IMG/VR virus record: IMGVR_UViG_3300033149_007449
Location: 1 to 45,953 of that record
DNA length: 45,953 nucleotides
DNA from: a virus
Reading direction: 5' to 3' (one strand)
The notes under the pieces are model-generated. The model was given only the letters and a program-made list of their open reading frames with translations, was not told where the DNA came from and searched no databases. Each line of letters opens with the position of its first letter. The stretch's first letter is position 1. Of this stretch, positions 1-45,953 are shown in pieces. The position numbers and the translations under genes were made by a program.

Positions 1-114
1 AATCATATTGGGATTATCTAAAACATTGTCTTGAAATTATCAGATATGAATATAAAATTAAGAGAACTCTCACAGGAGATATTTCTCTTAAAGTAGAATT
101 TTATCGAGAAGGAA
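1..114. repeat. Terminal direct repeat, left copy (circular genome)
   Basis: The first 114 bases are identical to 45840-45953. The repeat lies inside the rusA reading frame, which continues correctly across the joined ends. This is what an assembler leaves when a circular or circularly permuted genome is opened, although a true short terminal redundancy cannot be excluded from sequence alone. Confidence 0.95.
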
Positions 115-281
115 AAAGAAGAGCTGATATTGATAATTTACTAAAAACAGTATTAGAATTTTTAGAAAAAGGAGAAATTATAGAAAATGATAACAGAGTA
201 ATTGATTTAAAAACAAAGATCTTTTATAATTCAAAGCGCCCTAGAACAATTCTGTGGGTTAATAAAATAAATAGAGATTAG
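1..281 (+). CDS. rusA: RusA-like Holliday junction resolvase, 3' part (continues from 45770-45953)
   Basis: Joined across the circle (45770-45953 then 115-281) this gives one 116-residue protein, the usual RusA size. RusA dimers resolve Holliday junctions and branched replication intermediates. The start has the family motif GNPRPKPRMTGR (residues 7-18). The metal-binding core is visible as RRADIDNLLK, with D66 and D68, followed by ENDNRVIDL with D87 at the third acidic position. The copy is split only because the window opens inside the gene. It overlaps the upstream NDT-like gene by 29 nt and is followed by two hairpins and the replication initiator, consistent with an early replication/recombination operon. 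Confidence 0.88.
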   Translation, partial: SYWDYLKHCLEIIRYEYKIKRTLTGDISLKVEFYREGKRRADIDNLLKTVLEFLEKGEIIENDNRVIDLKTKIFYNSKRPRTILWVNKINRD

Positions 282-337
282 AATTTCCTTGTGGGTTCTA
301 ATCAAACCTGTATGAGTAAACCAGTGTAAAACTCATA
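278..337 (+). promoter_or_regulatory. Two tandem hairpins between rusA and the replication initiator
   Basis: TTAGAA at 278-283 pairs with TTCTAA at 296-301, and TATGAGT at 311-317 pairs with ACTCATA at 331-337, leaving five bases before the ATG at 343. The first stem contains the rusA stop codon. No U-tract follows either stem, so they look more like mRNA processing or translation-control structures than terminators. Pairing is seen; function is inferred. Confidence 0.4.
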
Positions 338-342
338 TTAGG

Positions 343-1104
343 ATGTCTTTTAAAAAAAATGAAGAATTTCCTCAAGAAGTAATTCTTGGAAGAACTTTAT
401 TGAGTAAGGGGATTACTTCTCAAAAACAATTAGAAGAATTATTTGAACCGAGCTTTTATGCTGTTATTCCTCTACAAATACTTGAAGATAAGAGTCTTTC
501 TTCTACTTCTAAACTGTTGTATGGTGAAATAACTGCTTTAACAAAGAAGAATGGATGCTGTTCTGCTACTAATAAATACCTAGCAGAAAGAATTGGAATC
601 AAGGAAGACTCAATCTGGAACAACTTAAAACAATTAAAAGATAAAAAATATATTAAAATTTCAATTGAAAGAAGCGAAAAAGGTACATTTCGTAGTATTT
701 CTCTACACACCCCGGGGGGCATTCAAATCCACATCCCGGCAGTTAAAAAGAATACACCCAAAATAGATTATAACAATAAGATTAATAAAGATATACTACG
801 TATATCTCAGAAGAAAAAAGAAAAATCTTCTTCTGGATCCGCTGAAATTAATTATCTTATCATGATGTTTAAAGAAAAAACAAATCTTAAAAGGTTGGGA
901 GAATCTGAGCAAAAACAACGTAATTTTGCTCGTCATATTCTTAAAAAATACACAATGGAACAAGCTCTCGAAGCAATTGATTGGTTGCTTCAAGATAAGT
1001 TCTGGAATAAACAATTAACTAAAATATCTCAACTTTATTATCAGATTCCTCGATTTTTAAGGGATGGCAATGATGTTGAGATACCATCTTATGCAAAAAG
1101 ATAG
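343..1104 (+). CDS. Phage replication initiator with winged helix-turn-helix (HTH_36/DnaD-like)
   Basis: A 253-residue protein. Residues about 40-125 form an HTH_36-type winged helix found in phage and plasmid replication proteins (FYAVIPLQIL, then SATNKYLAERIGIKEDSI and the wing). Residues about 165-245 resemble the C-terminal domain of phage O/DnaD-like replisome organisers, which bind origin DNA and load the host helicase. It is the only candidate initiator in a genome with no recognised polymerase or helicase, so it presumably recruits host machinery. The ATG at 343 follows two hairpins and has no Shine-Dalgarno. Its stop is one base from the next start. Confidence 0.65.
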   Translation: MSFKKNEEFPQEVILGRTLLSKGITSQKQLEELFEPSFYAVIPLQILEDKSLSSTSKLLYGEITALTKKNGCCSATNKYLAERIGIKEDSIWNNLKQLKDKKYIKISIERSEKGTFRSISLHTPGGIQIHIPAVKKNTPKIDYNNKINKDILRISQKKKEKSSSGSAEINYLIMMFKEKTNLKRLGESEQKQRNFARHILKKYTMEQALEAIDWLLQDKFWNKQLTKISQLYYQIPRFLRDGNDVEIPSYAKR

Positions 1105-1105
1105 A

Positions 1106-1426
1106 ATGTTAACTAAAGTTCAAAAAGAAACACTTGATTTTATTAGAAAATTCTCATCAAAAAATGGATACTATCCTTCAATAGAAGAAATCTGTAAAGA
1201 ATTTAAATTGAAATCTTTTAGCTCAGCTGTTGATAGAATTCAGAGATTAGTAAGTAAAGGTTTTCTCTTTAAAGAAAAGTATAAGCCAAGAGGATTGAAA
1301 TTGAATAAAGGTATTGAAGAAGATATCCTCGACTTTGTAAGAAAGTTTAATAGTCGAGTTTTTAATCATCCAAAAAGATATAAAAGTTTAATTAGGATAA
1401 TCAAGGAGTTTAAGGAACAGCTATAA
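1106..1426 (+). CDS. LexA-type winged-HTH DNA-binding protein without peptidase domain
   Basis: The first 60 residues match the LexA N-terminal DNA-binding domain, beginning MLTKVQKETLDFIRKF and continuing through YYPSIEEICKEF to the wing with RGLKLN. The 106-residue protein stops before any S24 self-cleavage domain would begin, so it cannot be inactivated by RecA-stimulated autocleavage in the LexA manner. The second half (EEDILDFVRKF) weakly echoes the first helix. I chose the ATG at 1106, just after the previous stop, because it gives the canonical MLTK start; an upstream in-frame ATG at 1064 would add 14 non-family residues. It is a plausible repressor for palindromes in the control region. 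Confidence 0.7.
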   Translation: MLTKVQKETLDFIRKFSSKNGYYPSIEEICKEFKLKSFSSAVDRIQRLVSKGFLFKEKYKPRGLKLNKGIEEDILDFVRKFNSRVFNHPKRYKSLIRIIKEFKEQL

Positions 1427-1496
1427 GATTATACCTATCTTAGGGTAAACACTTGAGAGATAAAGAGATCTCCAGTGAGAGATAGTTTTAATCTTA
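1424..1496 (+). promoter_or_regulatory. Closed stem structure downstream of the LexA-like gene
   Basis: TAAGATTA at 1424-1431, beginning at the stop codon, pairs perfectly with TAATCTTA at 1489-1496. Inside, the segment around CACTTGAGAGAT and ATCTCCAGTG forms a bulged hairpin. The 73-nt unit sits 27 nt before the ATG at 1524. It could be a leader element or mRNA-stability structure. Confidence 0.35.
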
Positions 1497-1523
1497 TGGT
1501 TACACTGTTAAACTCTCAAAAAT

Positions 1524-1886
1524 ATGGATTCAAATAAAAAGAAACAACTCTGGGTCAAAAAGTTAGTAAGGGTAAATGAGTGGAATAATTATTACAAACA
1601 TCTTACCTCTTATTGTTTCTTAGAAAAAGAAGTAAAAGGAATCTGGGTTGGATTTTGTTGCGCTGACATAGGAAAAGGGAGAATCCCTCGTGATTGTGAA
1701 CTTCTTACTAACGAAGAACTTCGTCAAGTTGATAATTACAGAAAACAATATCACATAGAACCTCGACCATTTACAGATGTTGAAATAGAAAATAAAGAAA
1801 GTAAAAATTTTGAAAAAAGTCAACCTCAAAAAACAGAAGAACAACAAATTGATGTCAATAAAGTATGGGAAGAAAATGTATTCTAA
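1524..1886 (+). CDS. Hypothetical protein, 120 aa
   Basis: I do not recognise this protein. It has a basic N-terminus, a central globular-looking section rich in Trp, Cys and Tyr (GIWVGFCCADIGKGR) and a charged, Gln/Glu-rich C-terminal third likely to be disordered. It stands between the LexA-like gene and the promoter at 1973, so it ends the first replication/regulation group. No signal peptide or membrane segment is evident. The start has no Shine-Dalgarno and is preceded by an A-rich stretch. Confidence 0.6.
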   Translation: MDSNKKKQLWVKKLVRVNEWNNYYKHLTSYCFLEKEVKGIWVGFCCADIGKGRIPRDCELLTNEELRQVDNYRKQYHIEPRPFTDVEIENKESKNFEKSQPQKTEEQQIDVNKVWEENVF

Positions 1887-1930
1887 TTACAAATCTCCTA
1901 ACAATTGTTTTTTTATTTTTGAAAAATTAA

Positions 1931-1944
1931 GGTGGGGATAACTT
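1931..1944. repeat. 14-bp GGTGGGGATAACTT element, inverted partner of 43959-43972
   Basis: This 14-mer is the exact reverse complement of AAGTTATCCCCACC at 43959-43972. Both copies lie just upstream of near-identical TTGACA promoters (1973 and 43981). TTATCCCCA differs from the DnaA box TTATCCACA by one base, so DnaA or a phage regulator may bind. The match is seen; binding is inferred. Confidence 0.6.
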
Positions 1945-1972
1945 ATGGTTTTTCCCTTGATCTGCAAAGGGG

Positions 1973-2001
1973 TTGACATATATCTTTAGTTTTCATACAA
2001 T
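1973..2001 (+). promoter_or_regulatory. Sigma-70 promoter upstream of the ParB-like gene
   Basis: TTGACA at 1973-1978 and TACAAT at 1996-2001 are separated by 17 bp. The surrounding bases (AAAGGGGTTGACATA, TTTTCATA) are shared with the promoter at 43981 and, in part, with 45327. Transcription should start near 2008, giving a leader of about 67 nt that includes an AAAGGTCGA element before the ATG at 2075. Confidence 0.85.
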
Positions 2002-2038
2002 ACAATATAATAAAAAGTTTTCCAAAGATTTTAAACTA

Positions 2039-2047
2039 AAAGGTCGA
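2039..2047 (+). promoter_or_regulatory. AAAGGTCGA element 36 nt before the ParB-like start
   Basis: One of at least eleven copies of AAAGGT(C/T)G(A/T) in this genome. It starts 36 nt before the ATG at 2075 and is followed by A/T-rich sequence up to the start codon. It lies within the transcript expected from the promoter at 1973, so an RNA-level role is possible. Confidence 0.6.
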
Positions 2048-2074
2048 TTATAATAAACCAAAATAGATAAAAAC

Positions 2075-2872
2075 ATGACTATCAAAGAATTACCAATCAG
2101 CAAAATCAAAATCTACCAGAATATTAGATCAATTCTTAAAGATGTTTCTGGTTTGATGAAAAGCATAGCAAGTAATGGTCTTCAGCATCCCATTGGAGTT
2201 TACGAAACAAAGAATAAAGGATATATTCTTGCTTATGGTGCTCGAAGATTAGAAGCTGTAAGAAAGTTAGGATGGAAAACAATCCCTTGTATAATTATTC
2301 CTGAAGAATTCTCTGAAGAAAATTTCTTAACTCAGAACACGATTGAGAATATTCACCGACAAGAAATTGCACCGATGGAATTAGGAAAAGTTTGTAGAAT
2401 GCTAACAGATAAAGGATATTCTTTCAGTGAAATAGCAGCAAAATTCAGTATTCCAACAACAAGAGTAAGAGATGTTTGGGAAGTTTATAAAAAAGTCCCA
2501 AGAAGATATAGAGAATTGATAGGTTTTGTAGGTAGAGGTGAAAGTAATAAAGGAAAGATCCCTCTTAATGTAGCTCTCACCATTCTGAAATCAAGGATAC
2601 CATCTGCACAGAAAGAAGAGTTATTCAAGTATGCTAAGCAAAAAGAATTCAGTACACGGCACATACATGCTCTTGTAAAAATGATAAGAGGAGGAGTTTC
2701 TGTCCAAGATGCTGTAAAAAACCTTGATAAGTATGCTGTAAAGAATATTTTTTTAACAGTAGATATTGAGCGACTTGCTGAAATAGAAGAGCAGAAAATA
2801 ACTCTGACAGATTATGTTAAAGATATTATACGAGGGAATAAACCAGCTGATTCAAAATTACTTGTAGACTAA
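2075..2872 (+). CDS. ParB/Spo0J-family DNA-binding protein
   Basis: A 265-residue protein with the ParB N-terminal fold: GYILAYGARRLEAVRKLGWK at residues 49-68 corresponds to the nucleotide-binding GERR region, and ENIHRQEIAPMELG at 91-104 is the second ParB signature. A helix-turn-helix follows at about 105-140 (YSFSEIAAKFSIPTTRVRDV). No ParA ATPase gene is present, so classical partitioning is doubtful; other phage ParB-like proteins act as regulators or nucleases. The gene has its own strong promoter and leads a group containing a nuclease, amidoligase and amidotransferase. Confidence 0.82.
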   Translation: MTIKELPISKIKIYQNIRSILKDVSGLMKSIASNGLQHPIGVYETKNKGYILAYGARRLEAVRKLGWKTIPCIIIPEEFSEENFLTQNTIENIHRQEIAPMELGKVCRMLTDKGYSFSEIAAKFSIPTTRVRDVWEVYKKVPRRYRELIGFVGRGESNKGKIPLNVALTILKSRIPSAQKEELFKYAKQKEFSTRHIHALVKMIRGGVSVQDAVKNLDKYAVKNIFLTVDIERLAEIEEQKITLTDYVKDIIRGNKPADSKLLVD

Positions 2873-2884
2873 CTTTAAAATAAA

Positions 2885-3769
2885 ATGAATTTAGAAAAAT
2901 GGACGATTCAAGATCTCGAGAATGAGTATCTTGAAGAAAAATTCAGAAGAACACAAAAACCTGTTGATAAATGGCGAGGATCTGATATGGGATCTTGTTT
3001 TAGAAAAAGAATCTATGCTCGTCAAGGAGTACAACCGACTGAAACATTAGATGAGAGAACAAGGAGAGTTCTTGATACAGGTGATATTTTTCACTGGAAA
3101 TATCAGAATTTTCTAAAAAGAATTGGAATTCTTGTAGCAAAAGAAATTGAAATAGTAAATAAAGAATATAATTATATTGGACATTTTGATGCCCTTGTAG
3201 GAGGAAAACCTAAAGTAGAAAAAAAACATTTTGAGTTTATAGATAAACAGACAGGAGAGAAAAAATTCAATGAAAAAATGTATAACTGGACTATCAAAAG
3301 GATGAAAAAAATTAAAGAACTTCCTCTTCTCTTATACGATTTCAAAACACAGCATTCACAAAGTTTCTATTATTTAGAAAAACAAGGTCCTCAAAAAGAG
3401 CATGTTTATCAAGTAGCAAGTTATCTAACTTTCATTGATAAAAAGAAATATCCAGTTAATCAAGGGAGAATTCTCTATATTTCAAAAGATGATTCAAGAT
3501 TACTAGAGTTTACTGTAGAATTTAATAAGAAGATGGAACAAAAAATTAAGGATGAATTAAAAGAATTACAGAGATATTGGGATGAAAAAAAACTTCCTGA
3601 TAAACTTCCTGATGTAGAAAACCAATCAGGTAAATTATCACCTAACTGGAGATGTAGATTTTGTCCGTATCTAACTCATTGTAAAGGTGAACAATGGTAT
3701 AAAAAAACAATGATAAAAACTGAATATCTCAACAAAAAATATGCCACAGAAAATAAAAAGTCTTCCTAA
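2885..3769 (+). CDS. PD-(D/E)XK nuclease, Cas4/RecB-like with probable Fe-S cluster
   Basis: The 294-residue protein shows the RecB/Cas4 nuclease motifs in order: H70 in GDIFHW, D102 in YNYIGHFDALV, the D152-x-K154 pair in YDFKTQ, and the QxxxY motif at Q176-Y180 (VYQVASY). C38 near the N-terminus and C257, C260 and C266 near the C-terminus (CRFCPYLTHC) have the spacing of the four Fe-S ligands in Cas4 and AddB-like exonucleases. A role in end processing during recombination or replication is likely. It overlaps the next gene by 29 nt. There is no nearby cas1, cas2 or CRISPR array, so the Cas4 similarity is only structural. Confidence 0.8.
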   Translation: MNLEKWTIQDLENEYLEEKFRRTQKPVDKWRGSDMGSCFRKRIYARQGVQPTETLDERTRRVLDTGDIFHWKYQNFLKRIGILVAKEIEIVNKEYNYIGHFDALVGGKPKVEKKHFEFIDKQTGEKKFNEKMYNWTIKRMKKIKELPLLLYDFKTQHSQSFYYLEKQGPQKEHVYQVASYLTFIDKKKYPVNQGRILYISKDDSRLLEFTVEFNKKMEQKIKDELKELQRYWDEKKLPDKLPDVENQSGKLSPNWRCRFCPYLTHCKGEQWYKKTMIKTEYLNKKYATENKKSS

Positions 3770-4748
3770 GTTTCAAATAGGGAGTGATATAGAATATCTC
3801 TTTATTAGAAGAGGAGAACCTATTCATGCTTCAAGCGCTGTCGCCGCTGAGTATCATGGTAATGTAGGATATGATCATGGTGGAAAAGTTGGAGAAATCA
3901 GAGCAGCACCTTCCTCTGATAACAATATTGAAATTCACATCAAAAATATTGAAAGTACAATTAGAACTATTGTAGAAGGAGGAAGATTACGTGAAGGAGT
4001 TGAAATAAATGCAAGTCATAAACAAAGCTATCCCCCTTGTGGAGGACATATTCATTTTTCTATTAAATCATCAAACGAGATTGAGAAGTGTTTATACAAT
4101 CTTAATTATTGGTTAGCACTAACAGTTCAACCTTTATTTCCTAAACAGGTATTTCTCACAAGGGTAAAATCATCAGATTATGGACTTCTTAGTAATCATA
4201 GAACGCAACCACATGGGTTCGAATATAGAACATTACCATCATTCCTCTTTGACAAAGAAATAACTCAAGGAATTATTGCTCTAGCTTACGCTATTGTTCA
4301 ACTAACTCTAATAAATCAATTAAAAATCAGAAAAGAAGCTCATGACCTAGAATGGATTGAGAAAGTTAATCATTGGTATTATAATTATAATACCTGGAAA
4401 TTAAAAGATATCAGAGAACAAAACATTAGAACAATACTTAAAAAAGGTCAATTAGGAGGGTTACTAAAGTATATTTATCCACTCTTTGAAGCGATAAAAG
4501 AGAATAGAAAATACTCAGGTGATATCGCTGAAGGGTGGAAAATGGATTATAATTATTATGTGTTCAATAGTGGGGATCAAAATCAATACCCTACCATCTA
4601 CGCAGACGCAACCGAATCACAGAATATTCAATTTCCGCCCGTTGTTCCACGACCTTCTGCTGTCCCATCAATACAGAGGGCTCAAAGCATCCGGACTGAT
4701 AGCCGTCCCGGAACAACAGAATCTTCACAAACAACTTCAAACTGGTAA
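3741..4748 (+). CDS. COOH-NH2 amidoligase (phiEco32-like type 2)
   Basis: Residues 11-175 carry the amidoligase signature: GSDIEY (14-19), GYDHGGKVGEIRAAP (43-57), GGHIHF (101-106) and HGFEYRTLPSF (158-168). These glutamine-synthetase-fold enzymes use ATP to form amide bonds between a carboxylate and an amine, on peptides or small molecules. phiEco32-like phages pair the enzyme with a class II amidotransferase, as here. The last 60 residues are Ser/Thr/Pro/Gln-rich and lie entirely within a 191-nt overlap with the next gene in another frame, so they are probably an overprinted tail rather than part of the fold. Confidence 0.78.
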   Translation: MPQKIKSLPKFQIGSDIEYLFIRRGEPIHASSAVAAEYHGNVGYDHGGKVGEIRAAPSSDNNIEIHIKNIESTIRTIVEGGRLREGVEINASHKQSYPPCGGHIHFSIKSSNEIEKCLYNLNYWLALTVQPLFPKQVFLTRVKSSDYGLLSNHRTQPHGFEYRTLPSFLFDKEITQGIIALAYAIVQLTLINQLKIRKEAHDLEWIEKVNHWYYNYNTWKLKDIREQNIRTILKKGQLGGLLKYIYPLFEAIKENRKYSGDIAEGWKMDYNYYVFNSGDQNQYPTIYADATESQNIQFPPVVPRPSAVPSIQRAQSIRTDSRPGTTESSQTTSNW

Positions 4749-5436
4749 AGTGTTCGCATATAAAAAAGATGTTACAGCAACAGAATTCTTGAAACTAAAA
4801 AAAGTAAGAAAAATCTTAGATAACTCTTTAGAATTAGTTGTTGGTCATTGTCGCTATCCTACAAAGGGTGATGAAAAATTCAATATTAACAACCATCCTT
4901 TCGTTGATAAAAGTTTAGTTCTAGTTCATCAAGGAACAGTTTGGAATGATGATTTACTAGCAAAACAGTTTGGTATTAAGAAAAAAGGAGAAACAGATTC
5001 ATGGATTATTATTCAATTGATAAATCATTTTCTAGGACAAGGAAATACTCTAATAAGATCTATCGCTAAGACTAATTATTGCTTGAGAGGGTCTTGGGCT
5101 TGTGCTCTAATAGATAAAAAACAGCCAGATGAGATATATTTATTCTGTCATGAAAATTCAATAACAGTGTTCTATCTTCCTGAGAAAAACATTTATGTTT
5201 TCTCAACAGATAGAAAAAAATTAGAAGAAGTAATTACAGAGAAAAAAGTATATTACGGTATTTTTAAAAGTTCACAATTACCTGAAATTGCTGAATATAC
5301 TGTTGAAGAAGATCATTGTTTACTCTTGAACAATGAACCAAGATTATGGAAACTACCAGAACCATTACAATGGTGGAACTGGAAAAAAAATAAAGGTCGA
5401 CAAAATAATAATCTAGCTCTAGTTGAAATAAGATAA
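4558..5436 (+). CDS. Class II glutamine amidotransferase (Ntn hydrolase)
   Basis: Starting at the ATG at 4558 gives MCSIVGI, placing the catalytic cysteine at position 2 as in all class II amidotransferases (normally MCGIVG). Further family motifs follow: YRGLKASG (39-46), GHCRYPTKG (96-104), NHPF, LVHQGTVWN (122-130) and ETDS. The 292-residue enzyme should release ammonia from glutamine for a partner. The partner could be the overlapping amidoligase, or, by analogy with Gat-QueC fusions in other phages, a 7-deazaguanine amidation step, since queD begins 0.8 kb downstream. An upstream in-frame ATG at 4519 would bury the cysteine and is rejected. Confidence 0.85.
   Translation: MCSIVGIKINTLPSTQTQPNHRIFNFRPLFHDLLLSHQYRGLKASGLIAVPEQQNLHKQLQTGKVFAYKKDVTATEFLKLKKVRKILDNSLELVVGHCRYPTKGDEKFNINNHPFVDKSLVLVHQGTVWNDDLLAKQFGIKKKGETDSWIIIQLINHFLGQGNTLIRSIAKTNYCLRGSWACALIDKKQPDEIYLFCHENSITVFYLPEKNIYVFSTDRKKLEEVITEKKVYYGIFKSSQLPEIAEYTVEEDHCLLLNNEPRLWKLPEPLQWWNWKKNKGRQNNNLALVEIR
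5392..5400 (+). promoter_or_regulatory. AAAGGTCGA element 46 nt before the start at 5438
   Basis: The element lies in the 3' end of the amidotransferase coding sequence and is followed by A/T-rich sequence to the ATG at 5438. Confidence 0.45.
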
Positions 5437-5437
5437 T

Positions 5438-5674
5438 ATGCCTCAAGAAAAAAACAATAATAATTCAATTGGACAAGAGATGTCTGTTCTTGAAAGTTTA
5501 CTTACTCCTGAATTAAGATTAGTCAAAAAATATCTGTTAGACTCACAAGGAAGATTAAGGTTATATCACCCTGTTACTCAAAGAGTATTATTCAAGATGT
5601 TGAGAGAGAATCTCTTGGAAGAAGTAAAGAAATATCACGCCGCTGAGAAGAAAGAAAAGAAAGAGAAAGAATAG
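5438..5674 (+). CDS. Hypothetical charged protein, 78 aa
   Basis: Not recognised. Residues 15-60 look helical, with TPELRLVKKYLLDSQGRLR followed by HPVTQRVLFKMLRENLL, and the protein ends in a run of Lys and Glu. It starts one base after the amidotransferase stop (TAATATG junction), so translation is probably coupled. The next gene is separated by a short GC-rich hairpin region. Confidence 0.6.
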   Translation: MPQEKNNNNSIGQEMSVLESLLTPELRLVKKYLLDSQGRLRLYHPVTQRVLFKMLRENLLEEVKKYHAAEKKEKKEKE

Positions 5675-5680
5675 AGATAA

Positions 5681-5714
5681 TCGTCACGGCGGGGAAACTC
5701 GCTAAGCGAAGGAC
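5681..5714 (+). promoter_or_regulatory. Short GC-rich structured spacer
   Basis: Within 5675-5737 the bases CACGGCGGGG stand out from an A-rich background. TCGC at 5699-5702 pairs with GCGA at 5706-5709 around a TAA loop, and GTC at 5683-5685 can pair with GAC at 5711-5713. The nearby GCGG could compete for the CGC strand. No U-tract follows. The role is unknown. Confidence 0.35.
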
Positions 5715-5737
5715 AAATAAACAAAACCTTCAAACCT

Positions 5738-5986
5738 ATGCCAAATCAAACTGAACAAAATCCACCTACAAAATGCCCTAAATGTGGAATGCCTTTAAGC
5801 CAGAAGTCAGGTAAATATGGTAAATTCTTAGGATGTACTGCATATCCTGATTGTCGATATATTTGGAGACCAGAATCAGCAACTGAGAAAAGGCATAAAG
5901 AAGTAATGAATGCTATAAGAATAATCAATGATAATATTAAATCTTTGCACAAAAAGGTCGATCAATTAATACAAGAAAAATTATAA
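5738..5986 (+). CDS. Topoisomerase-type C4 zinc-finger protein
   Basis: An 82-residue protein whose first half is a single topoisomerase I C-terminal zinc ribbon: C13-x2-C16 and C33-x5-C39 enclosing GKYGKFLGC. In topoisomerases this module binds single-stranded DNA. The C-terminal half is a helical, probably coiled-coil segment (HKEVMNAIRIINDNIKSLHK), suggesting oligomerisation. No topoisomerase catalytic domain is present. The gene ends four nt before the sigma-like gene, with an AAAGGTCGA element inside its last codons. Confidence 0.75.
   Translation: MPNQTEQNPPTKCPKCGMPLSQKSGKYGKFLGCTAYPDCRYIWRPESATEKRHKEVMNAIRIINDNIKSLHKKVDQLIQEKL
5953..5961 (+). promoter_or_regulatory. AAAGGTCGA element 38 nt before the sigma-like start
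   Basis: The element lies in the last codons of the zinc-finger gene, 38 nt upstream of the ATG at 5991, matching the most common spacing of the motif. Confidence 0.6.
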
Positions 5987-5990
5987 AACA

Positions 5991-6206
5991 ATGAGACCAC
6001 AAAGACAATTATTTACTAAACAGAATCATATTAATGTTCTTCATATATTAAGTGAACTCTCAGAAAGAGAAAGAATGATTCTTATTCTAAGATTTGTTAA
6101 TAGAAGAACATATCCTGAGATAGCTGAAGTATTCAAGATAACTGCGGAGAGGGTTAAACAATTAGAAGAAAAAGCTTATAATACAATTAATCATTACTTT
6201 AAATAA
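5991..6206 (+). CDS. Stand-alone sigma-70 region 4 / HTH protein
   Basis: Residues 18-70 match sigma-70 region 4: LSERERMILILRF, TYPEIAEVFKITAERVKQLEEKAY. This is the helix-turn-helix that reads the -35 element and contacts the RNA polymerase flap. At 71 residues it lacks regions 2 and 3, so it cannot be a full sigma factor; it may be a co-sigma, appropriator or anti-sigma-like regulator. It directly precedes queD with a two-base gap, and is itself preceded by an AAAGGTCGA element. Whether it reads that element is speculative. Confidence 0.75.
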   Translation: MRPQRQLFTKQNHINVLHILSELSERERMILILRFVNRRTYPEIAEVFKITAERVKQLEEKAYNTINHYFK

Positions 6207-6208
6207 CT

Positions 6209-6637
6209 ATGTTTGTCCTTAAGTATAGAGATCATTTTGATGCTGCGCATCAATTGAAGAGCACCCCTTCTTTGAAAACAGAAAAATGTTTGAACTTTCA
6301 TGGTCATAGATGGGAAGTTGAAATCACTTTACAGGCAGCAAAGTTAAGAGATGGTATGGTCATTGACTTTGAAGAACTGAAAAGGATTGTTAAAAGCTAT
6401 GATCATACAAACTTGAATAAAAAGTTTCATAATCCTACCGCTGAGAATATAGCACAAGAAATCTGCAAAAGAATAAAAACAATAATTAGAGAACAGAGAC
6501 GAAACTTCATCACTGAAATTATTGTAAAAATTTCTGAATCTCCAGGTAATTCTGTTATATTTAATTCATATACTAGATTTCTATCATCTTCCTCTGCAGA
6601 TTCATTACTACTTGCTTCTGATCAAAGTTCTCAATAA
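6209..6637 (+). CDS. queD: QueD, 6-carboxy-5,6,7,8-tetrahydropterin synthase
   Basis: QueD converts dihydroneopterin triphosphate to 6-carboxytetrahydropterin, the second step from GTP to preQ0. Zinc ligands are visible as H14, H31 and H33 (FDAAHQL, NFHGHRWEVEI), with catalytic C27, the D65-H66 pair in YDHTNLN and E110 in ISESPGNSVIF. GMVIDFEELK and NPTAENIAQEI complete the family pattern. The last 20 or so residues form a Ser-rich extension absent from typical QueD. It starts two bases after the sigma-like gene and ends three bases before queE, so the que genes form one transcription unit. Confidence 0.93.
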   Translation: MFVLKYRDHFDAAHQLKSTPSLKTEKCLNFHGHRWEVEITLQAAKLRDGMVIDFEELKRIVKSYDHTNLNKKFHNPTAENIAQEICKRIKTIIREQRRNFITEIIVKISESPGNSVIFNSYTRFLSSSSADSLLLASDQSSQ

Positions 6638-6640
6638 AAC

Positions 6641-7321
6641 ATGGCAAAACTTCCAATAGTTGAAACATTTAAATCAATTCAAGGAGAAGCCCTCTCAATA
6701 GGGAGACCTGCCTTTTTTCTTAGATTAGCTGGTTGTAACCTAGATTGTAAGTATTGCGATACCAGATACGCCCGAAAACCAAGCGAGATAAAAGATATCA
6801 AAGATATCGTTATGGAAATTAAGGAAGCTTCGACAAAATTAGTAGTAGTAACAGGAGGAGAGCCGCTTCTGTATAAAAGACAACTTAGAACATTGATGCA
6901 ATTCTTTATAGGTATGGAATTTGAAATTGAAACAAATGGAACCTTAGAACCAATTGATATAAGTAGATTTAAAGATTATTATTTAGAGAATTCAATTAGA
7001 TATAATGTTAGTCCTAAACTAGGTTCTTCAAATAATCTAAGAAGATATAGAATAAAACCAAGAATTCTAAGAAAGTTTGTTATTGAAACAGATTCTATCT
7101 TTAAATTCGTTGTTCAAACAGATGAAGATTGGGAAGAAATGAAGAAATTGATAAAAAAAATTAATATTCCACAAAATCGAGTATGGGTAATGCCAGAAGG
7201 CATAACCAATAAAGAATTAAGAAATCATGGAAGATACTTTATTAACAAAATCATATCAGAAGGATACTCATATTCCCCTCGGTTGCAAATCTTTCTATGG
7301 GGAAAAAGAAGAAAGGTATAA
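6641..7321 (+). CDS. queE: QueE, 7-carboxy-7-deazaguanine synthase (radical SAM)
   Basis: The radical SAM cluster motif C32-x3-C36-x2-C39 lies in GCNLDCKYCDT, preceded by the QueE N-terminus VETFKSIQGEALSIGRPAFF. GGEP at 72-75 binds the SAM amino group. The C-terminus (VWVMPEG, YSPRLQIFLWGKRR) matches QueE through to the last residues. The enzyme rearranges 6-carboxytetrahydropterin into 7-carboxy-7-deazaguanine. Its final 95 nt overlap the start of queC; the QueE side of the overlap is the conserved one. Confidence 0.94.
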   Translation: MAKLPIVETFKSIQGEALSIGRPAFFLRLAGCNLDCKYCDTRYARKPSEIKDIKDIVMEIKEASTKLVVVTGGEPLLYKRQLRTLMQFFIGMEFEIETNGTLEPIDISRFKDYYLENSIRYNVSPKLGSSNNLRRYRIKPRILRKFVIETDSIFKFVVQTDEDWEEMKKLIKKINIPQNRVWVMPEGITNKELRNHGRYFINKIISEGYSYSPRLQIFLWGKRRKV

Positions 7322-7994
7322 GAAAATTGTTGTCATACTCTCGGGAGGGATGGATTCGACAACAATGCTTTATGATTTGATAGATCAAAACTATAATGTT
7401 GTAAGTGTTCTTACTTTTAACTATGGTCAAAGACATTTGAGAGAGATTAACTCAGCATCAGTTATCGCTGAAAACTTAGAGTTAGAACATCATATTGTTG
7501 ATCTTTCAAGTATCAGAGAATTATTGAAAGGTTCAGCTCTCACAGATGATATTAATGTTCCAGAAGGATACTATAAAGAAGAAACAATGAAGCTTACAGT
7601 TGTTCCTAATAGAAACGCAATTATGCTTTCAATAGCTGTAGGACACGCTATTTCAAAAGGAGCGCAATTTGTTGCGTATGCAGCTCACTCAGGAGATCAT
7701 GCCATTTATCCAGATTGTAGAAAAGAATTTGTTGAAAAGTTTTCTTCTGTTTCAGAGATAGCTGATTATCATCCAGTAAAAATACTAGCTCCTTATATAG
7801 ATATGGATAAGATAGAAATTCTTAAGAGAGGTCTACAATTAGGTGTTCCTTACGATTTAACCTGGACTTGCTACAAAGGAGGAAAAAAAGCATGTGGGAA
7901 GTGTGGAGCTTGTAGAGAGCGCCTTGAGGCATTTGAGAAGAATAGAGTTGAAGATCCATTAGAATATGAGATAAAGGTTGATAAAAATAATTAA
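7227..7994 (+). CDS. queC: QueC, 7-cyano-7-deazaguanine (preQ0) synthase
   Basis: QueC uses ATP and ammonia to turn 7-carboxy-7-deazaguanine into preQ0. The PP-loop SGGMDS is at 39-44 and the zinc site is C215, C223, C226, C229 (WTCYKGG, ACGKCGAC). Body motifs FNYGQRH, VPNRNAIM and HSGDHAIYPDCR all match the family. The only in-frame ATG is at 7227, giving about 30 residues ahead of the usual start and a 95-nt overlap with queE; a non-ATG start nearer YKKIVVILSGG is possible. No amidotransferase domain is fused to it. Confidence 0.94.
   Translation: MEDTLLTKSYQKDTHIPLGCKSFYGEKEERYKKIVVILSGGMDSTTMLYDLIDQNYNVVSVLTFNYGQRHLREINSASVIAENLELEHHIVDLSSIRELLKGSALTDDINVPEGYYKEETMKLTVVPNRNAIMLSIAVGHAISKGAQFVAYAAHSGDHAIYPDCRKEFVEKFSSVSEIADYHPVKILAPYIDMDKIEILKRGLQLGVPYDLTWTCYKGGKKACGKCGACRERLEAFEKNRVEDPLEYEIKVDKNN
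7973..7981 (+). promoter_or_regulatory. AAAGGTTGA variant element 36 nt before the start at 8009
   Basis: A one-base variant of the recurrent AAAGGTCGA, located in the last codons of queC and exactly 36 nt before the ATG of the first small ORF of the repeat cassette. Confidence 0.45.
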
Positions 7995-8002
7995 CCCAAC
8001 CA

Positions 8003-8035
8003 AACCCTATGAAGAAACAAAAGAAAATTAAAAGA
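8003..8035. repeat. 33-bp direct repeat, copy 1
   Basis: The 33 bases spanning the ATG at 8009 are identical to 8276-8308 around the ATG at 8282. Shorter relatives of the AACC(C/T)TATGA core recur near 8088, 8167 and 8449. Confidence 0.9.
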
Positions 8036-8122
8036 AAAAAGAAAATAGTGAGGTTTTTTCGTTCAAACCGACCAAAAAAACTAAATAAACCTTATGAAGA
8101 AAGAAAAATTAGAAAAATGTAA
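8009..8122 (+). CDS. Very basic 37-aa peptide
   Basis: An open frame starting in the 33-bp repeat and encoding a 37-residue peptide in which more than half the residues are Lys or Arg (MKKQKKIKRKKKIVRFFRS). It may be a real nucleic-acid-binding peptide or a remnant produced when the repeat recombined, since its first nine residues are shared with the protein starting at 8282 and its end (PYEERK) echoes that protein's end (TYEERK). It overlaps the next small frame by 29 nt. Confidence 0.4.
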   Translation: MKKQKKIKRKKKIVRFFRSNRPKKLNKPYEERKIRKM

Positions 8123-8273
8123 AAAATTAGTAGATGCCATTTGTTCTGATGAAAGTGGGGCAAATAAACCTTATGATTGGTTCGTCAAAAAATGGGCATT
8201 GGAAGTATATCAACTTTTGTTAGACGAAAGAGAGGAAACCTTAAAAGAGGTAATTAAAAAACTTAAAATCTAA
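8094..8273 (+). CDS. Hypothetical small protein, 59 aa
   Basis: A 59-residue frame beginning MKKEKLEKCKKLVDAICSDE and ending in a charged helix. It has the composition and start context of the neighbouring genes (CCTTATGAAGAAA). The central part (NKPYDWFVKKWALEVYQLLLDERE) is compatible with a folded helical protein. No family was recognised. It sits between queC and the aminotransferase in a region of short repeats. Confidence 0.5.
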   Translation: MKKEKLEKCKKLVDAICSDESGANKPYDWFVKKWALEVYQLLLDEREETLKEVIKKLKI

Positions 8274-8275
8274 AT

Positions 8276-8308
8276 AACCCTATGAAGAAACAAAAGAAAA
8301 TTAAAAGA
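8276..8308. repeat. 33-bp direct repeat, copy 2
   Basis: Identical to 8003-8035, 273 bp away, again spanning a start codon (8282). Confidence 0.9.
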
Positions 8309-8476
8309 TACTTAATCAGCACTAACCGATTATTTGAAGAACTGCCTTTTTATCAAATAAGAGATTTGAAACCGAGCGAAAAAGGAAAGAGTTCAGATTA
8401 TTGGGAAGGATATACGAAGGCAGTAATAGAATTAACTAATTATTTAAAAACCTATGAAGAAAGAAAGGTCGAATAA
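8282..8476 (+). CDS. Hypothetical small protein, 64 aa
   Basis: The protein shares its first nine residues with the 37-aa peptide at 8009 because both start in the 33-bp repeat. The remainder (YLISTNRLFEELPFYQIRDL, then DYWEGYTKAVIELTNYLK) looks like an ordinary small helical protein. Not recognised. The stop codon lies just after an AAAGGTCGA element that precedes the aminotransferase. Confidence 0.5.
   Translation: MKKQKKIKRYLISTNRLFEELPFYQIRDLKPSEKGKSSDYWEGYTKAVIELTNYLKTYEERKVE
8464..8472 (+). promoter_or_regulatory. AAAGGTCGA element 38 nt before the aminotransferase start
   Basis: The element overlaps the end of the 64-aa gene and begins 38 nt before the ATG at 8502. Everything between is A/T. 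Confidence 0.6.
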
Positions 8477-8501
8477 AAAATAAATAATTAAAATAAAAAT
8501 T

Positions 8502-9590
8502 ATGAAAGTACCATTCGTAAATTGGAAATTACATTATTCAAAATATAAAGATGAAGTAGATAAAGCTATTCAAGATACTTTAACCCGAGGCGATCTAATT
8601 CAGAGGCAGGATCATAATATCTTTGAAAAGAATTTTGCTGAATATATTGGAACACGATATGCTCGAGGTCTTAATTCTGGAACTGATGCACTTTATCTTT
8701 CCTTGTGGGCATCAGGAATAAGAAGAGGTGATGAAGTAATAACTGTTTCTCATACTTTTATCGCTACTATTGCTGCTATCTGCCAAATTGGAGCAACACC
8801 AGTACTAATTGATGTGAAAGAAAACTACTTAATGGATACTAGTAAAATTGAAGAAGCAATCAGTGAGAAAACTAAAGCCATTATTCCTGTTCATTACAAT
8901 GGAAGAATGTGTGATATGGAAACTATTGAAAAAATAGCAGATAAATATCATTTAAGAATAATTGAAGATGCTTGTCAAGCATTAGGTGTAACAGATAAAA
9001 AAGGAAGAAAAGCTGGTTCAATTGGAGATACAGGATGTTTCAGTTTTTATCCTTCAAAAGTACTACCTTGTTGTGGAGATGGCGGAGCTATTACCACCAA
9101 TGATCCTGTTATAGCTGAAAAGGTTCATCTCTTAAGAGATCATGGGAGAGCTACAAAAACTCAAACAGTTTGTTTAGGAATGAATTCAAGATTAGACAAT
9201 ATTCAAGCTGCAATTCTTAATGTTAAAATGAAGTATCTAGAAGAATATAGAAATAGAAAGAGAGAAATTGCTCTAGCATATAATGAAGGATTAAAAGATG
9301 TTAAAGAAGTTATTCTTGTAGGTGATGATGCTCATGAAAATTATGTTATCAGAGCTCAGAATAGAGATAAATTATTCGAATATCTTAAAGAACAAGAAGT
9401 TGAAACACAGATTCACGAACCAGAACCAAATCATTTCATTTCTGAAGTTAAAGAAAAAGCTCGTTTAATGGATTTATCATTTACAGAACAGTTAGCAAAA
9501 GAAGTAATAACTCTTCCTATGAATCCAGAAATGGAAAATTGGCAAGTAGATTATGTTATTGAGAAGATCAAAGAATTCTATAAAAAATAG
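8502..9590 (+). CDS. DegT/DnrJ/EryC1/StrS-family PLP sugar aminotransferase
   Basis: The 362-residue protein has the DegT fold: GLNSGTDALYLSL (57-69), the PLP-contacting VSHTFIATIAA, IIEDACQALG (153-162) and the Schiff-base lysine K186 in FYPSKVLPCCGDGGAI. Members transfer an amino group from glutamate to a keto-sugar nucleotide. It opens a six-gene block of sugar and methyl transferases inserted between queC and folE. An AAAGGTCGA element starts 38 nt upstream. Possible jobs are making an amino-sugar for DNA, virion or host-surface decoration. Confidence 0.88.
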   Translation: MKVPFVNWKLHYSKYKDEVDKAIQDTLTRGDLIQRQDHNIFEKNFAEYIGTRYARGLNSGTDALYLSLWASGIRRGDEVITVSHTFIATIAAICQIGATPVLIDVKENYLMDTSKIEEAISEKTKAIIPVHYNGRMCDMETIEKIADKYHLRIIEDACQALGVTDKKGRKAGSIGDTGCFSFYPSKVLPCCGDGGAITTNDPVIAEKVHLLRDHGRATKTQTVCLGMNSRLDNIQAAILNVKMKYLEEYRNRKREIALAYNEGLKDVKEVILVGDDAHENYVIRAQNRDKLFEYLKEQEVETQIHEPEPNHFISEVKEKARLMDLSFTEQLAKEVITLPMNPEMENWQVDYVIEKIKEFYKK

Positions 9591-10209
9591 TAGATACTGG
9601 AAGAAAAGAAAGTTAAATGATAAAAACAGAGATTGGGAAACTAACACAGCAAAGAACTGGATAGATGAGTATTGGAAAAGTAGAAATCATCCTCATCGTC
9701 AAGTAATACTTAACACACTTACTGATTTATTTCCTTTTGATAGTTTACTTGAGGTAGGATGTAATTGTGGACCGAATTTATCTCTAATTCAAAAGAGATT
9801 TCCTTCAGTAAAACTAGTAGGAGTAGATATCAATAGAAAAGCAATTCTGGAAGCACATAAAAGACTTTCGAATGTGGTTTTGCATCGATGGAGAGCTGAT
9901 AAATTAGCTTTTTCAAATAAAATATTTGACATTTTATTAACTGACGCTCTGCTGATTTATATTGAACCTAGAGAAATCAGAAAAGTTATTGAAGAATTTA
10001 TTAGAGTTACTAAGAAAGCAATGGTTTTCTGCGAATGGAACACTTTTGGTTCAAAGTTAGGTGAAAAAATCTATGATCATTGGTCAAGAGATTATGTAAA
10101 ACTACTCAATGATTACAACATAGATGTGCAGTTATTGAAGCTTACAGAAAAAGACTGGCCTGGTGAAAAATGGTCAAGAGTAGGTTACATCATTAAAGCT
10201 GTATTATGA
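9553..10209 (+). CDS. SAM-dependent methyltransferase (class I)
   Basis: Motif I is LLEVGCNCGPN (65-75) with the acidic ribose-binding residue D92 in LVGVDINRKAIL; FDILLTDALLIYIEP is the post-motif strand. It resembles pseudaminic-acid or sugar-pathway methyltransferases by context. The only in-frame ATG is at 9553, overlapping the aminotransferase by 38 nt and giving a basic N-terminal 20 residues. It ends in an ATGA overlap with the next gene. The substrate is unknown. Confidence 0.8.
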   Translation: MLLRRSKNSIKNSRYWKKRKLNDKNRDWETNTAKNWIDEYWKSRNHPHRQVILNTLTDLFPFDSLLEVGCNCGPNLSLIQKRFPSVKLVGVDINRKAILEAHKRLSNVVLHRWRADKLAFSNKIFDILLTDALLIYIEPREIRKVIEEFIRVTKKAMVFCEWNTFGSKLGEKIYDHWSRDYVKLLNDYNIDVQLLKLTEKDWPGEKWSRVGYIIKAVL

Positions 10210-11075
10210 AATACAAAATTCGTTGTTCATCAACAGTTCACAATTTCAGAGATAAAATCTTGAAATATTGGAAGCTTGAAGAAGCTACATATCCTAGAGA
10301 TAAATACAATCCGGTTGTTTTCTTTGGAATGTATCACATAGGAGATTGGAAGAATTTTTTCAGATATCGTGGAAAGAAAGCTATCTTTTGGTGTGGAGGA
10401 GATATTCTAAACTTCAAAAGAAATTGGTTTTTTGGAGATGGTCGAGCACGTAATATTTCAAAGATATTGAATTGGATTCCTTGGAATAAAATTCTGCTTT
10501 GTTTGTCAGGATCCAAAGTTGATCACTATGTTGAAAATGAAGCTGAATATAGACAATTAAAAGAATTAAGAGTTAATGCTAAGATTTATCCTTCTTTCTT
10601 AGATAGTGTAGATAATTTTCCAGTAAGTTTTAAACCTTCTTCCACGCCACATGTATTTCTTTGTATGCATAAACATCGTGAAGTTGAATATGGTATTAAA
10701 ACAGTAGAATTGATGTCAAGGAAATTTCCTTATATTGTTTTTCATATTTATGGAATTGATAATTACGACGGATTGAATGGTAGAAAAAATATTGTATTTC
10801 ATGGTCAAGTTTCTGAAAAACAATTTAATGAAGAGATAAAAAATTATCAAGCTGGCTTAAGATGTAATGAATATGATGGTTTCTCTGAAGTGGTAATAAA
10901 ATCTGTACTTCTAGGACAATATCCTATTTCAAGAATTGAATATCCTCATGTTTGGTCTTACACCACAAACACTGAATTAGAGAGTTATCTCTATCGATTA
11001 GCTTATATAAAGCAACCAAATCTTGAAGCCAGAGAATTCTGGTTAAATAACATTAACAAACAACCTTTCTTATGA
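10206..11075 (+). CDS. Glycosyltransferase, probably GT-B
   Basis: A 289-residue protein with a two-domain look. The N-terminal half has FFGMYHIGDWKNF and FWCGGDILN; the C-terminal half has a Rossmann-like start (HVFLCMHKHREVEYGIKTVE), FHGQVSEKQFNEEIKNYQ and GLRCNEYDGFSEVVIKSVLLGQYP. This last segment resembles the sugar-nucleotide-binding E-x7-E region of GT4-like enzymes. Sugar donor and acceptor are unknown. ATGA overlaps on both sides show tight translational coupling with the two methyltransferases. Confidence 0.6.
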   Translation: MKYKIRCSSTVHNFRDKILKYWKLEEATYPRDKYNPVVFFGMYHIGDWKNFFRYRGKKAIFWCGGDILNFKRNWFFGDGRARNISKILNWIPWNKILLCLSGSKVDHYVENEAEYRQLKELRVNAKIYPSFLDSVDNFPVSFKPSSTPHVFLCMHKHREVEYGIKTVELMSRKFPYIVFHIYGIDNYDGLNGRKNIVFHGQVSEKQFNEEIKNYQAGLRCNEYDGFSEVVIKSVLLGQYPISRIEYPHVWSYTTNTELESYLYRLAYIKQPNLEAREFWLNNINKQPFL

Positions 11076-11566
11076 AATATCAATGGTACAAAATCAAATG
11101 GTTTGACATTAAAAGATGGCAATTACTTCTAAAATATTTTAAAGGTGGAAAATTAATAGATCTAGGTTGTTACTATTCTTTTATTCCTTGGATGGCTAAG
11201 ATTAAAAAGTCAGAAGCTGAGATCTATTCAATAGATTGGGTTCCTAAAAAAACAAGTTTTTCTAGTGATTTCTTTGATTATGCTGTAGCTGGACAAGTTA
11301 TTGAACACCTTAAAGAACCTGAAGTGTTTGTTAAAGAAGTTTATAGAATACTAAAACCAGGAGGGGTATTTGTTCTATCTTGTCCTTACAAAGAGACAGA
11401 AAAAGGTGAAGTAGATATAAATCATGTATGGAAAGGAATTACTGAAGAAGATATTAGAGATTTATTGAAAGATTTTAAAAAAGTTAAGATAAGAATTATT
11501 GGCTCTCAATTTTTCCCACTTTACAAATATAATTTTGAACACATTATAGCATATGCCTGGAAATAA
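11072..11566 (+). CDS. SAM-dependent methyltransferase (type 11)
   Basis: A short 164-residue class I methyltransferase. Motif I is reduced to LIDLGCYYSF (28-37), while the Methyltransf_11 core FDYAVAGQVIEHLKEPEVFVKEVYRILKPGG is clear. The loop after motif I lacks the usual GxG, so SAM binding may be altered. It overlaps the glycosyltransferase upstream by four bases and the rhamnosyltransferase-like gene downstream by 14. Confidence 0.78.
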   Translation: MKYQWYKIKWFDIKRWQLLLKYFKGGKLIDLGCYYSFIPWMAKIKKSEAEIYSIDWVPKKTSFSSDFFDYAVAGQVIEHLKEPEVFVKEVYRILKPGGVFVLSCPYKETEKGEVDINHVWKGITEEDIRDLLKDFKKVKIRIIGSQFFPLYKYNFEHIIAYAWK

Positions 11567-12473
11567 ATTCGCTTTTCACATTGTTTATATCCCGTTCACA
11601 GGAGTAGGTCTATATGCTGGTTTTAGAAGTCAAGAATGGCTTGAATATAGAATCAAGATTTTCAAAGAATATACATTGAAAAGTCTTCTAAATCAAACAG
11701 ATAAAAGATTCTTAACTTGGCTTTCATTCAGACCTGAAGAATACAATAATCCAGCAGTAATTGAATTAGAAAGATATCTTCAGAAATTCAAAGATTTCCC
11801 AGTAATAATGACTTTTCATGGTTTAATATATTGGGATGATAAATTTCCAACAAAGATACTTCCAAGAATAGTTAATTTTCTTAGAATATGTAGAAATTGT
11901 TTATTAAGAGAGAAAACACTTAGAAAATTACCTGGTGCTTTATTAGAATCTTTGAAAAATAAAAATAAAGATCTTAGAAAAAATGTTCAAGACTCTTTAG
12001 CAGCTTTACAATCTGTTTATCCTAAAAAAGGTATTGATGTTGTTTTTCTCACAAGGATTGATTCAGATGATATGTTTCATAAGAAAGCTATTAGTGATAT
12101 CAAGAAACTTGCTAGAAAACCAGCTCTAAGTTTTAGAAAAGGTTATATCTATGATAGAAACACTAAACAACTAGCTGAATGGTTACCAACAGAAAATCCT
12201 CCTTTCCATACCATTATTTTTCCTGTTGAAGTATTCTTTGATGCTGACAGGTATCTTGAATATATGAATGGTTTTGAAACTCATGAAGATATTCCTAAAA
12301 TCTTTAATACTCAAAGATTACCTGATTACAGATATTGTGTATTAATTCATAGCCAGAAGAACCAAATCAGTACTATTTGGAATCACCCTTTTAGAGGAAA
12401 AATTATTAAAAATAAAAAAATTCTAAGAGATTTCGGTTTGGAGGCGAACTCGTACGAGGGGAAAGAAGAATGA
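11553..12473 (+). CDS. Putative rhamnosyltransferase-family glycosyltransferase (GT-A like)
   Basis: The 306-residue protein matches the putative rhamnosyltransferase family in layout: HIVYIPFTGVG at the start, LLNQTDKRFLTWLSF, and the metal-binding RIDSDDM at about 170 as the DxD-type motif. LSFRKGYIYD and HSQKNQISTIWNHPF are typical acceptor-side segments. The final ten codons form the 5' arm of the structured RNA at 12444-12532, so the C-terminus (GLEANSYEGKEE) may be shaped by RNA rather than by protein need. The actual sugar is not known. Confidence 0.7.
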   Translation: MPGNKFAFHIVYIPFTGVGLYAGFRSQEWLEYRIKIFKEYTLKSLLNQTDKRFLTWLSFRPEEYNNPAVIELERYLQKFKDFPVIMTFHGLIYWDDKFPTKILPRIVNFLRICRNCLLREKTLRKLPGALLESLKNKNKDLRKNVQDSLAALQSVYPKKGIDVVFLTRIDSDDMFHKKAISDIKKLARKPALSFRKGYIYDRNTKQLAEWLPTENPPFHTIIFPVEVFFDADRYLEYMNGFETHEDIPKIFNTQRLPDYRYCVLIHSQKNQISTIWNHPFRGKIIKNKKILRDFGLEANSYEGKEE

Positions 12474-12532
12474 AAAGGCGTAATTCCGCCGTAGCCGAAA
12501 GGTGTAGTTCTCTTTTCTCTCGGCGAGTTGGC
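12444..12532 (+). ncRNA. Compact structured RNA, three-way junction
   Basis: A G+C-rich island between two sugar genes. Bases 12444-12466 pair with 12511-12532: GCGAACTCG with CGAGTTGGC (one mismatch), then GAGGGGAAAGA with TCTTTTCTCTC using some G-U pairs. The closed region holds two hairpins: GGCG at 12477-12480 with CGCC at 12487-12490, and TAGCC at 12492-12496 with GGTGTA at 12501-12506 around a GAAA tetraloop. The upstream stop codon (12471-12473) is inside it. There is no U-tract. It could be a riboswitch-like leader, a ribozyme-like element or a free RNA; it matched no family I know. Confidence 0.55.
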
Positions 12533-12549
12533 TGAAATAATATAAAGAG

Positions 12550-13251
12550 ATGAAAACAAAAACTATGGTTCAAAAAAAATCTTTAATAATAGGAAAAGGA
12601 GAGGTAGGGAATGCTCTCTATAAAGTAATAGGAGGTGAAATAAGAGATAAAGAAGATAATTCTAGAAATAAGTCCCTAGATTCTTATGAGATAATTCATA
12701 TTTGTTTTCCTTTTTCAGAACAATTTATAGATCAAGTAAAACAATATCAGAAACTCTACAGACCAAAATATACTATAATTCACAGTACAGTACCTGTTGG
12801 AACATCAAGATTGTGTGATGCAATCCATTCACCGATAATAGGGATCCATCCTTTCTTAGAGCAAGGATTGAAAACTTTTGTTAAATTCTTAGGCGGAGAA
12901 AAAGCTTCAGAAATTGCTGATTATTTTAGAAGAAAAGGGTTGAGAGTTTATCTAACTAATAAACCAGAAACTACAGAGTTAATGAAAATCCTTTCTACTA
13001 CTAAATATGGTGTAGATATTGAATATACAAAAGAAGTTAGGAGATTGTGCGATAAATATAAAGTTCCTTTTGAAATGTGGACTTTATGGACAGAGAACTA
13101 CAATCAAGGATATGAAAAACTTGGCTACCCAGAATATAAAAGACCTAATCTAGTTCCTATTATGAAAAAGATCGGTGGACATTGTGTATTAGAAAACAGT
13201 AAGTATATACAAATAAATGACATTAGACCAAAAATTTCAAAGGTCGATTAA
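12550..13251 (+). CDS. NAD-binding sugar-nucleotide dehydrogenase-like protein
   Basis: A Rossmann N-terminus (SLIIGKGEVGNALY, GxGxxG-type) is followed by features of the UDP-glucose/GDP-mannose dehydrogenase superfamily: the strand IIHICFPFSEQF, HSTVPVGTS at about 78-86 and a helix with TTELMKILSTTKYG. At 233 residues it is shorter than UDP-glucose 6-dehydrogenase (about 400) and lacks the C-terminal UDP-sugar domain and the usual catalytic cysteine motif, so the reaction is uncertain. ATG at 12574 is an alternative start. Its stop codon abuts an AAAGGTCGA element. Confidence 0.65.
   Translation: MKTKTMVQKKSLIIGKGEVGNALYKVIGGEIRDKEDNSRNKSLDSYEIIHICFPFSEQFIDQVKQYQKLYRPKYTIIHSTVPVGTSRLCDAIHSPIIGIHPFLEQGLKTFVKFLGGEKASEIADYFRRKGLRVYLTNKPETTELMKILSTTKYGVDIEYTKEVRRLCDKYKVPFEMWTLWTENYNQGYEKLGYPEYKRPNLVPIMKKIGGHCVLENSKYIQINDIRPKISKVD
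13239..13247 (+). promoter_or_regulatory. AAAGGTCGA element 38 nt before the start at 13277
   Basis: The last codons of the preceding gene (AAG GTC GAT TAA) form the element. It begins 38 nt before the ATG at 13277. Confidence 0.6.
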
Positions 13252-13276
13252 AATAAAAACTAATAACTCTAATATT

Positions 13277-13951
13277 ATGGCTAAGTTAAAAACTCAACAA
13301 TTCAGAGAAATGGCAAAGCATTGGTTACAGAAAAATGGTTGGAAGATACTAGATACAATAAAAACAGAAAAACAGAGATGGTATGCAAATGATAAACAGA
13401 GAACTCAATTAGATGATTTGATTGAAGAAAAAGGATTGGATACTTTCCCTTATTTTCCTCATTTCTTGATTGAAAAAGATGGTTATAAGTTTATTGTTGC
13501 TTTATTCAATAAAGAAGATTATTTCTATTCTAAATCGCTAGAACAGTATGTTACTGGTTTTGATTATTGGAAATATGAGTTTCTAAAAGAGTTTCAGGCA
13601 AAAATAGGGGTTCCTGCTGGAATTATTTTCTATAGTGAAGAAGTAAAAGAATTTATTTTTAGACAACTTGATGAATTACCAATCCCTATTATCTGGCAGA
13701 GATCACAGTGCTTAGAAAAACAGTATATGAGACACCCGCTAGTACTAAATTGTGTTGAATGTCGAAAACAACAAAGATATACATTTAGAAAATGTATAAA
13801 ACGAACAAATAAAAAAAGGCCGATGGCTGTTTGGGATGTGAAATTATTCAATCCCAAAACTAACTTTCAAATTAGATTATTTAATTATGAACAAAAAGAA
13901 AATGGAGAAGTTAATAGAAAAACTCTTGAAGGAGTTAGAGCTGGATCTTGA
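13277..13951 (+). CDS. Hypothetical protein, 224 aa, with possible Cys cluster
   Basis: Not recognised. The N-terminal half (REMAKHWLQKNGWKILDTIK, then FPHFLIEKDGYKFIVALFNK) has the alternation of a restriction-endonuclease-like or DUF fold, but no catalytic motif is certain. LNCVECRKQQRYTFRKC near residue 160 is a C-x2-C-x9-C arrangement that could bind zinc. I prefer the ATG at 13277, next to the AAAGGTCGA element, over 13217, which would overlap the upstream gene. It overlaps folE by 65 nt, which ties it to the modification block. Confidence 0.6.
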   Translation: MAKLKTQQFREMAKHWLQKNGWKILDTIKTEKQRWYANDKQRTQLDDLIEEKGLDTFPYFPHFLIEKDGYKFIVALFNKEDYFYSKSLEQYVTGFDYWKYEFLKEFQAKIGVPAGIIFYSEEVKEFIFRQLDELPIPIIWQRSQCLEKQYMRHPLVLNCVECRKQQRYTFRKCIKRTNKKRPMAVWDVKLFNPKTNFQIRLFNYEQKENGEVNRKTLEGVRAGS

Positions 13952-14462
13952 AGATCCTAACTTGAAAGAAACTCCTCAAAGGGTAACTAAAGCGTTACTA
14001 TATGCCACTAGAGGATACAGAGAGGAAGCTCGTAAAGAAATTGAACAGAGATTCTCAACTAAGTTTCCGACAAAGTACAGAGGAATGGTAGTTCAGAAAG
14101 ATCTTCATGTTTTTAGTATGTGCCCTCATCACTTGAAAGATATTGAGTACTATATCAGTTTTGGAATCATCTATAGAAAAGAAGCGCTCGGATTGTCAAT
14201 GATCTATAGAATAATCAAGTTATTGAGCGCAAGATTAGTTCTTCAAGAAGATTTAACTCAAGATATAGTTAATGTTTTTAATAAACATTTAGAACCAAGA
14301 GGTATTGCTGTTGTTATTAAAGGATATCATAACTGTATGAAATCAAGAGGGATTGAGCAGAGTATTCCAACAATTACTACTGAGCTAACTGGTCCTTTTG
14401 AAGAAGATGCTAAAACTAGACAAGAATTCTTTAATACAATACGTTATACATGGAAGACTTAA
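13887..14462 (+). CDS. folE: FolE, GTP cyclohydrolase I
   Basis: FolE converts GTP to dihydroneopterin triphosphate, the first step towards preQ0. The zinc and catalytic residues are C79, H81 and H82 (FSMCPHHLKD, CPHH in place of the usual CEHH) and H148 and C150 in GYHNCMKSRGI. LGLSMIYRIIKLLSARL, Q120-E121 (LQEDLTQDI) and LEPRGIAVVIK are also diagnostic. At 191 residues it is slightly shorter than E. coli FolE. It overlaps the previous gene by 65 nt and the YkgJ-family gene by 13 nt. Having its own FolE frees the phage from host pterin supply. Confidence 0.93.
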   Translation: MNKKKMEKLIEKLLKELELDLEDPNLKETPQRVTKALLYATRGYREEARKEIEQRFSTKFPTKYRGMVVQKDLHVFSMCPHHLKDIEYYISFGIIYRKEALGLSMIYRIIKLLSARLVLQEDLTQDIVNVFNKHLEPRGIAVVIKGYHNCMKSRGIEQSIPTITTELTGPFEEDAKTRQEFFNTIRYTWKT

Positions 14463-15127
14463 AACTTTTACACCAGATAATGAGATTATCTAAAGAAGAT
14501 GTCGAAATAGAGTTATCTCAAAAGAACAAATCTGGTAAGAAAAAAATAATTAAATACAAGAAACCTAAACGAGTGAGTATATCTGTTAATTTTTTCAGAT
14601 ATGGAGCTTGTCAGCGTTGTGGACGAAGTTGTAATGTTGGTTTTAATCTATATTGGACTGAAAATGAGTACTATGATTTACCACGAAAACTAAAAGAAAA
14701 ACTAGTTGCTGTTCCATTTAAAATCCAAGGAAAAGAAAAATATCTATGGATGTATAGAAACCCTACTAATACTCCTCGATGTGATTGGGTTCAATACAAT
14801 AAAGAAATTGCTACTTGTACAATTCATGAGAGTAAACCTATTCATTGTGCACTTCCTCCGATTCAGATAGATCAAAAACGAGAAAGTACAATTGTAACAA
14901 AAAGATTATTTGGAAGAAATTTTAAATTCGGATGCTTGATAGAATTCACAGAGTTTAATTATCAACATTTTAAAAACTGGGATTTACCACAATTACAAAG
15001 ATTGTGGTTTGCATCTCAGTATCTTGAAATACCTTCTCATCTTGAGGAGATTATTTCTCTACTTAGTTCGACAGATTGGACAGAGGGTAATCTCCCGGAA
15101 GAGAATATAGTAATCTATGACAAATGA
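14450..15127 (+). CDS. YkgJ-family cysteine cluster protein
   Basis: The conserved zinc/iron-chelating cluster is clear: C54-x2-C57-x3-C61 in YGACQRCGRSC, then C111, C123 and C133 in RCDWVQY, ATCTIHESKPIHCALPP, matching the family's C-x-I-y-x-x-R/K-P-x-x-C ending. The biochemical role of most members is unknown; some relatives methylate flagellin lysines. Its placement, overlapping folE by 13 nt and queF by 11 nt, makes a role in the 7-deazaguanine pathway or in metal supply to it plausible. The 225-residue length is larger than the minimal domain. Confidence 0.8.
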   Translation: MEDLKLLHQIMRLSKEDVEIELSQKNKSGKKKIIKYKKPKRVSISVNFFRYGACQRCGRSCNVGFNLYWTENEYYDLPRKLKEKLVAVPFKIQGKEKYLWMYRNPTNTPRCDWVQYNKEIATCTIHESKPIHCALPPIQIDQKRESTIVTKRLFGRNFKFGCLIEFTEFNYQHFKNWDLPQLQRLWFASQYLEIPSHLEEIISLLSSTDWTEGNLPEENIVIYDK

Positions 15128-15590
15128 CAAAATAAAATACGTTAAAAAAATAGAAGATTTCCCTGATAGAGAATTAGAAGAAAGAATTCGTTATGGTTTA
15201 GAATATGATATTCCTCACAAAATTAGACCAGTTCCTTTCTTAGGAAGAAGCGAACAGATAACTGAATATGTATTCGATGAGCTCATAGCACGATGTCCTA
15301 TGACTGAAATAAAAGATCAGTATAGAGTTATAATTAGATTTATCCCCGATAAATTCATTCCTGAGCTTAAGAGTTTGAAACTCTATTTTTGGGACTATGA
15401 AGAAGAAAAAATTCCAATCAGTCATGAACATCTAGCTGATAAAATCTACCAAGAATTCAAGAAAACTATTAGTCCTAAAGATTTATTAGTTAAACTAGAA
15501 GTTGCGGGGCGAGGAGAAATATTTACAACTATCAGGGTAGGAAATTATTCTCTTGAAAGATTCAAACCAAGACTCTTTAAGAATTTATAA
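15117..15590 (+). CDS. queF: QueF-like 7-cyano-7-deazaguanine reductase
   Basis: QueF reduces the nitrile of preQ0 to the aminomethyl group of preQ1 with NADPH. The thioimide-forming cysteine is C60 (ARCPMT), with D67 seven residues later as in bacterial QueF, the NADPH motif ELKSLKLY at 83-90 and the substrate-contacting H103-E104 (SHEH). The 157-residue size fits the single-domain type. QueF-like amidinotransferases of archaea keep the Cys and Asp but not the NADPH motif, so retention here favours a reductase. The motif's second residue is Leu rather than Ser. Confidence 0.82.
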   Translation: MTNDKIKYVKKIEDFPDRELEERIRYGLEYDIPHKIRPVPFLGRSEQITEYVFDELIARCPMTEIKDQYRVIIRFIPDKFIPELKSLKLYFWDYEEEKIPISHEHLADKIYQEFKKTISPKDLLVKLEVAGRGEIFTTIRVGNYSLERFKPRLFKNL

Positions 15591-15709
15591 TGTCTAAGTT
15601 TGAAACAATTATTCAAATTATAAAGGTCGTAATAATGATTCTTGCATCCATTACAGGATTGTATGGATTATATTTGTTAGAACAAATATTAGAAATTCTA
15701 TCTAAATGA
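15590..15709 (+). CDS. Small membrane protein, 39 aa
   Basis: A 39-residue frame starts on the last base of the queF stop and overlaps the dpdA start in an ATGA junction, so it fills the gap exactly. Residues 7-36 (IIQIIKVVIMILASITGLYG...) are one long hydrophobic helix. Function unknown. An AAAGGTCGT element at 15622-15630 lies inside it. Confidence 0.6.
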   Translation: MSKFETIIQIIKVVIMILASITGLYGLYLLEQILEILSK

Positions 15710-16701
15710 AAATATTTTTTGCAGTCGGGGCTCGTGAATATCTTTACCTTCTACTTACCTGTGGAGTAAAGAATATTCTATGCTCATTTGCTTATCCTGA
15801 ACCTTTCTTCAGTAAAAAACTACTAAAAAGACACGGGGTTAGATTAATGATAGATTCTGGAGCTTTCACAGCGTGGAGTCAAGGAAGAGAAGTTAAGCTA
15901 GAAGATTATCTGAATTTTATAGAACAAAACAGAGATGTTATTAATGATCAATACATTGTTTGCTTAGATGTTATTCGAGGAGGTAGAACAGATAAACCTA
16001 CTCAAAAAGATTATGATGAAGCAGCAAGATTAGGCCTTGAAAACTACTATAAAATGAAAGAAAGGGGAGTTAAATCAATTCCTGTATTTCATCAAGGAGA
16101 GAATTTTGTCTGGTTAGAAAAAATGATCCAAGAATGTGATTATATCGGAGTTTCTGCTAATAATGATTATTCAGATAGTGTTAAAGATAAATGGTTATAT
16201 GAATGTTTCTATGTTATTAAGAAATCAAAGAAACCTGATATTAAAACTCACGGATTCGGAATAACCTCACCTGCTCTTCTAGCAAAGTATCCTTACACTT
16301 CTGTTGATAGCTCTGCTTGGGCACTTACATCTGCGTTTGGAGCTATTCTAACTCCGTATGGGAGAATTCTAATATCTGAAGGAAAAAATAGTGAAGAAAA
16401 AGCAAAAAGAATGGTTGACCCTAACTTCATAGAGAATCTTCCAGAATATCAAAGAAAGAAAATTATTGATTACATTGAATCATTTGGATTCTCATACCAA
16501 TTAGCAAAGAAAAATTATAAGTATAGAAATATTATCAACATTGATTACTTTTTACAGATGGAAAAGAGATTAACAGAACAACCTACTGTATTCAGTGATC
16601 ATCAACAGCCACTATTTGATTTTCTTGAATGGGATAAAAAAAGGTCGAAAAAACAATTAGAAAGATTCTATCCAGATGAGACGCCTCGAATGTATAGATA
16701 A
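15706..16701 (+). CDS. dpdA: DpdA-like DNA-guanine transglycosylase
   Basis: DpdA is a tRNA-guanine-transglycosylase relative that swaps guanine in DNA for a 7-deazaguanine. MIDSGAFTAWSQG (D50) and THGFGITSPALLAKYPYTSVDSSAWALTSAFG, split here as D201 in SVDSSAW, are hallmarks of phage DpdA and correspond to the two TGT active-site aspartates. CLDVIRGG and IPVFHQGE are further family segments. The 331-residue length fits phage-type DpdA. It closes the queDEC-folE-queF set and is the best single evidence that the pathway serves DNA, not tRNA. It overlaps the next small gene by 26 nt. Confidence 0.9.
   Translation: MKIFFAVGAREYLYLLLTCGVKNILCSFAYPEPFFSKKLLKRHGVRLMIDSGAFTAWSQGREVKLEDYLNFIEQNRDVINDQYIVCLDVIRGGRTDKPTQKDYDEAARLGLENYYKMKERGVKSIPVFHQGENFVWLEKMIQECDYIGVSANNDYSDSVKDKWLYECFYVIKKSKKPDIKTHGFGITSPALLAKYPYTSVDSSAWALTSAFGAILTPYGRILISEGKNSEEKAKRMVDPNFIENLPEYQRKKIIDYIESFGFSYQLAKKNYKYRNIINIDYFLQMEKRLTEQPTVFSDHQQPLFDFLEWDKKRSKKQLERFYPDETPRMYR
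16640..16648 (+). promoter_or_regulatory. AAAGGTCGA element 36 nt before the start at 16676
   Basis: Located in the last part of dpdA, 36 nt ahead of the ATG at 16676. Confidence 0.5.
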
Positions 16702-16897
16702 AACTATGTCTGATACAAAGGAATTACAAAAACTAAAAGAAAATGGGAAAAATGGAGATGATATCTTTATCAAAGACCAGCTTGTTTTTATGTCGCAATT
16801 AAAGATAAGGAGTAAAATTCTAAAAGTTCTGAGAGAAAACTTTGATTGTAAAGAAATATTAGTAATAAAAGAAAAATCAAATGAAAATGAGGATTAG
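16676..16897 (+). CDS. Hypothetical protein, 73 aa
   Basis: Not recognised; a charged, mostly helical small protein. Two starts are possible. The ATG at 16676 overlaps dpdA by 26 nt and stands 36 nt after an AAAGGTCGA element; the ATG at 16706 follows the dpdA stop directly and would give 63 residues beginning MSDTKELQKL. I list the longer form because of the motif spacing. Confidence 0.5.
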   Translation: MRRLECIDKTMSDTKELQKLKENGKNGDDIFIKDQLVFMSQLKIRSKILKVLRENFDCKEILVIKEKSNENED

Positions 16898-17015
16898 AGA
16901 TTTCATAGAAGCGGTAGCAGATACTATTACTGGATTATTTATGATATTACTTTCCTTGATTTGGACAGGAATATTGGTTTGGCTTCTAGCTAAGCTTATA
17001 ATTTTTATCTTGTAG
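16881..17015 (+). CDS. Small membrane protein, 44 aa
   Basis: A 44-residue frame starting inside the previous gene (17-nt overlap). Residues 18-44 are almost wholly hydrophobic (GLFMILLSLIWTGILVWLLA), after a short charged head MKMRIRDFIE. It is the last plus-strand gene before the terminator. Candidate roles include superinfection exclusion or holin/antiholin, but nothing in the sequence decides. Confidence 0.55.
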   Translation: MKMRIRDFIEAVADTITGLFMILLSLIWTGILVWLLAKLIIFIL

Positions 17016-17040
17016 AAGGTATTATCCTATTACTCAACTG

Positions 17041-17077
17041 AGAACTAAAGAGAGAAGGGGAATCTCAAAGGGGTTCT
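17041..17077 (+). other. Hairpin ahead of the terminator
   Basis: AGAAC at 17041-17045 pairs with GTTCT at 17073-17077, and GAGA near 17050 with TCTC at 17063-17066. It directly precedes the bidirectional terminator and may stabilise the plus-strand mRNA end. Confidence 0.35.
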
Positions 17078-17090
17078 ATTGAAAAAATAT

Positions 17091-17118
17091 AAAAAGACAC
17101 CTTGTTCGGTGCCTTTTT
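17091..17118. terminator. Bidirectional intrinsic terminator between the converging arms
   Basis: AAAAAGACACC at 17091-17101 pairs with GGTGCCTTTTT at 17108-17118 (one A-C mismatch) around a TTGTTC loop. It has U-tracts in both directions and sits exactly where plus-strand early genes meet the minus-strand late operon. Confidence 0.88.
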
Positions 17119-17128
17119 ATATTGAAAC

Positions 17129-17245
17129 TTACTCAGAAGAGGTTTCTTCTGTTGTAGATTCTTCTTCAGGAGAAGTATTCTCAACAGGAGTTTCTTCTGC
17201 AGTAGTTTCAGGAGTTGTTTCCTCCTGATTTTTAAATTCAATCAT
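17129..17245 (-). CDS. Acidic 38-aa peptide, last late gene
   Basis: A 38-residue frame beginning MIEFKNQEETTPETTAEETP, containing only Glu as charge after residue 6 and many Thr/Pro/Ser. It is presumably disordered. It lies between the holin and the terminator and is preceded, 31 nt upstream, by an AAAGGTCGA element overlapping the holin stop. Codon regularity and the typical ATG context (AAAATATG) support it as a gene. Confidence 0.45.
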   Translation of the reverse strand: MIEFKNQEETTPETTAEETPVENTSPEEESTTEETSSE

Positions 17246-17267
17246 ATTTTTTTCACATATTTTATTT

Positions 17268-17276
17268 TCGACCTTT
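17268..17276 (-). promoter_or_regulatory. AAAGGTCGA element overlapping the holin stop codon
   Basis: On the minus strand the stop of the holin gene and the element read TAAAAGGTCGA. It begins 31 nt before the ATG at 17245. Confidence 0.55.
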
Positions 17277-17527
17277 TACTTTCTCACTGCTCTTATCGGA
17301 TATTTTGTTAAATCAAATAACCCTGAAGCTGAAAGACCAATAGCAATTCCTGTTAGAATACTGAGTGAGCTGAAAGTAGAAAAATCAGCTATCATTGTTA
17401 GGAAAAAACCTACTATTAACGCAATTAAAGGAATAACTCCTTTTGGTGGTTTGACTGCTTTTTTAATTACTTCAGTTATGCCTGTAGTTAAAAGAGTCAA
17501 AACGCTAAAACAAACTAATGATTCCAT
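17276..17527 (-). CDS. Holin-like small membrane protein
   Basis: An 83-residue protein with hydrophobic segments at about 3-20, 31-47 and 52-70 and a basic tail (KYPIRAVRK). VIKKAVKPPKGVIPLIALIVGFFL resembles phage holins of the A118 type. Holins open the membrane at the time of lysis to release or activate the lysin. It is immediately downstream of the lysin gene, as expected for a lysis cassette. An AAAGGTCGA element starts 30 nt upstream of its ATG. Confidence 0.65.
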   Translation of the reverse strand: MESLVCFSVLTLLTTGITEVIKKAVKPPKGVIPLIALIVGFFLTMIADFSTFSSLSILTGIAIGLSASGLFDLTKYPIRAVRK

Positions 17528-17548
17528 ATTAATTTAATTTTTTTGGTT

Positions 17549-17557
17549 TCGACCTTT
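17549..17557 (-). promoter_or_regulatory. AAAGGTCGA element overlapping the lysin stop codon
   Basis: Minus-strand TAAAGGTCGA includes the lysin TAA stop and begins 30 nt before the holin ATG at 17527. Confidence 0.55.
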
Positions 17558-17966
17558 ATAGAAATTCTTGATACTTTCCTGTTTTATAACATACCCAATC
17601 TCGTGCTCGTCCTTTCTTGAATCGTTGACACATCAACCTAATAGCTTTTTCTGGTTTAAAGCAATCTTCCTTTGTAATCAATCCTTTTTTAACATACCAG
17701 TAAGAATTAAATTGAGCAATACCATAATCATATGTTCCATCTTTATTTTTATTTACAGCTTTTGGATTGAGACCGCTCTCACATTTAAGAACAGCAATCA
17801 ATATATTTTCCCAATATTTGTTCAACCCTTCTTCTCTAGCAATTCTTCTCGCAAGGATTTCCATCTGCAACTTTTCTTTCCTTTTTAAGAATAATTGTAG
17901 TTTCTTTAATAGATTTATGAGATTTAGAATTCTTTTTATTTTTTGTTTGATTCGTTTTTTTTTCAT
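17556..17966 (-). CDS. Lysozyme-like/transglycosylase endolysin
   Basis: The catalytic domain occupies the last 85 residues: IAVLKCESGLNPKAVN with the acidic catalytic Glu, then DYGIAQFNSYWYVK and AIRLMCQRFKKGRARDW, a pattern of SLT/lysozyme-fold muralytic enzymes. The N-terminal 45 residues are extremely basic and helical (MKKKRIKQKIKRILNLINLL), possibly a membrane- or wall-targeting segment. I use the ATG at 17966, just after the hairpin; an upstream in-frame ATG at 18026 would put the hairpin inside the coding region. Confidence 0.72.
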   Translation of the reverse strand: MKKKRIKQKIKRILNLINLLKKLQLFLKRKEKLQMEILARRIAREEGLNKYWENILIAVLKCESGLNPKAVNKNKDGTYDYGIAQFNSYWYVKKGLITKEDCFKPEKAIRLMCQRFKKGRARDWVCYKTGKYQEFL

Positions 17967-17969
17967 GAT

Positions 17970-18044
17970 AAAGGAGGAAAGCTTCCGCACTGAACGATTT
18001 ATAAACGATATATATGTGTGGTTCATTTTTGGAAGCTTTCCTTT
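17970..18044 (-). promoter_or_regulatory. Long hairpin in the lysin leader
   Basis: GGAAAGCTTCC at 17976-17986 pairs perfectly with GGAAGCTTTCC at 18031-18041 and the stem extends through AAA/TTT after a bulge; inside, TGAAC pairs with GTTCA. On the minus-strand mRNA the base of the stem (CCTCCTTT) is three bases from the lysin ATG at 17966. This placement suits translational control of lysis timing. Confidence 0.5.
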
Positions 18045-18062
18045 ATGAAGGAGGAGACGAGC

Positions 18063-18320
18063 TTACATTCTAGCTACTGATTCTTGTTCTACTATTCTGA
18101 TTCTCAATTTTCCTCGTGTCCAGTTATTCAGAAGATAGTTATACACTCTGTTTACCTTAGCCAGAGAATTGACAGTTACTTGACGAAATTTTTTGCCATT
18201 GAGGGTTGTTTGAACAATCACTGAAATATCATCTCGATGACAGTTCTGAACAAGGTATTGATAAATACTACCTATCTGAATAAGATCAATAATGTTGTAA
18301 TGAGCAACTTCTGTTGCCAT
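18063..18320 (-). CDS. Hypothetical protein, 85 aa, with a strong Shine-Dalgarno
   Basis: Not recognised. It is a compact alpha/beta-looking protein (DLIQIGSIYQYLVQNC, DISVIVQTTLNGKKFRQVTV). Unlike nearly every other gene here it has a perfect ribosome binding site: AAAGGAGGTG (18325-18334, minus strand) six bases before the ATG. That implies strong translation or a different origin. It sits between the XhlA-like gene and the lysin, so a lysis-related function is possible. Confidence 0.6.
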   Translation of the reverse strand: MATEVAHYNIIDLIQIGSIYQYLVQNCHRDDISVIVQTTLNGKKFRQVTVNSLAKVNRVYNYLLNNWTRGKLRIRIVEQESVARM

Positions 18321-18392
18321 TTTGCACCTCCTTTCTGCTCGCCTCCGATTCTAAAGAGCTAAACTTTGAGTTGAAAGAGTTCTACTCAAGGT
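18321..18392 (-). promoter_or_regulatory. Leader with two mutually exclusive hairpins and an SD
   Basis: On the minus strand AGTTGAA can pair with TTCAACT, or AACCTTGAG can pair with CTCAAAGTT (one mismatch); the two stems share bases and cannot form together. The SD AAAGGAGGTG follows about 30 nt later. The downstream sequences CTCCTCCTTC (after the gene) and CCTCCTTT (before the lysin) are complementary to this SD. Confidence 0.4.
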
Positions 18393-18626
18393 TCAACTTT
18401 TTAAAAGATATGTAAGTAGTGCTACAATGATAGCAATTAAAGAAGTAAATAAGCATGAAATCAACCAAGTCGGCCTCCTATTAAGTTTCTTGTCAAGACA
18501 TTCAAGTTTCTTGTAGATACTGCACAAATGATTTGTTTTGATATCTGTAATTTCTTTCTTGATCCAAGCTATATCTATTTTGATTTCTGCTATTTTCGTA
18601 TCTTGTTGTAAGTTTCTCTTATCCAT
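18393..18626 (-). CDS. XhlA-like coiled-coil membrane protein
   Basis: A 77-residue protein: an N-terminal charged coiled coil (TKIAEIKIDIAWIKKEITDIKT), a basic NRRP turn and a single C-terminal membrane helix (WLISCLFTSLIAIIVALLTY). This is the layout of the hemolysin XhlA family, which works with holins in phage lysis. It is next to the lysin/holin group. It starts one base after the stop of the upstream gene (TAGTATG). Confidence 0.65.
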   Translation of the reverse strand: MDKRNLQQDTKIAEIKIDIAWIKKEITDIKTNHLCSIYKKLECLDKKLNRRPTWLISCLFTSLIAIIVALLTYLLKS

Positions 18627-18627
18627 A

Positions 18628-20175
18628 CTACTTTTTTCTATGAGTTAATAAATCAAGTATTAAGACCTTTATTGTATGACGAAGCTGTGGTGCTTGTTGA
18701 GCTAAATTAATTAATCTCCCAATAGTTCTAGCTTCAATACCTGTTACCCTTGGTGAGATAATAGGAGTTAATGTTAATCTAAATAGATCTGTAGGAGTTA
18801 ATCTTCCTATTTTAGTAGGTAGTACTCCTTTAAAAGGAAGAGCTGCTAGTTCATCTAATAATGATGTTCCTGTTCTTCTTTCAAGTTCTGTAAGAACTTT
18901 GAGATAAGCACCTTTGTTTTCACTATAGATTTTCTTTATCATTTCAAGTGCTGCTTGTTGAGCTTTTGGTTTACCTAATTCATAAGCTCTAACTAGATTA
19001 TCAGCAGCATCATGTAACATTCTTTCTGCACTATAATTTTTTAGAAAAGTATCAACAGCTCCTCCAGGACCTCCAAAAGTGTTAACTATTTCTTTTTTAA
19101 AGGCATTTTTAAAATTCCTTACTACAATTCCTTCTGCCGATTCTCTTACTGCTTTTTTAGAATATAACTCATTAACTTGTTTAAGTAAATCTAGTGATTT
19201 ATCTATTGTGAGTTTATTCAGATTTCTAGGAGTATCAACAACATATTTCTTAGTTAATCCTTTCAAGTATGCTCGAGTTTGTTTTGACATTGATAACACT
19301 TTTCCTGTTACAGGTTTTGTTACTGCTCTTTTTCCAACAGCTACCCTTGTTACTCTTCTTGGTCCAAAAATTCTAGATAGATACTGCCTTCCTTCATCAT
19401 ACTGTCTACTAAGGGATTTTCTTAGTTGTCTTACAGCAGATTGAGCTCTTGCTAGTACTGTTTCAGGTTCAGCTCTACGAATTTGTCTCCCAATAGCTCT
19501 CGGTCTCTCTATAGATCTTTGAATAGCTCCTTCTGGAACATCAGATGTATAACTCATTAAACTAGGAATCCATTTAGTAACAGCTCTTCTTCCTACTTCA
19601 AACATTCCTCCAGCAGCCAATCCTGTAGCACCACCTATTGCTACTTCTTTAGGAAGCTTCTTGAGAGTGTCAGACCAATTTTTTCCTTTTTCAATAGCTT
19701 CAGTAATTCCAAAACCTATACCGATTGCTCCTGCTTCTCCTATTCTTTGTGCCACTGTAGCTCCTGGAGCTAATCCAGCTGTGCCAACCATAATCCCCAA
19801 TCTACCAAAAGCTGCACCAGCTTCTCTTGGTGTTGGAGCATACTCTAAGTGAGCTGCTCTATATGCTGCTTGTTCAGCAGGAGTAGCCGTCCCTTCAGTT
19901 ACTTTTCTTTCGAGTTTTCTCCCATAAGGGTCTAGATATCTAAAAGCTGTTGTTCCAATACCTCTTAGAGCAGGTTCAATACCTAAAAATTCAGAAACCT
20001 TCTGGGCACCTCTAGAAAGTTTTTCAGAAAATTGTCCTGCTCTCTGCCATAGAGATAATTTCTTTTTAGGTGTGGGTTGCTTTACTTTTGGTTCAATCGT
20101 AGTTCGAAATATCCTCTGTGGTTCTTCTGAAGGTGTTGTTGGTAGTACTCTTTCTGATGTATTCCAGTTAAACAT
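18628..20175 (-). CDS. Probable internal virion/ejection protein, 515 aa
   Basis: A large Ala/Arg/Gly-rich protein. Residues 120-200 have glycine-zipper-like hydrophobic stretches (AGAIGIGFGITEAIEKG, VAIGGATGLAAGGMFEVGRR) and the rest is basic and helical. In podoviruses, proteins of this kind are packaged in the capsid and ejected to form a DNA channel. It is followed by lysis genes and preceded by other Ala/Gln-rich proteins of the same style. No enzymatic motif was found. The start follows the TAATATG junction. Confidence 0.5.
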   Translation of the reverse strand: MFNWNTSERVLPTTPSEEPQRIFRTTIEPKVKQPTPKKKLSLWQRAGQFSEKLSRGAQKVSEFLGIEPALRGIGTTAFRYLDPYGRKLERKVTEGTATPAEQAAYRAAHLEYAPTPREAGAAFGRLGIMVGTAGLAPGATVAQRIGEAGAIGIGFGITEAIEKGKNWSDTLKKLPKEVAIGGATGLAAGGMFEVGRRAVTKWIPSLMSYTSDVPEGAIQRSIERPRAIGRQIRRAEPETVLARAQSAVRQLRKSLSRQYDEGRQYLSRIFGPRRVTRVAVGKRAVTKPVTGKVLSMSKQTRAYLKGLTKKYVVDTPRNLNKLTIDKSLDLLKQVNELYSKKAVRESAEGIVVRNFKNAFKKEIVNTFGGPGGAVDTFLKNYSAERMLHDAADNLVRAYELGKPKAQQAALEMIKKIYSENKGAYLKVLTELERRTGTSLLDELAALPFKGVLPTKIGRLTPTDLFRLTLTPIISPRVTGIEARTIGRLINLAQQAPQLRHTIKVLILDLLTHRKK

Positions 20176-20176
20176 A

Positions 20177-21439
20177 TTATTCTACAGGCACAAAACCTTG
20201 AGCTATAGCATCCTGATAATCTTCAGGAGTTAATCTAAAGGTTGCTTCCTCGCCTGTTCGAGGGTTTCTTAATTTATAAATTCTTTTTACTGGTTGTTCT
20301 ATTTGAGGAATTTCAGTAGGAAATTCATCAAAATTAATTCCAAGCTGAGATTCCCATTTATTTTTTAAGAATTTTAGTAACATCTTAAGGTTTTCTCTAT
20401 TTTTGGCTTCTTGAGTAAACTCTGAAGGTAGTGCTTTCATTAAGAATTTTCTTTCTTTATCTGATACTTGAACACCTGATATTGCTTTAATATAATTAGC
20501 TGTAAATGCTGTAGACGCTGCTAGAAATTGATTGAATAATGGATACGCCTCAGCTCCTGTTTCAGTTAGTGTTGCAGCTCTTTGAGCAGCTCCTTCTACT
20601 GGTCCAGTTTTAACTCCTTGATCTAATAGATTTATTATATCTCTAGCATTCTTGAAAGAACCAATAGCTCCCCAAGCCATATCTTGTTGTCCAACTGGGA
20701 GAGAACTTACTACTTGTTTTAATCTTTGAGCTTCTGTTCCTTCTCCAAGAGTGAATCCATATTTCATCATGAATTCTTGTTGTTTCAAAGATAACTGTGC
20801 TTGCTGGAGAGCTAATTGCTGTTGTCTCCATTTTGCTTCTTCAGCTAATTCTCTTTCTTTTACTGTTTGCCCTACATCTGTGAGAAATCCTTTAGGATAT
20901 CCAGCAGTTTTTTCTAGCTGTTCTAATTCTTTTGGATCCATTCCTTCAAAAGCACTTCCTCCCAAATAAGCAAAAGCATCTCTAATTAGATCTCTTGCAT
21001 TTCTCCGTGCTTGTTCTTCAGATTGTTGCATCTGAGCAACAATTGCTCTTGATTGTTCTAAGACATCTCCAAATCCTCTCAATTGCTCAGCAAATGTTCT
21101 CGCCCCAGCTCTTGCTCCAGCAATAGATGGCTCAAGAGCACCTGCTTCAGCTTCTCTAACATATCTTTGAAATCTTGGAGGCATTCCTGGTTCAGCTTCT
21201 CTCATTATTCTTTCTACCTGTTCTTCTTCCAAGCCAAGAGCTCTCTCTTCAAAAGGACGAGTTCCTAATTGTTGATATTGTTTCAGGAGATCCATTAATT
21301 TTAAATTAAACATATTAATAGGTGTCGCTTCAGCTGTTGTTTTAGCCATTCTGCTTGCTAATAAAGAAGCTGCACCAGGATCTCCTTCAGTGAGACCTAA
21401 TTGTAATATATCTCTTGTTGGGTAATCTGGATCTGGCAT
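20177..21439 (-). CDS. Probable internal virion protein, 420 aa
   Basis: A Gln/Ala/Glu-rich helical protein with long coiled-coil sections (residues about 70-260, for example RQQQLALQQAQLSLKQQEFM). The C-terminal third (NYIKAISGVQVSDKERKFL, then PSEFTQEAKN) resembles the end of the phage structural lysozyme/DNA-transfer proteins seen in many podoviruses. The final 60 residues read as a small domain (RIYKLRNPRTGEEATFRL). I infer an ejected internal protein from composition and place. Confidence 0.5.
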   Translation of the reverse strand: MPDPDYPTRDILQLGLTEGDPGAASLLASRMAKTTAEATPINMFNLKLMDLLKQYQQLGTRPFEERALGLEEEQVERIMREAEPGMPPRFQRYVREAEAGALEPSIAGARAGARTFAEQLRGFGDVLEQSRAIVAQMQQSEEQARRNARDLIRDAFAYLGGSAFEGMDPKELEQLEKTAGYPKGFLTDVGQTVKERELAEEAKWRQQQLALQQAQLSLKQQEFMMKYGFTLGEGTEAQRLKQVVSSLPVGQQDMAWGAIGSFKNARDIINLLDQGVKTGPVEGAAQRAATLTETGAEAYPLFNQFLAASTAFTANYIKAISGVQVSDKERKFLMKALPSEFTQEAKNRENLKMLLKFLKNKWESQLGINFDEFPTEIPQIEQPVKRIYKLRNPRTGEEATFRLTPEDYQDAIAQGFVPVE

Positions 21440-21504
21440 AATTCTTTAAAATAAAGGTTGATCTTTATAAGTGTTCAATAATTGTTTCAACTCTTTTTGG
21501 TTTC
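21440..21504. other. Short spacer with an AAAGGTTGA copy in the opposite orientation
   Basis: The 65-bp gap carries AAAGGTTGA at 21453-21461 on the plus strand, the wrong orientation for the flanking minus-strand genes. No convincing promoter or terminator was seen. Confidence 0.4.
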
Positions 21505-22500
21505 TTATAATGTTTTAAATAATTTTAAGACCTTTGTGGGTGCTAATTTAAAAATGTGAGTATCACCTGCTTGTTGAAGTATCAGAGCATCATATCCTCT
21601 TTTAGTTAATCCTTTTGAAATTATTAAATCCATTGTAGCATCATAAGGATTTGTAGATTTTATTACTTTATTGATCTGAAAAACAGGAGTTTTATTTCTT
21701 GTTAAAATGTTTCTAATAAGAGAATTAAACGCTGTTCTACTTTCACAAACTAAAATACCTGGTTCCATTTCTCCAACAGTCTTCCGGTAAAATTCATTAG
21801 CTAATTTTCTCTGTAAAGGTGGAAGAAAATTTTCATACCCTTGGTTAATTACATTGAAACTTCCTTCAAGTAACTCAGCATCTTTTATTACTAAAGGTTT
21901 TTTTATTTGAATACCACCTTTTAATGTTCTTTTACCTCCTATACCTACTATATCACTAAAATCATATAACTTAGATCCTCTACTTGTAAACCAAGTTCCT
22001 CCTCGAAATGTATCTGTATTTGGTCCTGATTGAGTTCCATAATAACGAATTACTTTTGTTGCTTTGGGTATCTTTCTATAGAGTGCCTTAACTCCTTTTA
22101 CACCAGCTTTAGCCATTCCAGCTGTCATTACTACATCTAAAGGTACTTCTACAAAAGGTCTAACTGCGTGCCATAAAGGTTGTTCTCCGGCTACAATTCT
22201 TTCAGCTCTTTCTTCGGCTTCCTGTTGATATGTTTTTACTGGACCTAAGAGAGGGACATCAAATTGTCTTATTCCTTTTTTGGTTGTCAATCTCACCGGA
22301 ATGTCTAGTAACGAAGCACCAACTCTAATTGGAATCTTAGGAATTTCACGAGCAACTCCCCAAGTAGTCTTTACTAGTTCTCCTGGGAAATATCTTAAAG
22401 TAGTTGGTCTCTCTCTAGTACCAAACAATTTTTTTCTTGCTTCTTCAACACTTATTATTAATGGCTCGAATAATTCTCTTATTGCCATAATTAAACCCAT
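21505..22500 (-). CDS. Virion protein with C-terminal ADP-ribosyltransferase-like domain
   Basis: The first 140 residues are basic/hydrophobic like the neighbouring ejection proteins. From about residue 152 the sequence follows the ART fold found in polyvalent phage proteins: YYGTQSGPNTDTFRGGTWFT, then YDFSDIVG, IQIKKPLVI, and at the end RGYDALIL and HIFKLAPTKVLKL. The usual HGT is YGT here, so activity is uncertain. If packaged, the domain could be injected to modify host proteins. Start choice is unsure: 22500 has GGAGG eight bases upstream, 22488 follows the upstream stop, and 22524 is the longest. Confidence 0.5.
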   Translation of the reverse strand: MGLIMAIRELFEPLIISVEEARKKLFGTRERPTTLRYFPGELVKTTWGVAREIPKIPIRVGASLLDIPVRLTTKKGIRQFDVPLLGPVKTYQQEAEERAERIVAGEQPLWHAVRPFVEVPLDVVMTAGMAKAGVKGVKALYRKIPKATKVIRYYGTQSGPNTDTFRGGTWFTSRGSKLYDFSDIVGIGGKRTLKGGIQIKKPLVIKDAELLEGSFNVINQGYENFLPPLQRKLANEFYRKTVGEMEPGILVCESRTAFNSLIRNILTRNKTPVFQINKVIKSTNPYDATMDLIISKGLTKRGYDALILQQAGDTHIFKLAPTKVLKLFKTL

Positions 22501-22793
22501 TCTGTTAACCTCCCTTGTTCCCATAATCGTCGTCTTTTTTCAGGAAATTGCCAAATACTAGGAGGTAAATCATATCTTGGTTTCATAATTTCAAGATTTC
22601 GTTTTTTTCTTCGTTCTTTTGATCTTTCTTCCTCACCTTCCATTTCTTGTATCTGTCTCTTTTTTTGTTCCAATTTTCTTCTTAATTTTTCTAATCTTTG
22701 TTCTTCTTCTTTTAATTTACGCAACTGATAAAATGGATTCAATCTTTGAAGCCAAGAATCTGATATTAATTGTGAAAATCTTCTTTGAACCAT
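22491..22793 (-). CDS. Hypothetical coiled-coil protein, 100 aa
   Basis: Strongly charged; residues 25-70 are a coiled coil of Lys, Arg, Glu and Gln (EEEQRLEKLRRKLEQKKRQI). The C-terminal part is Pro/Trp-containing (YDLPPSIWQFPEKRRRLWEQ). It lies between two probable internal virion proteins and may be a chaperone or minor component. The ATG follows a TAATATG junction. Confidence 0.55.
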   Translation of the reverse strand: MVQRRFSQLISDSWLQRLNPFYQLRKLKEEEQRLEKLRRKLEQKKRQIQEMEGEEERSKERRKKRNLEIMKPRYDLPPSIWQFPEKRRRLWEQGRLTEWV

Positions 22794-22794
22794 A

Positions 22795-23844
22795 TTATAG
22801 TTGTAATTTTCTTAAACGAGCTTCTTCTTTTGTTCTAAAAGCTTCTTCTAGCTCAGCGGCTCTTCTTCTTTTTTCAGCTTTTTCTTCCCATTGCTTTTCT
22901 CCTACTAAATCTTCATATACAGAAGGTTTAAGCTGATAAATTGGTAATTCTCTTTGAGCTCTCTGAAATTGAGCAACACCAGCAGTAACAGTTGGAACTT
23001 CAGGTAGAGTAACAGTAGGTAATTGTTCTCCTCCCCATAATTGAGCATATCCTCTTGCTGCTTGCTCTGCAGCTCTCTGAGCTGTTCTTCTTTCTTCTTC
23101 AAGCAATCTTTGAGTTACATCAGCTAATTCTCTTTCTTCTCTTATTCTAGGCCCAGATAAAGCAAATCCTTTTTCAGCCATTTCCTCTCCTATTGTTCTC
23201 AACTTCTTACCATATAATCTCTCATATTCTTGTTCTTTTCTTAAAATATCTTCTTTAGTATATCCTAATTCACTTAAGAGAGTATCTCTTGCTAATTTTA
23301 ATTGTGTAGCATAATAAGGAGAGATTTCTCTCTCAGCTTGAGCTAAGAACTCAGCAACTTTGTCAGGTGTAATTTCAACATCTGGATTAATCATTTGACC
23401 TCTTTTTCGTAATTCATCTAGTTGAGCTCTCATTACTTCTAGTAATTCATCTAAAATAGGATCACCTGTTTCTGATTCTTCTTCTTCTTTATCACCTTCT
23501 CCTCCTTGTGTAACATCAGGCATTGGTGTCCCTTCAATTAATCTGCCACCATATCGTAATTGAAATAAAACATCTTGAGGCGTAATTTCTTGCCATTCAC
23601 CAAAAGGATTATACAGCTCATATTTTCCTGTTCGAGGATTTAATCTTATATCTCCTTCAGTAGGAATATATCCTGGTGTTTCAGGTATTTCCCGAGGAAT
23701 ATATTCACCTGGAGGAATAATAACTTCACCCTCAGGTGAGGTAACACCTTCTTCTTTAATTCTTTTCTGTAAAGTACTAATTCCTTCTCTAATTTGTTGT
23801 AACCTTTCTTTTATTTGTTTTAATTTTTCTTCTTTTGTTAGCAT
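22795..23844 (-). CDS. Probable virion protein, 349 aa
   Basis: Begins with a coiled coil (KEEKLKQIKERLQQIREGIS), then a Pro/Gly-rich linker with GEYIPREIPETPGYIPTEGD, an acidic stretch and a long helical C-terminal half rich in Glu, Arg, Ala and Gln. Composition matches the three genes downstream and suggests an internal or tail-associated structural protein. No family was recognised with confidence. Confidence 0.5.
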   Translation of the reverse strand: MLTKEEKLKQIKERLQQIREGISTLQKRIKEEGVTSPEGEVIIPPGEYIPREIPETPGYIPTEGDIRLNPRTGKYELYNPFGEWQEITPQDVLFQLRYGGRLIEGTPMPDVTQGGEGDKEEEESETGDPILDELLEVMRAQLDELRKRGQMINPDVEITPDKVAEFLAQAEREISPYYATQLKLARDTLLSELGYTKEDILRKEQEYERLYGKKLRTIGEEMAEKGFALSGPRIREERELADVTQRLLEEERRTAQRAAEQAARGYAQLWGGEQLPTVTLPEVPTVTAGVAQFQRAQRELPIYQLKPSVYEDLVGEKQWEEKAEKRRRAAELEEAFRTKEEARLRKLQL

Positions 23845-23845
23845 A

Positions 23846-25474
23846 TTAGTTTCTTATTATAAAAGTTGCTCCAACCTTTCCATCATTTCCATTACAACCA
23901 TTCTGACCACCCGTAGCTGTTCCATAATTTGTTCCTCTTATTCCTCCTGCACCGCCACTACCTCCATAAGCTTGAACCCTTGCTGTAATATCTGTATCAC
24001 AATCATTATAGACTACAACAACTACACCACCGTTGCCACCAGAACCGCCAGCACCACCACCTCCACCTGCACAATTTCCTCCAGGATTTCCATTACCACC
24101 ATTCCCACCTTTGCCACCATTGCCACCATCAGCTGTAATCATTCCAGATCCTGATAATATTGCTATATCATTAGCATAGAGACAAACAAAACCACCATTA
24201 CCGCCAGCACCACCGGCTCCGCCACCTCCACCACCACCATACTGATCAGAAATAACTCCAGCTCCACCACCACCTCCTCCACTTCCACCGCTGCCAGCAG
24301 AAGCTTGGTAAGGTTGAAGAGCTGGGGTGCTATCTATATCAAACATTGATATTGCATGAGGAACAGCATTTGGTTTCTGAACAATGCTACTATTTGTTCG
24401 TGTTCCCGCTGAACCACCAGGACCACCAGGACCGCCTGAAGATCCGGTAATACCTGATCTTCCTCCATAACCACCTTCTGTTCCAGCAACGCCATTACTG
24501 CCCAATCCTCTTGGTCCAACATCTGTTCCAGCAAGTCCTACCCCTCCCGGCTTGCCATGTCCATTTCCCTCACCAGAACCTTTTCCACCATCTCCACCAT
24601 CTTGTCCAGCTACCGATCCAGGTAAATAACCTGAATTAGTTCCTGTTCCTCCTGATCCTCCTGTTCCTCCATTTGCTTGAGAACTCACTAGTCCATTTTG
24701 ACCATTTGTTCCATCACCACCATCACCTCCATTCGCTGCAATTTTACCTGTTCCTAGAATAGTTAAAGTTCCTTGAACAAATATTCTATAACCATTCGGA
24801 TTTAAAGTTTTTCCATCATTAATCGTTAAATTGTTATAGTACATATCTCGAGTCAAATTCGTATCACTAGTAATAGTTACATTCCCATCAATTCCACTTC
24901 CAAAAATAGAATATCCGCCTCTATGTTCAATAGCATCTACATAATCTTTTCTAGTAGCATGAGAATCTTCAGTGGGTTGATTAGTAATATAAACATCTGA
25001 CCACGGTTTCGATGCCGTCCCTAATGTTGTATCTCCTCCAGTTGAAGATGGATAGAAACTACTATCTGTAAAAAAATAACGTTCTACGGCATTTTCATTA
25101 TCATCATTCACTATAATAGCACCTATTCCTGAAATGTTGTGTAATCCTATCCTTTTAATTGAAGGATCTACTGAATCGTCACAAAGCCACAGTTGTTCTG
25201 AATCTAGTATTACTCCAGGAGCAGTATCTGTTTTATTATCAGCAAAACTTTTTAATATATTACTATCAATGTATATTCTTTTCTTCGAAGTATCCTTTGA
25301 AGTTTTAAAAGAAGTTCCTATAATTATTCCCTCTTTAACAGTTTTAGATACAAGATTTCTAAAAATATCATCGAAATTCAAACCTTCAGGAAGTGATTTA
25401 TGTAAATACTTGTTAAATCCATAATCATAAATATCGAGCTGTTTATCTTCTGATTGGGGAAGAGATATTTCCAT
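23846..25474 (-). CDS. Glycine-rich tail fibre/adhesin, 542 aa
   Basis: Residues 1-200 contain fibre-type segments, including LGTASKPWSDVYITNQPTED. From about 215 to the end the protein is built from Gly-rich stretches (GGTGGSGGTGTNSG, GSSGGPGGPGGSAGT, GGGGGGAGGAGGNGG). Such runs form polyglycine type II helix bundles in gp38-type phage adhesins, whose loops read the host receptor. The final TFIIRN strand closes the fold. Position beside the tail genes supports receptor binding. The gene starts at a TAATG overlap with the upstream gene. Confidence 0.7.
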   Translation of the reverse strand: MEISLPQSEDKQLDIYDYGFNKYLHKSLPEGLNFDDIFRNLVSKTVKEGIIIGTSFKTSKDTSKKRIYIDSNILKSFADNKTDTAPGVILDSEQLWLCDDSVDPSIKRIGLHNISGIGAIIVNDDNENAVERYFFTDSSFYPSSTGGDTTLGTASKPWSDVYITNQPTEDSHATRKDYVDAIEHRGGYSIFGSGIDGNVTITSDTNLTRDMYYNNLTINDGKTLNPNGYRIFVQGTLTILGTGKIAANGGDGGDGTNGQNGLVSSQANGGTGGSGGTGTNSGYLPGSVAGQDGGDGGKGSGEGNGHGKPGGVGLAGTDVGPRGLGSNGVAGTEGGYGGRSGITGSSGGPGGPGGSAGTRTNSSIVQKPNAVPHAISMFDIDSTPALQPYQASAGSGGSGGGGGGAGVISDQYGGGGGGGAGGAGGNGGFVCLYANDIAILSGSGMITADGGNGGKGGNGGNGNPGGNCAGGGGGAGGSGGNGGVVVVVYNDCDTDITARVQAYGGSGGAGGIRGTNYGTATGGQNGCNGNDGKVGATFIIRN

Positions 25475-26940
25475 TATATAACAATTCCTTCGTTGATGCC
25501 TTTAACAATTTTTAATCCAAGCCAAACAAAAGCTTCAACTGAAGAAATTCCTGTTAACTTAAATCTTATTCGATGAAATTTAATTTGCTGATTATCAAAA
25601 TCTGTTAAAAACTTTTTCAGTTGTCCAATAGTTTCCCATTTAGATTCACCATCAACTTGATACATTAATTTCGAACCTTGTGCTTTTTCACAAACACTAA
25701 TTAATCGCTGAATAATTTTTTGATTTTCTACGCCATCCCATTCATACCATTTTGTAATAAGTCGATATTTTATTGGCTCACCTAGATCTGATGTTCCAGA
25801 ATCAAAAGTTGCTACAACACCATTGTCCAATCCTACAACTCTTGAAAGAGCTGATCCTGAATTATAGTCTGAAGCAAGTTTTATATTATTTGCATAAGAA
25901 TAAACTGTCCAGATTTCTGATGATTCGGTGTATCTACAAATAACATTTGACCAAGTAGATCCATTAATTGTTATATCTCCAACAGACCAATAAATATGAT
26001 CTTCATCTTTCCATGAACAAATGTTACTATAAGAAGAAAAAGAAATTGCTTTAACAATATCAGATATCGGTCTTGAAATTTCTTGTGGATAACTCCCTGA
26101 ATATCTATAAAATCCAGAATCATGATGAAAATAAAGTCCTCTCTTACCTTCAATTATTGATTCATTACTTCTTGTTCCAATTTTTATTAAAGGATCTGGA
26201 TCAACTTCTGAAGTTCTAAAACGATAAATATAATTTGGTTTAAAAACAAGTAATTCTAATGAAAATCTTTTAAGACCTGTGAAATTTTCTCCATCATCAG
26301 GGTTGATATCAACATAATCAGTTGAAGGATCCCACGTAATGTTTCCTGATGAAGAAATAACAGATGACCACCATAATCTGCTCGGATAAGATGGATCTCC
26401 ACAAATATAAACTCTTGATTTGTAAACTTCACCATATTTGGGATAAATGCCGTTAGACCAGATATTTTGCGGATTAATTGGATTTCCTGTACTAACCCAG
26501 GTGGCATTGTTTTCATTATTCGCCCAGAACTGCATTGAACTATACATATTTGTTGCTGTTCCCCAGTTCAAAACAATAGTTCTACCTGCAAAATTAACAA
26601 ATCTTATTTTTACATTAGCTGTACCATTTGTTAAGTTAGACGCCCAAGATGATCCTCCATAAGCATAGATTCTTGATGATCCTCCCTCAGAGAAAACAGC
26701 AATCATTGTTCCATTCTGAGTATTATGTAATCCCCAACAAGGATAACCTATAGCTATTGAACTCCCAAGAGTTGTTATTCCTGGTCTTAATGTTACTGCT
26801 CCTTTTCTATCAAAATGAACATTAATTGCTTCTGTTACAGCTTCATCAGGGATTGAATAATCATCCACTTCTGTTTCTCTAATAACACCATAAATCCCTA
26901 ACCTTCTAACTTCTTGAGGTTGTAAAGCTTTTGCTGGCAT
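25474..26940 (-). CDS. gp10-like beta-propeller tail stabilisation protein
   Basis: The 488-residue protein begins GVIRETEVDDYSIPDEAVTEAINVHFDRKGAV (read in two parts: IPDEAVTEAINVHFDRKGAV is the recognisable core), typical of phage beta-propeller hub proteins that plug the podovirus tail. Repeated blade-like segments (IAVFSEGGSSRIYAYGG, RGLYFHHDSGFYRYSG, DHIYWSVGD) follow, then a beta-sandwich end. In P22, gp10 stabilises packaged DNA beneath the portal. No long-tail genes are present, in keeping with this. Confidence 0.62.
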   Translation of the reverse strand: MPAKALQPQEVRRLGIYGVIRETEVDDYSIPDEAVTEAINVHFDRKGAVTLRPGITTLGSSIAIGYPCWGLHNTQNGTMIAVFSEGGSSRIYAYGGSSWASNLTNGTANVKIRFVNFAGRTIVLNWGTATNMYSSMQFWANNENNATWVSTGNPINPQNIWSNGIYPKYGEVYKSRVYICGDPSYPSRLWWSSVISSSGNITWDPSTDYVDINPDDGENFTGLKRFSLELLVFKPNYIYRFRTSEVDPDPLIKIGTRSNESIIEGKRGLYFHHDSGFYRYSGSYPQEISRPISDIVKAISFSSYSNICSWKDEDHIYWSVGDITINGSTWSNVICRYTESSEIWTVYSYANNIKLASDYNSGSALSRVVGLDNGVVATFDSGTSDLGEPIKYRLITKWYEWDGVENQKIIQRLISVCEKAQGSKLMYQVDGESKWETIGQLKKFLTDFDNQQIKFHRIRFKLTGISSVEAFVWLGLKIVKGINEGIVI

Positions 26941-26942
26941 AT

Positions 26943-28301
26943 TTAAGGTAAATGTTCTATATCTGGTATGAATCTAATTTCAGATCCTAGACGCTCATTT
27001 CTTAACGAAGTTTGTTTCTTGGTCTGCCATAAAATATAATCTGGATCTGTTAATGGTTGCAAACCTTTATTTTTCTTCTTCTTTATTCTATATGCTAGAT
27101 AAGGAACATACATATCATAATCAGGTTCATCTAATTCATCAGCATCAGAATCATATTCTACTAAAGTTCTATAATAATCTGCCCAGATATTCTGATTAAC
27201 ATAAGTTGTATCAATAGGACAATTAAAGTAAATATGTGCTGATCCTGTATTATCAAAGAATACTGTAAACTTGTTAGGCAAGCCCATAGATTCATTCTGC
27301 CAAACATCTGTTTCAGCTGAATGATCATTAGATCCTTGTGTTGAAATCCTTAGTGTTCCTCCAGAAACACCTTTTGCTGAATATTCTATTGTATCATTTT
27401 CAATTGTTACAGAACCTGAATCATCAAAATCTCTTACATCATTGCACCATAAATCTTGATCTCCTACTGTGTATGCTTGATTCAAATAAGTGTGAGCAAC
27501 ACCTTCATAATCTTTATCCCATTCTTTCTTATCATAATATTCCATATTTTCTTCTGTTCCGATTCTTACTCCATAAAGATTTTCAGCAGTGTAAGGAGAT
27601 TCTAAATCAGAAGGAACAGCTACACGATACATTCCTGTTGTAACATTGCCAATATCAACATTGAATTTTCTTCTAAAAGGTCTTTTTCCTGGTGCATTAT
27701 GGTATTCTCTCCTAGCTTCCCAAAGTGCTTCGTTTAAAAACTCATGTGTAATTAAATCTCCTATTTCTTCATTACAGCTTTCTAATGCTCTCTTTTTGAT
27801 CATATAAACTGTATTATCTTCATACCCTTCATAAGGAATAGGATCAGAATAATCTGTGTAAATAGAGTTTACTGAATCTTTTAATCTTGTAAAGTAATAA
27901 CCTGAAGTTTTTGCTGTATCTTTATAGAGAGATTCTTTCAGATCTACTTGAATAGTCATTGTTCCCAGAACTGACTTTACTCCTGTTGTTGTTGAAGCAT
28001 GAGAAATCTCTATTTCATCCCAATCAATTGCATACACTTTTGTATCCTGTGAATGATCAAAAGAAGTACTTCCATAGAGATAAATAGTTGTTCCGCTTGG
28101 AGCAGTATGATGACTCGGATAGACTATCTCTGTTTTTTCATCTTCACCTATTTCACCAATTAATAGAATTTGAGCAGTAGATTCAAATCCAACAATACTT
28201 TGAACGCTCAAAGATGTTGCTCCTGATATAACATCTGATGATAAGAAAGTATATTTCTTATCTTTTGTTAATGTTGTATTATCTGTATAAATATTTCTCA
28301 T
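26943..28301 (-). CDS. Tail/adaptor structural protein, 452 aa
   Basis: A beta-rich N-terminal 150 residues (TFLSSDVISGATSLSVQS) precede a helical segment (RALESCNEEIGDLITHEFLN) and further beta domains; YVPYLAYRIKKKKNKGL near the end resembles head-tail adaptor proteins. It is cotranscribed with the propeller gene. I infer a connector or tail component but cannot name an orthologue. Confidence 0.5.
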   Translation of the reverse strand: MRNIYTDNTTLTKDKKYTFLSSDVISGATSLSVQSIVGFESTAQILLIGEIGEDEKTEIVYPSHHTAPSGTTIYLYGSTSFDHSQDTKVYAIDWDEIEISHASTTTGVKSVLGTMTIQVDLKESLYKDTAKTSGYYFTRLKDSVNSIYTDYSDPIPYEGYEDNTVYMIKKRALESCNEEIGDLITHEFLNEALWEARREYHNAPGKRPFRRKFNVDIGNVTTGMYRVAVPSDLESPYTAENLYGVRIGTEENMEYYDKKEWDKDYEGVAHTYLNQAYTVGDQDLWCNDVRDFDDSGSVTIENDTIEYSAKGVSGGTLRISTQGSNDHSAETDVWQNESMGLPNKFTVFFDNTGSAHIYFNCPIDTTYVNQNIWADYYRTLVEYDSDADELDEPDYDMYVPYLAYRIKKKKNKGLQPLTDPDYILWQTKKQTSLRNERLGSEIRFIPDIEHLP

Positions 28302-28303
28302 AG

Positions 28304-28900
28304 TTAACTTATTCTATGAACCGCTATAAAGGTTCTGGTGTTGTTATAAGCATCTTTTGCTACGCCTGAATCGTGCCAAGTGTATAATTCCAAATAATCG
28401 CCAGCATCTAAATAAACAATATCCGTACATACTGGAGTTATATGCTTATTATTCGCAGCCGCAATCAGGGACTGACCGGTTATTTCAGCTCCATTTTTGT
28501 GAATACGCGCGACATAACTACCGCCATCAACGGGATTAAGATATGCAACACCTCCGCAAATCAGATAATATCCAGCATTCTGGGCAGTAAATCTATGATT
28601 GGTTACGGGGTCAAATTCTCCCAATTCGTCAAAGTTTTCAGTGTCTAATTGTATTTTCGTTGAAGTGCTATCGGGGATTGATTGAGGAGAACCCGATAAA
28701 TATGCTCTTGCCCGTGAAGAGAAACCTCCTCCTGATGGTGTTGCCCATTTTATACCAAGTGTTTCACCTGAATCAGCTGTTAGAACCTGATTATCCGACC
28801 CAACACCTAATCTTTTTGGATTAGCATTTCCTTGATAAACAACAATATCTCCTTTAGTTGTTCCTAGAGCTTTTCTAATTGGACTTTGTGTTACTCCCAT
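28304..28900 (-). CDS. Fibre protein with C1q/TNF-like head domain
   Basis: After a short shaft (LGTTKGDIVVYQGNANPKRL, a common phage fibre motif) residues 60-198 form a C1q-like jelly roll: RARAYLSGSPQSIPDSTSTK, HRFTAQNAGYYLICGGVAYL, GSYVARIHKNG and the final TFIAVHRIS. Such domains trimerise and bind carbohydrates or surface receptors. I use the ATG at 28900 (TAATATG junction) rather than 28939. The body is more GC-rich than neighbouring genes, hinting at acquisition. Confidence 0.75.
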   Translation of the reverse strand: MGVTQSPIRKALGTTKGDIVVYQGNANPKRLGVGSDNQVLTADSGETLGIKWATPSGGGFSSRARAYLSGSPQSIPDSTSTKIQLDTENFDELGEFDPVTNHRFTAQNAGYYLICGGVAYLNPVDGGSYVARIHKNGAEITGQSLIAAANNKHITPVCTDIVYLDAGDYLELYTWHDSGVAKDAYNNTRTFIAVHRIS

Positions 28901-28901
28901 A

Positions 28902-29576
28902 TTAATTGAAATATGTATAAGTGACGCCTTCACCATCAACAGTAGCGTCTAAATATACATCTGCTAAATTATCTATTTCTAATTCAAAACTATCTCCAGC
29001 ATATAGAGGTGTTCCTTGTCTTGTTGCTGTTGCCGCTACAACAGTTGAACCACCTACAACTATTATTCCAGTATTATCTGTTTCAGCAGTAATAACTACT
29101 CTTTTACAAGGTGTTGAACTTGCTAATGCTTCTCTTGTTCCTGCAGTAGTAACTACTTTCCTTCCATCTCCAATAGTAGTAATATTATGCTCTGCTTTAA
29201 TAGCTGGATTTGAAGGACTGAAATAAACAGCCATTGATCCAGGAATATCTCCTACTCTTATTGTCCCGGCTGTAGCTCCAAGATAAACATCGATAGAATT
29301 AGTAATTCCTTTAATAGTTGGCTCAGAAGGACTGAAAAATACAGCAAATGTTCCATCATCAGCTTTTATAGCCATTGTTCCTGTTCCTACATTAGCTGTT
29401 ACTGTTCCATCTACAACTGATCTAATATAAACTCTTCCTGCATTATCTACTACAAGACCATTAGTGCTATCAGCTGTACCATCATATACTTTTACTTTTT
29501 GATAATGTTTTCCGCCAACTTCATCTGTAGCGACATCTGTTCCTGTTCCTTCTGTAATTGTTATGTTATCAGCCAT
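28902..29576 (-). CDS. Virion beta-structural protein, 224 aa
   Basis: A Thr/Val/Gly-rich protein with an internal repeat: GTMAIKADDGTFAVFFSPSE followed by PTIKG, and GSMAVYFSPSNPAIKAEH. The C-terminal half (RVVITAETDNTGIIVVGG...) resembles small phage capsid- or tail-attached beta domains. No enzymatic residues were noted. It is coupled to the C1q-like fibre gene through TAATATG. Confidence 0.55.
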   Translation of the reverse strand: MADNITITEGTGTDVATDEVGGKHYQKVKVYDGTADSTNGLVVDNAGRVYIRSVVDGTVTANVGTGTMAIKADDGTFAVFFSPSEPTIKGITNSIDVYLGATAGTIRVGDIPGSMAVYFSPSNPAIKAEHNITTIGDGRKVVTTAGTREALASSTPCKRVVITAETDNTGIIVVGGSTVVAATATRQGTPLYAGDSFELEIDNLADVYLDATVDGEGVTYTYFN

Positions 29577-29598
29577 ATTATTTTATTATTTAGTATTG

Positions 29599-29862
29599 TT
29601 ATTCTGATATCCTAGAAACTGGCACTGTTTCTTCAATTCTTGACATACTTGCTTCATAAACAGATTCTCTAGTACTTGCCGAAGAATAAGTTAGAACAAG
29701 CAAGAGTCCTATTGGATTTCCGATATTTATAGTAGTAGTTCTAAGAGCTTCTTTTGTTACTCTTGAAGTAGGTGAAATCTCTCTTATTCTTGAATCAAAT
29801 AGTGTTTTCTTTATTTTTGAACTAGGTGATATTTCTTCTGTTCTTGAAACAACCTTTGACAT
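29599..29862 (-). CDS. Hypothetical repeat protein, 87 aa
   Basis: Contains three related units: SRTEEISPSSKI, SRIREISPTSRV and SRIEETVPVSRI, separated by a hydrophobic middle (IGNPIGLLLVLTYSS). The pattern suggests an extended or beta-repeat structure. It lies between fibre genes and starts at a TAATG overlap with the 54-aa gene upstream. Function unknown. Confidence 0.5.
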   Translation of the reverse strand: MSKVVSRTEEISPSSKIKKTLFDSRIREISPTSRVTKEALRTTTINIGNPIGLLLVLTYSSASTRESVYEASMSRIEETVPVSRISE

Positions 29863-30026
29863 TATTTATCTTGTTTAATTTTTACTGGATTATCTTGCGC
29901 TTCTAAAGCTTTAGTTAAAATTGTTTTGAGTTCAAGTACTACTTCAGCTTCATTTCCTTGAATTTGAACCCTATTTAATAATACCAATAAGTTTTTTATT
30001 TGCTCTGGTGTTAATTGGATGTTCAT
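29862..30026 (-). CDS. Small phage protein, 54 aa
   Basis: A 54-residue frame, MNIQLTPEQIKNLLVLLNRV and onwards, ending in KIKQDK. The helix-rich pattern is typical of small helper proteins found beside tail genes in many phages. Its stop overlaps the next ATG (TAATG), which supports it as a real gene. Confidence 0.6.
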   Translation of the reverse strand: MNIQLTPEQIKNLLVLLNRVQIQGNEAEVVLELKTILTKALEAQDNPVKIKQDK

Positions 30027-30027
30027 A

Positions 30028-30198
30028 TTATGCTAATTTACTTAATTTTTTATTTATTTTGGCAAGTTCTTCATTAGCCCTCTCTAACTCATCCTGAAGC
30101 TGTTTTTTCCTTTCTTCAAGCTCTTGTTTTTTTATTGTCTGCTTATGCGTTATAGTAATCTCTAAAGTTTCGTTGTCTATTTTTTTAAGTGTTTCCAT
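30028..30198 (-). CDS. Small coiled-coil protein, 56 aa
   Basis: A 56-residue frame starting METLKKIDNETLEITITHKQ, with a beta-like head and a coiled-coil body (KKQELEERKKQLQDELERAN). Small proteins of this form occur next to fibre genes and may assist fibre assembly. Its stop lies one base ahead of the ATG of the next gene (TAATATG). Confidence 0.6.
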   Translation of the reverse strand: METLKKIDNETLEITITHKQTIKKQELEERKKQLQDELERANEELAKINKKLSKLA

Positions 30199-30225
30199 AA
30201 TTAGTTTTATTTTGATTTACAATCT

Positions 30226-31671
30226 TTATGTTGCCTCGCCTAACTTATCGCTTGTGTAATTGAAGCATACTCCGTGCAACTCAACCGTATCATCTATTGT
30301 GTCTTGGGCGTCGGCTGATAATCTTGTTAATCTAAATATGATACTTGCGTCTGCGGCGCTCGGAGCATCAATCCCCGCAATATCCGTCACCACCAGACCA
30401 TTGGCGGTGGCAGAAGCGGCATCTACGACAATTAGGGTTTCTTCCGCCCCCTGCGTTGTGTCCTCGTCCTCCGAAAGCCATCTGTATTCCAACTTCCATT
30501 TCACATTTCCCGTTGAGGCGGAGCTCCAGCCAACCCTAAGCGTCACCCCCTCGCTCCTGTCCATATCGTAAGGAGGGGCAATTCTCCAACTTACGCTTTC
30601 CTGGTTTGCCTCCACCCCCTCATTTGAGAACTGCCAAGCCGAAATCTCCAGAGCTCCGTGAGCTACTTCTGCCGCTGGTTTAGCTCCTGGTGCTTTTATT
30701 CCCGCCACATCAATCCACAAATCCCTTTTAACCCTTGCCGTTCCGTGTAAATTGATTTCGCCATCGCTCTTAATCTCTGTATAGTTTGTTCCATTATCTC
30801 CTATATAAGCATTACCTATTACTTGAAGATTTGCGTTTGGAGTTATTGTCGCAATCCCAACCCGTTTAGTATCTCTCGTAAAAGACATTATGTCTCTTAC
30901 CGTCGAATACGCACAAGATTGTAGATGGAACATATTTGTTGAACCATTCAAATAAAATCTAAATCCATAATCATCTGTTCCCCAAGTATTGTCAGCATCT
31001 TCTGAAAAAATTATGCCAGCCGCATAAGCAGGGTTTAAACCATTTGCTCCCAATCTTATTGTCGGCCCGCTTGAATCCTTTATTTCCAGATTTGTTTTCG
31101 GATTTGTTGTTCCAATCCCGACATTGCCTACATTATCTATTCTTACTCTTTCCCGGTTTACCGATGAACCGCTTGGCGTGGTAGAAAATGTTATCCTCCC
31201 AGGCATACTTGTGCTGCTGATATTTGTTCCATCTATAGCAAAATCAATTCTTGCCGCTGGTACATAAGTATCTTCTGCTACCCAACCAAGACCTCTAAAG
31301 TATCCAAGAGAATCATTGTTTTGGGGCTGACTTGGAGAAGAAAGAGAACCTCTTGAGCGAAATAAGTTGAAGTTAGGAGCAGATCCTCCATCGCTATTGT
31401 TTGCTCGGTAAAATCCTCCTGAAGCGTCATATTCGCCATCATCTACAAAAGAACCTAATGTTCCTCTTACATGAAGTTTTGTCTTTAAGTTTGTCGCCCC
31501 AATTCCTACCCTATTACTAGTTTTATTAACAACTAAAGTATCGGTATCGACAACTAAATCTCCAAAAGTTCCTGTTCCTGTAGTGGTTAGGTTATGTGCC
31601 CCTAAATCTACATCAGCTGTTGCTCCTGTGTATGGGACAAATACATTTCTATCTGTTCCTCTAATAGGCAT
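30226..31671 (-). CDS. Tail fibre with GC-rich C-terminal module, 481 aa
   Basis: The start (NVFVPYTGATADVDLGAHNL) and repeated VGIGTTNPKTNLEI / RVGIATITPNANLQV units are standard phage fibre shaft repeats. From about residue 325 (RVKRDLWIDVAGIKAPGAKP) the protein changes character to a Trp/Ala-rich globular domain. The DNA for it is markedly GC-rich: 30361-30480 is 58% G+C by count, against about 30-40% around it. This fits an exchanged receptor-binding module. Confidence 0.72.
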   Translation of the reverse strand: MPIRGTDRNVFVPYTGATADVDLGAHNLTTTGTGTFGDLVVDTDTLVVNKTSNRVGIGATNLKTKLHVRGTLGSFVDDGEYDASGGFYRANNSDGGSAPNFNLFRSRGSLSSPSQPQNNDSLGYFRGLGWVAEDTYVPAARIDFAIDGTNISSTSMPGRITFSTTPSGSSVNRERVRIDNVGNVGIGTTNPKTNLEIKDSSGPTIRLGANGLNPAYAAGIIFSEDADNTWGTDDYGFRFYLNGSTNMFHLQSCAYSTVRDIMSFTRDTKRVGIATITPNANLQVIGNAYIGDNGTNYTEIKSDGEINLHGTARVKRDLWIDVAGIKAPGAKPAAEVAHGALEISAWQFSNEGVEANQESVSWRIAPPYDMDRSEGVTLRVGWSSASTGNVKWKLEYRWLSEDEDTTQGAEETLIVVDAASATANGLVVTDIAGIDAPSAADASIIFRLTRLSADAQDTIDDTVELHGVCFNYTSDKLGEAT

Positions 31672-31672
31672 A

Positions 31673-32143
31673 TTAAGTCCAACAAATAATTTCTACCACC
31701 TGACCTGCCGTTCCGCAAGCCAAGTAAATAGTTCTACTTGTTAGATTTAAATCATCTTCATAATAAACCATTCCTGCTTTTAAAGTCATGTAAGGTGCTG
31801 TTGGGGTAGCTACTTTTCCTGTCTCAAAAGCATATCTAATATCATAAGTTCCTCTACATTGAAGGGTAAATCTCTTAGTTCCAGTGGGCAGAGCTTGAGA
31901 GTATTCTGTATTCGCATTTGTCATTGTTATATTGTAAATGTACGCTGTTCCAGCTGTTATTCCACTTGCTACTAATAAATTCTTATTTGAATCTAATTGT
32001 AAAGGATAAACAGTATTTCCAGATCCTTCTCCCATAACAGCGAGTCCATCGATAGTAGAATCAGTATCTCCTTCAGTGTAAACATCAAGCTTTCTATCAT
32101 CATCTTCATTAGTTATAATATTCCTCGAAGGGGGTATTGTCAT
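31673..32143 (-). CDS. Virion structural protein, 156 aa
   Basis: Beta-rich, with NLLVASGITAGTAYIYNITM, PTGTKRFTLQCRGTYDIRYA and a closing GQVVEIICWT. Phage proteins with this ending occur as capsid or tail decoration. It is joined to the fibre gene by TTAATATG. Specific role not known. Confidence 0.5.
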   Translation of the reverse strand: MTIPPSRNIITNEDDDRKLDVYTEGDTDSTIDGLAVMGEGSGNTVYPLQLDSNKNLLVASGITAGTAYIYNITMTNANTEYSQALPTGTKRFTLQCRGTYDIRYAFETGKVATPTAPYMTLKAGMVYYEDDLNLTSRTIYLACGTAGQVVEIICWT

Positions 32144-32144
32144 A

Positions 32145-32972
32145 TTATTCTTGTTTTAATTGACGATACAGTCTAATTTTCTGTTCAATCTTCCCTCGTT
32201 TAATCTCTAATTCTACCTCTTGTTCCTTTAATGCTTTTTCCTTATCAGTGAGATCTTTTTCTTTTTTTAACAATTCTTGATTCTTTTTATCAAAGTCAAG
32301 TTGTTCCTTTTTCTCTTCGTATAATTGTTTTCGTAAAAGTTCTAATTCTGTCTTTTGTTGATTCAGTAATTCTTGAAAATAATTAAAATCTTTTTCTTTT
32401 TTATCAAGAATATTTTTTCTATCTAATAATTGTCTGTTAAGAACATCTTGTTGTTCAACCTTCTTAGAGAGATCTCTCTCTTTTTGGCTTAGAAGCGCTT
32501 CTTTCTGATTTAATCCTTGTTGTTTTATTTCTAATTGCTTTTGTAATCTAATAAGATTTTCTTCTACAAGTTTTAATTCTTTTTCTTTTATTTCTAAATC
32601 ATTTTTAAGATTGAAAAGTTCATTTTTTTCTTTTTCAAATTGTTTTTTCTCAGAGATAATCTTTTCTAGATCTTTTTGTGCTTGTTCTTTAGCTCTCTCT
32701 ACTTCTGTGTGAGAAATCTCAATTTCTTCTTTTCTCTTATTAAGTAGATTTTCTGTACTTTTAATTCTTTCCTCAAACTTTTCTTGCTGAATAGCTATTT
32801 GGTTCTGCAATTCCTCATTTTCTTTCTTTAAATTTCCATTAGTTCTAGATAAAGAAATATATTCAGTTCTTAAAGACTCAACTTGTCGTGATAAAGGTTC
32901 AAGTTCTCTGATTTTCTCTTCTAATTCTTTGATCTCGCTCCTTAGAAGTTGTTCTTTTGATATTACTGGCAT
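32145..32972 (-). CDS. Long coiled-coil protein, 275 aa
   Basis: Almost the entire protein is one unbroken coiled coil of Glu, Lys, Gln and Leu (for example ENEELQNQIAIQQEKFEERI and KEKDLTDKEKALKEQEVELE). No glycine or proline breaks occur between residues about 50 and 270, which would give a rod of roughly 30 nm if extended. It could be a fibre shaft, a tail-length element or a scaffold. Start and stop overlap neighbours by one base (TAATG). Confidence 0.6.
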   Translation of the reverse strand: MPVISKEQLLRSEIKELEEKIRELEPLSRQVESLRTEYISLSRTNGNLKKENEELQNQIAIQQEKFEERIKSTENLLNKRKEEIEISHTEVERAKEQAQKDLEKIISEKKQFEKEKNELFNLKNDLEIKEKELKLVEENLIRLQKQLEIKQQGLNQKEALLSQKERDLSKKVEQQDVLNRQLLDRKNILDKKEKDFNYFQELLNQQKTELELLRKQLYEEKKEQLDFDKKNQELLKKEKDLTDKEKALKEQEVELEIKRGKIEQKIRLYRQLKQE

Positions 32973-33310
32973 TATCTCTCAACTGGTTTCGCTAATAACA
33001 ATCTGATATTAGCAGCAGAACCAGAATTGTTAGTAATATAAATGTTACTAACTTCAATCACTTCATCTAATTCTAAAGGAGAACTAGTTGAAGTTATAGT
33101 AATAGCATCGTTTGAAGTTGAATTAAGTTTTACAGTTACTGTTTGATCAGATCTTAATGAGATAAAATAAACAGGTTTTCCAACACTAGAATCTGCACCT
33201 CCAAAAGTATTAGTTTGGTTTGAAGCAACATCATAATCAGTTGTTCCATTAGCAACCTGAAACTCAGCACTATCATATAATGGAGATGTATATTGGAATG
33301 GAATTCTCAT
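32972..33310 (-). CDS. Virion beta-structural protein, 112 aa
   Basis: Thr/Ser/Asn-rich beta sandwich candidate (YDSAEFQVANGTTDYDV, TVTVKLNSTSNDAITI, VSNIYITNNSGSAANIRLLL). The last part is typical of small phage surface proteins. It is part of the run of short structural genes between the capsid and fibre genes. Confidence 0.5.
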   Translation of the reverse strand: MRIPFQYTSPLYDSAEFQVANGTTDYDVASNQTNTFGGADSSVGKPVYFISLRSDQTVTVKLNSTSNDAITITSTSSPLELDEVIEVSNIYITNNSGSAANIRLLLAKPVER

Positions 33311-33312
33311 AT

Positions 33313-33672
33313 TTAGAATATTTCAAACCCAGCAACATAGGCATAAGCAGGTCCTACGCCTGGTCCACCTTCAATGTAGATATTTCCAGGAGCTGTTTTT
33401 CCTCTATCACCGACAAAAGGTGTTTGAAAAGACATACTTACTGATGATGATCCTTTACAGTAACCTTGAAAAATGATACTACTAGCAGCATCTCTTCCAT
33501 ATTTAACAGCAAAAGTACCATCATTTGTTAGAGAAATAAAGAAATCAGTCAGAACAATTTTTCCTGTTCCTTCCCAGAGCTTGAATACACCTGAACTTAA
33601 ATTATTTGAATAATTATCCTTAGAAACCGGTGTATAAGATGTTCCATCTTTTGTAAAGTAAGTTACTGACAT
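33313..33672 (-). CDS. Virion beta-structural protein, 119 aa
   Basis: A predicted all-beta small protein (VTYFTKDGTSYTPVSKDNYS, GKIVLTDFFISLTNDGTFAV) with an aromatic, Gly-rich end (GPAYAYVAGFEIF). Not assigned to a family. It has the same style as the gene before it and a TAATATG start. Confidence 0.5.
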   Translation of the reverse strand: MSVTYFTKDGTSYTPVSKDNYSNNLSSGVFKLWEGTGKIVLTDFFISLTNDGTFAVKYGRDAASSIIFQGYCKGSSSVSMSFQTPFVGDRGKTAPGNIYIEGGPGVGPAYAYVAGFEIF

Positions 33673-33673
33673 A

Positions 33674-34555
33674 TTATTTTTTCATGAAACCGAAGATATA
33701 ATCTTTACGAGGGCGACAATAACATATATCTTCTTTTGTTAATTTTACTTTTTCTATATCTAAGTTAGAAAAAGCGTCGACCAATATTTGTTTTAATTCT
33801 TTATCGAATAATAGATATCTTAGAAGAACTCTTTTCAATAAAATCCAAGTATCTTTCATTTCTTGAGTAGTTTCTCTCTTTATTGCTATATCTAAGATTC
33901 TTTTTAATTCTCTTATCGGCTTTTTTCTAAACTTTGTTATATCAAATTCTTCCATCCAATCTTGCACCCTAAACCTGTAAGCATTATCGAATTCAAGAAA
34001 AATACAGATAGCATCTCTTATCATTATTCTTAATTCTTCTGTTTCAATAGATTCTTTATCTTTTTGTATGCTAAAAACTCTGTATAATTCTCTAACACAT
34101 TGACAATATCTATTCGGTTTAAGACGAAATCTCTCTACTTGTCTATAGAAAACATAGATTGCAGTTCTAACAACACCTTTAATTGCCCACACAGAAGGCA
34201 GAAAAGTAATCAATTTTACTTTATTCTTCTTAACTAAACTGTGATATACCCCGCTTAATAGGGATTTTCCTATCTTTTTGAAAATGTCGAGTTTATCAAC
34301 AAATTCCCAGAAAGGAAAACCCCTATAAGGTTGATCCATTCCTTCCATATAAGTTAAGACTCCTCCTTCTTTTGGAAGTTCTACTTTAATCAAAGCATTG
34401 ACATTCTTCGCATCTTCAGCCATCTTTTTTCTTTCTTTTCTAGGAATTAATCTCATTTCTTCCACAATCTGATTCATTGCTCTCATATTATAAATCATCG
34501 CATCCATCGGATTCTCTATTTTAGGAGGTTTTACTACTGTTTCTTTCGAAGGCAT
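33674..34555 (-). CDS. Hypothetical helical protein, 293 aa
   Basis: Unlike its beta-rich neighbours this protein is helical, basic and hydrophobic (SLLSGVYHSLVKKNKVKLIT, AIKGVVRTAIYVFYRQVERF). Residues 1-60 are charged (MDAMIYNMRAMNQIVEEMRL). Two Cys pairs are visible near residues 150 and 280. I recognise no family. It may be an assembly factor or minor virion protein. Confidence 0.5.
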   Translation of the reverse strand: MPSKETVVKPPKIENPMDAMIYNMRAMNQIVEEMRLIPRKERKKMAEDAKNVNALIKVELPKEGGVLTYMEGMDQPYRGFPFWEFVDKLDIFKKIGKSLLSGVYHSLVKKNKVKLITFLPSVWAIKGVVRTAIYVFYRQVERFRLKPNRYCQCVRELYRVFSIQKDKESIETEELRIMIRDAICIFLEFDNAYRFRVQDWMEEFDITKFRKKPIRELKRILDIAIKRETTQEMKDTWILLKRVLLRYLLFDKELKQILVDAFSNLDIEKVKLTKEDICYCRPRKDYIFGFMKK

Positions 34556-34558
34556 AGA

Positions 34559-34996
34559 TTACCTAGCTATTGTATAAGCAATTACAAGTTCGTTATAGAT
34601 TGTAGCTGTTCCAGCGGGATTAAAGAATAAGAAGTGAACACCACCGTTGCCAGGAGTTGCACCAGCCAAGAAAGCTTGTGGACGATTTGTTGTTACTGTA
34701 TTAAACGGATCTTGAACAGTAGCAACAAGAACATCTTCAGCTCTAACACCTGAAAGAGTAACATTAGTTCCTGACCAAGCCCCAGCGCTGATAACTGGCA
34801 CATGAACAGCAACTGTACCACTTACACCAAAAGTACCTGATTTGTCAGGAAAATACCACGCTCGATCAGCATCTACACTAGGTTTTACAGCTAATGTTCC
34901 TACTTTGCCTCCATCACATTCAATCCTGATTGCAGCAGTGTTTTTAAGGTTAACACCTCTAAAGTTTGTAAAGTTGAAACCACCGTAAACTGCCAT
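34559..34996 (-). CDS. Probable head decoration/virion protein, 145 aa
   Basis: Beta-rich, Gly/Ala/Val-rich protein just downstream of the major capsid gene. RAWYFPDKSGTFGVSGTVAV is a widespread phage structural motif, and the second half (AEDVLVATVQDPFNTVTTNR, HFLFFNPAGTATIYNELVIA) resembles small head or tail proteins. The position after the capsid gene and the hairpin suggests abundant expression. Confidence 0.55.
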   Translation of the reverse strand: MAVYGGFNFTNFRGVNLKNTAAIRIECDGGKVGTLAVKPSVDADRAWYFPDKSGTFGVSGTVAVHVPVISAGAWSGTNVTLSGVRAEDVLVATVQDPFNTVTTNRPQAFLAGATPGNGGVHFLFFNPAGTATIYNELVIAYTIAR

Positions 34997-35026
34997 GTTT
35001 CTATTAGATTACTTAATTTTATTTAT

Positions 35027-35090
35027 AGTGGCTCTCCTTGGCTCTCTAATATTGGCTTGTCGACCTCAAGCAACCAACCAGAGAGCCACT
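35027..35090 (-). promoter_or_regulatory. Branched hairpin between the capsid and next gene
   Basis: AGAGAGCCACT at 35080-35090 can pair either with AGTGGCTCTC at 35027-35036 or with TGGCTCTCT at 35039-35047, giving alternative stems. The inner GCTTG/CAAGC stem presents AGGTCGA (minus strand, 35060-35066) as its loop. There is no U-tract, so processing or attenuation is more likely than simple termination. Confidence 0.55.
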
Positions 35091-35131
35091 CTCTGCACAA
35101 GGACAGAAATTATAAGATGTTTCTATCTCTA

Positions 35132-36133
35132 CTAAGTAGTGGAGTTGTCATTGGCTGAACCGACCCAACCTCGATAATCATTATGTCCAACATCAAACAT
35201 CATTGTCGCTTTATACTGAATCTCTCCAGTCTTGAAAACAACATTTGGACCTTCTAATTGTATTGGTTGTGATTCTTTGTACTGAAGACCATACATTTGG
35301 TTCTTCATTGAAGAATCAAACATGAACCAATAAGAAGTATTAGAAGAAATCCAAGGTGTAGCAACAATTTTGTAAGTTGGAACACCAGCTGAATCTCTGT
35401 CAGCTGTTCCAGGCATCCATCCTTTGTTCATTGCTCCTAACATTTCAGCAGCTCTGTGGTGAACAGCATATCCTCTTGTACAAACAAAGGTATCAAGGTT
35501 GATGTTCATTGGCTTGCCTCTCGGATTCTTAATCAAAGCAGCAGTTCTGTGAGCAGCTTTCAAAGCATCATATTCCCAATCCATAGAATAGGTAGAACCA
35601 TTATAAACAACATTATTGTTATTAGTTCCACCATCTTCTCTAGTATGGGAAGTAGAAAACAAATCTTGTCCGTCTCCTCCAGTTACAGTAATGGTATAGT
35701 TTCCAGAAATATCTTCTGCAGTGTAAGATGTTGAAAAGCCATTTTCTAAACGCTCCCAACATCTTAATTCTCTTAAATCAGCACAAGCTTTTCGAGCTTC
35801 TTGAGTGATTCTCTCAAGATTTCTTTTCTTAATGCCAAAAAACCACATCGGTTTGGTAAATGACAACAATACACCAAACTGAACCTGTGTGTATGTCTTG
35901 TCAAAACCTTGAACAGGTGATTGAGCAGTAACAACAGCGTTTTCAACAATTCTTCCAGCATACCCTAGACCTGAAAGAGATGAATCTTTTAAGTAGTAAT
36001 CAGTTACACCTGATTCGACATTATATACTTTCTCAAATAATCTGCTCTCCTGTTCAGAACCTTTCAACCAAATCTGTTGAATAGAAACATCAATTAAGTC
36101 AGTAGCATCTGATAACGTTAAAGGATTCGGCAT
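35132..36133 (-). CDS. Major capsid protein (HK97 fold)
   Basis: The 333-residue protein has the size and pattern of an HK97-fold major head protein: N-terminal helix (ATDLIDVSIQQIWLKGSEQE), a beta P-domain with LSFTKPMWFFGIKKRNLERI, then NLDTFVCTRGYAVHHRAAEM and a C-terminal IQYKATMMFDVGHNDYRGWV. It is preceded by decoration and scaffold genes in standard order. The fold is inferred from pattern and gene order. Confidence 0.8.
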   Translation of the reverse strand: MPNPLTLSDATDLIDVSIQQIWLKGSEQESRLFEKVYNVESGVTDYYLKDSSLSGLGYAGRIVENAVVTAQSPVQGFDKTYTQVQFGVLLSFTKPMWFFGIKKRNLERITQEARKACADLRELRCWERLENGFSTSYTAEDISGNYTITVTGGDGQDLFSTSHTREDGGTNNNNVVYNGSTYSMDWEYDALKAAHRTAALIKNPRGKPMNINLDTFVCTRGYAVHHRAAEMLGAMNKGWMPGTADRDSAGVPTYKIVATPWISSNTSYWFMFDSSMKNQMYGLQYKESQPIQLEGPNVVFKTGEIQYKATMMFDVGHNDYRGWVGSANDNSTT

Positions 36134-36138
36134 ATATT

Positions 36139-36585
36139 TTACAAGTCAGCAGATCTTGGAAGATTCATGAATATTCCAAGAACTTTACCACTACCTGAAG
36201 TAGAACCAGTCATACCAATTACCTGGAAAACACCTTCATGACCATCAGCATCAGCAGCAATATTTTCAAGTAAAAGAGAATTCCTAAGTTTGTGCTTCAA
36301 ACCAATATGAGCTGTTGCTGCTGCACGAGCACAATCAGCTTCCCAAATTTGACCAGGAACAAAAGGAATAACTCTAACTTGAGTATCAGAAGCTCCTTCT
36401 GCATAATCTAAACAAACTCCAAAAACACTAGTTTGAGTTGATGTTGCAGACGCAGCAGATATTCCAGCACCACTAGAAGGCAAAAAATCTACAACACAAT
36501 TTGGCCACACTGTTCCAGAGGCATACATGTTAAGAACACATGGGTCGTTGACATCACCTCCACTTTTTACTAATCTAAAAGCCAT
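36139..36585 (-). CDS. Capsid decoration/stabilising protein, 148 aa
   Basis: A small all-beta protein between scaffold and capsid genes, the usual place of decoration proteins of the DUF2190 or gpD type. CVLNMYASGTVWPNCVVDFL and TQVRVIPFVPGQIWEADCAR followed by AAATAHIGLKHKL resemble such proteins. It binds the expanded head in related phages. It starts in a TAATG overlap with the scaffold stop. Confidence 0.6.
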   Translation of the reverse strand: MAFRLVKSGGDVNDPCVLNMYASGTVWPNCVVDFLPSSGAGISAASATSTQTSVFGVCLDYAEGASDTQVRVIPFVPGQIWEADCARAAATAHIGLKHKLRNSLLLENIAADADGHEGVFQVIGMTGSTSGSGKVLGIFMNLPRSADL

Positions 36586-37421
36586 TATTCTTCAGGTAAA
36601 CTTTGTTCTATTTCTTTGATTTCTTCTTTCGACCACCCTCCTCTTTCTAATTCTTGACGATATCTAGGTGAGAGGGTTTTTTTAGAAGAAGATCGTTGAC
36701 CACCACCAGCTCCTACTCCAGCTGTTTTAATTTGCTGTTTCTTAGCCAATGTGCTACGATCATTGGAAGAAATCAATGGAGAAATTGCTCTGTAAGCTCT
36801 TTCCAAAATAGTCATAATTTTATTCGGATCTTCAGGCATTCTGTAATACTTCAATTCTTCCTGTAGAGCAGTCCAGTTCTTGTCATCAGGATCATTTTCA
36901 GGTTTGAACTCAGGATACTTATCAAGAAATCTATCTAGCTGTTGCTGTTTAATCTGATTATAGAGTTCTTTCTCGATTTCTTGTTTAGGAACATATCCTT
37001 TTGCTTTCAAAACCCGTTCAATGACCTTGACATCATCTGGATGCAAATCTTTTAATTCATCTATCTCTTCATTAATTTTATCTATTTGCTTCTGTTTTAG
37101 CTCCCTTCTCTCTCCTCTAAGATATTTGATATCTTCGAGAAGTTTTTCTCTTGCAGCTTTTAATCCTTCAATAGACTTGAGCAACTCCTCTTTCTCTCCT
37201 CCAATATCTTCACCGAGAGGTTCCTCTGTTTCTTCGTCAGAAGTAATTTTTTCTTCAGAAACAGTTTCCTCATCAGCAGGTTTTTTTTCAGTGGAAGGTT
37301 CTGTAGGAGTTTCCTTCTCCTCTGGAGTTTCTTGGTCTCCAGCTTGTTTTACTTCCTCTTTATCCCCTCCTTCATCTGAAGTGAATTCAGGGATTTTACC
37401 TACTACTTCTCTTGGTGGCAT
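36585..37421 (-). CDS. Scaffolding protein
   Basis: An acidic, disordered N-terminal 80 residues (Glu/Thr/Pro) leads to a coiled coil (IEGLKAAREKLLEDIKYLRG), a helical core (FLDKYPEFKPENDPDDKNW) and a basic, Ser-rich end with SPRYRQELERGGWSKEEIKE. This acidic-coil-basic design and the place upstream of the capsid genes are those of phage head scaffolds, whose basic C-terminus contacts the coat protein. Confidence 0.72.
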   Translation of the reverse strand: MPPREVVGKIPEFTSDEGGDKEEVKQAGDQETPEEKETPTEPSTEKKPADEETVSEEKITSDEETEEPLGEDIGGEKEELLKSIEGLKAAREKLLEDIKYLRGERRELKQKQIDKINEEIDELKDLHPDDVKVIERVLKAKGYVPKQEIEKELYNQIKQQQLDRFLDKYPEFKPENDPDDKNWTALQEELKYYRMPEDPNKIMTILERAYRAISPLISSNDRSTLAKKQQIKTAGVGAGGGQRSSSKKTLSPRYRQELERGGWSKEEIKEIEQSLPEE

Positions 37422-37428
37422 TTTTTTG

Positions 37429-37475
37429 ACTTCCTTTGTTTACTTGCTTGAAGAGGCAAGAATGACAAAAGAAGT
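37429..37475 (-). promoter_or_regulatory. Hairpin in the scaffold leader
   Basis: ACTTCCTTTGT at 37429-37439 pairs with ACAAAAGAAGT at 37465-37475 (one mismatch), and CTTGC with GCAAG inside. It occupies the 68-bp gap before the scaffold ATG at 37421. It could set scaffold mRNA stability. Confidence 0.4.
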
Positions 37476-37489
37476 AGTTATATTTTTTA

Positions 37490-37714
37490 TTATACTTTGG
37501 TTTTTCCTGTAGATGACGAAAGCCATCTCTTTTTTCTAATTTTAAAGGGCTTGCCTTTTTTACCCGTCATTTTAGCTCCTGATTCAGCTCGATATAATGC
37601 TCTCATATAAGCAACAGCATCATGAACATTAGTAAACTTACTAGATTTTACTTTGCCAGTTTCTTTATTAATAACAGCGAATTTATCTCCTCTTTTTTCT
37701 ATTTTGTAAGGCAT
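37490..37714 (-). CDS. Small basic phage protein, 74 aa
   Basis: The first 45 residues match a small protein common in phage genomes (MPYKIEKRGDKFAVINKETG, AVAYMRALYRAESG). The remainder is very basic (KKGKPFKIRKKRW). The function of this family is not known. It lies ahead of the scaffold gene in the head-assembly region. Confidence 0.6.
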   Translation of the reverse strand: MPYKIEKRGDKFAVINKETGKVKSSKFTNVHDAVAYMRALYRAESGAKMTGKKGKPFKIRKKRWLSSSTGKTKV

Positions 37715-37715
37715 A

Positions 37716-38243
37716 CTACTTTATTTGTTCTGATTTTGTTGAAGCAAGGTTCTTTTTTACAGCCCACACCCATTGTCTTACACCATTAATTCCTTCAGCA
37801 TAAGTTATCATCTTTGATCTTCGATCTACTCTTTTTTCTTCTTTTTCTTCTTGAGGTATATTACTGTATTTTTCTGGCACAATAATCGTGAATTCAAATG
37901 CTGGCAAATCAGTACTAGGTTCAATCTCGATACCAAAATCTTCTCCTAATTCTTGATTAACCAACATTCGATATTCCATAGGAACAGGGTAATTTGAAGC
38001 ACCAGTTGTGTGGATACCAGATGTTTTATCTTTTTCAGAGATTATCGTAGAAGAAACTGTCTCATCATTAAGTTCTTCTTTCTTTTCAACGTTCTCTTTC
38101 AACTGAACTTTCAATGTTTCAATTTCATTCTTTAAATCCTTTATCGTCTCTGTTAAATTCTTTATGATTTCGGTTGAATCTGTTTTTTCTTCTGTAAGTT
38201 GTTCTTTTTCTAAAACTTGCTTTTTAGGTTTCCCTCTTGGCAT
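37716..38243 (-). CDS. Hypothetical head-region protein, 175 aa
   Basis: A coiled-coil N-terminus (IIKNLTETIKDLKNEIETLK) precedes a folded C-terminal part with PVPMEYRMLVNQELGEDFGI and KMITYAEGINGVRQWVWAVK. No family recognised. An AAAGGTCGA element at the upstream gene's stop begins 80 nt before its ATG. Confidence 0.5.
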   Translation of the reverse strand: MPRGKPKKQVLEKEQLTEEKTDSTEIIKNLTETIKDLKNEIETLKVQLKENVEKKEELNDETVSSTIISEKDKTSGIHTTGASNYPVPMEYRMLVNQELGEDFGIEIEPSTDLPAFEFTIIVPEKYSNIPQEEKEEKRVDRRSKMITYAEGINGVRQWVWAVKKNLASTKSEQIK

Positions 38244-38314
38244 AATTTTGCTTTTGACTTCATTTTTAACGCCTTGAAGTGGGCGACAAAATTAATCAAA
38301 AGAGTTATTGTTTT

Positions 38315-38323
38315 TCGACCTTT
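38315..38323 (-). promoter_or_regulatory. AAAGGTCGA element at a stop codon
   Basis: Minus-strand TAAAGGTCGA contains the TAA stop of the 166-aa gene. It is 80 nt from the next ATG (38243), longer than the typical spacing. Confidence 0.45.
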
Positions 38324-38822
38324 AATCTATTGTTTGTTTTGAAGCTTTTTCGACTTTCTGATGTTTCTCTTTTGTTATCTTAGAAGGATTCGATACTGCT
38401 TCTGGAATTAATATTCCTCCTTTTGTTTTCTGTTCTACTTTTTGCTGTGTAACTCGACTTTTTGCTAACTCACCTATTATTTCTTCTTCTACAGCAGGAA
38501 GAGTTATAGTAACAGGGACTTTGATAATATCTCCTTTTCTTGCATCTTGCCTTAATTGAATATATACTGTTGTTTTGTAATGCCTGACTGATGTTATCTT
38601 TTGAGGAATCATCTTGCTCTGCTCTCTTTTTGCCCCGATTGCAAATAACATTGAATAAAGATGTTCTTTTTTGATATATGCCTTTTTTCCATCTGGATAA
38701 CTAATTTTTAAAACCTTGCATTCATTAGTATCTTCATCATTTTCGTTCCAGTTTACTTCAAAGATAAGATCGTTTTTACCTCCTTGATCTGGAATTCTGA
38801 ATTTTTCATAAGTAGTAATCAT
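38322..38822 (-). CDS. Hypothetical protein, 166 aa
   Basis: Beta-rich in the first 130 residues (NDLIFEVNWNENDEDTNECK, VRHYKTTVYIQLRQDARKGD) with a basic, disordered tail (KITKEKHQKVEKASKQ). It sits between the portal-side small gene and the head genes. Not assigned. Confidence 0.5.
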   Translation of the reverse strand: MITTYEKFRIPDQGGKNDLIFEVNWNENDEDTNECKVLKISYPDGKKAYIKKEHLYSMLFAIGAKREQSKMIPQKITSVRHYKTTVYIQLRQDARKGDIIKVPVTITLPAVEEEIIGELAKSRVTQQKVEQKTKGGILIPEAVSNPSKITKEKHQKVEKASKQTID

Positions 38823-38823
38823 C

Positions 38824-39042
38824 CTATTGAGTTAAATTGAAAATAAATTGTAAAAATTCTTTAATTCCTTGACATTTTCCTTCATTGATCAATAATTCTT
38901 TAAGTGTTTCCCATTCAGTGTCTTTTATCTTGTTCCTCTTCTGTATTTCATGATGCAATGATTCAGCAATCTGCTTTAATAATTCCCAATAAGGTGATGA
39001 AACCAATTTTCTTATTTGTTCTTTTTGACCTGGATTTAACAT
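38824..39042 (-). CDS. Small protein downstream of portal, 72 aa
   Basis: A helical protein (KEQIRKLVSSPYWELLKQIA) of a type commonly found between portal and capsid genes in podo-like phages. Function unknown. It begins at a TAATATG junction with the portal stop. Confidence 0.55.
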   Translation of the reverse strand: MLNPGQKEQIRKLVSSPYWELLKQIAESLHHEIQKRNKIKDTEWETLKELLINEGKCQGIKEFLQFIFNLTQ

Positions 39043-39043
39043 A

Positions 39044-41104
39044 TTACTTAAAAGGAGTTATTTTTTTCATAAATTTTGTAAGCTTTCTAAATGGCGATTT
39101 TTCAGGAACTACTTCAGCTTCTGGAACAACTCTTTGAGGACCAACAAGTGGTGTTATCTTAGCTTCAGCTCTCATTGTCTCTCTTGGAATAGCTCCTTGT
39201 CTCTCACCTTGTTGTTCCATAGTAGGAACAATTAATGGTAATTTAGTAGCTTCTGGAGTTAACCAATTATCAGGAAGCCAATCTTTAGGATCTTTATCGT
39301 AAATCTTTAATAATTGCTTTGCTATTTTAACATAGAGATAAGGCGGCTGAGCTAACATAGGACTAAGAATATTAATCATTTCAAGATCCATTGCTTTATC
39401 TAATTCACGAGATACAACAAGGATAGACTCAGGTATGATTCTAACCACTCCTTCCCATTGTAATCCTTTAGGTTTTATTCTAAAGAATCTTAGATCTTCC
39501 GTTTCAACAAGATTTCCTTTCTCATCTCTTTCTAATCCTAGTTGTACTTCTCTGTAAACTTTAGCAATAAAATTCCCTTCCTCATCTCTTCCATACAGAG
39601 CTGGGTCTCCTTCAACTTCCTTAATATATTCTTCTATTTTTGAAGGTTCTGCTATCTTATAAATCTCCGGAATAGAATATATCATCTGCGTAATGCTAAT
39701 CGTCAGATACGCATCTTCTTCTAATGCTTCAGCAATATTCGCTAAAGGTGTTTTCAATCTTTTTAGAGCTGCTTCCTTAGCTTGCGCTATTTCAAAAGCT
39801 GTTTTTCCTGTTACTTCACCTTCTAGAGGAGGGGTAACAGCTGAAGCATCATCTATATCTTTCTTAAGCATTTCTAATCCTTTCCAAGCTTCGACACCAG
39901 GTCCTGGTACTTCAAGCCATTGAATATCTTTTGGATTAACCACTTGTTTTCCAACACCAGGTCTAATTTTAATATGTCCTGTTTCTTCAAGCATTTCTGT
40001 CGAAGAATAGAAAAACATCTTGTAAATTGAAAGAACTAATTGATCTAGAGTCATATTTCTAACTCTATCAAGCATCTCTTGATCTTGCTTCATTGCTTCA
40101 TGAAGACCTATTCCATAAGGTGATTCAGCGTGTCTTAACATCCAATATGTTTGCCAGCAAGAAAGTTTCTTATTTCCTTGCGAATCTGATATCGGCAAAG
40201 GTTCTATAACCACAGGAACATCATTAGCAATAACCATAAAAAGATCTCTTATTTTATTTTCATAAAAATACACTTCTATAAGATCTTCCTCTTTGAATTT
40301 CTTTTCTTTATTTGACTTAAGAGATGATCTTGTTACACCACCCTTCTGAACATATTTGAATAATTTTCTATCTCCGAATTCTTCTTTAAAAACGTCCCAA
40401 GAATATACTTTTCTCCAGCACCAATCACGAAGAGAAAAATGATTGTTAGGTCTTGCCATATCATCTATCCAACAATTCCAAGGATCAAGATTTTCTCTAA
40501 AAACATCATTGTATTCAGTTATTTCTTTTTCTTCATATACAGACTTATCAGGATTTTCTTCATTGTATTCAACTAGCTGTTTAACTTTTCTTTTAATAAT
40601 TAAAGGATATGTTCTTGCAATTGCCCAGCCATATTTAGCAAGATTGAATATGAATAACTTTAATTGCTGCTTAGATCTAGCTATTTCCCAGTTTCTCTGA
40701 TAGAGATTCTTCATCAGTTTAGTTGAACCTTCATATCTCTTTGAACCAGGTAAAAACACAGCTCCAGGATTTCGATCTACTAAAATTCCTAATGCTGTTT
40801 GAATCTTAATAAAAGGATTTGGTTGTGAATTATCACTTTGCCAATCATCACTTCCAATTGTAGTAAAATGTCCTCTCCATCCTTTTTCATCATCTGTAGC
40901 AACAATTCTTCTTCCTTTAGTTTTTAATCTGTGAGGGATATAATCTTTATCGGCTTGATTCCAGATTTCTTCTAGATTATCTCCAAATACATTTTGTCGG
41001 CTCTCTTTTAATTGACCAATTCTTTTTCTAACAAATTCATAACTTTCCCTTTGTTCTTTTGTAAGGTACTTTGTAATATCTTGTTTTTTTTCTTGTTGTG
41101 GCAT
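39044..41104 (-). CDS. Portal protein
   Basis: At 686 residues, directly downstream of terL, this is the portal. Typical podovirus portal segments are visible: FTTIGSDDWQSDNSQPNPFI, DNLEEIWNQADKDYIPHRLK, ENLDPWNCWIDDMARPNNHF, SPYGIGLHEAMKQDQEMLDR and the helix ITPFK end. The dodecameric portal forms the DNA entry channel and binds terminase. It starts at a TAATG overlap with terL. Confidence 0.82.
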   Translation of the reverse strand: MPQQEKKQDITKYLTKEQRESYEFVRKRIGQLKESRQNVFGDNLEEIWNQADKDYIPHRLKTKGRRIVATDDEKGWRGHFTTIGSDDWQSDNSQPNPFIKIQTALGILVDRNPGAVFLPGSKRYEGSTKLMKNLYQRNWEIARSKQQLKLFIFNLAKYGWAIARTYPLIIKRKVKQLVEYNEENPDKSVYEEKEITEYNDVFRENLDPWNCWIDDMARPNNHFSLRDWCWRKVYSWDVFKEEFGDRKLFKYVQKGGVTRSSLKSNKEKKFKEEDLIEVYFYENKIRDLFMVIANDVPVVIEPLPISDSQGNKKLSCWQTYWMLRHAESPYGIGLHEAMKQDQEMLDRVRNMTLDQLVLSIYKMFFYSSTEMLEETGHIKIRPGVGKQVVNPKDIQWLEVPGPGVEAWKGLEMLKKDIDDASAVTPPLEGEVTGKTAFEIAQAKEAALKRLKTPLANIAEALEEDAYLTISITQMIYSIPEIYKIAEPSKIEEYIKEVEGDPALYGRDEEGNFIAKVYREVQLGLERDEKGNLVETEDLRFFRIKPKGLQWEGVVRIIPESILVVSRELDKAMDLEMINILSPMLAQPPYLYVKIAKQLLKIYDKDPKDWLPDNWLTPEATKLPLIVPTMEQQGERQGAIPRETMRAEAKITPLVGPQRVVPEAEVVPEKSPFRKLTKFMKKITPFK

Positions 41105-42549
41105 TAATCTAAGTTAGCGTAAAACTTATTAAGATTTGATAAATCATATTCCTCCATCTGCTTCAATCGCAATAATTTCTTTTGAGTATCATTCAAAGGA
41201 GGTTTTGTTGACCTTTCTCTTAATGTCTGTAGAAAATATCTATCTGTATCAGCAGCGTGATCTTCTCCAAGAGTATTCAGATCTTCTGGCTTTTTATCAT
41301 CATGAATCAATTGAGGAATTGTTCTAATTGAATCTCTACAGGTGTTGAAATAACGAATCTTTGGCTCAGTGTGTTCATCCCAGTACAGATATTGATGCAT
41401 TACTGCCCAGCCAGCCATTCTATCTTTTGATGAAGGGATACAATTGATTCCTTTTCTCCCAAGAATTTCAGCAATTGTTTCACCATGACCTGTTTTTGAG
41501 AAAATAGAAGAATCTGCTACTGTATAAACATATTTTTCATCTTTTGAAAGTTCTTTAACAACTTCAGCATTTTTATCAGCATCTCTTCCTGCTTGATAAT
41601 ATTCTCGATATACCCAGACATTCCCATCATGGTCGAGAGCATACCATTTACAGCAAAATGGAGCTGTTCTTCCATAATCTATTGATCTGAATCTCTTCCA
41701 ACTATCAGGGATTTCAAAAGGTTCGACTACATGCTTGCTATTATTCCATTCTCTAAAGAATTGTCCGGAGAAAACATTCCAATCTCCTTCTAGAAGAGCT
41801 TTTCTTTCTGCTTCTGGTAAGCTCTCTAATCTCTGAATGTACAGAGGATCCTGTGTAATTAAAGGAGGATTATCCCAGACCTTTGCAGGAATGAAAGTTC
41901 TCAATAATCCAGTTGCTTTATCTTTCCATATTTTGATCTTCTGTGGTTCAAACTCTATTGTTCCATTTTTCAGAATTCTCTTGATTCTCTGATATTCTTC
42001 TTCTTTAACAAGTTCGCAGTCAACACCATCGATAAACCTTCTCTTTACCCAGGAATGCCCTATATTCCCCGGGTTTGTTGCTGATCTAACATATCGTTTA
42101 ATCCAGGGTCTTGTACCTCTGTTCCTAGATAAAAGATATAGATACTGGAATTCGGTAAAAGATGTTAACTCATCAAATCCGATATAATCATACTCAGCAG
42201 ATTGATATTTGTGAACATCTTTTTCTGATTCAAGGTGACCGAACTCAATAAACGAATATTCATTGGGAGCCCAGTCTTTTTGTCGAAATACCCAGCGTTT
42301 GTTTGTACCTTGCCAGTGTCCTTGACCAGAAAAAAACTCGAATGATCTCAGAATAAGTGATTTCTCTAGTTCAGGAAATGTTCTTCTTAGTAAAAGAGCT
42401 CTATAATATTTTTTATTTATCTGTCTTGCTGCCTCAGTTAGAAGAGAATCTGATTTACCACCACCAGCAGCCCCTCCAAAAAGTACTTCATATTCACTCC
42501 TTCTATGAAACTCCTCTTGACTACCTACGTTTGGTCTCCATTCAAGCAT
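41104..42549 (-). CDS. terL: Terminase large subunit
   Basis: A 481-residue packaging motor with Walker A GGAAGGGKS (25-33), Walker B YIGFDE (122-127), coupling motif SATNPGNIGHSWVKRRF and nuclease aspartates D291 (SIDYGRTAP) and D346 (VADSS), with GEDHAADTDRY as the third acidic site. It cuts and pumps the genome into proheads. The start lies four bases after an intrinsic terminator that follows terS, so its transcription needs read-through or antitermination. Confidence 0.93.
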   Translation of the reverse strand: MLEWRPNVGSQEEFHRRSEYEVLFGGAAGGGKSDSLLTEAARQINKKYYRALLLRRTFPELEKSLILRSFEFFSGQGHWQGTNKRWVFRQKDWAPNEYSFIEFGHLESEKDVHKYQSAEYDYIGFDELTSFTEFQYLYLLSRNRGTRPWIKRYVRSATNPGNIGHSWVKRRFIDGVDCELVKEEEYQRIKRILKNGTIEFEPQKIKIWKDKATGLLRTFIPAKVWDNPPLITQDPLYIQRLESLPEAERKALLEGDWNVFSGQFFREWNNSKHVVEPFEIPDSWKRFRSIDYGRTAPFCCKWYALDHDGNVWVYREYYQAGRDADKNAEVVKELSKDEKYVYTVADSSIFSKTGHGETIAEILGRKGINCIPSSKDRMAGWAVMHQYLYWDEHTEPKIRYFNTCRDSIRTIPQLIHDDKKPEDLNTLGEDHAADTDRYFLQTLRERSTKPPLNDTQKKLLRLKQMEEYDLSNLNKFYANLD

Positions 42550-42552
42550 ATC

Positions 42553-42581
42553 AAAAAAAACCTGAACTATCTCTGTTCAGG
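42553..42581 (-). terminator. Intrinsic terminator between terS and terL
   Basis: On the minus strand CCTGAAC and GTTCAGG (42575-42581, 42561-42567) form a perfect 7-bp stem with a 7-base loop, followed by eight U (42553-42560). The terS stop codon lies in the hairpin, and terL starts at 42549. Confidence 0.8.
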
Positions 42582-42932
42582 CAAATATAATTTTACCGCG
42601 GAAGCCGTGTGCTGAGTTGGCTTTCCTTTTAAAAGTTGAATTTTTTCTGTGAGAATTCCTACTGAAATAACTAAATTACGAAATGATTCGGACTTTGCTT
42701 TCTGAGGAGATAGAGCTCTAAGAGCCACTCTACGCTTTTCCTCTAACATCTTTATGATATCACCTTTCAATTGCATCCTTTTCTCATATTGAGAAGCATT
42801 TGCTGCCAAAACTGCAGGATCTTTGGCATATCCCCCAGCTAATTCATATGCTTTAGCTTGGCTCAACCCTTGAGATCTCATCTCCTTGTACACCTCTTTA
42901 TTAATTTTTGGTTTTCTTGCTGTTCCAGGCAT
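42567..42932 (-). CDS. terS: Terminase small subunit
   Basis: The 121-residue protein begins with a small-terminase helix-turn-helix: KINKEVYKEMRSQGLSQAKA then YELAGGYAKD, followed by a helical oligomerisation segment (GDIIKMLEEKRRVALRAL). It recognises the packaging site and regulates TerL. It is the first gene of the late arm. Its last codons (PEQR-stop) form part of the terminator hairpin. Upstream lies the 1.15-kb control region. Confidence 0.8.
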   Translation of the reverse strand: MPGTARKPKINKEVYKEMRSQGLSQAKAYELAGGYAKDPAVLAANASQYEKRMQLKGDIIKMLEEKRRVALRALSPQKAKSESFRNLVISVGILTEKIQLLKGKPTQHTASAVKLYLPEQR

Positions 42933-42966
42933 AATGATGGTGTTAGTTAATAAACAAATGTGATTT

Positions 42967-43056
42967 TGCCCCCTCTATGTGGAAAAATACACTTTTCAAG
43001 GGCATTTTTAGCGTTTTTAATTCCCCAGCAACCACAAATTTTTGTGAGTTCCGGGG
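42967..43056. other. Two hairpins near the start of the late operon
   Basis: TGCCC at 42967-42971 pairs with GGGCA at 43000-43004 and is followed by TTTTT, so it could end plus-direction transcripts. CCCC at 43023-43026 pairs with GGGG at 43053-43056, enclosing a perfect CACAAA/TTTGTG stem (43033-43046). Both would lie in the leader of the terS mRNA. Confidence 0.5.
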
Positions 43057-43099
43057 CATTTTGTGTTGTTGATCCTCTCAGAGATACCATTTTTTTGTT

Positions 43100-43360
43100 T
43101 CTCTCAAAGGGAGAGAGGGTTCTCTCTCAAGAGAGAGGGTTCTCTTATTGTTGACAATTTGTATGTGTAGATTAAACCACGGTTTAAATTATCTCTCTCT
43201 AAGGATAGGGTTAGAAATAGAACTCACCCAGGCGGGAGAAAGTATTCTCCCTTAGAGATTCTAATGAGAAAGTGGTTCTCACCTAAGAGAGAGGTCTCTC
43301 TTAAGATTCTTTCAAGGATATGGTAAAAAACCTGTGAGAGGATAATCTCTTAAGTGAGAT
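43100..43360. promoter_or_regulatory. Array of GAGA/TCTC hairpins
   Basis: At least seven inverted repeats of one type: TCTCTC/GAGAGA 43100-43116; GAGAGA-GGGT-TCTCTC 43111-43126; AGAGA-GGGT-TCTCT 43132-43145; GGGAGAA-AGTA-TTCTCCC 43234-43251; TGAGAA-AGTGG-TTCTCA 43265-43281; TAAGAGAGA-GG-TCTCTCTTA 43284-43303; ATCTC/GAGAT 43345-43360. GAGAGAGGGTTCTCT occurs twice exactly 20 bp apart. The stems would form in RNA of either strand. Confidence 0.7.
43172..43187. promoter_or_regulatory. Palindrome TTAAACC-AC-GGTTTAA
   Basis: A perfect 7+7 bp inverted repeat with a two-base centre, the size of a dimeric repressor operator. The LexA-type protein (1106-1426) is a candidate ligand. It lies between two groups of GAGA hairpins. 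Confidence 0.5.
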
Positions 43361-43437
43361 TTTTCATTTTGGTTCCCCTAAAAGAGGATAACTAATTATA
43401 CTCTCCCAAGGGTTTCAATTGATTCTTCTTTTTTCTA

Positions 43438-43560
43438 CTATTTTACTATTACTCTACTATTCAATTACTATTAAAATTACTACACTTAAGTTACTACACT
43501 TATTCTTTTTGTGTTTTCTTTATTACTTTATTTTACTTATTGTTTATTACTTTATACTAT
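43438..43560. repeat. AT-rich direct repeats, possible DNA-unwinding element
   Basis: TACTATT recurs four times near 43438-43472, TTACTACACTTA occurs at 43477-43488 and 43491-43502, and TTTATTACTTTAT twice near 43520-43555. The strand is strongly pyrimidine-biased. Such AT-rich iterated sequence is common beside replication origins. Confidence 0.5.
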
Positions 43561-43582
43561 AATTAATATAGACCTTTGTCAA
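43554..43582 (-). promoter_or_regulatory. Candidate late promoter on the minus strand
   Basis: TTGACA (43582-43577) and TAGTAT (43559-43554) are 17 bp apart; the -10 matches four of six bases. Transcription from here would give a leader of about 615 nt before terS containing all the GAGA hairpins. Confidence 0.45.
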
Positions 43583-43718
43583 CCTATTTTTTTTTACTTT
43601 TTTTATTTTTATTGAAGCGCGCGGGTTTCTTTTGGTTGAGGTTGACTTTCTTTCTCTTATTATTTTATTTTTCTTATTTTTCTTTACTTGACAGAAGCGC
43701 CTTTTTATTTTCTTCTTA

Positions 43719-43739
43719 AAATACTTTTTTAAAGTATTT
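43719..43739. other. Perfect AAATACTTT/AAAGTATTT hairpin
   Basis: A 9-bp stem with a TTT loop in the AT-rich stretch. It lacks a following U-tract in both directions, so a binding site or cruciform is as likely as a terminator. Confidence 0.4.
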
Positions 43740-43958
43740 CTTAACTAAAACCTTTAAGTAAATTCTAAAGTTATTCTCTTATATCTATATTTTCTTTCTT
43801 TTTAAAAACCTTCCCTTTTGAAATTTCCCATCTCTCTTATTTTTTTACCTTACCCTATATTATCATACCTTCATACCTTCAAAATACTTTATTTTTGCTT
43901 TTATTTTTATTGAAAATATAGTATAATCCTGTAAAATATATTGAAAATCCTTTAAAAA

Positions 43959-43972
43959 AAGTTATCCCCACC
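43959..43972. repeat. 14-bp AAGTTATCCCCACC element, DnaA-box-like
   Basis: Exact reverse complement of 1931-1944. It ends eight bases before the -35 of the promoter at 43981. Confidence 0.6.
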
Positions 43973-43980
43973 CAAAGGGG

Positions 43981-44009
43981 TTGACATAAGGTTTTGGATT
44001 TCATATAAT
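43981..44009 (+). promoter_or_regulatory. Sigma-70 promoter of the plus-strand arm
   Basis: TTGACA at 43981-43986 and TATAAT at 44004-44009 match consensus fully with 17-bp spacing. Start near 44016 gives a leader of about 63 nt containing AAAGGTTGA at 44033-44041 before the ATG at 44079. Confidence 0.92.
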
Positions 44010-44032
44010 ACAATAATAGGCATAACTAAACC

Positions 44033-44041
44033 AAAGGTTGA
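44033..44041 (+). promoter_or_regulatory. AAAGGTTGA variant element in the first leader
   Basis: A one-base variant of AAAGGTCGA, 46 nt before the ATG at 44079 and within the transcript from the promoter at 43981. Confidence 0.45.
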
Positions 44042-44078
44042 TGCTTATAAAATAAATTAACGCTTGCTCATTTTCAAT

Positions 44079-44258
44079 ATGAATTATGCATTCAATTTAG
44101 AGTTTGAAGAATTAGATGAAGATTTAAAAGAAAGAAAAATAAAAGAAGTATTAGATTATTGGTATGAACAAGGCGATAGAGACCCTGGAATGAGTGATGA
44201 AGATTATAAAAAAGAAGCAGAAGATTATATTAGAGCTCATTTTCCTGTTTATTTCTAA
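44079..44258 (+). CDS. Hypothetical acidic protein, 59 aa
   Basis: First gene of the plus-strand arm. It is strongly acidic (LEFEELDEDLKERKIKEVLD, then GMSDEDYKKEAEDYIRAHFP) and helical. Small acidic proteins made first after infection are often DNA mimics or host-takeover factors, but there is no direct evidence here. I prefer the ATG at 44079 to a TTG at 44064. Confidence 0.6.
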   Translation: MNYAFNLEFEELDEDLKERKIKEVLDYWYEQGDRDPGMSDEDYKKEAEDYIRAHFPVYF

Positions 44259-44276
44259 ATAATTTTATTTCTTATT

Positions 44277-44322
44277 ACACTCTAAGATAATTATAAAGCA
44301 AGCGATAATTAGATTAGAGTGT
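44277..44322 (+). other. Hairpin after the first early gene
   Basis: ACACTCTA at 44277-44284 pairs with TAGAGTGT at 44315-44322, enclosing AATTAT/ATAATT. No U-tract follows. An open frame runs through 44270-44380 but has no ATG, GTG or TTG start that suits it. Confidence 0.5.
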
Positions 44323-44394
44323 AAAATAGAGATTGAATTATTAGTTAATAGGATTGGGACTGGTGAATTAGAAATCAAATAACAAATTCTTAAA

Positions 44395-44464
44395 GTTGCT
44401 TATTACTTCCTCGCCAAGTAGTAAGCAACATTAAGGACTGGTTATGGCAAGCGGCCAAGTTCTT
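44395..44464 (+). promoter_or_regulatory. Two strong hairpins in the leader of the 225-aa gene
   Basis: GTTGCTTATTAC at 44395-44406 pairs over 12 bp with GTAGTAAGCAAC at 44418-44429 (one G-U). AAGGACT at 44433-44439 pairs with AGTTCTT at 44458-44464, with TGG/CCA inside. The second stem ends seven bases before the ATG at 44472. Confidence 0.55.
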
Positions 44465-44471
44465 TAAAAAT

Positions 44472-45149
44472 ATGGATTTTAAATATATTATTTTGGCAAT
44501 TGACGCCAAAAAAGAAGAAAACGGTTTCTCTTGTTCAGATGCTGGTGGCGGTTGGGACTTATACAAATGCTTTTACCAGAATGATGATGAGTATGGAGAA
44601 TTTTATCTCAATCTCAATACTCAATCTCACGAAGGAGAGATAAAAATGAAGGATGAAAAATATGGTAGAACTTTGATAGATGCTCTTGAAAAAGAATTCT
44701 TACCAGAAACACTGAAAGGTTCAAACTTTATTGCTCCTCAAGAATTAGAAAAACAGAATAGTATTGAAGAAACAGCTAAAGAAATTGTAGAAGAAATGAA
44801 AGAATGGGTTAACAGAGATGCAAGTTCTCTTGATTCTCAATCTGCTGTAAGAGCCGTAGAAAAGATACTTGAAAAACCAAAGAACTTAATAGATTGGAAT
44901 GAATTTGATTATGTTTTACAGAAGTTGGAGAAGAATAAGGATAAAACAATCAGCCGCCACGCGAAAGGTCTACTAAAAGCATTAAGACTTATTAAGACTT
45001 TAAGAATTATGAGATGTAAAATCTGTAAAAAAACAATCAAAGAAAATACAGATAGAGACAGATATTGTATAAAATGTGGCAAAACTTCAGGATTGCTTGA
45101 AGAAGAAGATATCTGTTATACCTGTGCAAAAGAAAGAAAAAGATTATAG
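44472..45149 (+). CDS. Hypothetical protein with C-terminal zinc ribbon, 225 aa
   Basis: The N-terminal 85 residues look globular (YIILAIDAKKEENGFSCSDA, then GGGWDLYKCFYQ), followed by a helical middle and a Cys-rich end with three CxxC pairs (CKICKK, YCIKCGK, CYTCAKER), i.e. one or two zinc ribbons. Probably nucleic-acid binding or a regulator. It has a structured leader and is followed by an intrinsic terminator, so it forms a separate early unit. Confidence 0.6.
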   Translation: MDFKYIILAIDAKKEENGFSCSDAGGGWDLYKCFYQNDDEYGEFYLNLNTQSHEGEIKMKDEKYGRTLIDALEKEFLPETLKGSNFIAPQELEKQNSIEETAKEIVEEMKEWVNRDASSLDSQSAVRAVEKILEKPKNLIDWNEFDYVLQKLEKNKDKTISRHAKGLLKALRLIKTLRIMRCKICKKTIKENTDRDRYCIKCGKTSGLLEEEDICYTCAKERKRL

Positions 45150-45185
45150 ACTCGCTTTAATCTCGCTTCTTTGAGAAGCTACATT

Positions 45186-45219
45186 AAACCCAGTTTAACA
45201 GCTTGCTACTGGGTTTTTT
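45186..45219 (+). terminator. Intrinsic terminator after the zinc-ribbon gene
   Basis: AAACCCAGT at 45186-45194 pairs with ACTGGGTTT at 45208-45216, followed by further T residues (TTTTGTTTT). It closes the first early transcription unit ahead of the promoter at 45327. Confidence 0.88.
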
Positions 45220-45326
45220 GTTTTACAAAATTTCTTGAAAAAAGTCAACTATCCCTGAATCCCTTTATTAAAACTGATAACTTTAATAGATTTATCGAAA
45301 ACGCAAATCAAATTCTACACAACAGG

Positions 45327-45355
45327 TTGACATAAAGTTTTGGTTTTCATATAAT
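45327..45355 (+). promoter_or_regulatory. Sigma-70 promoter giving a near-leaderless mRNA
   Basis: TTGACA at 45327-45332 and TATAAT at 45350-45355 with a 17-bp spacer, both consensus. The expected start (about 45362) is two bases before the ATG at 45364, so the mRNA would be leaderless or nearly so. Confidence 0.9.
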
Positions 45356-45363
45356 TTATTATT

Positions 45364-45798
45364 ATGAGGAAGGTATTATTTATTGCTTCGGCGATTGATT
45401 CTCTCGACGACAGAGGAATCCCTCTTAAGAAGGAATTTCAAAAAATCGTTGAAGAGTCTGGATGGGAAGCAATCGGAGCAGGACTCAAAAACAATCCAAT
45501 TATTGATATTGACACAAACAGGAAAAGAAAAAGAGAAATAATCTCTCATGATTTAGAAGAAATTAAAAGAGCGGATCTTGTCTTAGTTATTACTGATTTA
45601 AAAACTTTTACAGTAGGAACTTGGATTGAAATGTGGGAAGCATTTAAACTAAAGAAAAAAATTATTCTGTTTTCAACCTCACCAGAGAAAATTAAAAATA
45701 TTTTTATTACAGCGCTGGTAGAAAGAATCTTTGTCAAAAAAGAGCAATTGAAAGAATATCTAGAAAATTATGAAGATAGTAATACAAGGAAATCCTAG
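45364..45798 (+). CDS. Nucleoside 2-deoxyribosyltransferase-like protein
   Basis: A 144-residue Rossmann-like protein with the NDT pattern: VLFIASAIDSLDD at the N-terminus, HDLEEIKRADLVLVITDL (D71) and TVGTWIEMWEAFKLKKKIIL with E89 at the catalytic glutamate position. The family exchanges bases between deoxyribonucleosides or cleaves deoxynucleotides. In this phage it might recycle or clear unwanted nucleotides alongside the 7-deazaguanine pathway; that link is inference. It overlaps rusA by 29 nt. Confidence 0.65.
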   Translation: MRKVLFIASAIDSLDDRGIPLKKEFQKIVEESGWEAIGAGLKNNPIIDIDTNRKRKREIISHDLEEIKRADLVLVITDLKTFTVGTWIEMWEAFKLKKKIILFSTSPEKIKNIFITALVERIFVKKEQLKEYLENYEDSNTRKS

Positions 45799-45953
45799 AC
45801 CTAAACCACGAATGACTGGTAGAGATTGGATGTTTTATCAATCATATTGGGATTATCTAAAACATTGTCTTGAAATTATCAGATATGAATATAAAATTAA
45901 GAGAACTCTCACAGGAGATATTTCTCTTAAAGTAGAATTTTATCGAGAAGGAA
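45770..45953 (+). CDS. rusA: RusA-like Holliday junction resolvase, 5' part (continues at 115-281)
   Basis: Start and first 61 codons of the resolvase described at 1-281. The ATG at 45770 gives MKIVIQGNPRPKPRMTGR, the standard RusA opening. The frame runs off the window end and continues in the same frame at base 115. Confidence 0.88.
   Translation, partial: MKIVIQGNPRPKPRMTGRDWMFYQSYWDYLKHCLEIIRYEYKIKRTLTGDISLKVEFYREG
45840..45953. repeat. Terminal direct repeat, right copy
   Basis: Identical to 1-114; see the left copy. Confidence 0.95.

Follow-up and report, generated by a model that had tools for sequence, protein, structure and literature searches.

The phage genome analyzed here raises the question of whether an uncultured virus can turn GTP into a 7-deazaguanine base in its DNA with its own genes, and which base that DNA would carry. 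The window, by which we mean the whole stretch of DNA analyzed, is a virus contig of 45,953 bases whose first 114 bases are repeated exactly at its end. Given this terminal direct repeat, the contig is probably a complete, terminally redundant tailed-phage genome of 45.9 kb. Genes for a terminase (41104–42549) and a portal-like protein (39044–41104) lie on the minus strand, and the plus strand carries the replication genes and the 7-deazaguanine cluster. No tRNA genes were found in the record, and no nucleotide-level relatives were found among isolated phages. A search of the window up to an E-value of 1 returned no preQ1 riboswitch, and no riboswitch of any kind scored above chance.

The genes for QueD, QueE, QueC, FolE, QueF and DpdA were all found on the plus strand with significant family matches and catalytic motifs, and their E-values exclude chance for the six family assignments. 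These genes, which span exactly positions 6209–16701, from the start of queD to the end of dpdA, bear out the original prediction that a phage carries the complete GTP-to-DNA pathway on a single strand. They form two blocks, queD-queE-queC (6209–7994) and folE, a cysteine-cluster gene, queF and dpdA (13887–16701). The cluster is not contiguous, with nine other ORFs, mostly of sugar or methyltransferase type, in the gap between queC and folE. Neither this interruption nor the additional pathway-linked gene at 14450–15127 was mentioned in the original prediction.

By their families and motifs, FolE, QueD, QueE and QueC are the preQ0 gene set of phage 7-deazaguanine systems. QueD, the 6-carboxytetrahydropterin synthase (6209–6637, plus strand), matched PF01242 (E = 1.1e-25), phrog_2389 (7e-18) and, just under the cut-off, TIGR03367 (1.1e-23), and its CxxxHGH motif could be read directly in the sequence at residues 27–33 (C27). 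QueE, the radical SAM 7-carboxy-7-deazaguanine synthase (6641–7321, plus strand), matched phrog_2076 (E = 5.8e-52) and has its CX3CX2C motif as CNLDCKYC at residues 32–39. The preQ0 synthase QueC (7227–7994, plus strand) matched PF06508 (E = 3e-66) and scored above the cut-off of TIGR00364; it contains SGGMDS and C185-x7-CxxCxxC (CYKGGKKACGKCGAC). The start of QueC is uncertain, as the domain begins near 7323 and the sole usual in-frame start codon upstream is at 7227. FolE, the GTP cyclohydrolase I (13887–14462, plus strand), matched PF01227 (E = 1.1e-46) and phrog_2197 (1.4e-46), with CPHH at residue 79. A class-II glutamine amidotransferase (4558–5436) is encoded upstream of the cluster. 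It was considered as half of a split Gat-QueC on a route to dG+ and was rejected, because it had no match to the Gat-QueC of phage 9g and follows a COOH-NH2 ligase.

QueF converts preQ0 to preQ1, and the amidinotransferase QueF-L leads to archaeosine. QueF is recognized by a catalytic Cys and Asp, the NADPH motif E(S/L)K(S/A)hK(L/Y)(Y/F/W) and a His-Glu pair, and in QueF-L the NADPH motif is absent. The window encodes a putative NADPH-dependent preQ0 reductase at 15117–15590 (plus strand), which passed the PF14489 cut-off (47.9 bits against 27.3; E = 1.6e-12) and fell under that of the equivalog model TIGR03139 (63.5 bits against 86.9; E = 1.5e-17). The reductase residues are kept (C60, D67, ELKSLKLY at 83–90 and HE at 103–104), so that the NADPH motif missing from QueF-L is present here, and the sequence matches in the PDB placed QueF best, ahead of QueF-L. 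A preQ1-type base, rather than preQ0 or archaeosine, is a sound prediction because these residues are kept, the best solved relatives are QueF, and comparable phages have been measured with dPreQ1. Streptococcus phage Dp-1 and HVTV-1 both had dPreQ1 in their DNA (PMC6884629), and in Vibrio phage 6E351A 15% of dG was modified, to a nucleoside whose 295-Da mass fits dPreQ1 (PMC12028318). Gene content, together with Dp-1 and 6E351A, which carry a comparable set and have measured dPreQ1, also gives good support to the claim that the phage is self-sufficient from GTP.

DpdA, the putative DNA guanine transglycosylase of the phage DpdA1 type (15706–16701, plus strand), is encoded alongside the preQ0 genes and matched phrog_887 (E = 1.2e-56). 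The Pfam TGT family PF01702 matched neither DpdA nor anything else in the record. The protein contains DSGAF (residue 50) and DSS (residue 201), and it scored 204.3 bits against a profile of the phage enzymes from 9g, Dp-1 and Me-ZS1, compared to −1.6 bits for E. coli TGT. D50, D88, H129, H182 and D201 show no variation across 23 homologues. H182 aligns with His196 of phage 9g, a residue that marks this DpdA type and is absent in DpdA2 (PMC6884629). The AlphaFold2 model (pLDDT 86) matched TGT with a Z-score of 21.0 over 258 aligned residues (rmsd 3.0). The profile scores, the aligned His182 and the TGT-like model place the window DpdA with the phage DNA enzymes, with which it would share the TGT fold. 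A grouping with the tRNA enzymes, which the original prediction named as a result that would speak against it, was not seen; the window protein and phage DpdA group together, apart from E. coli TGT.

Two readings would redirect the pathway as a whole. The QueF-like protein could be an amidinotransferase of the QueF-L type, leaving archaeosine (dG+) in the DNA; HHpred placed most phage QueFs nearer to QueF-L (PMC6884629), and the window protein also has a weak PDB match to QueF-L. We regard this as extremely unlikely, since ELKSLKLY and HE are intact and phages classed nearer to QueF-L had dPreQ1 once they were measured (PMC6884629). It is hardly conceivable that the que genes raise queuosine in host tRNA instead of modifying phage DNA, a role that has been suggested for phages lacking DpdA (PMC6884629), as a DpdA is present here, is far from TGT in sequence, and stands in a record with no PF01702 match.

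The ORFs inserted between queC and folE include sugar- or glycan-type genes on the plus strand (8502–13251), encoding a DegT aminotransferase, two class-I methyltransferases, glycosyltransferase-like proteins and a Rossmann-like protein. With aminotransferase, glycosyltransferase-like and methyltransferase genes on the same strand inside the cluster, one could suppose that they hypermodify the DNA by glycosylating its preQ1. This is very unlikely: none of the inserted genes was found in any of 87 que loci, and such genes also fit virion or host-surface glycans. On account of their absence from those 87 loci, we do not count them among the conserved pathway genes, and they probably have no role in the modification. 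Two of the inserted ORFs (10206–11075 and 11553–12473) had no phage match, and the latter had no viral-contig relative either.

The gene between folE and queF (14450–15127, plus strand), which was overlooked originally, is intact and encodes a protein of 225 residues with a CxxCxxCC-type cysteine cluster, a candidate preQ1-tailoring enzyme. It matched phrog_16018 (E = 1.8e-8), a family annotated as of unknown function, reached 20.2 bits against PF03692, under the cut-off of 23, and is related to CEPG_00054 of Cellulophaga phage phiSM. In an alignment of 15 members, the third cluster cysteine was replaced, by S60, in the window protein alone, which keeps three of the four cluster cysteines; in all, six conserved cysteines besides the replaced one (C54, C57, C61, C111, C123 and C133) are retained. 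The window protein may be impaired through this loss. The family matched none of the NCBIfam models, FliB included. Its structural model was of moderate quality (pLDDT 72.8, low around the cysteines) and matched no fold in the PDB, a result that does not show a new fold for a model of this quality. Against a viral model library, only three proteins scored below an E-value of 0.001, and their lengths fit the cysteine-cluster members of Knocker, Va3 and phiSM.

This poorly annotated family is tied to QueF. Members of the phrog_16018 type occurred in 27 of 50,697 phage records, spanning four host groups, and every one of the 27 also encoded QueF. In the viral-contig scan with a QueF alignment, which gave 214 relatives and 80 kept loci for examination, the family was present in seven of the 80, mostly beside QueF. 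As these loci had been chosen by QueF, the link was retested on contigs fetched by the cysteine-cluster protein alone. QueF was nearby in 10 of these 14 viral records and elsewhere in the record in two more (12/14); of the two left over, both fragments, the longer (47 kb) had no match to QueC or QueF, and the shorter is 14 kb in length. The gene was not found in the QueF-bearing phages Dp-1, HVTV-1, KVP40, Funsized and Mufasa8, nor in phage nt-1, which has preQ0 genes and lacks QueF. The cysteine-cluster gene thus seems to need QueF, and QueF does not need the gene, a one-way dependence that is the pattern predicted by a preQ1-tailoring step. Because this QueF-linked gene adjoins queF, the end product is probably something other than plain preQ1. 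The original prediction of a preQ1-type rather than a preQ0 base therefore stands, on gene content, the catalytic residues of QueF and the dPreQ1-measured phages with comparable gene sets.

PreQ1 carries a primary amine. Cui et al. (2023) reportedly described a dPreQ1 methyltransferase of unusual fold, DpdM, and methylated dPreQ1 in phages. The cysteine-cluster family is a candidate for DpdM. The flagellin lysine methylase FliB offers a parallel, as it shares a CxxCxxCC-type cysteine motif with the window family, holds a [4Fe-4S] cluster and methylates the primary amine of a lysine side chain with SAM (PMC8598068). In contrast to FliB, the phage family matches no NCBIfam model, and the substrate of FliB is a protein and not a base. 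Our reasoned guess, made with moderate confidence, is that the cysteine-cluster protein tailors preQ1, most likely as a DpdM-like N-methylase.

The DNA might instead carry plain dPreQ1, with the cysteine-cluster protein inactive here or otherwise employed. The missing cluster cysteine would fit this, as would Dp-1 and HVTV-1 (PMC6884629) and Vibrio phage 6E351A (PMC12028318), which make dPreQ1. We consider it possible but doubtful, since C54, C57, C61, C111, C123 and C133 are kept and the gene is intact and occupies the place between folE and queF that it has in related loci. It is unlikely that the family is an Fe-S enzyme with an undescribed preQ1 tailoring activity distinct from the published DpdM, or that, jointly with the sugar-type genes of the insertion, it produces a larger preQ1 adduct in this virus. 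A simple mass test, 295 versus 309 Da, would tell whether phages with the cysteine-cluster gene have methylated preQ1 in their DNA.

From the observed gene identities, families, motifs and co-occurrence, a self-contained DNA-modification pathway ending in methylated preQ1 in DNA appears fairly probable. FolE, QueD, QueE and QueC would convert GTP to preQ0, and QueF would reduce it to preQ1 with NADPH. DpdA would then act on completed phage DNA, replacing guanine with the 7-deazaguanine base, and the protein encoded at 14450–15127 would modify the aminomethyl group of preQ1 before or after insertion, most likely through N-methylation by SAM and an Fe-S cluster. The resulting methylated preQ1 in DNA would shield the phage against host restriction enzymes. 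We infer the formation of preQ1, its insertion, the order of steps and the protection from measured relatives, and methylation is the least certain step.

The original prediction noted that phages often carry only part of the pathway, but the full combination is not rare. FolE, QueE, QueC, QueF and DpdA occurred together within the fetched stretch in 22 of the 80 QueF-bearing viral loci, and a simple search found QueD in 12 of these 22. Among isolated phages, the set is present in Dp-1, phiSM, Funsized, Mufasa8, Knocker and Pan1 (QueE of Pan1 is annotated only as a radical SAM protein). Single-protein pattern searches of viral contigs with DpdA or the cysteine-cluster protein returned no relatives, because such searches reach close relatives only. 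Phage preQ1 DNA modification is already known as a general phenomenon, of which the window is a solid but ordinary example, adding an uncultured phage that encodes the whole preQ1 route from GTP to DNA.

Compared to known systems, Dp-1 (NC_015274) likewise has FolE, QueD, QueE, QueC, QueF and DpdA in one cluster, and its dPreQ1 amounts to ~1.7% of G (PMC6884629). However, Dp-1 additionally encodes a QueT transporter and has no cysteine-cluster protein, and its proteins are distant from those of the window (DpdA 33% identical). Phage phiSM (NC_020860) has all six genes plus CEPG_00054, which is located between queF and dpdA, but differs in gene order, in a shorter DpdA (240 aa) and in lacking the inserted sugar-type genes. 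Pseudanabaena phage Pan1 (ON968452) and Mycobacterium phage Knocker (MZ150786) encode Que genes, QueF, TGT/DpdA and a YkgJ-type cysteine-cluster gene adjoining dpdA; they differ from the window in hosts and gene orders and keep all four cluster cysteines. The viral contig L065 (IMGVR 3300033991_000248) shares the order folE, cysteine-cluster gene, queF and dpdA with the window, but has the genes for QueD, QueE and QueC directly upstream, with no insertion.

Within the que cluster of the window, a sugar-type gene island (8502–13251) encoded a DegT aminotransferase, two methyltransferases, two glycosyltransferase-like proteins, and one Rossmann-like protein, and these island genes were found in none of the 87 other que loci examined. 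Upstream of the cluster, a phiEco32-type COOH-NH2 ligase gene (PF14395) was followed by that of a class-II glutamine amidotransferase (3741–5436 for the pair), the latter starting at 4558 with the N-terminus MCSIVG. The pairing of these two enzymes suggests a role in peptide or cell-wall modification.

The exact direct terminal repeat of 114 bases (1–114 and 45840–45953) makes it probable that this record covers the entire genome. An ORF at 45364–45798 showed a weak, below-cut-off match to nucleoside 2-deoxyribosyltransferases (PF05014, E = 1.4e-5), and its putative product could convert free bases to deoxynucleosides.

In another viral locus with QueF (L044), two cysteine-cluster genes were arranged in tandem (9796–11390), possibly a duplication serving two tailoring steps. 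In the large Vibrio phages L098, L099, and L100, queF and the cysteine-cluster gene were ~20–50 kb apart. The cysteine-cluster gene was present in only some QueF-bearing members of these large Vibrio phages, and members with and without it provide a natural comparison set for dPreQ1 versus its derivative.
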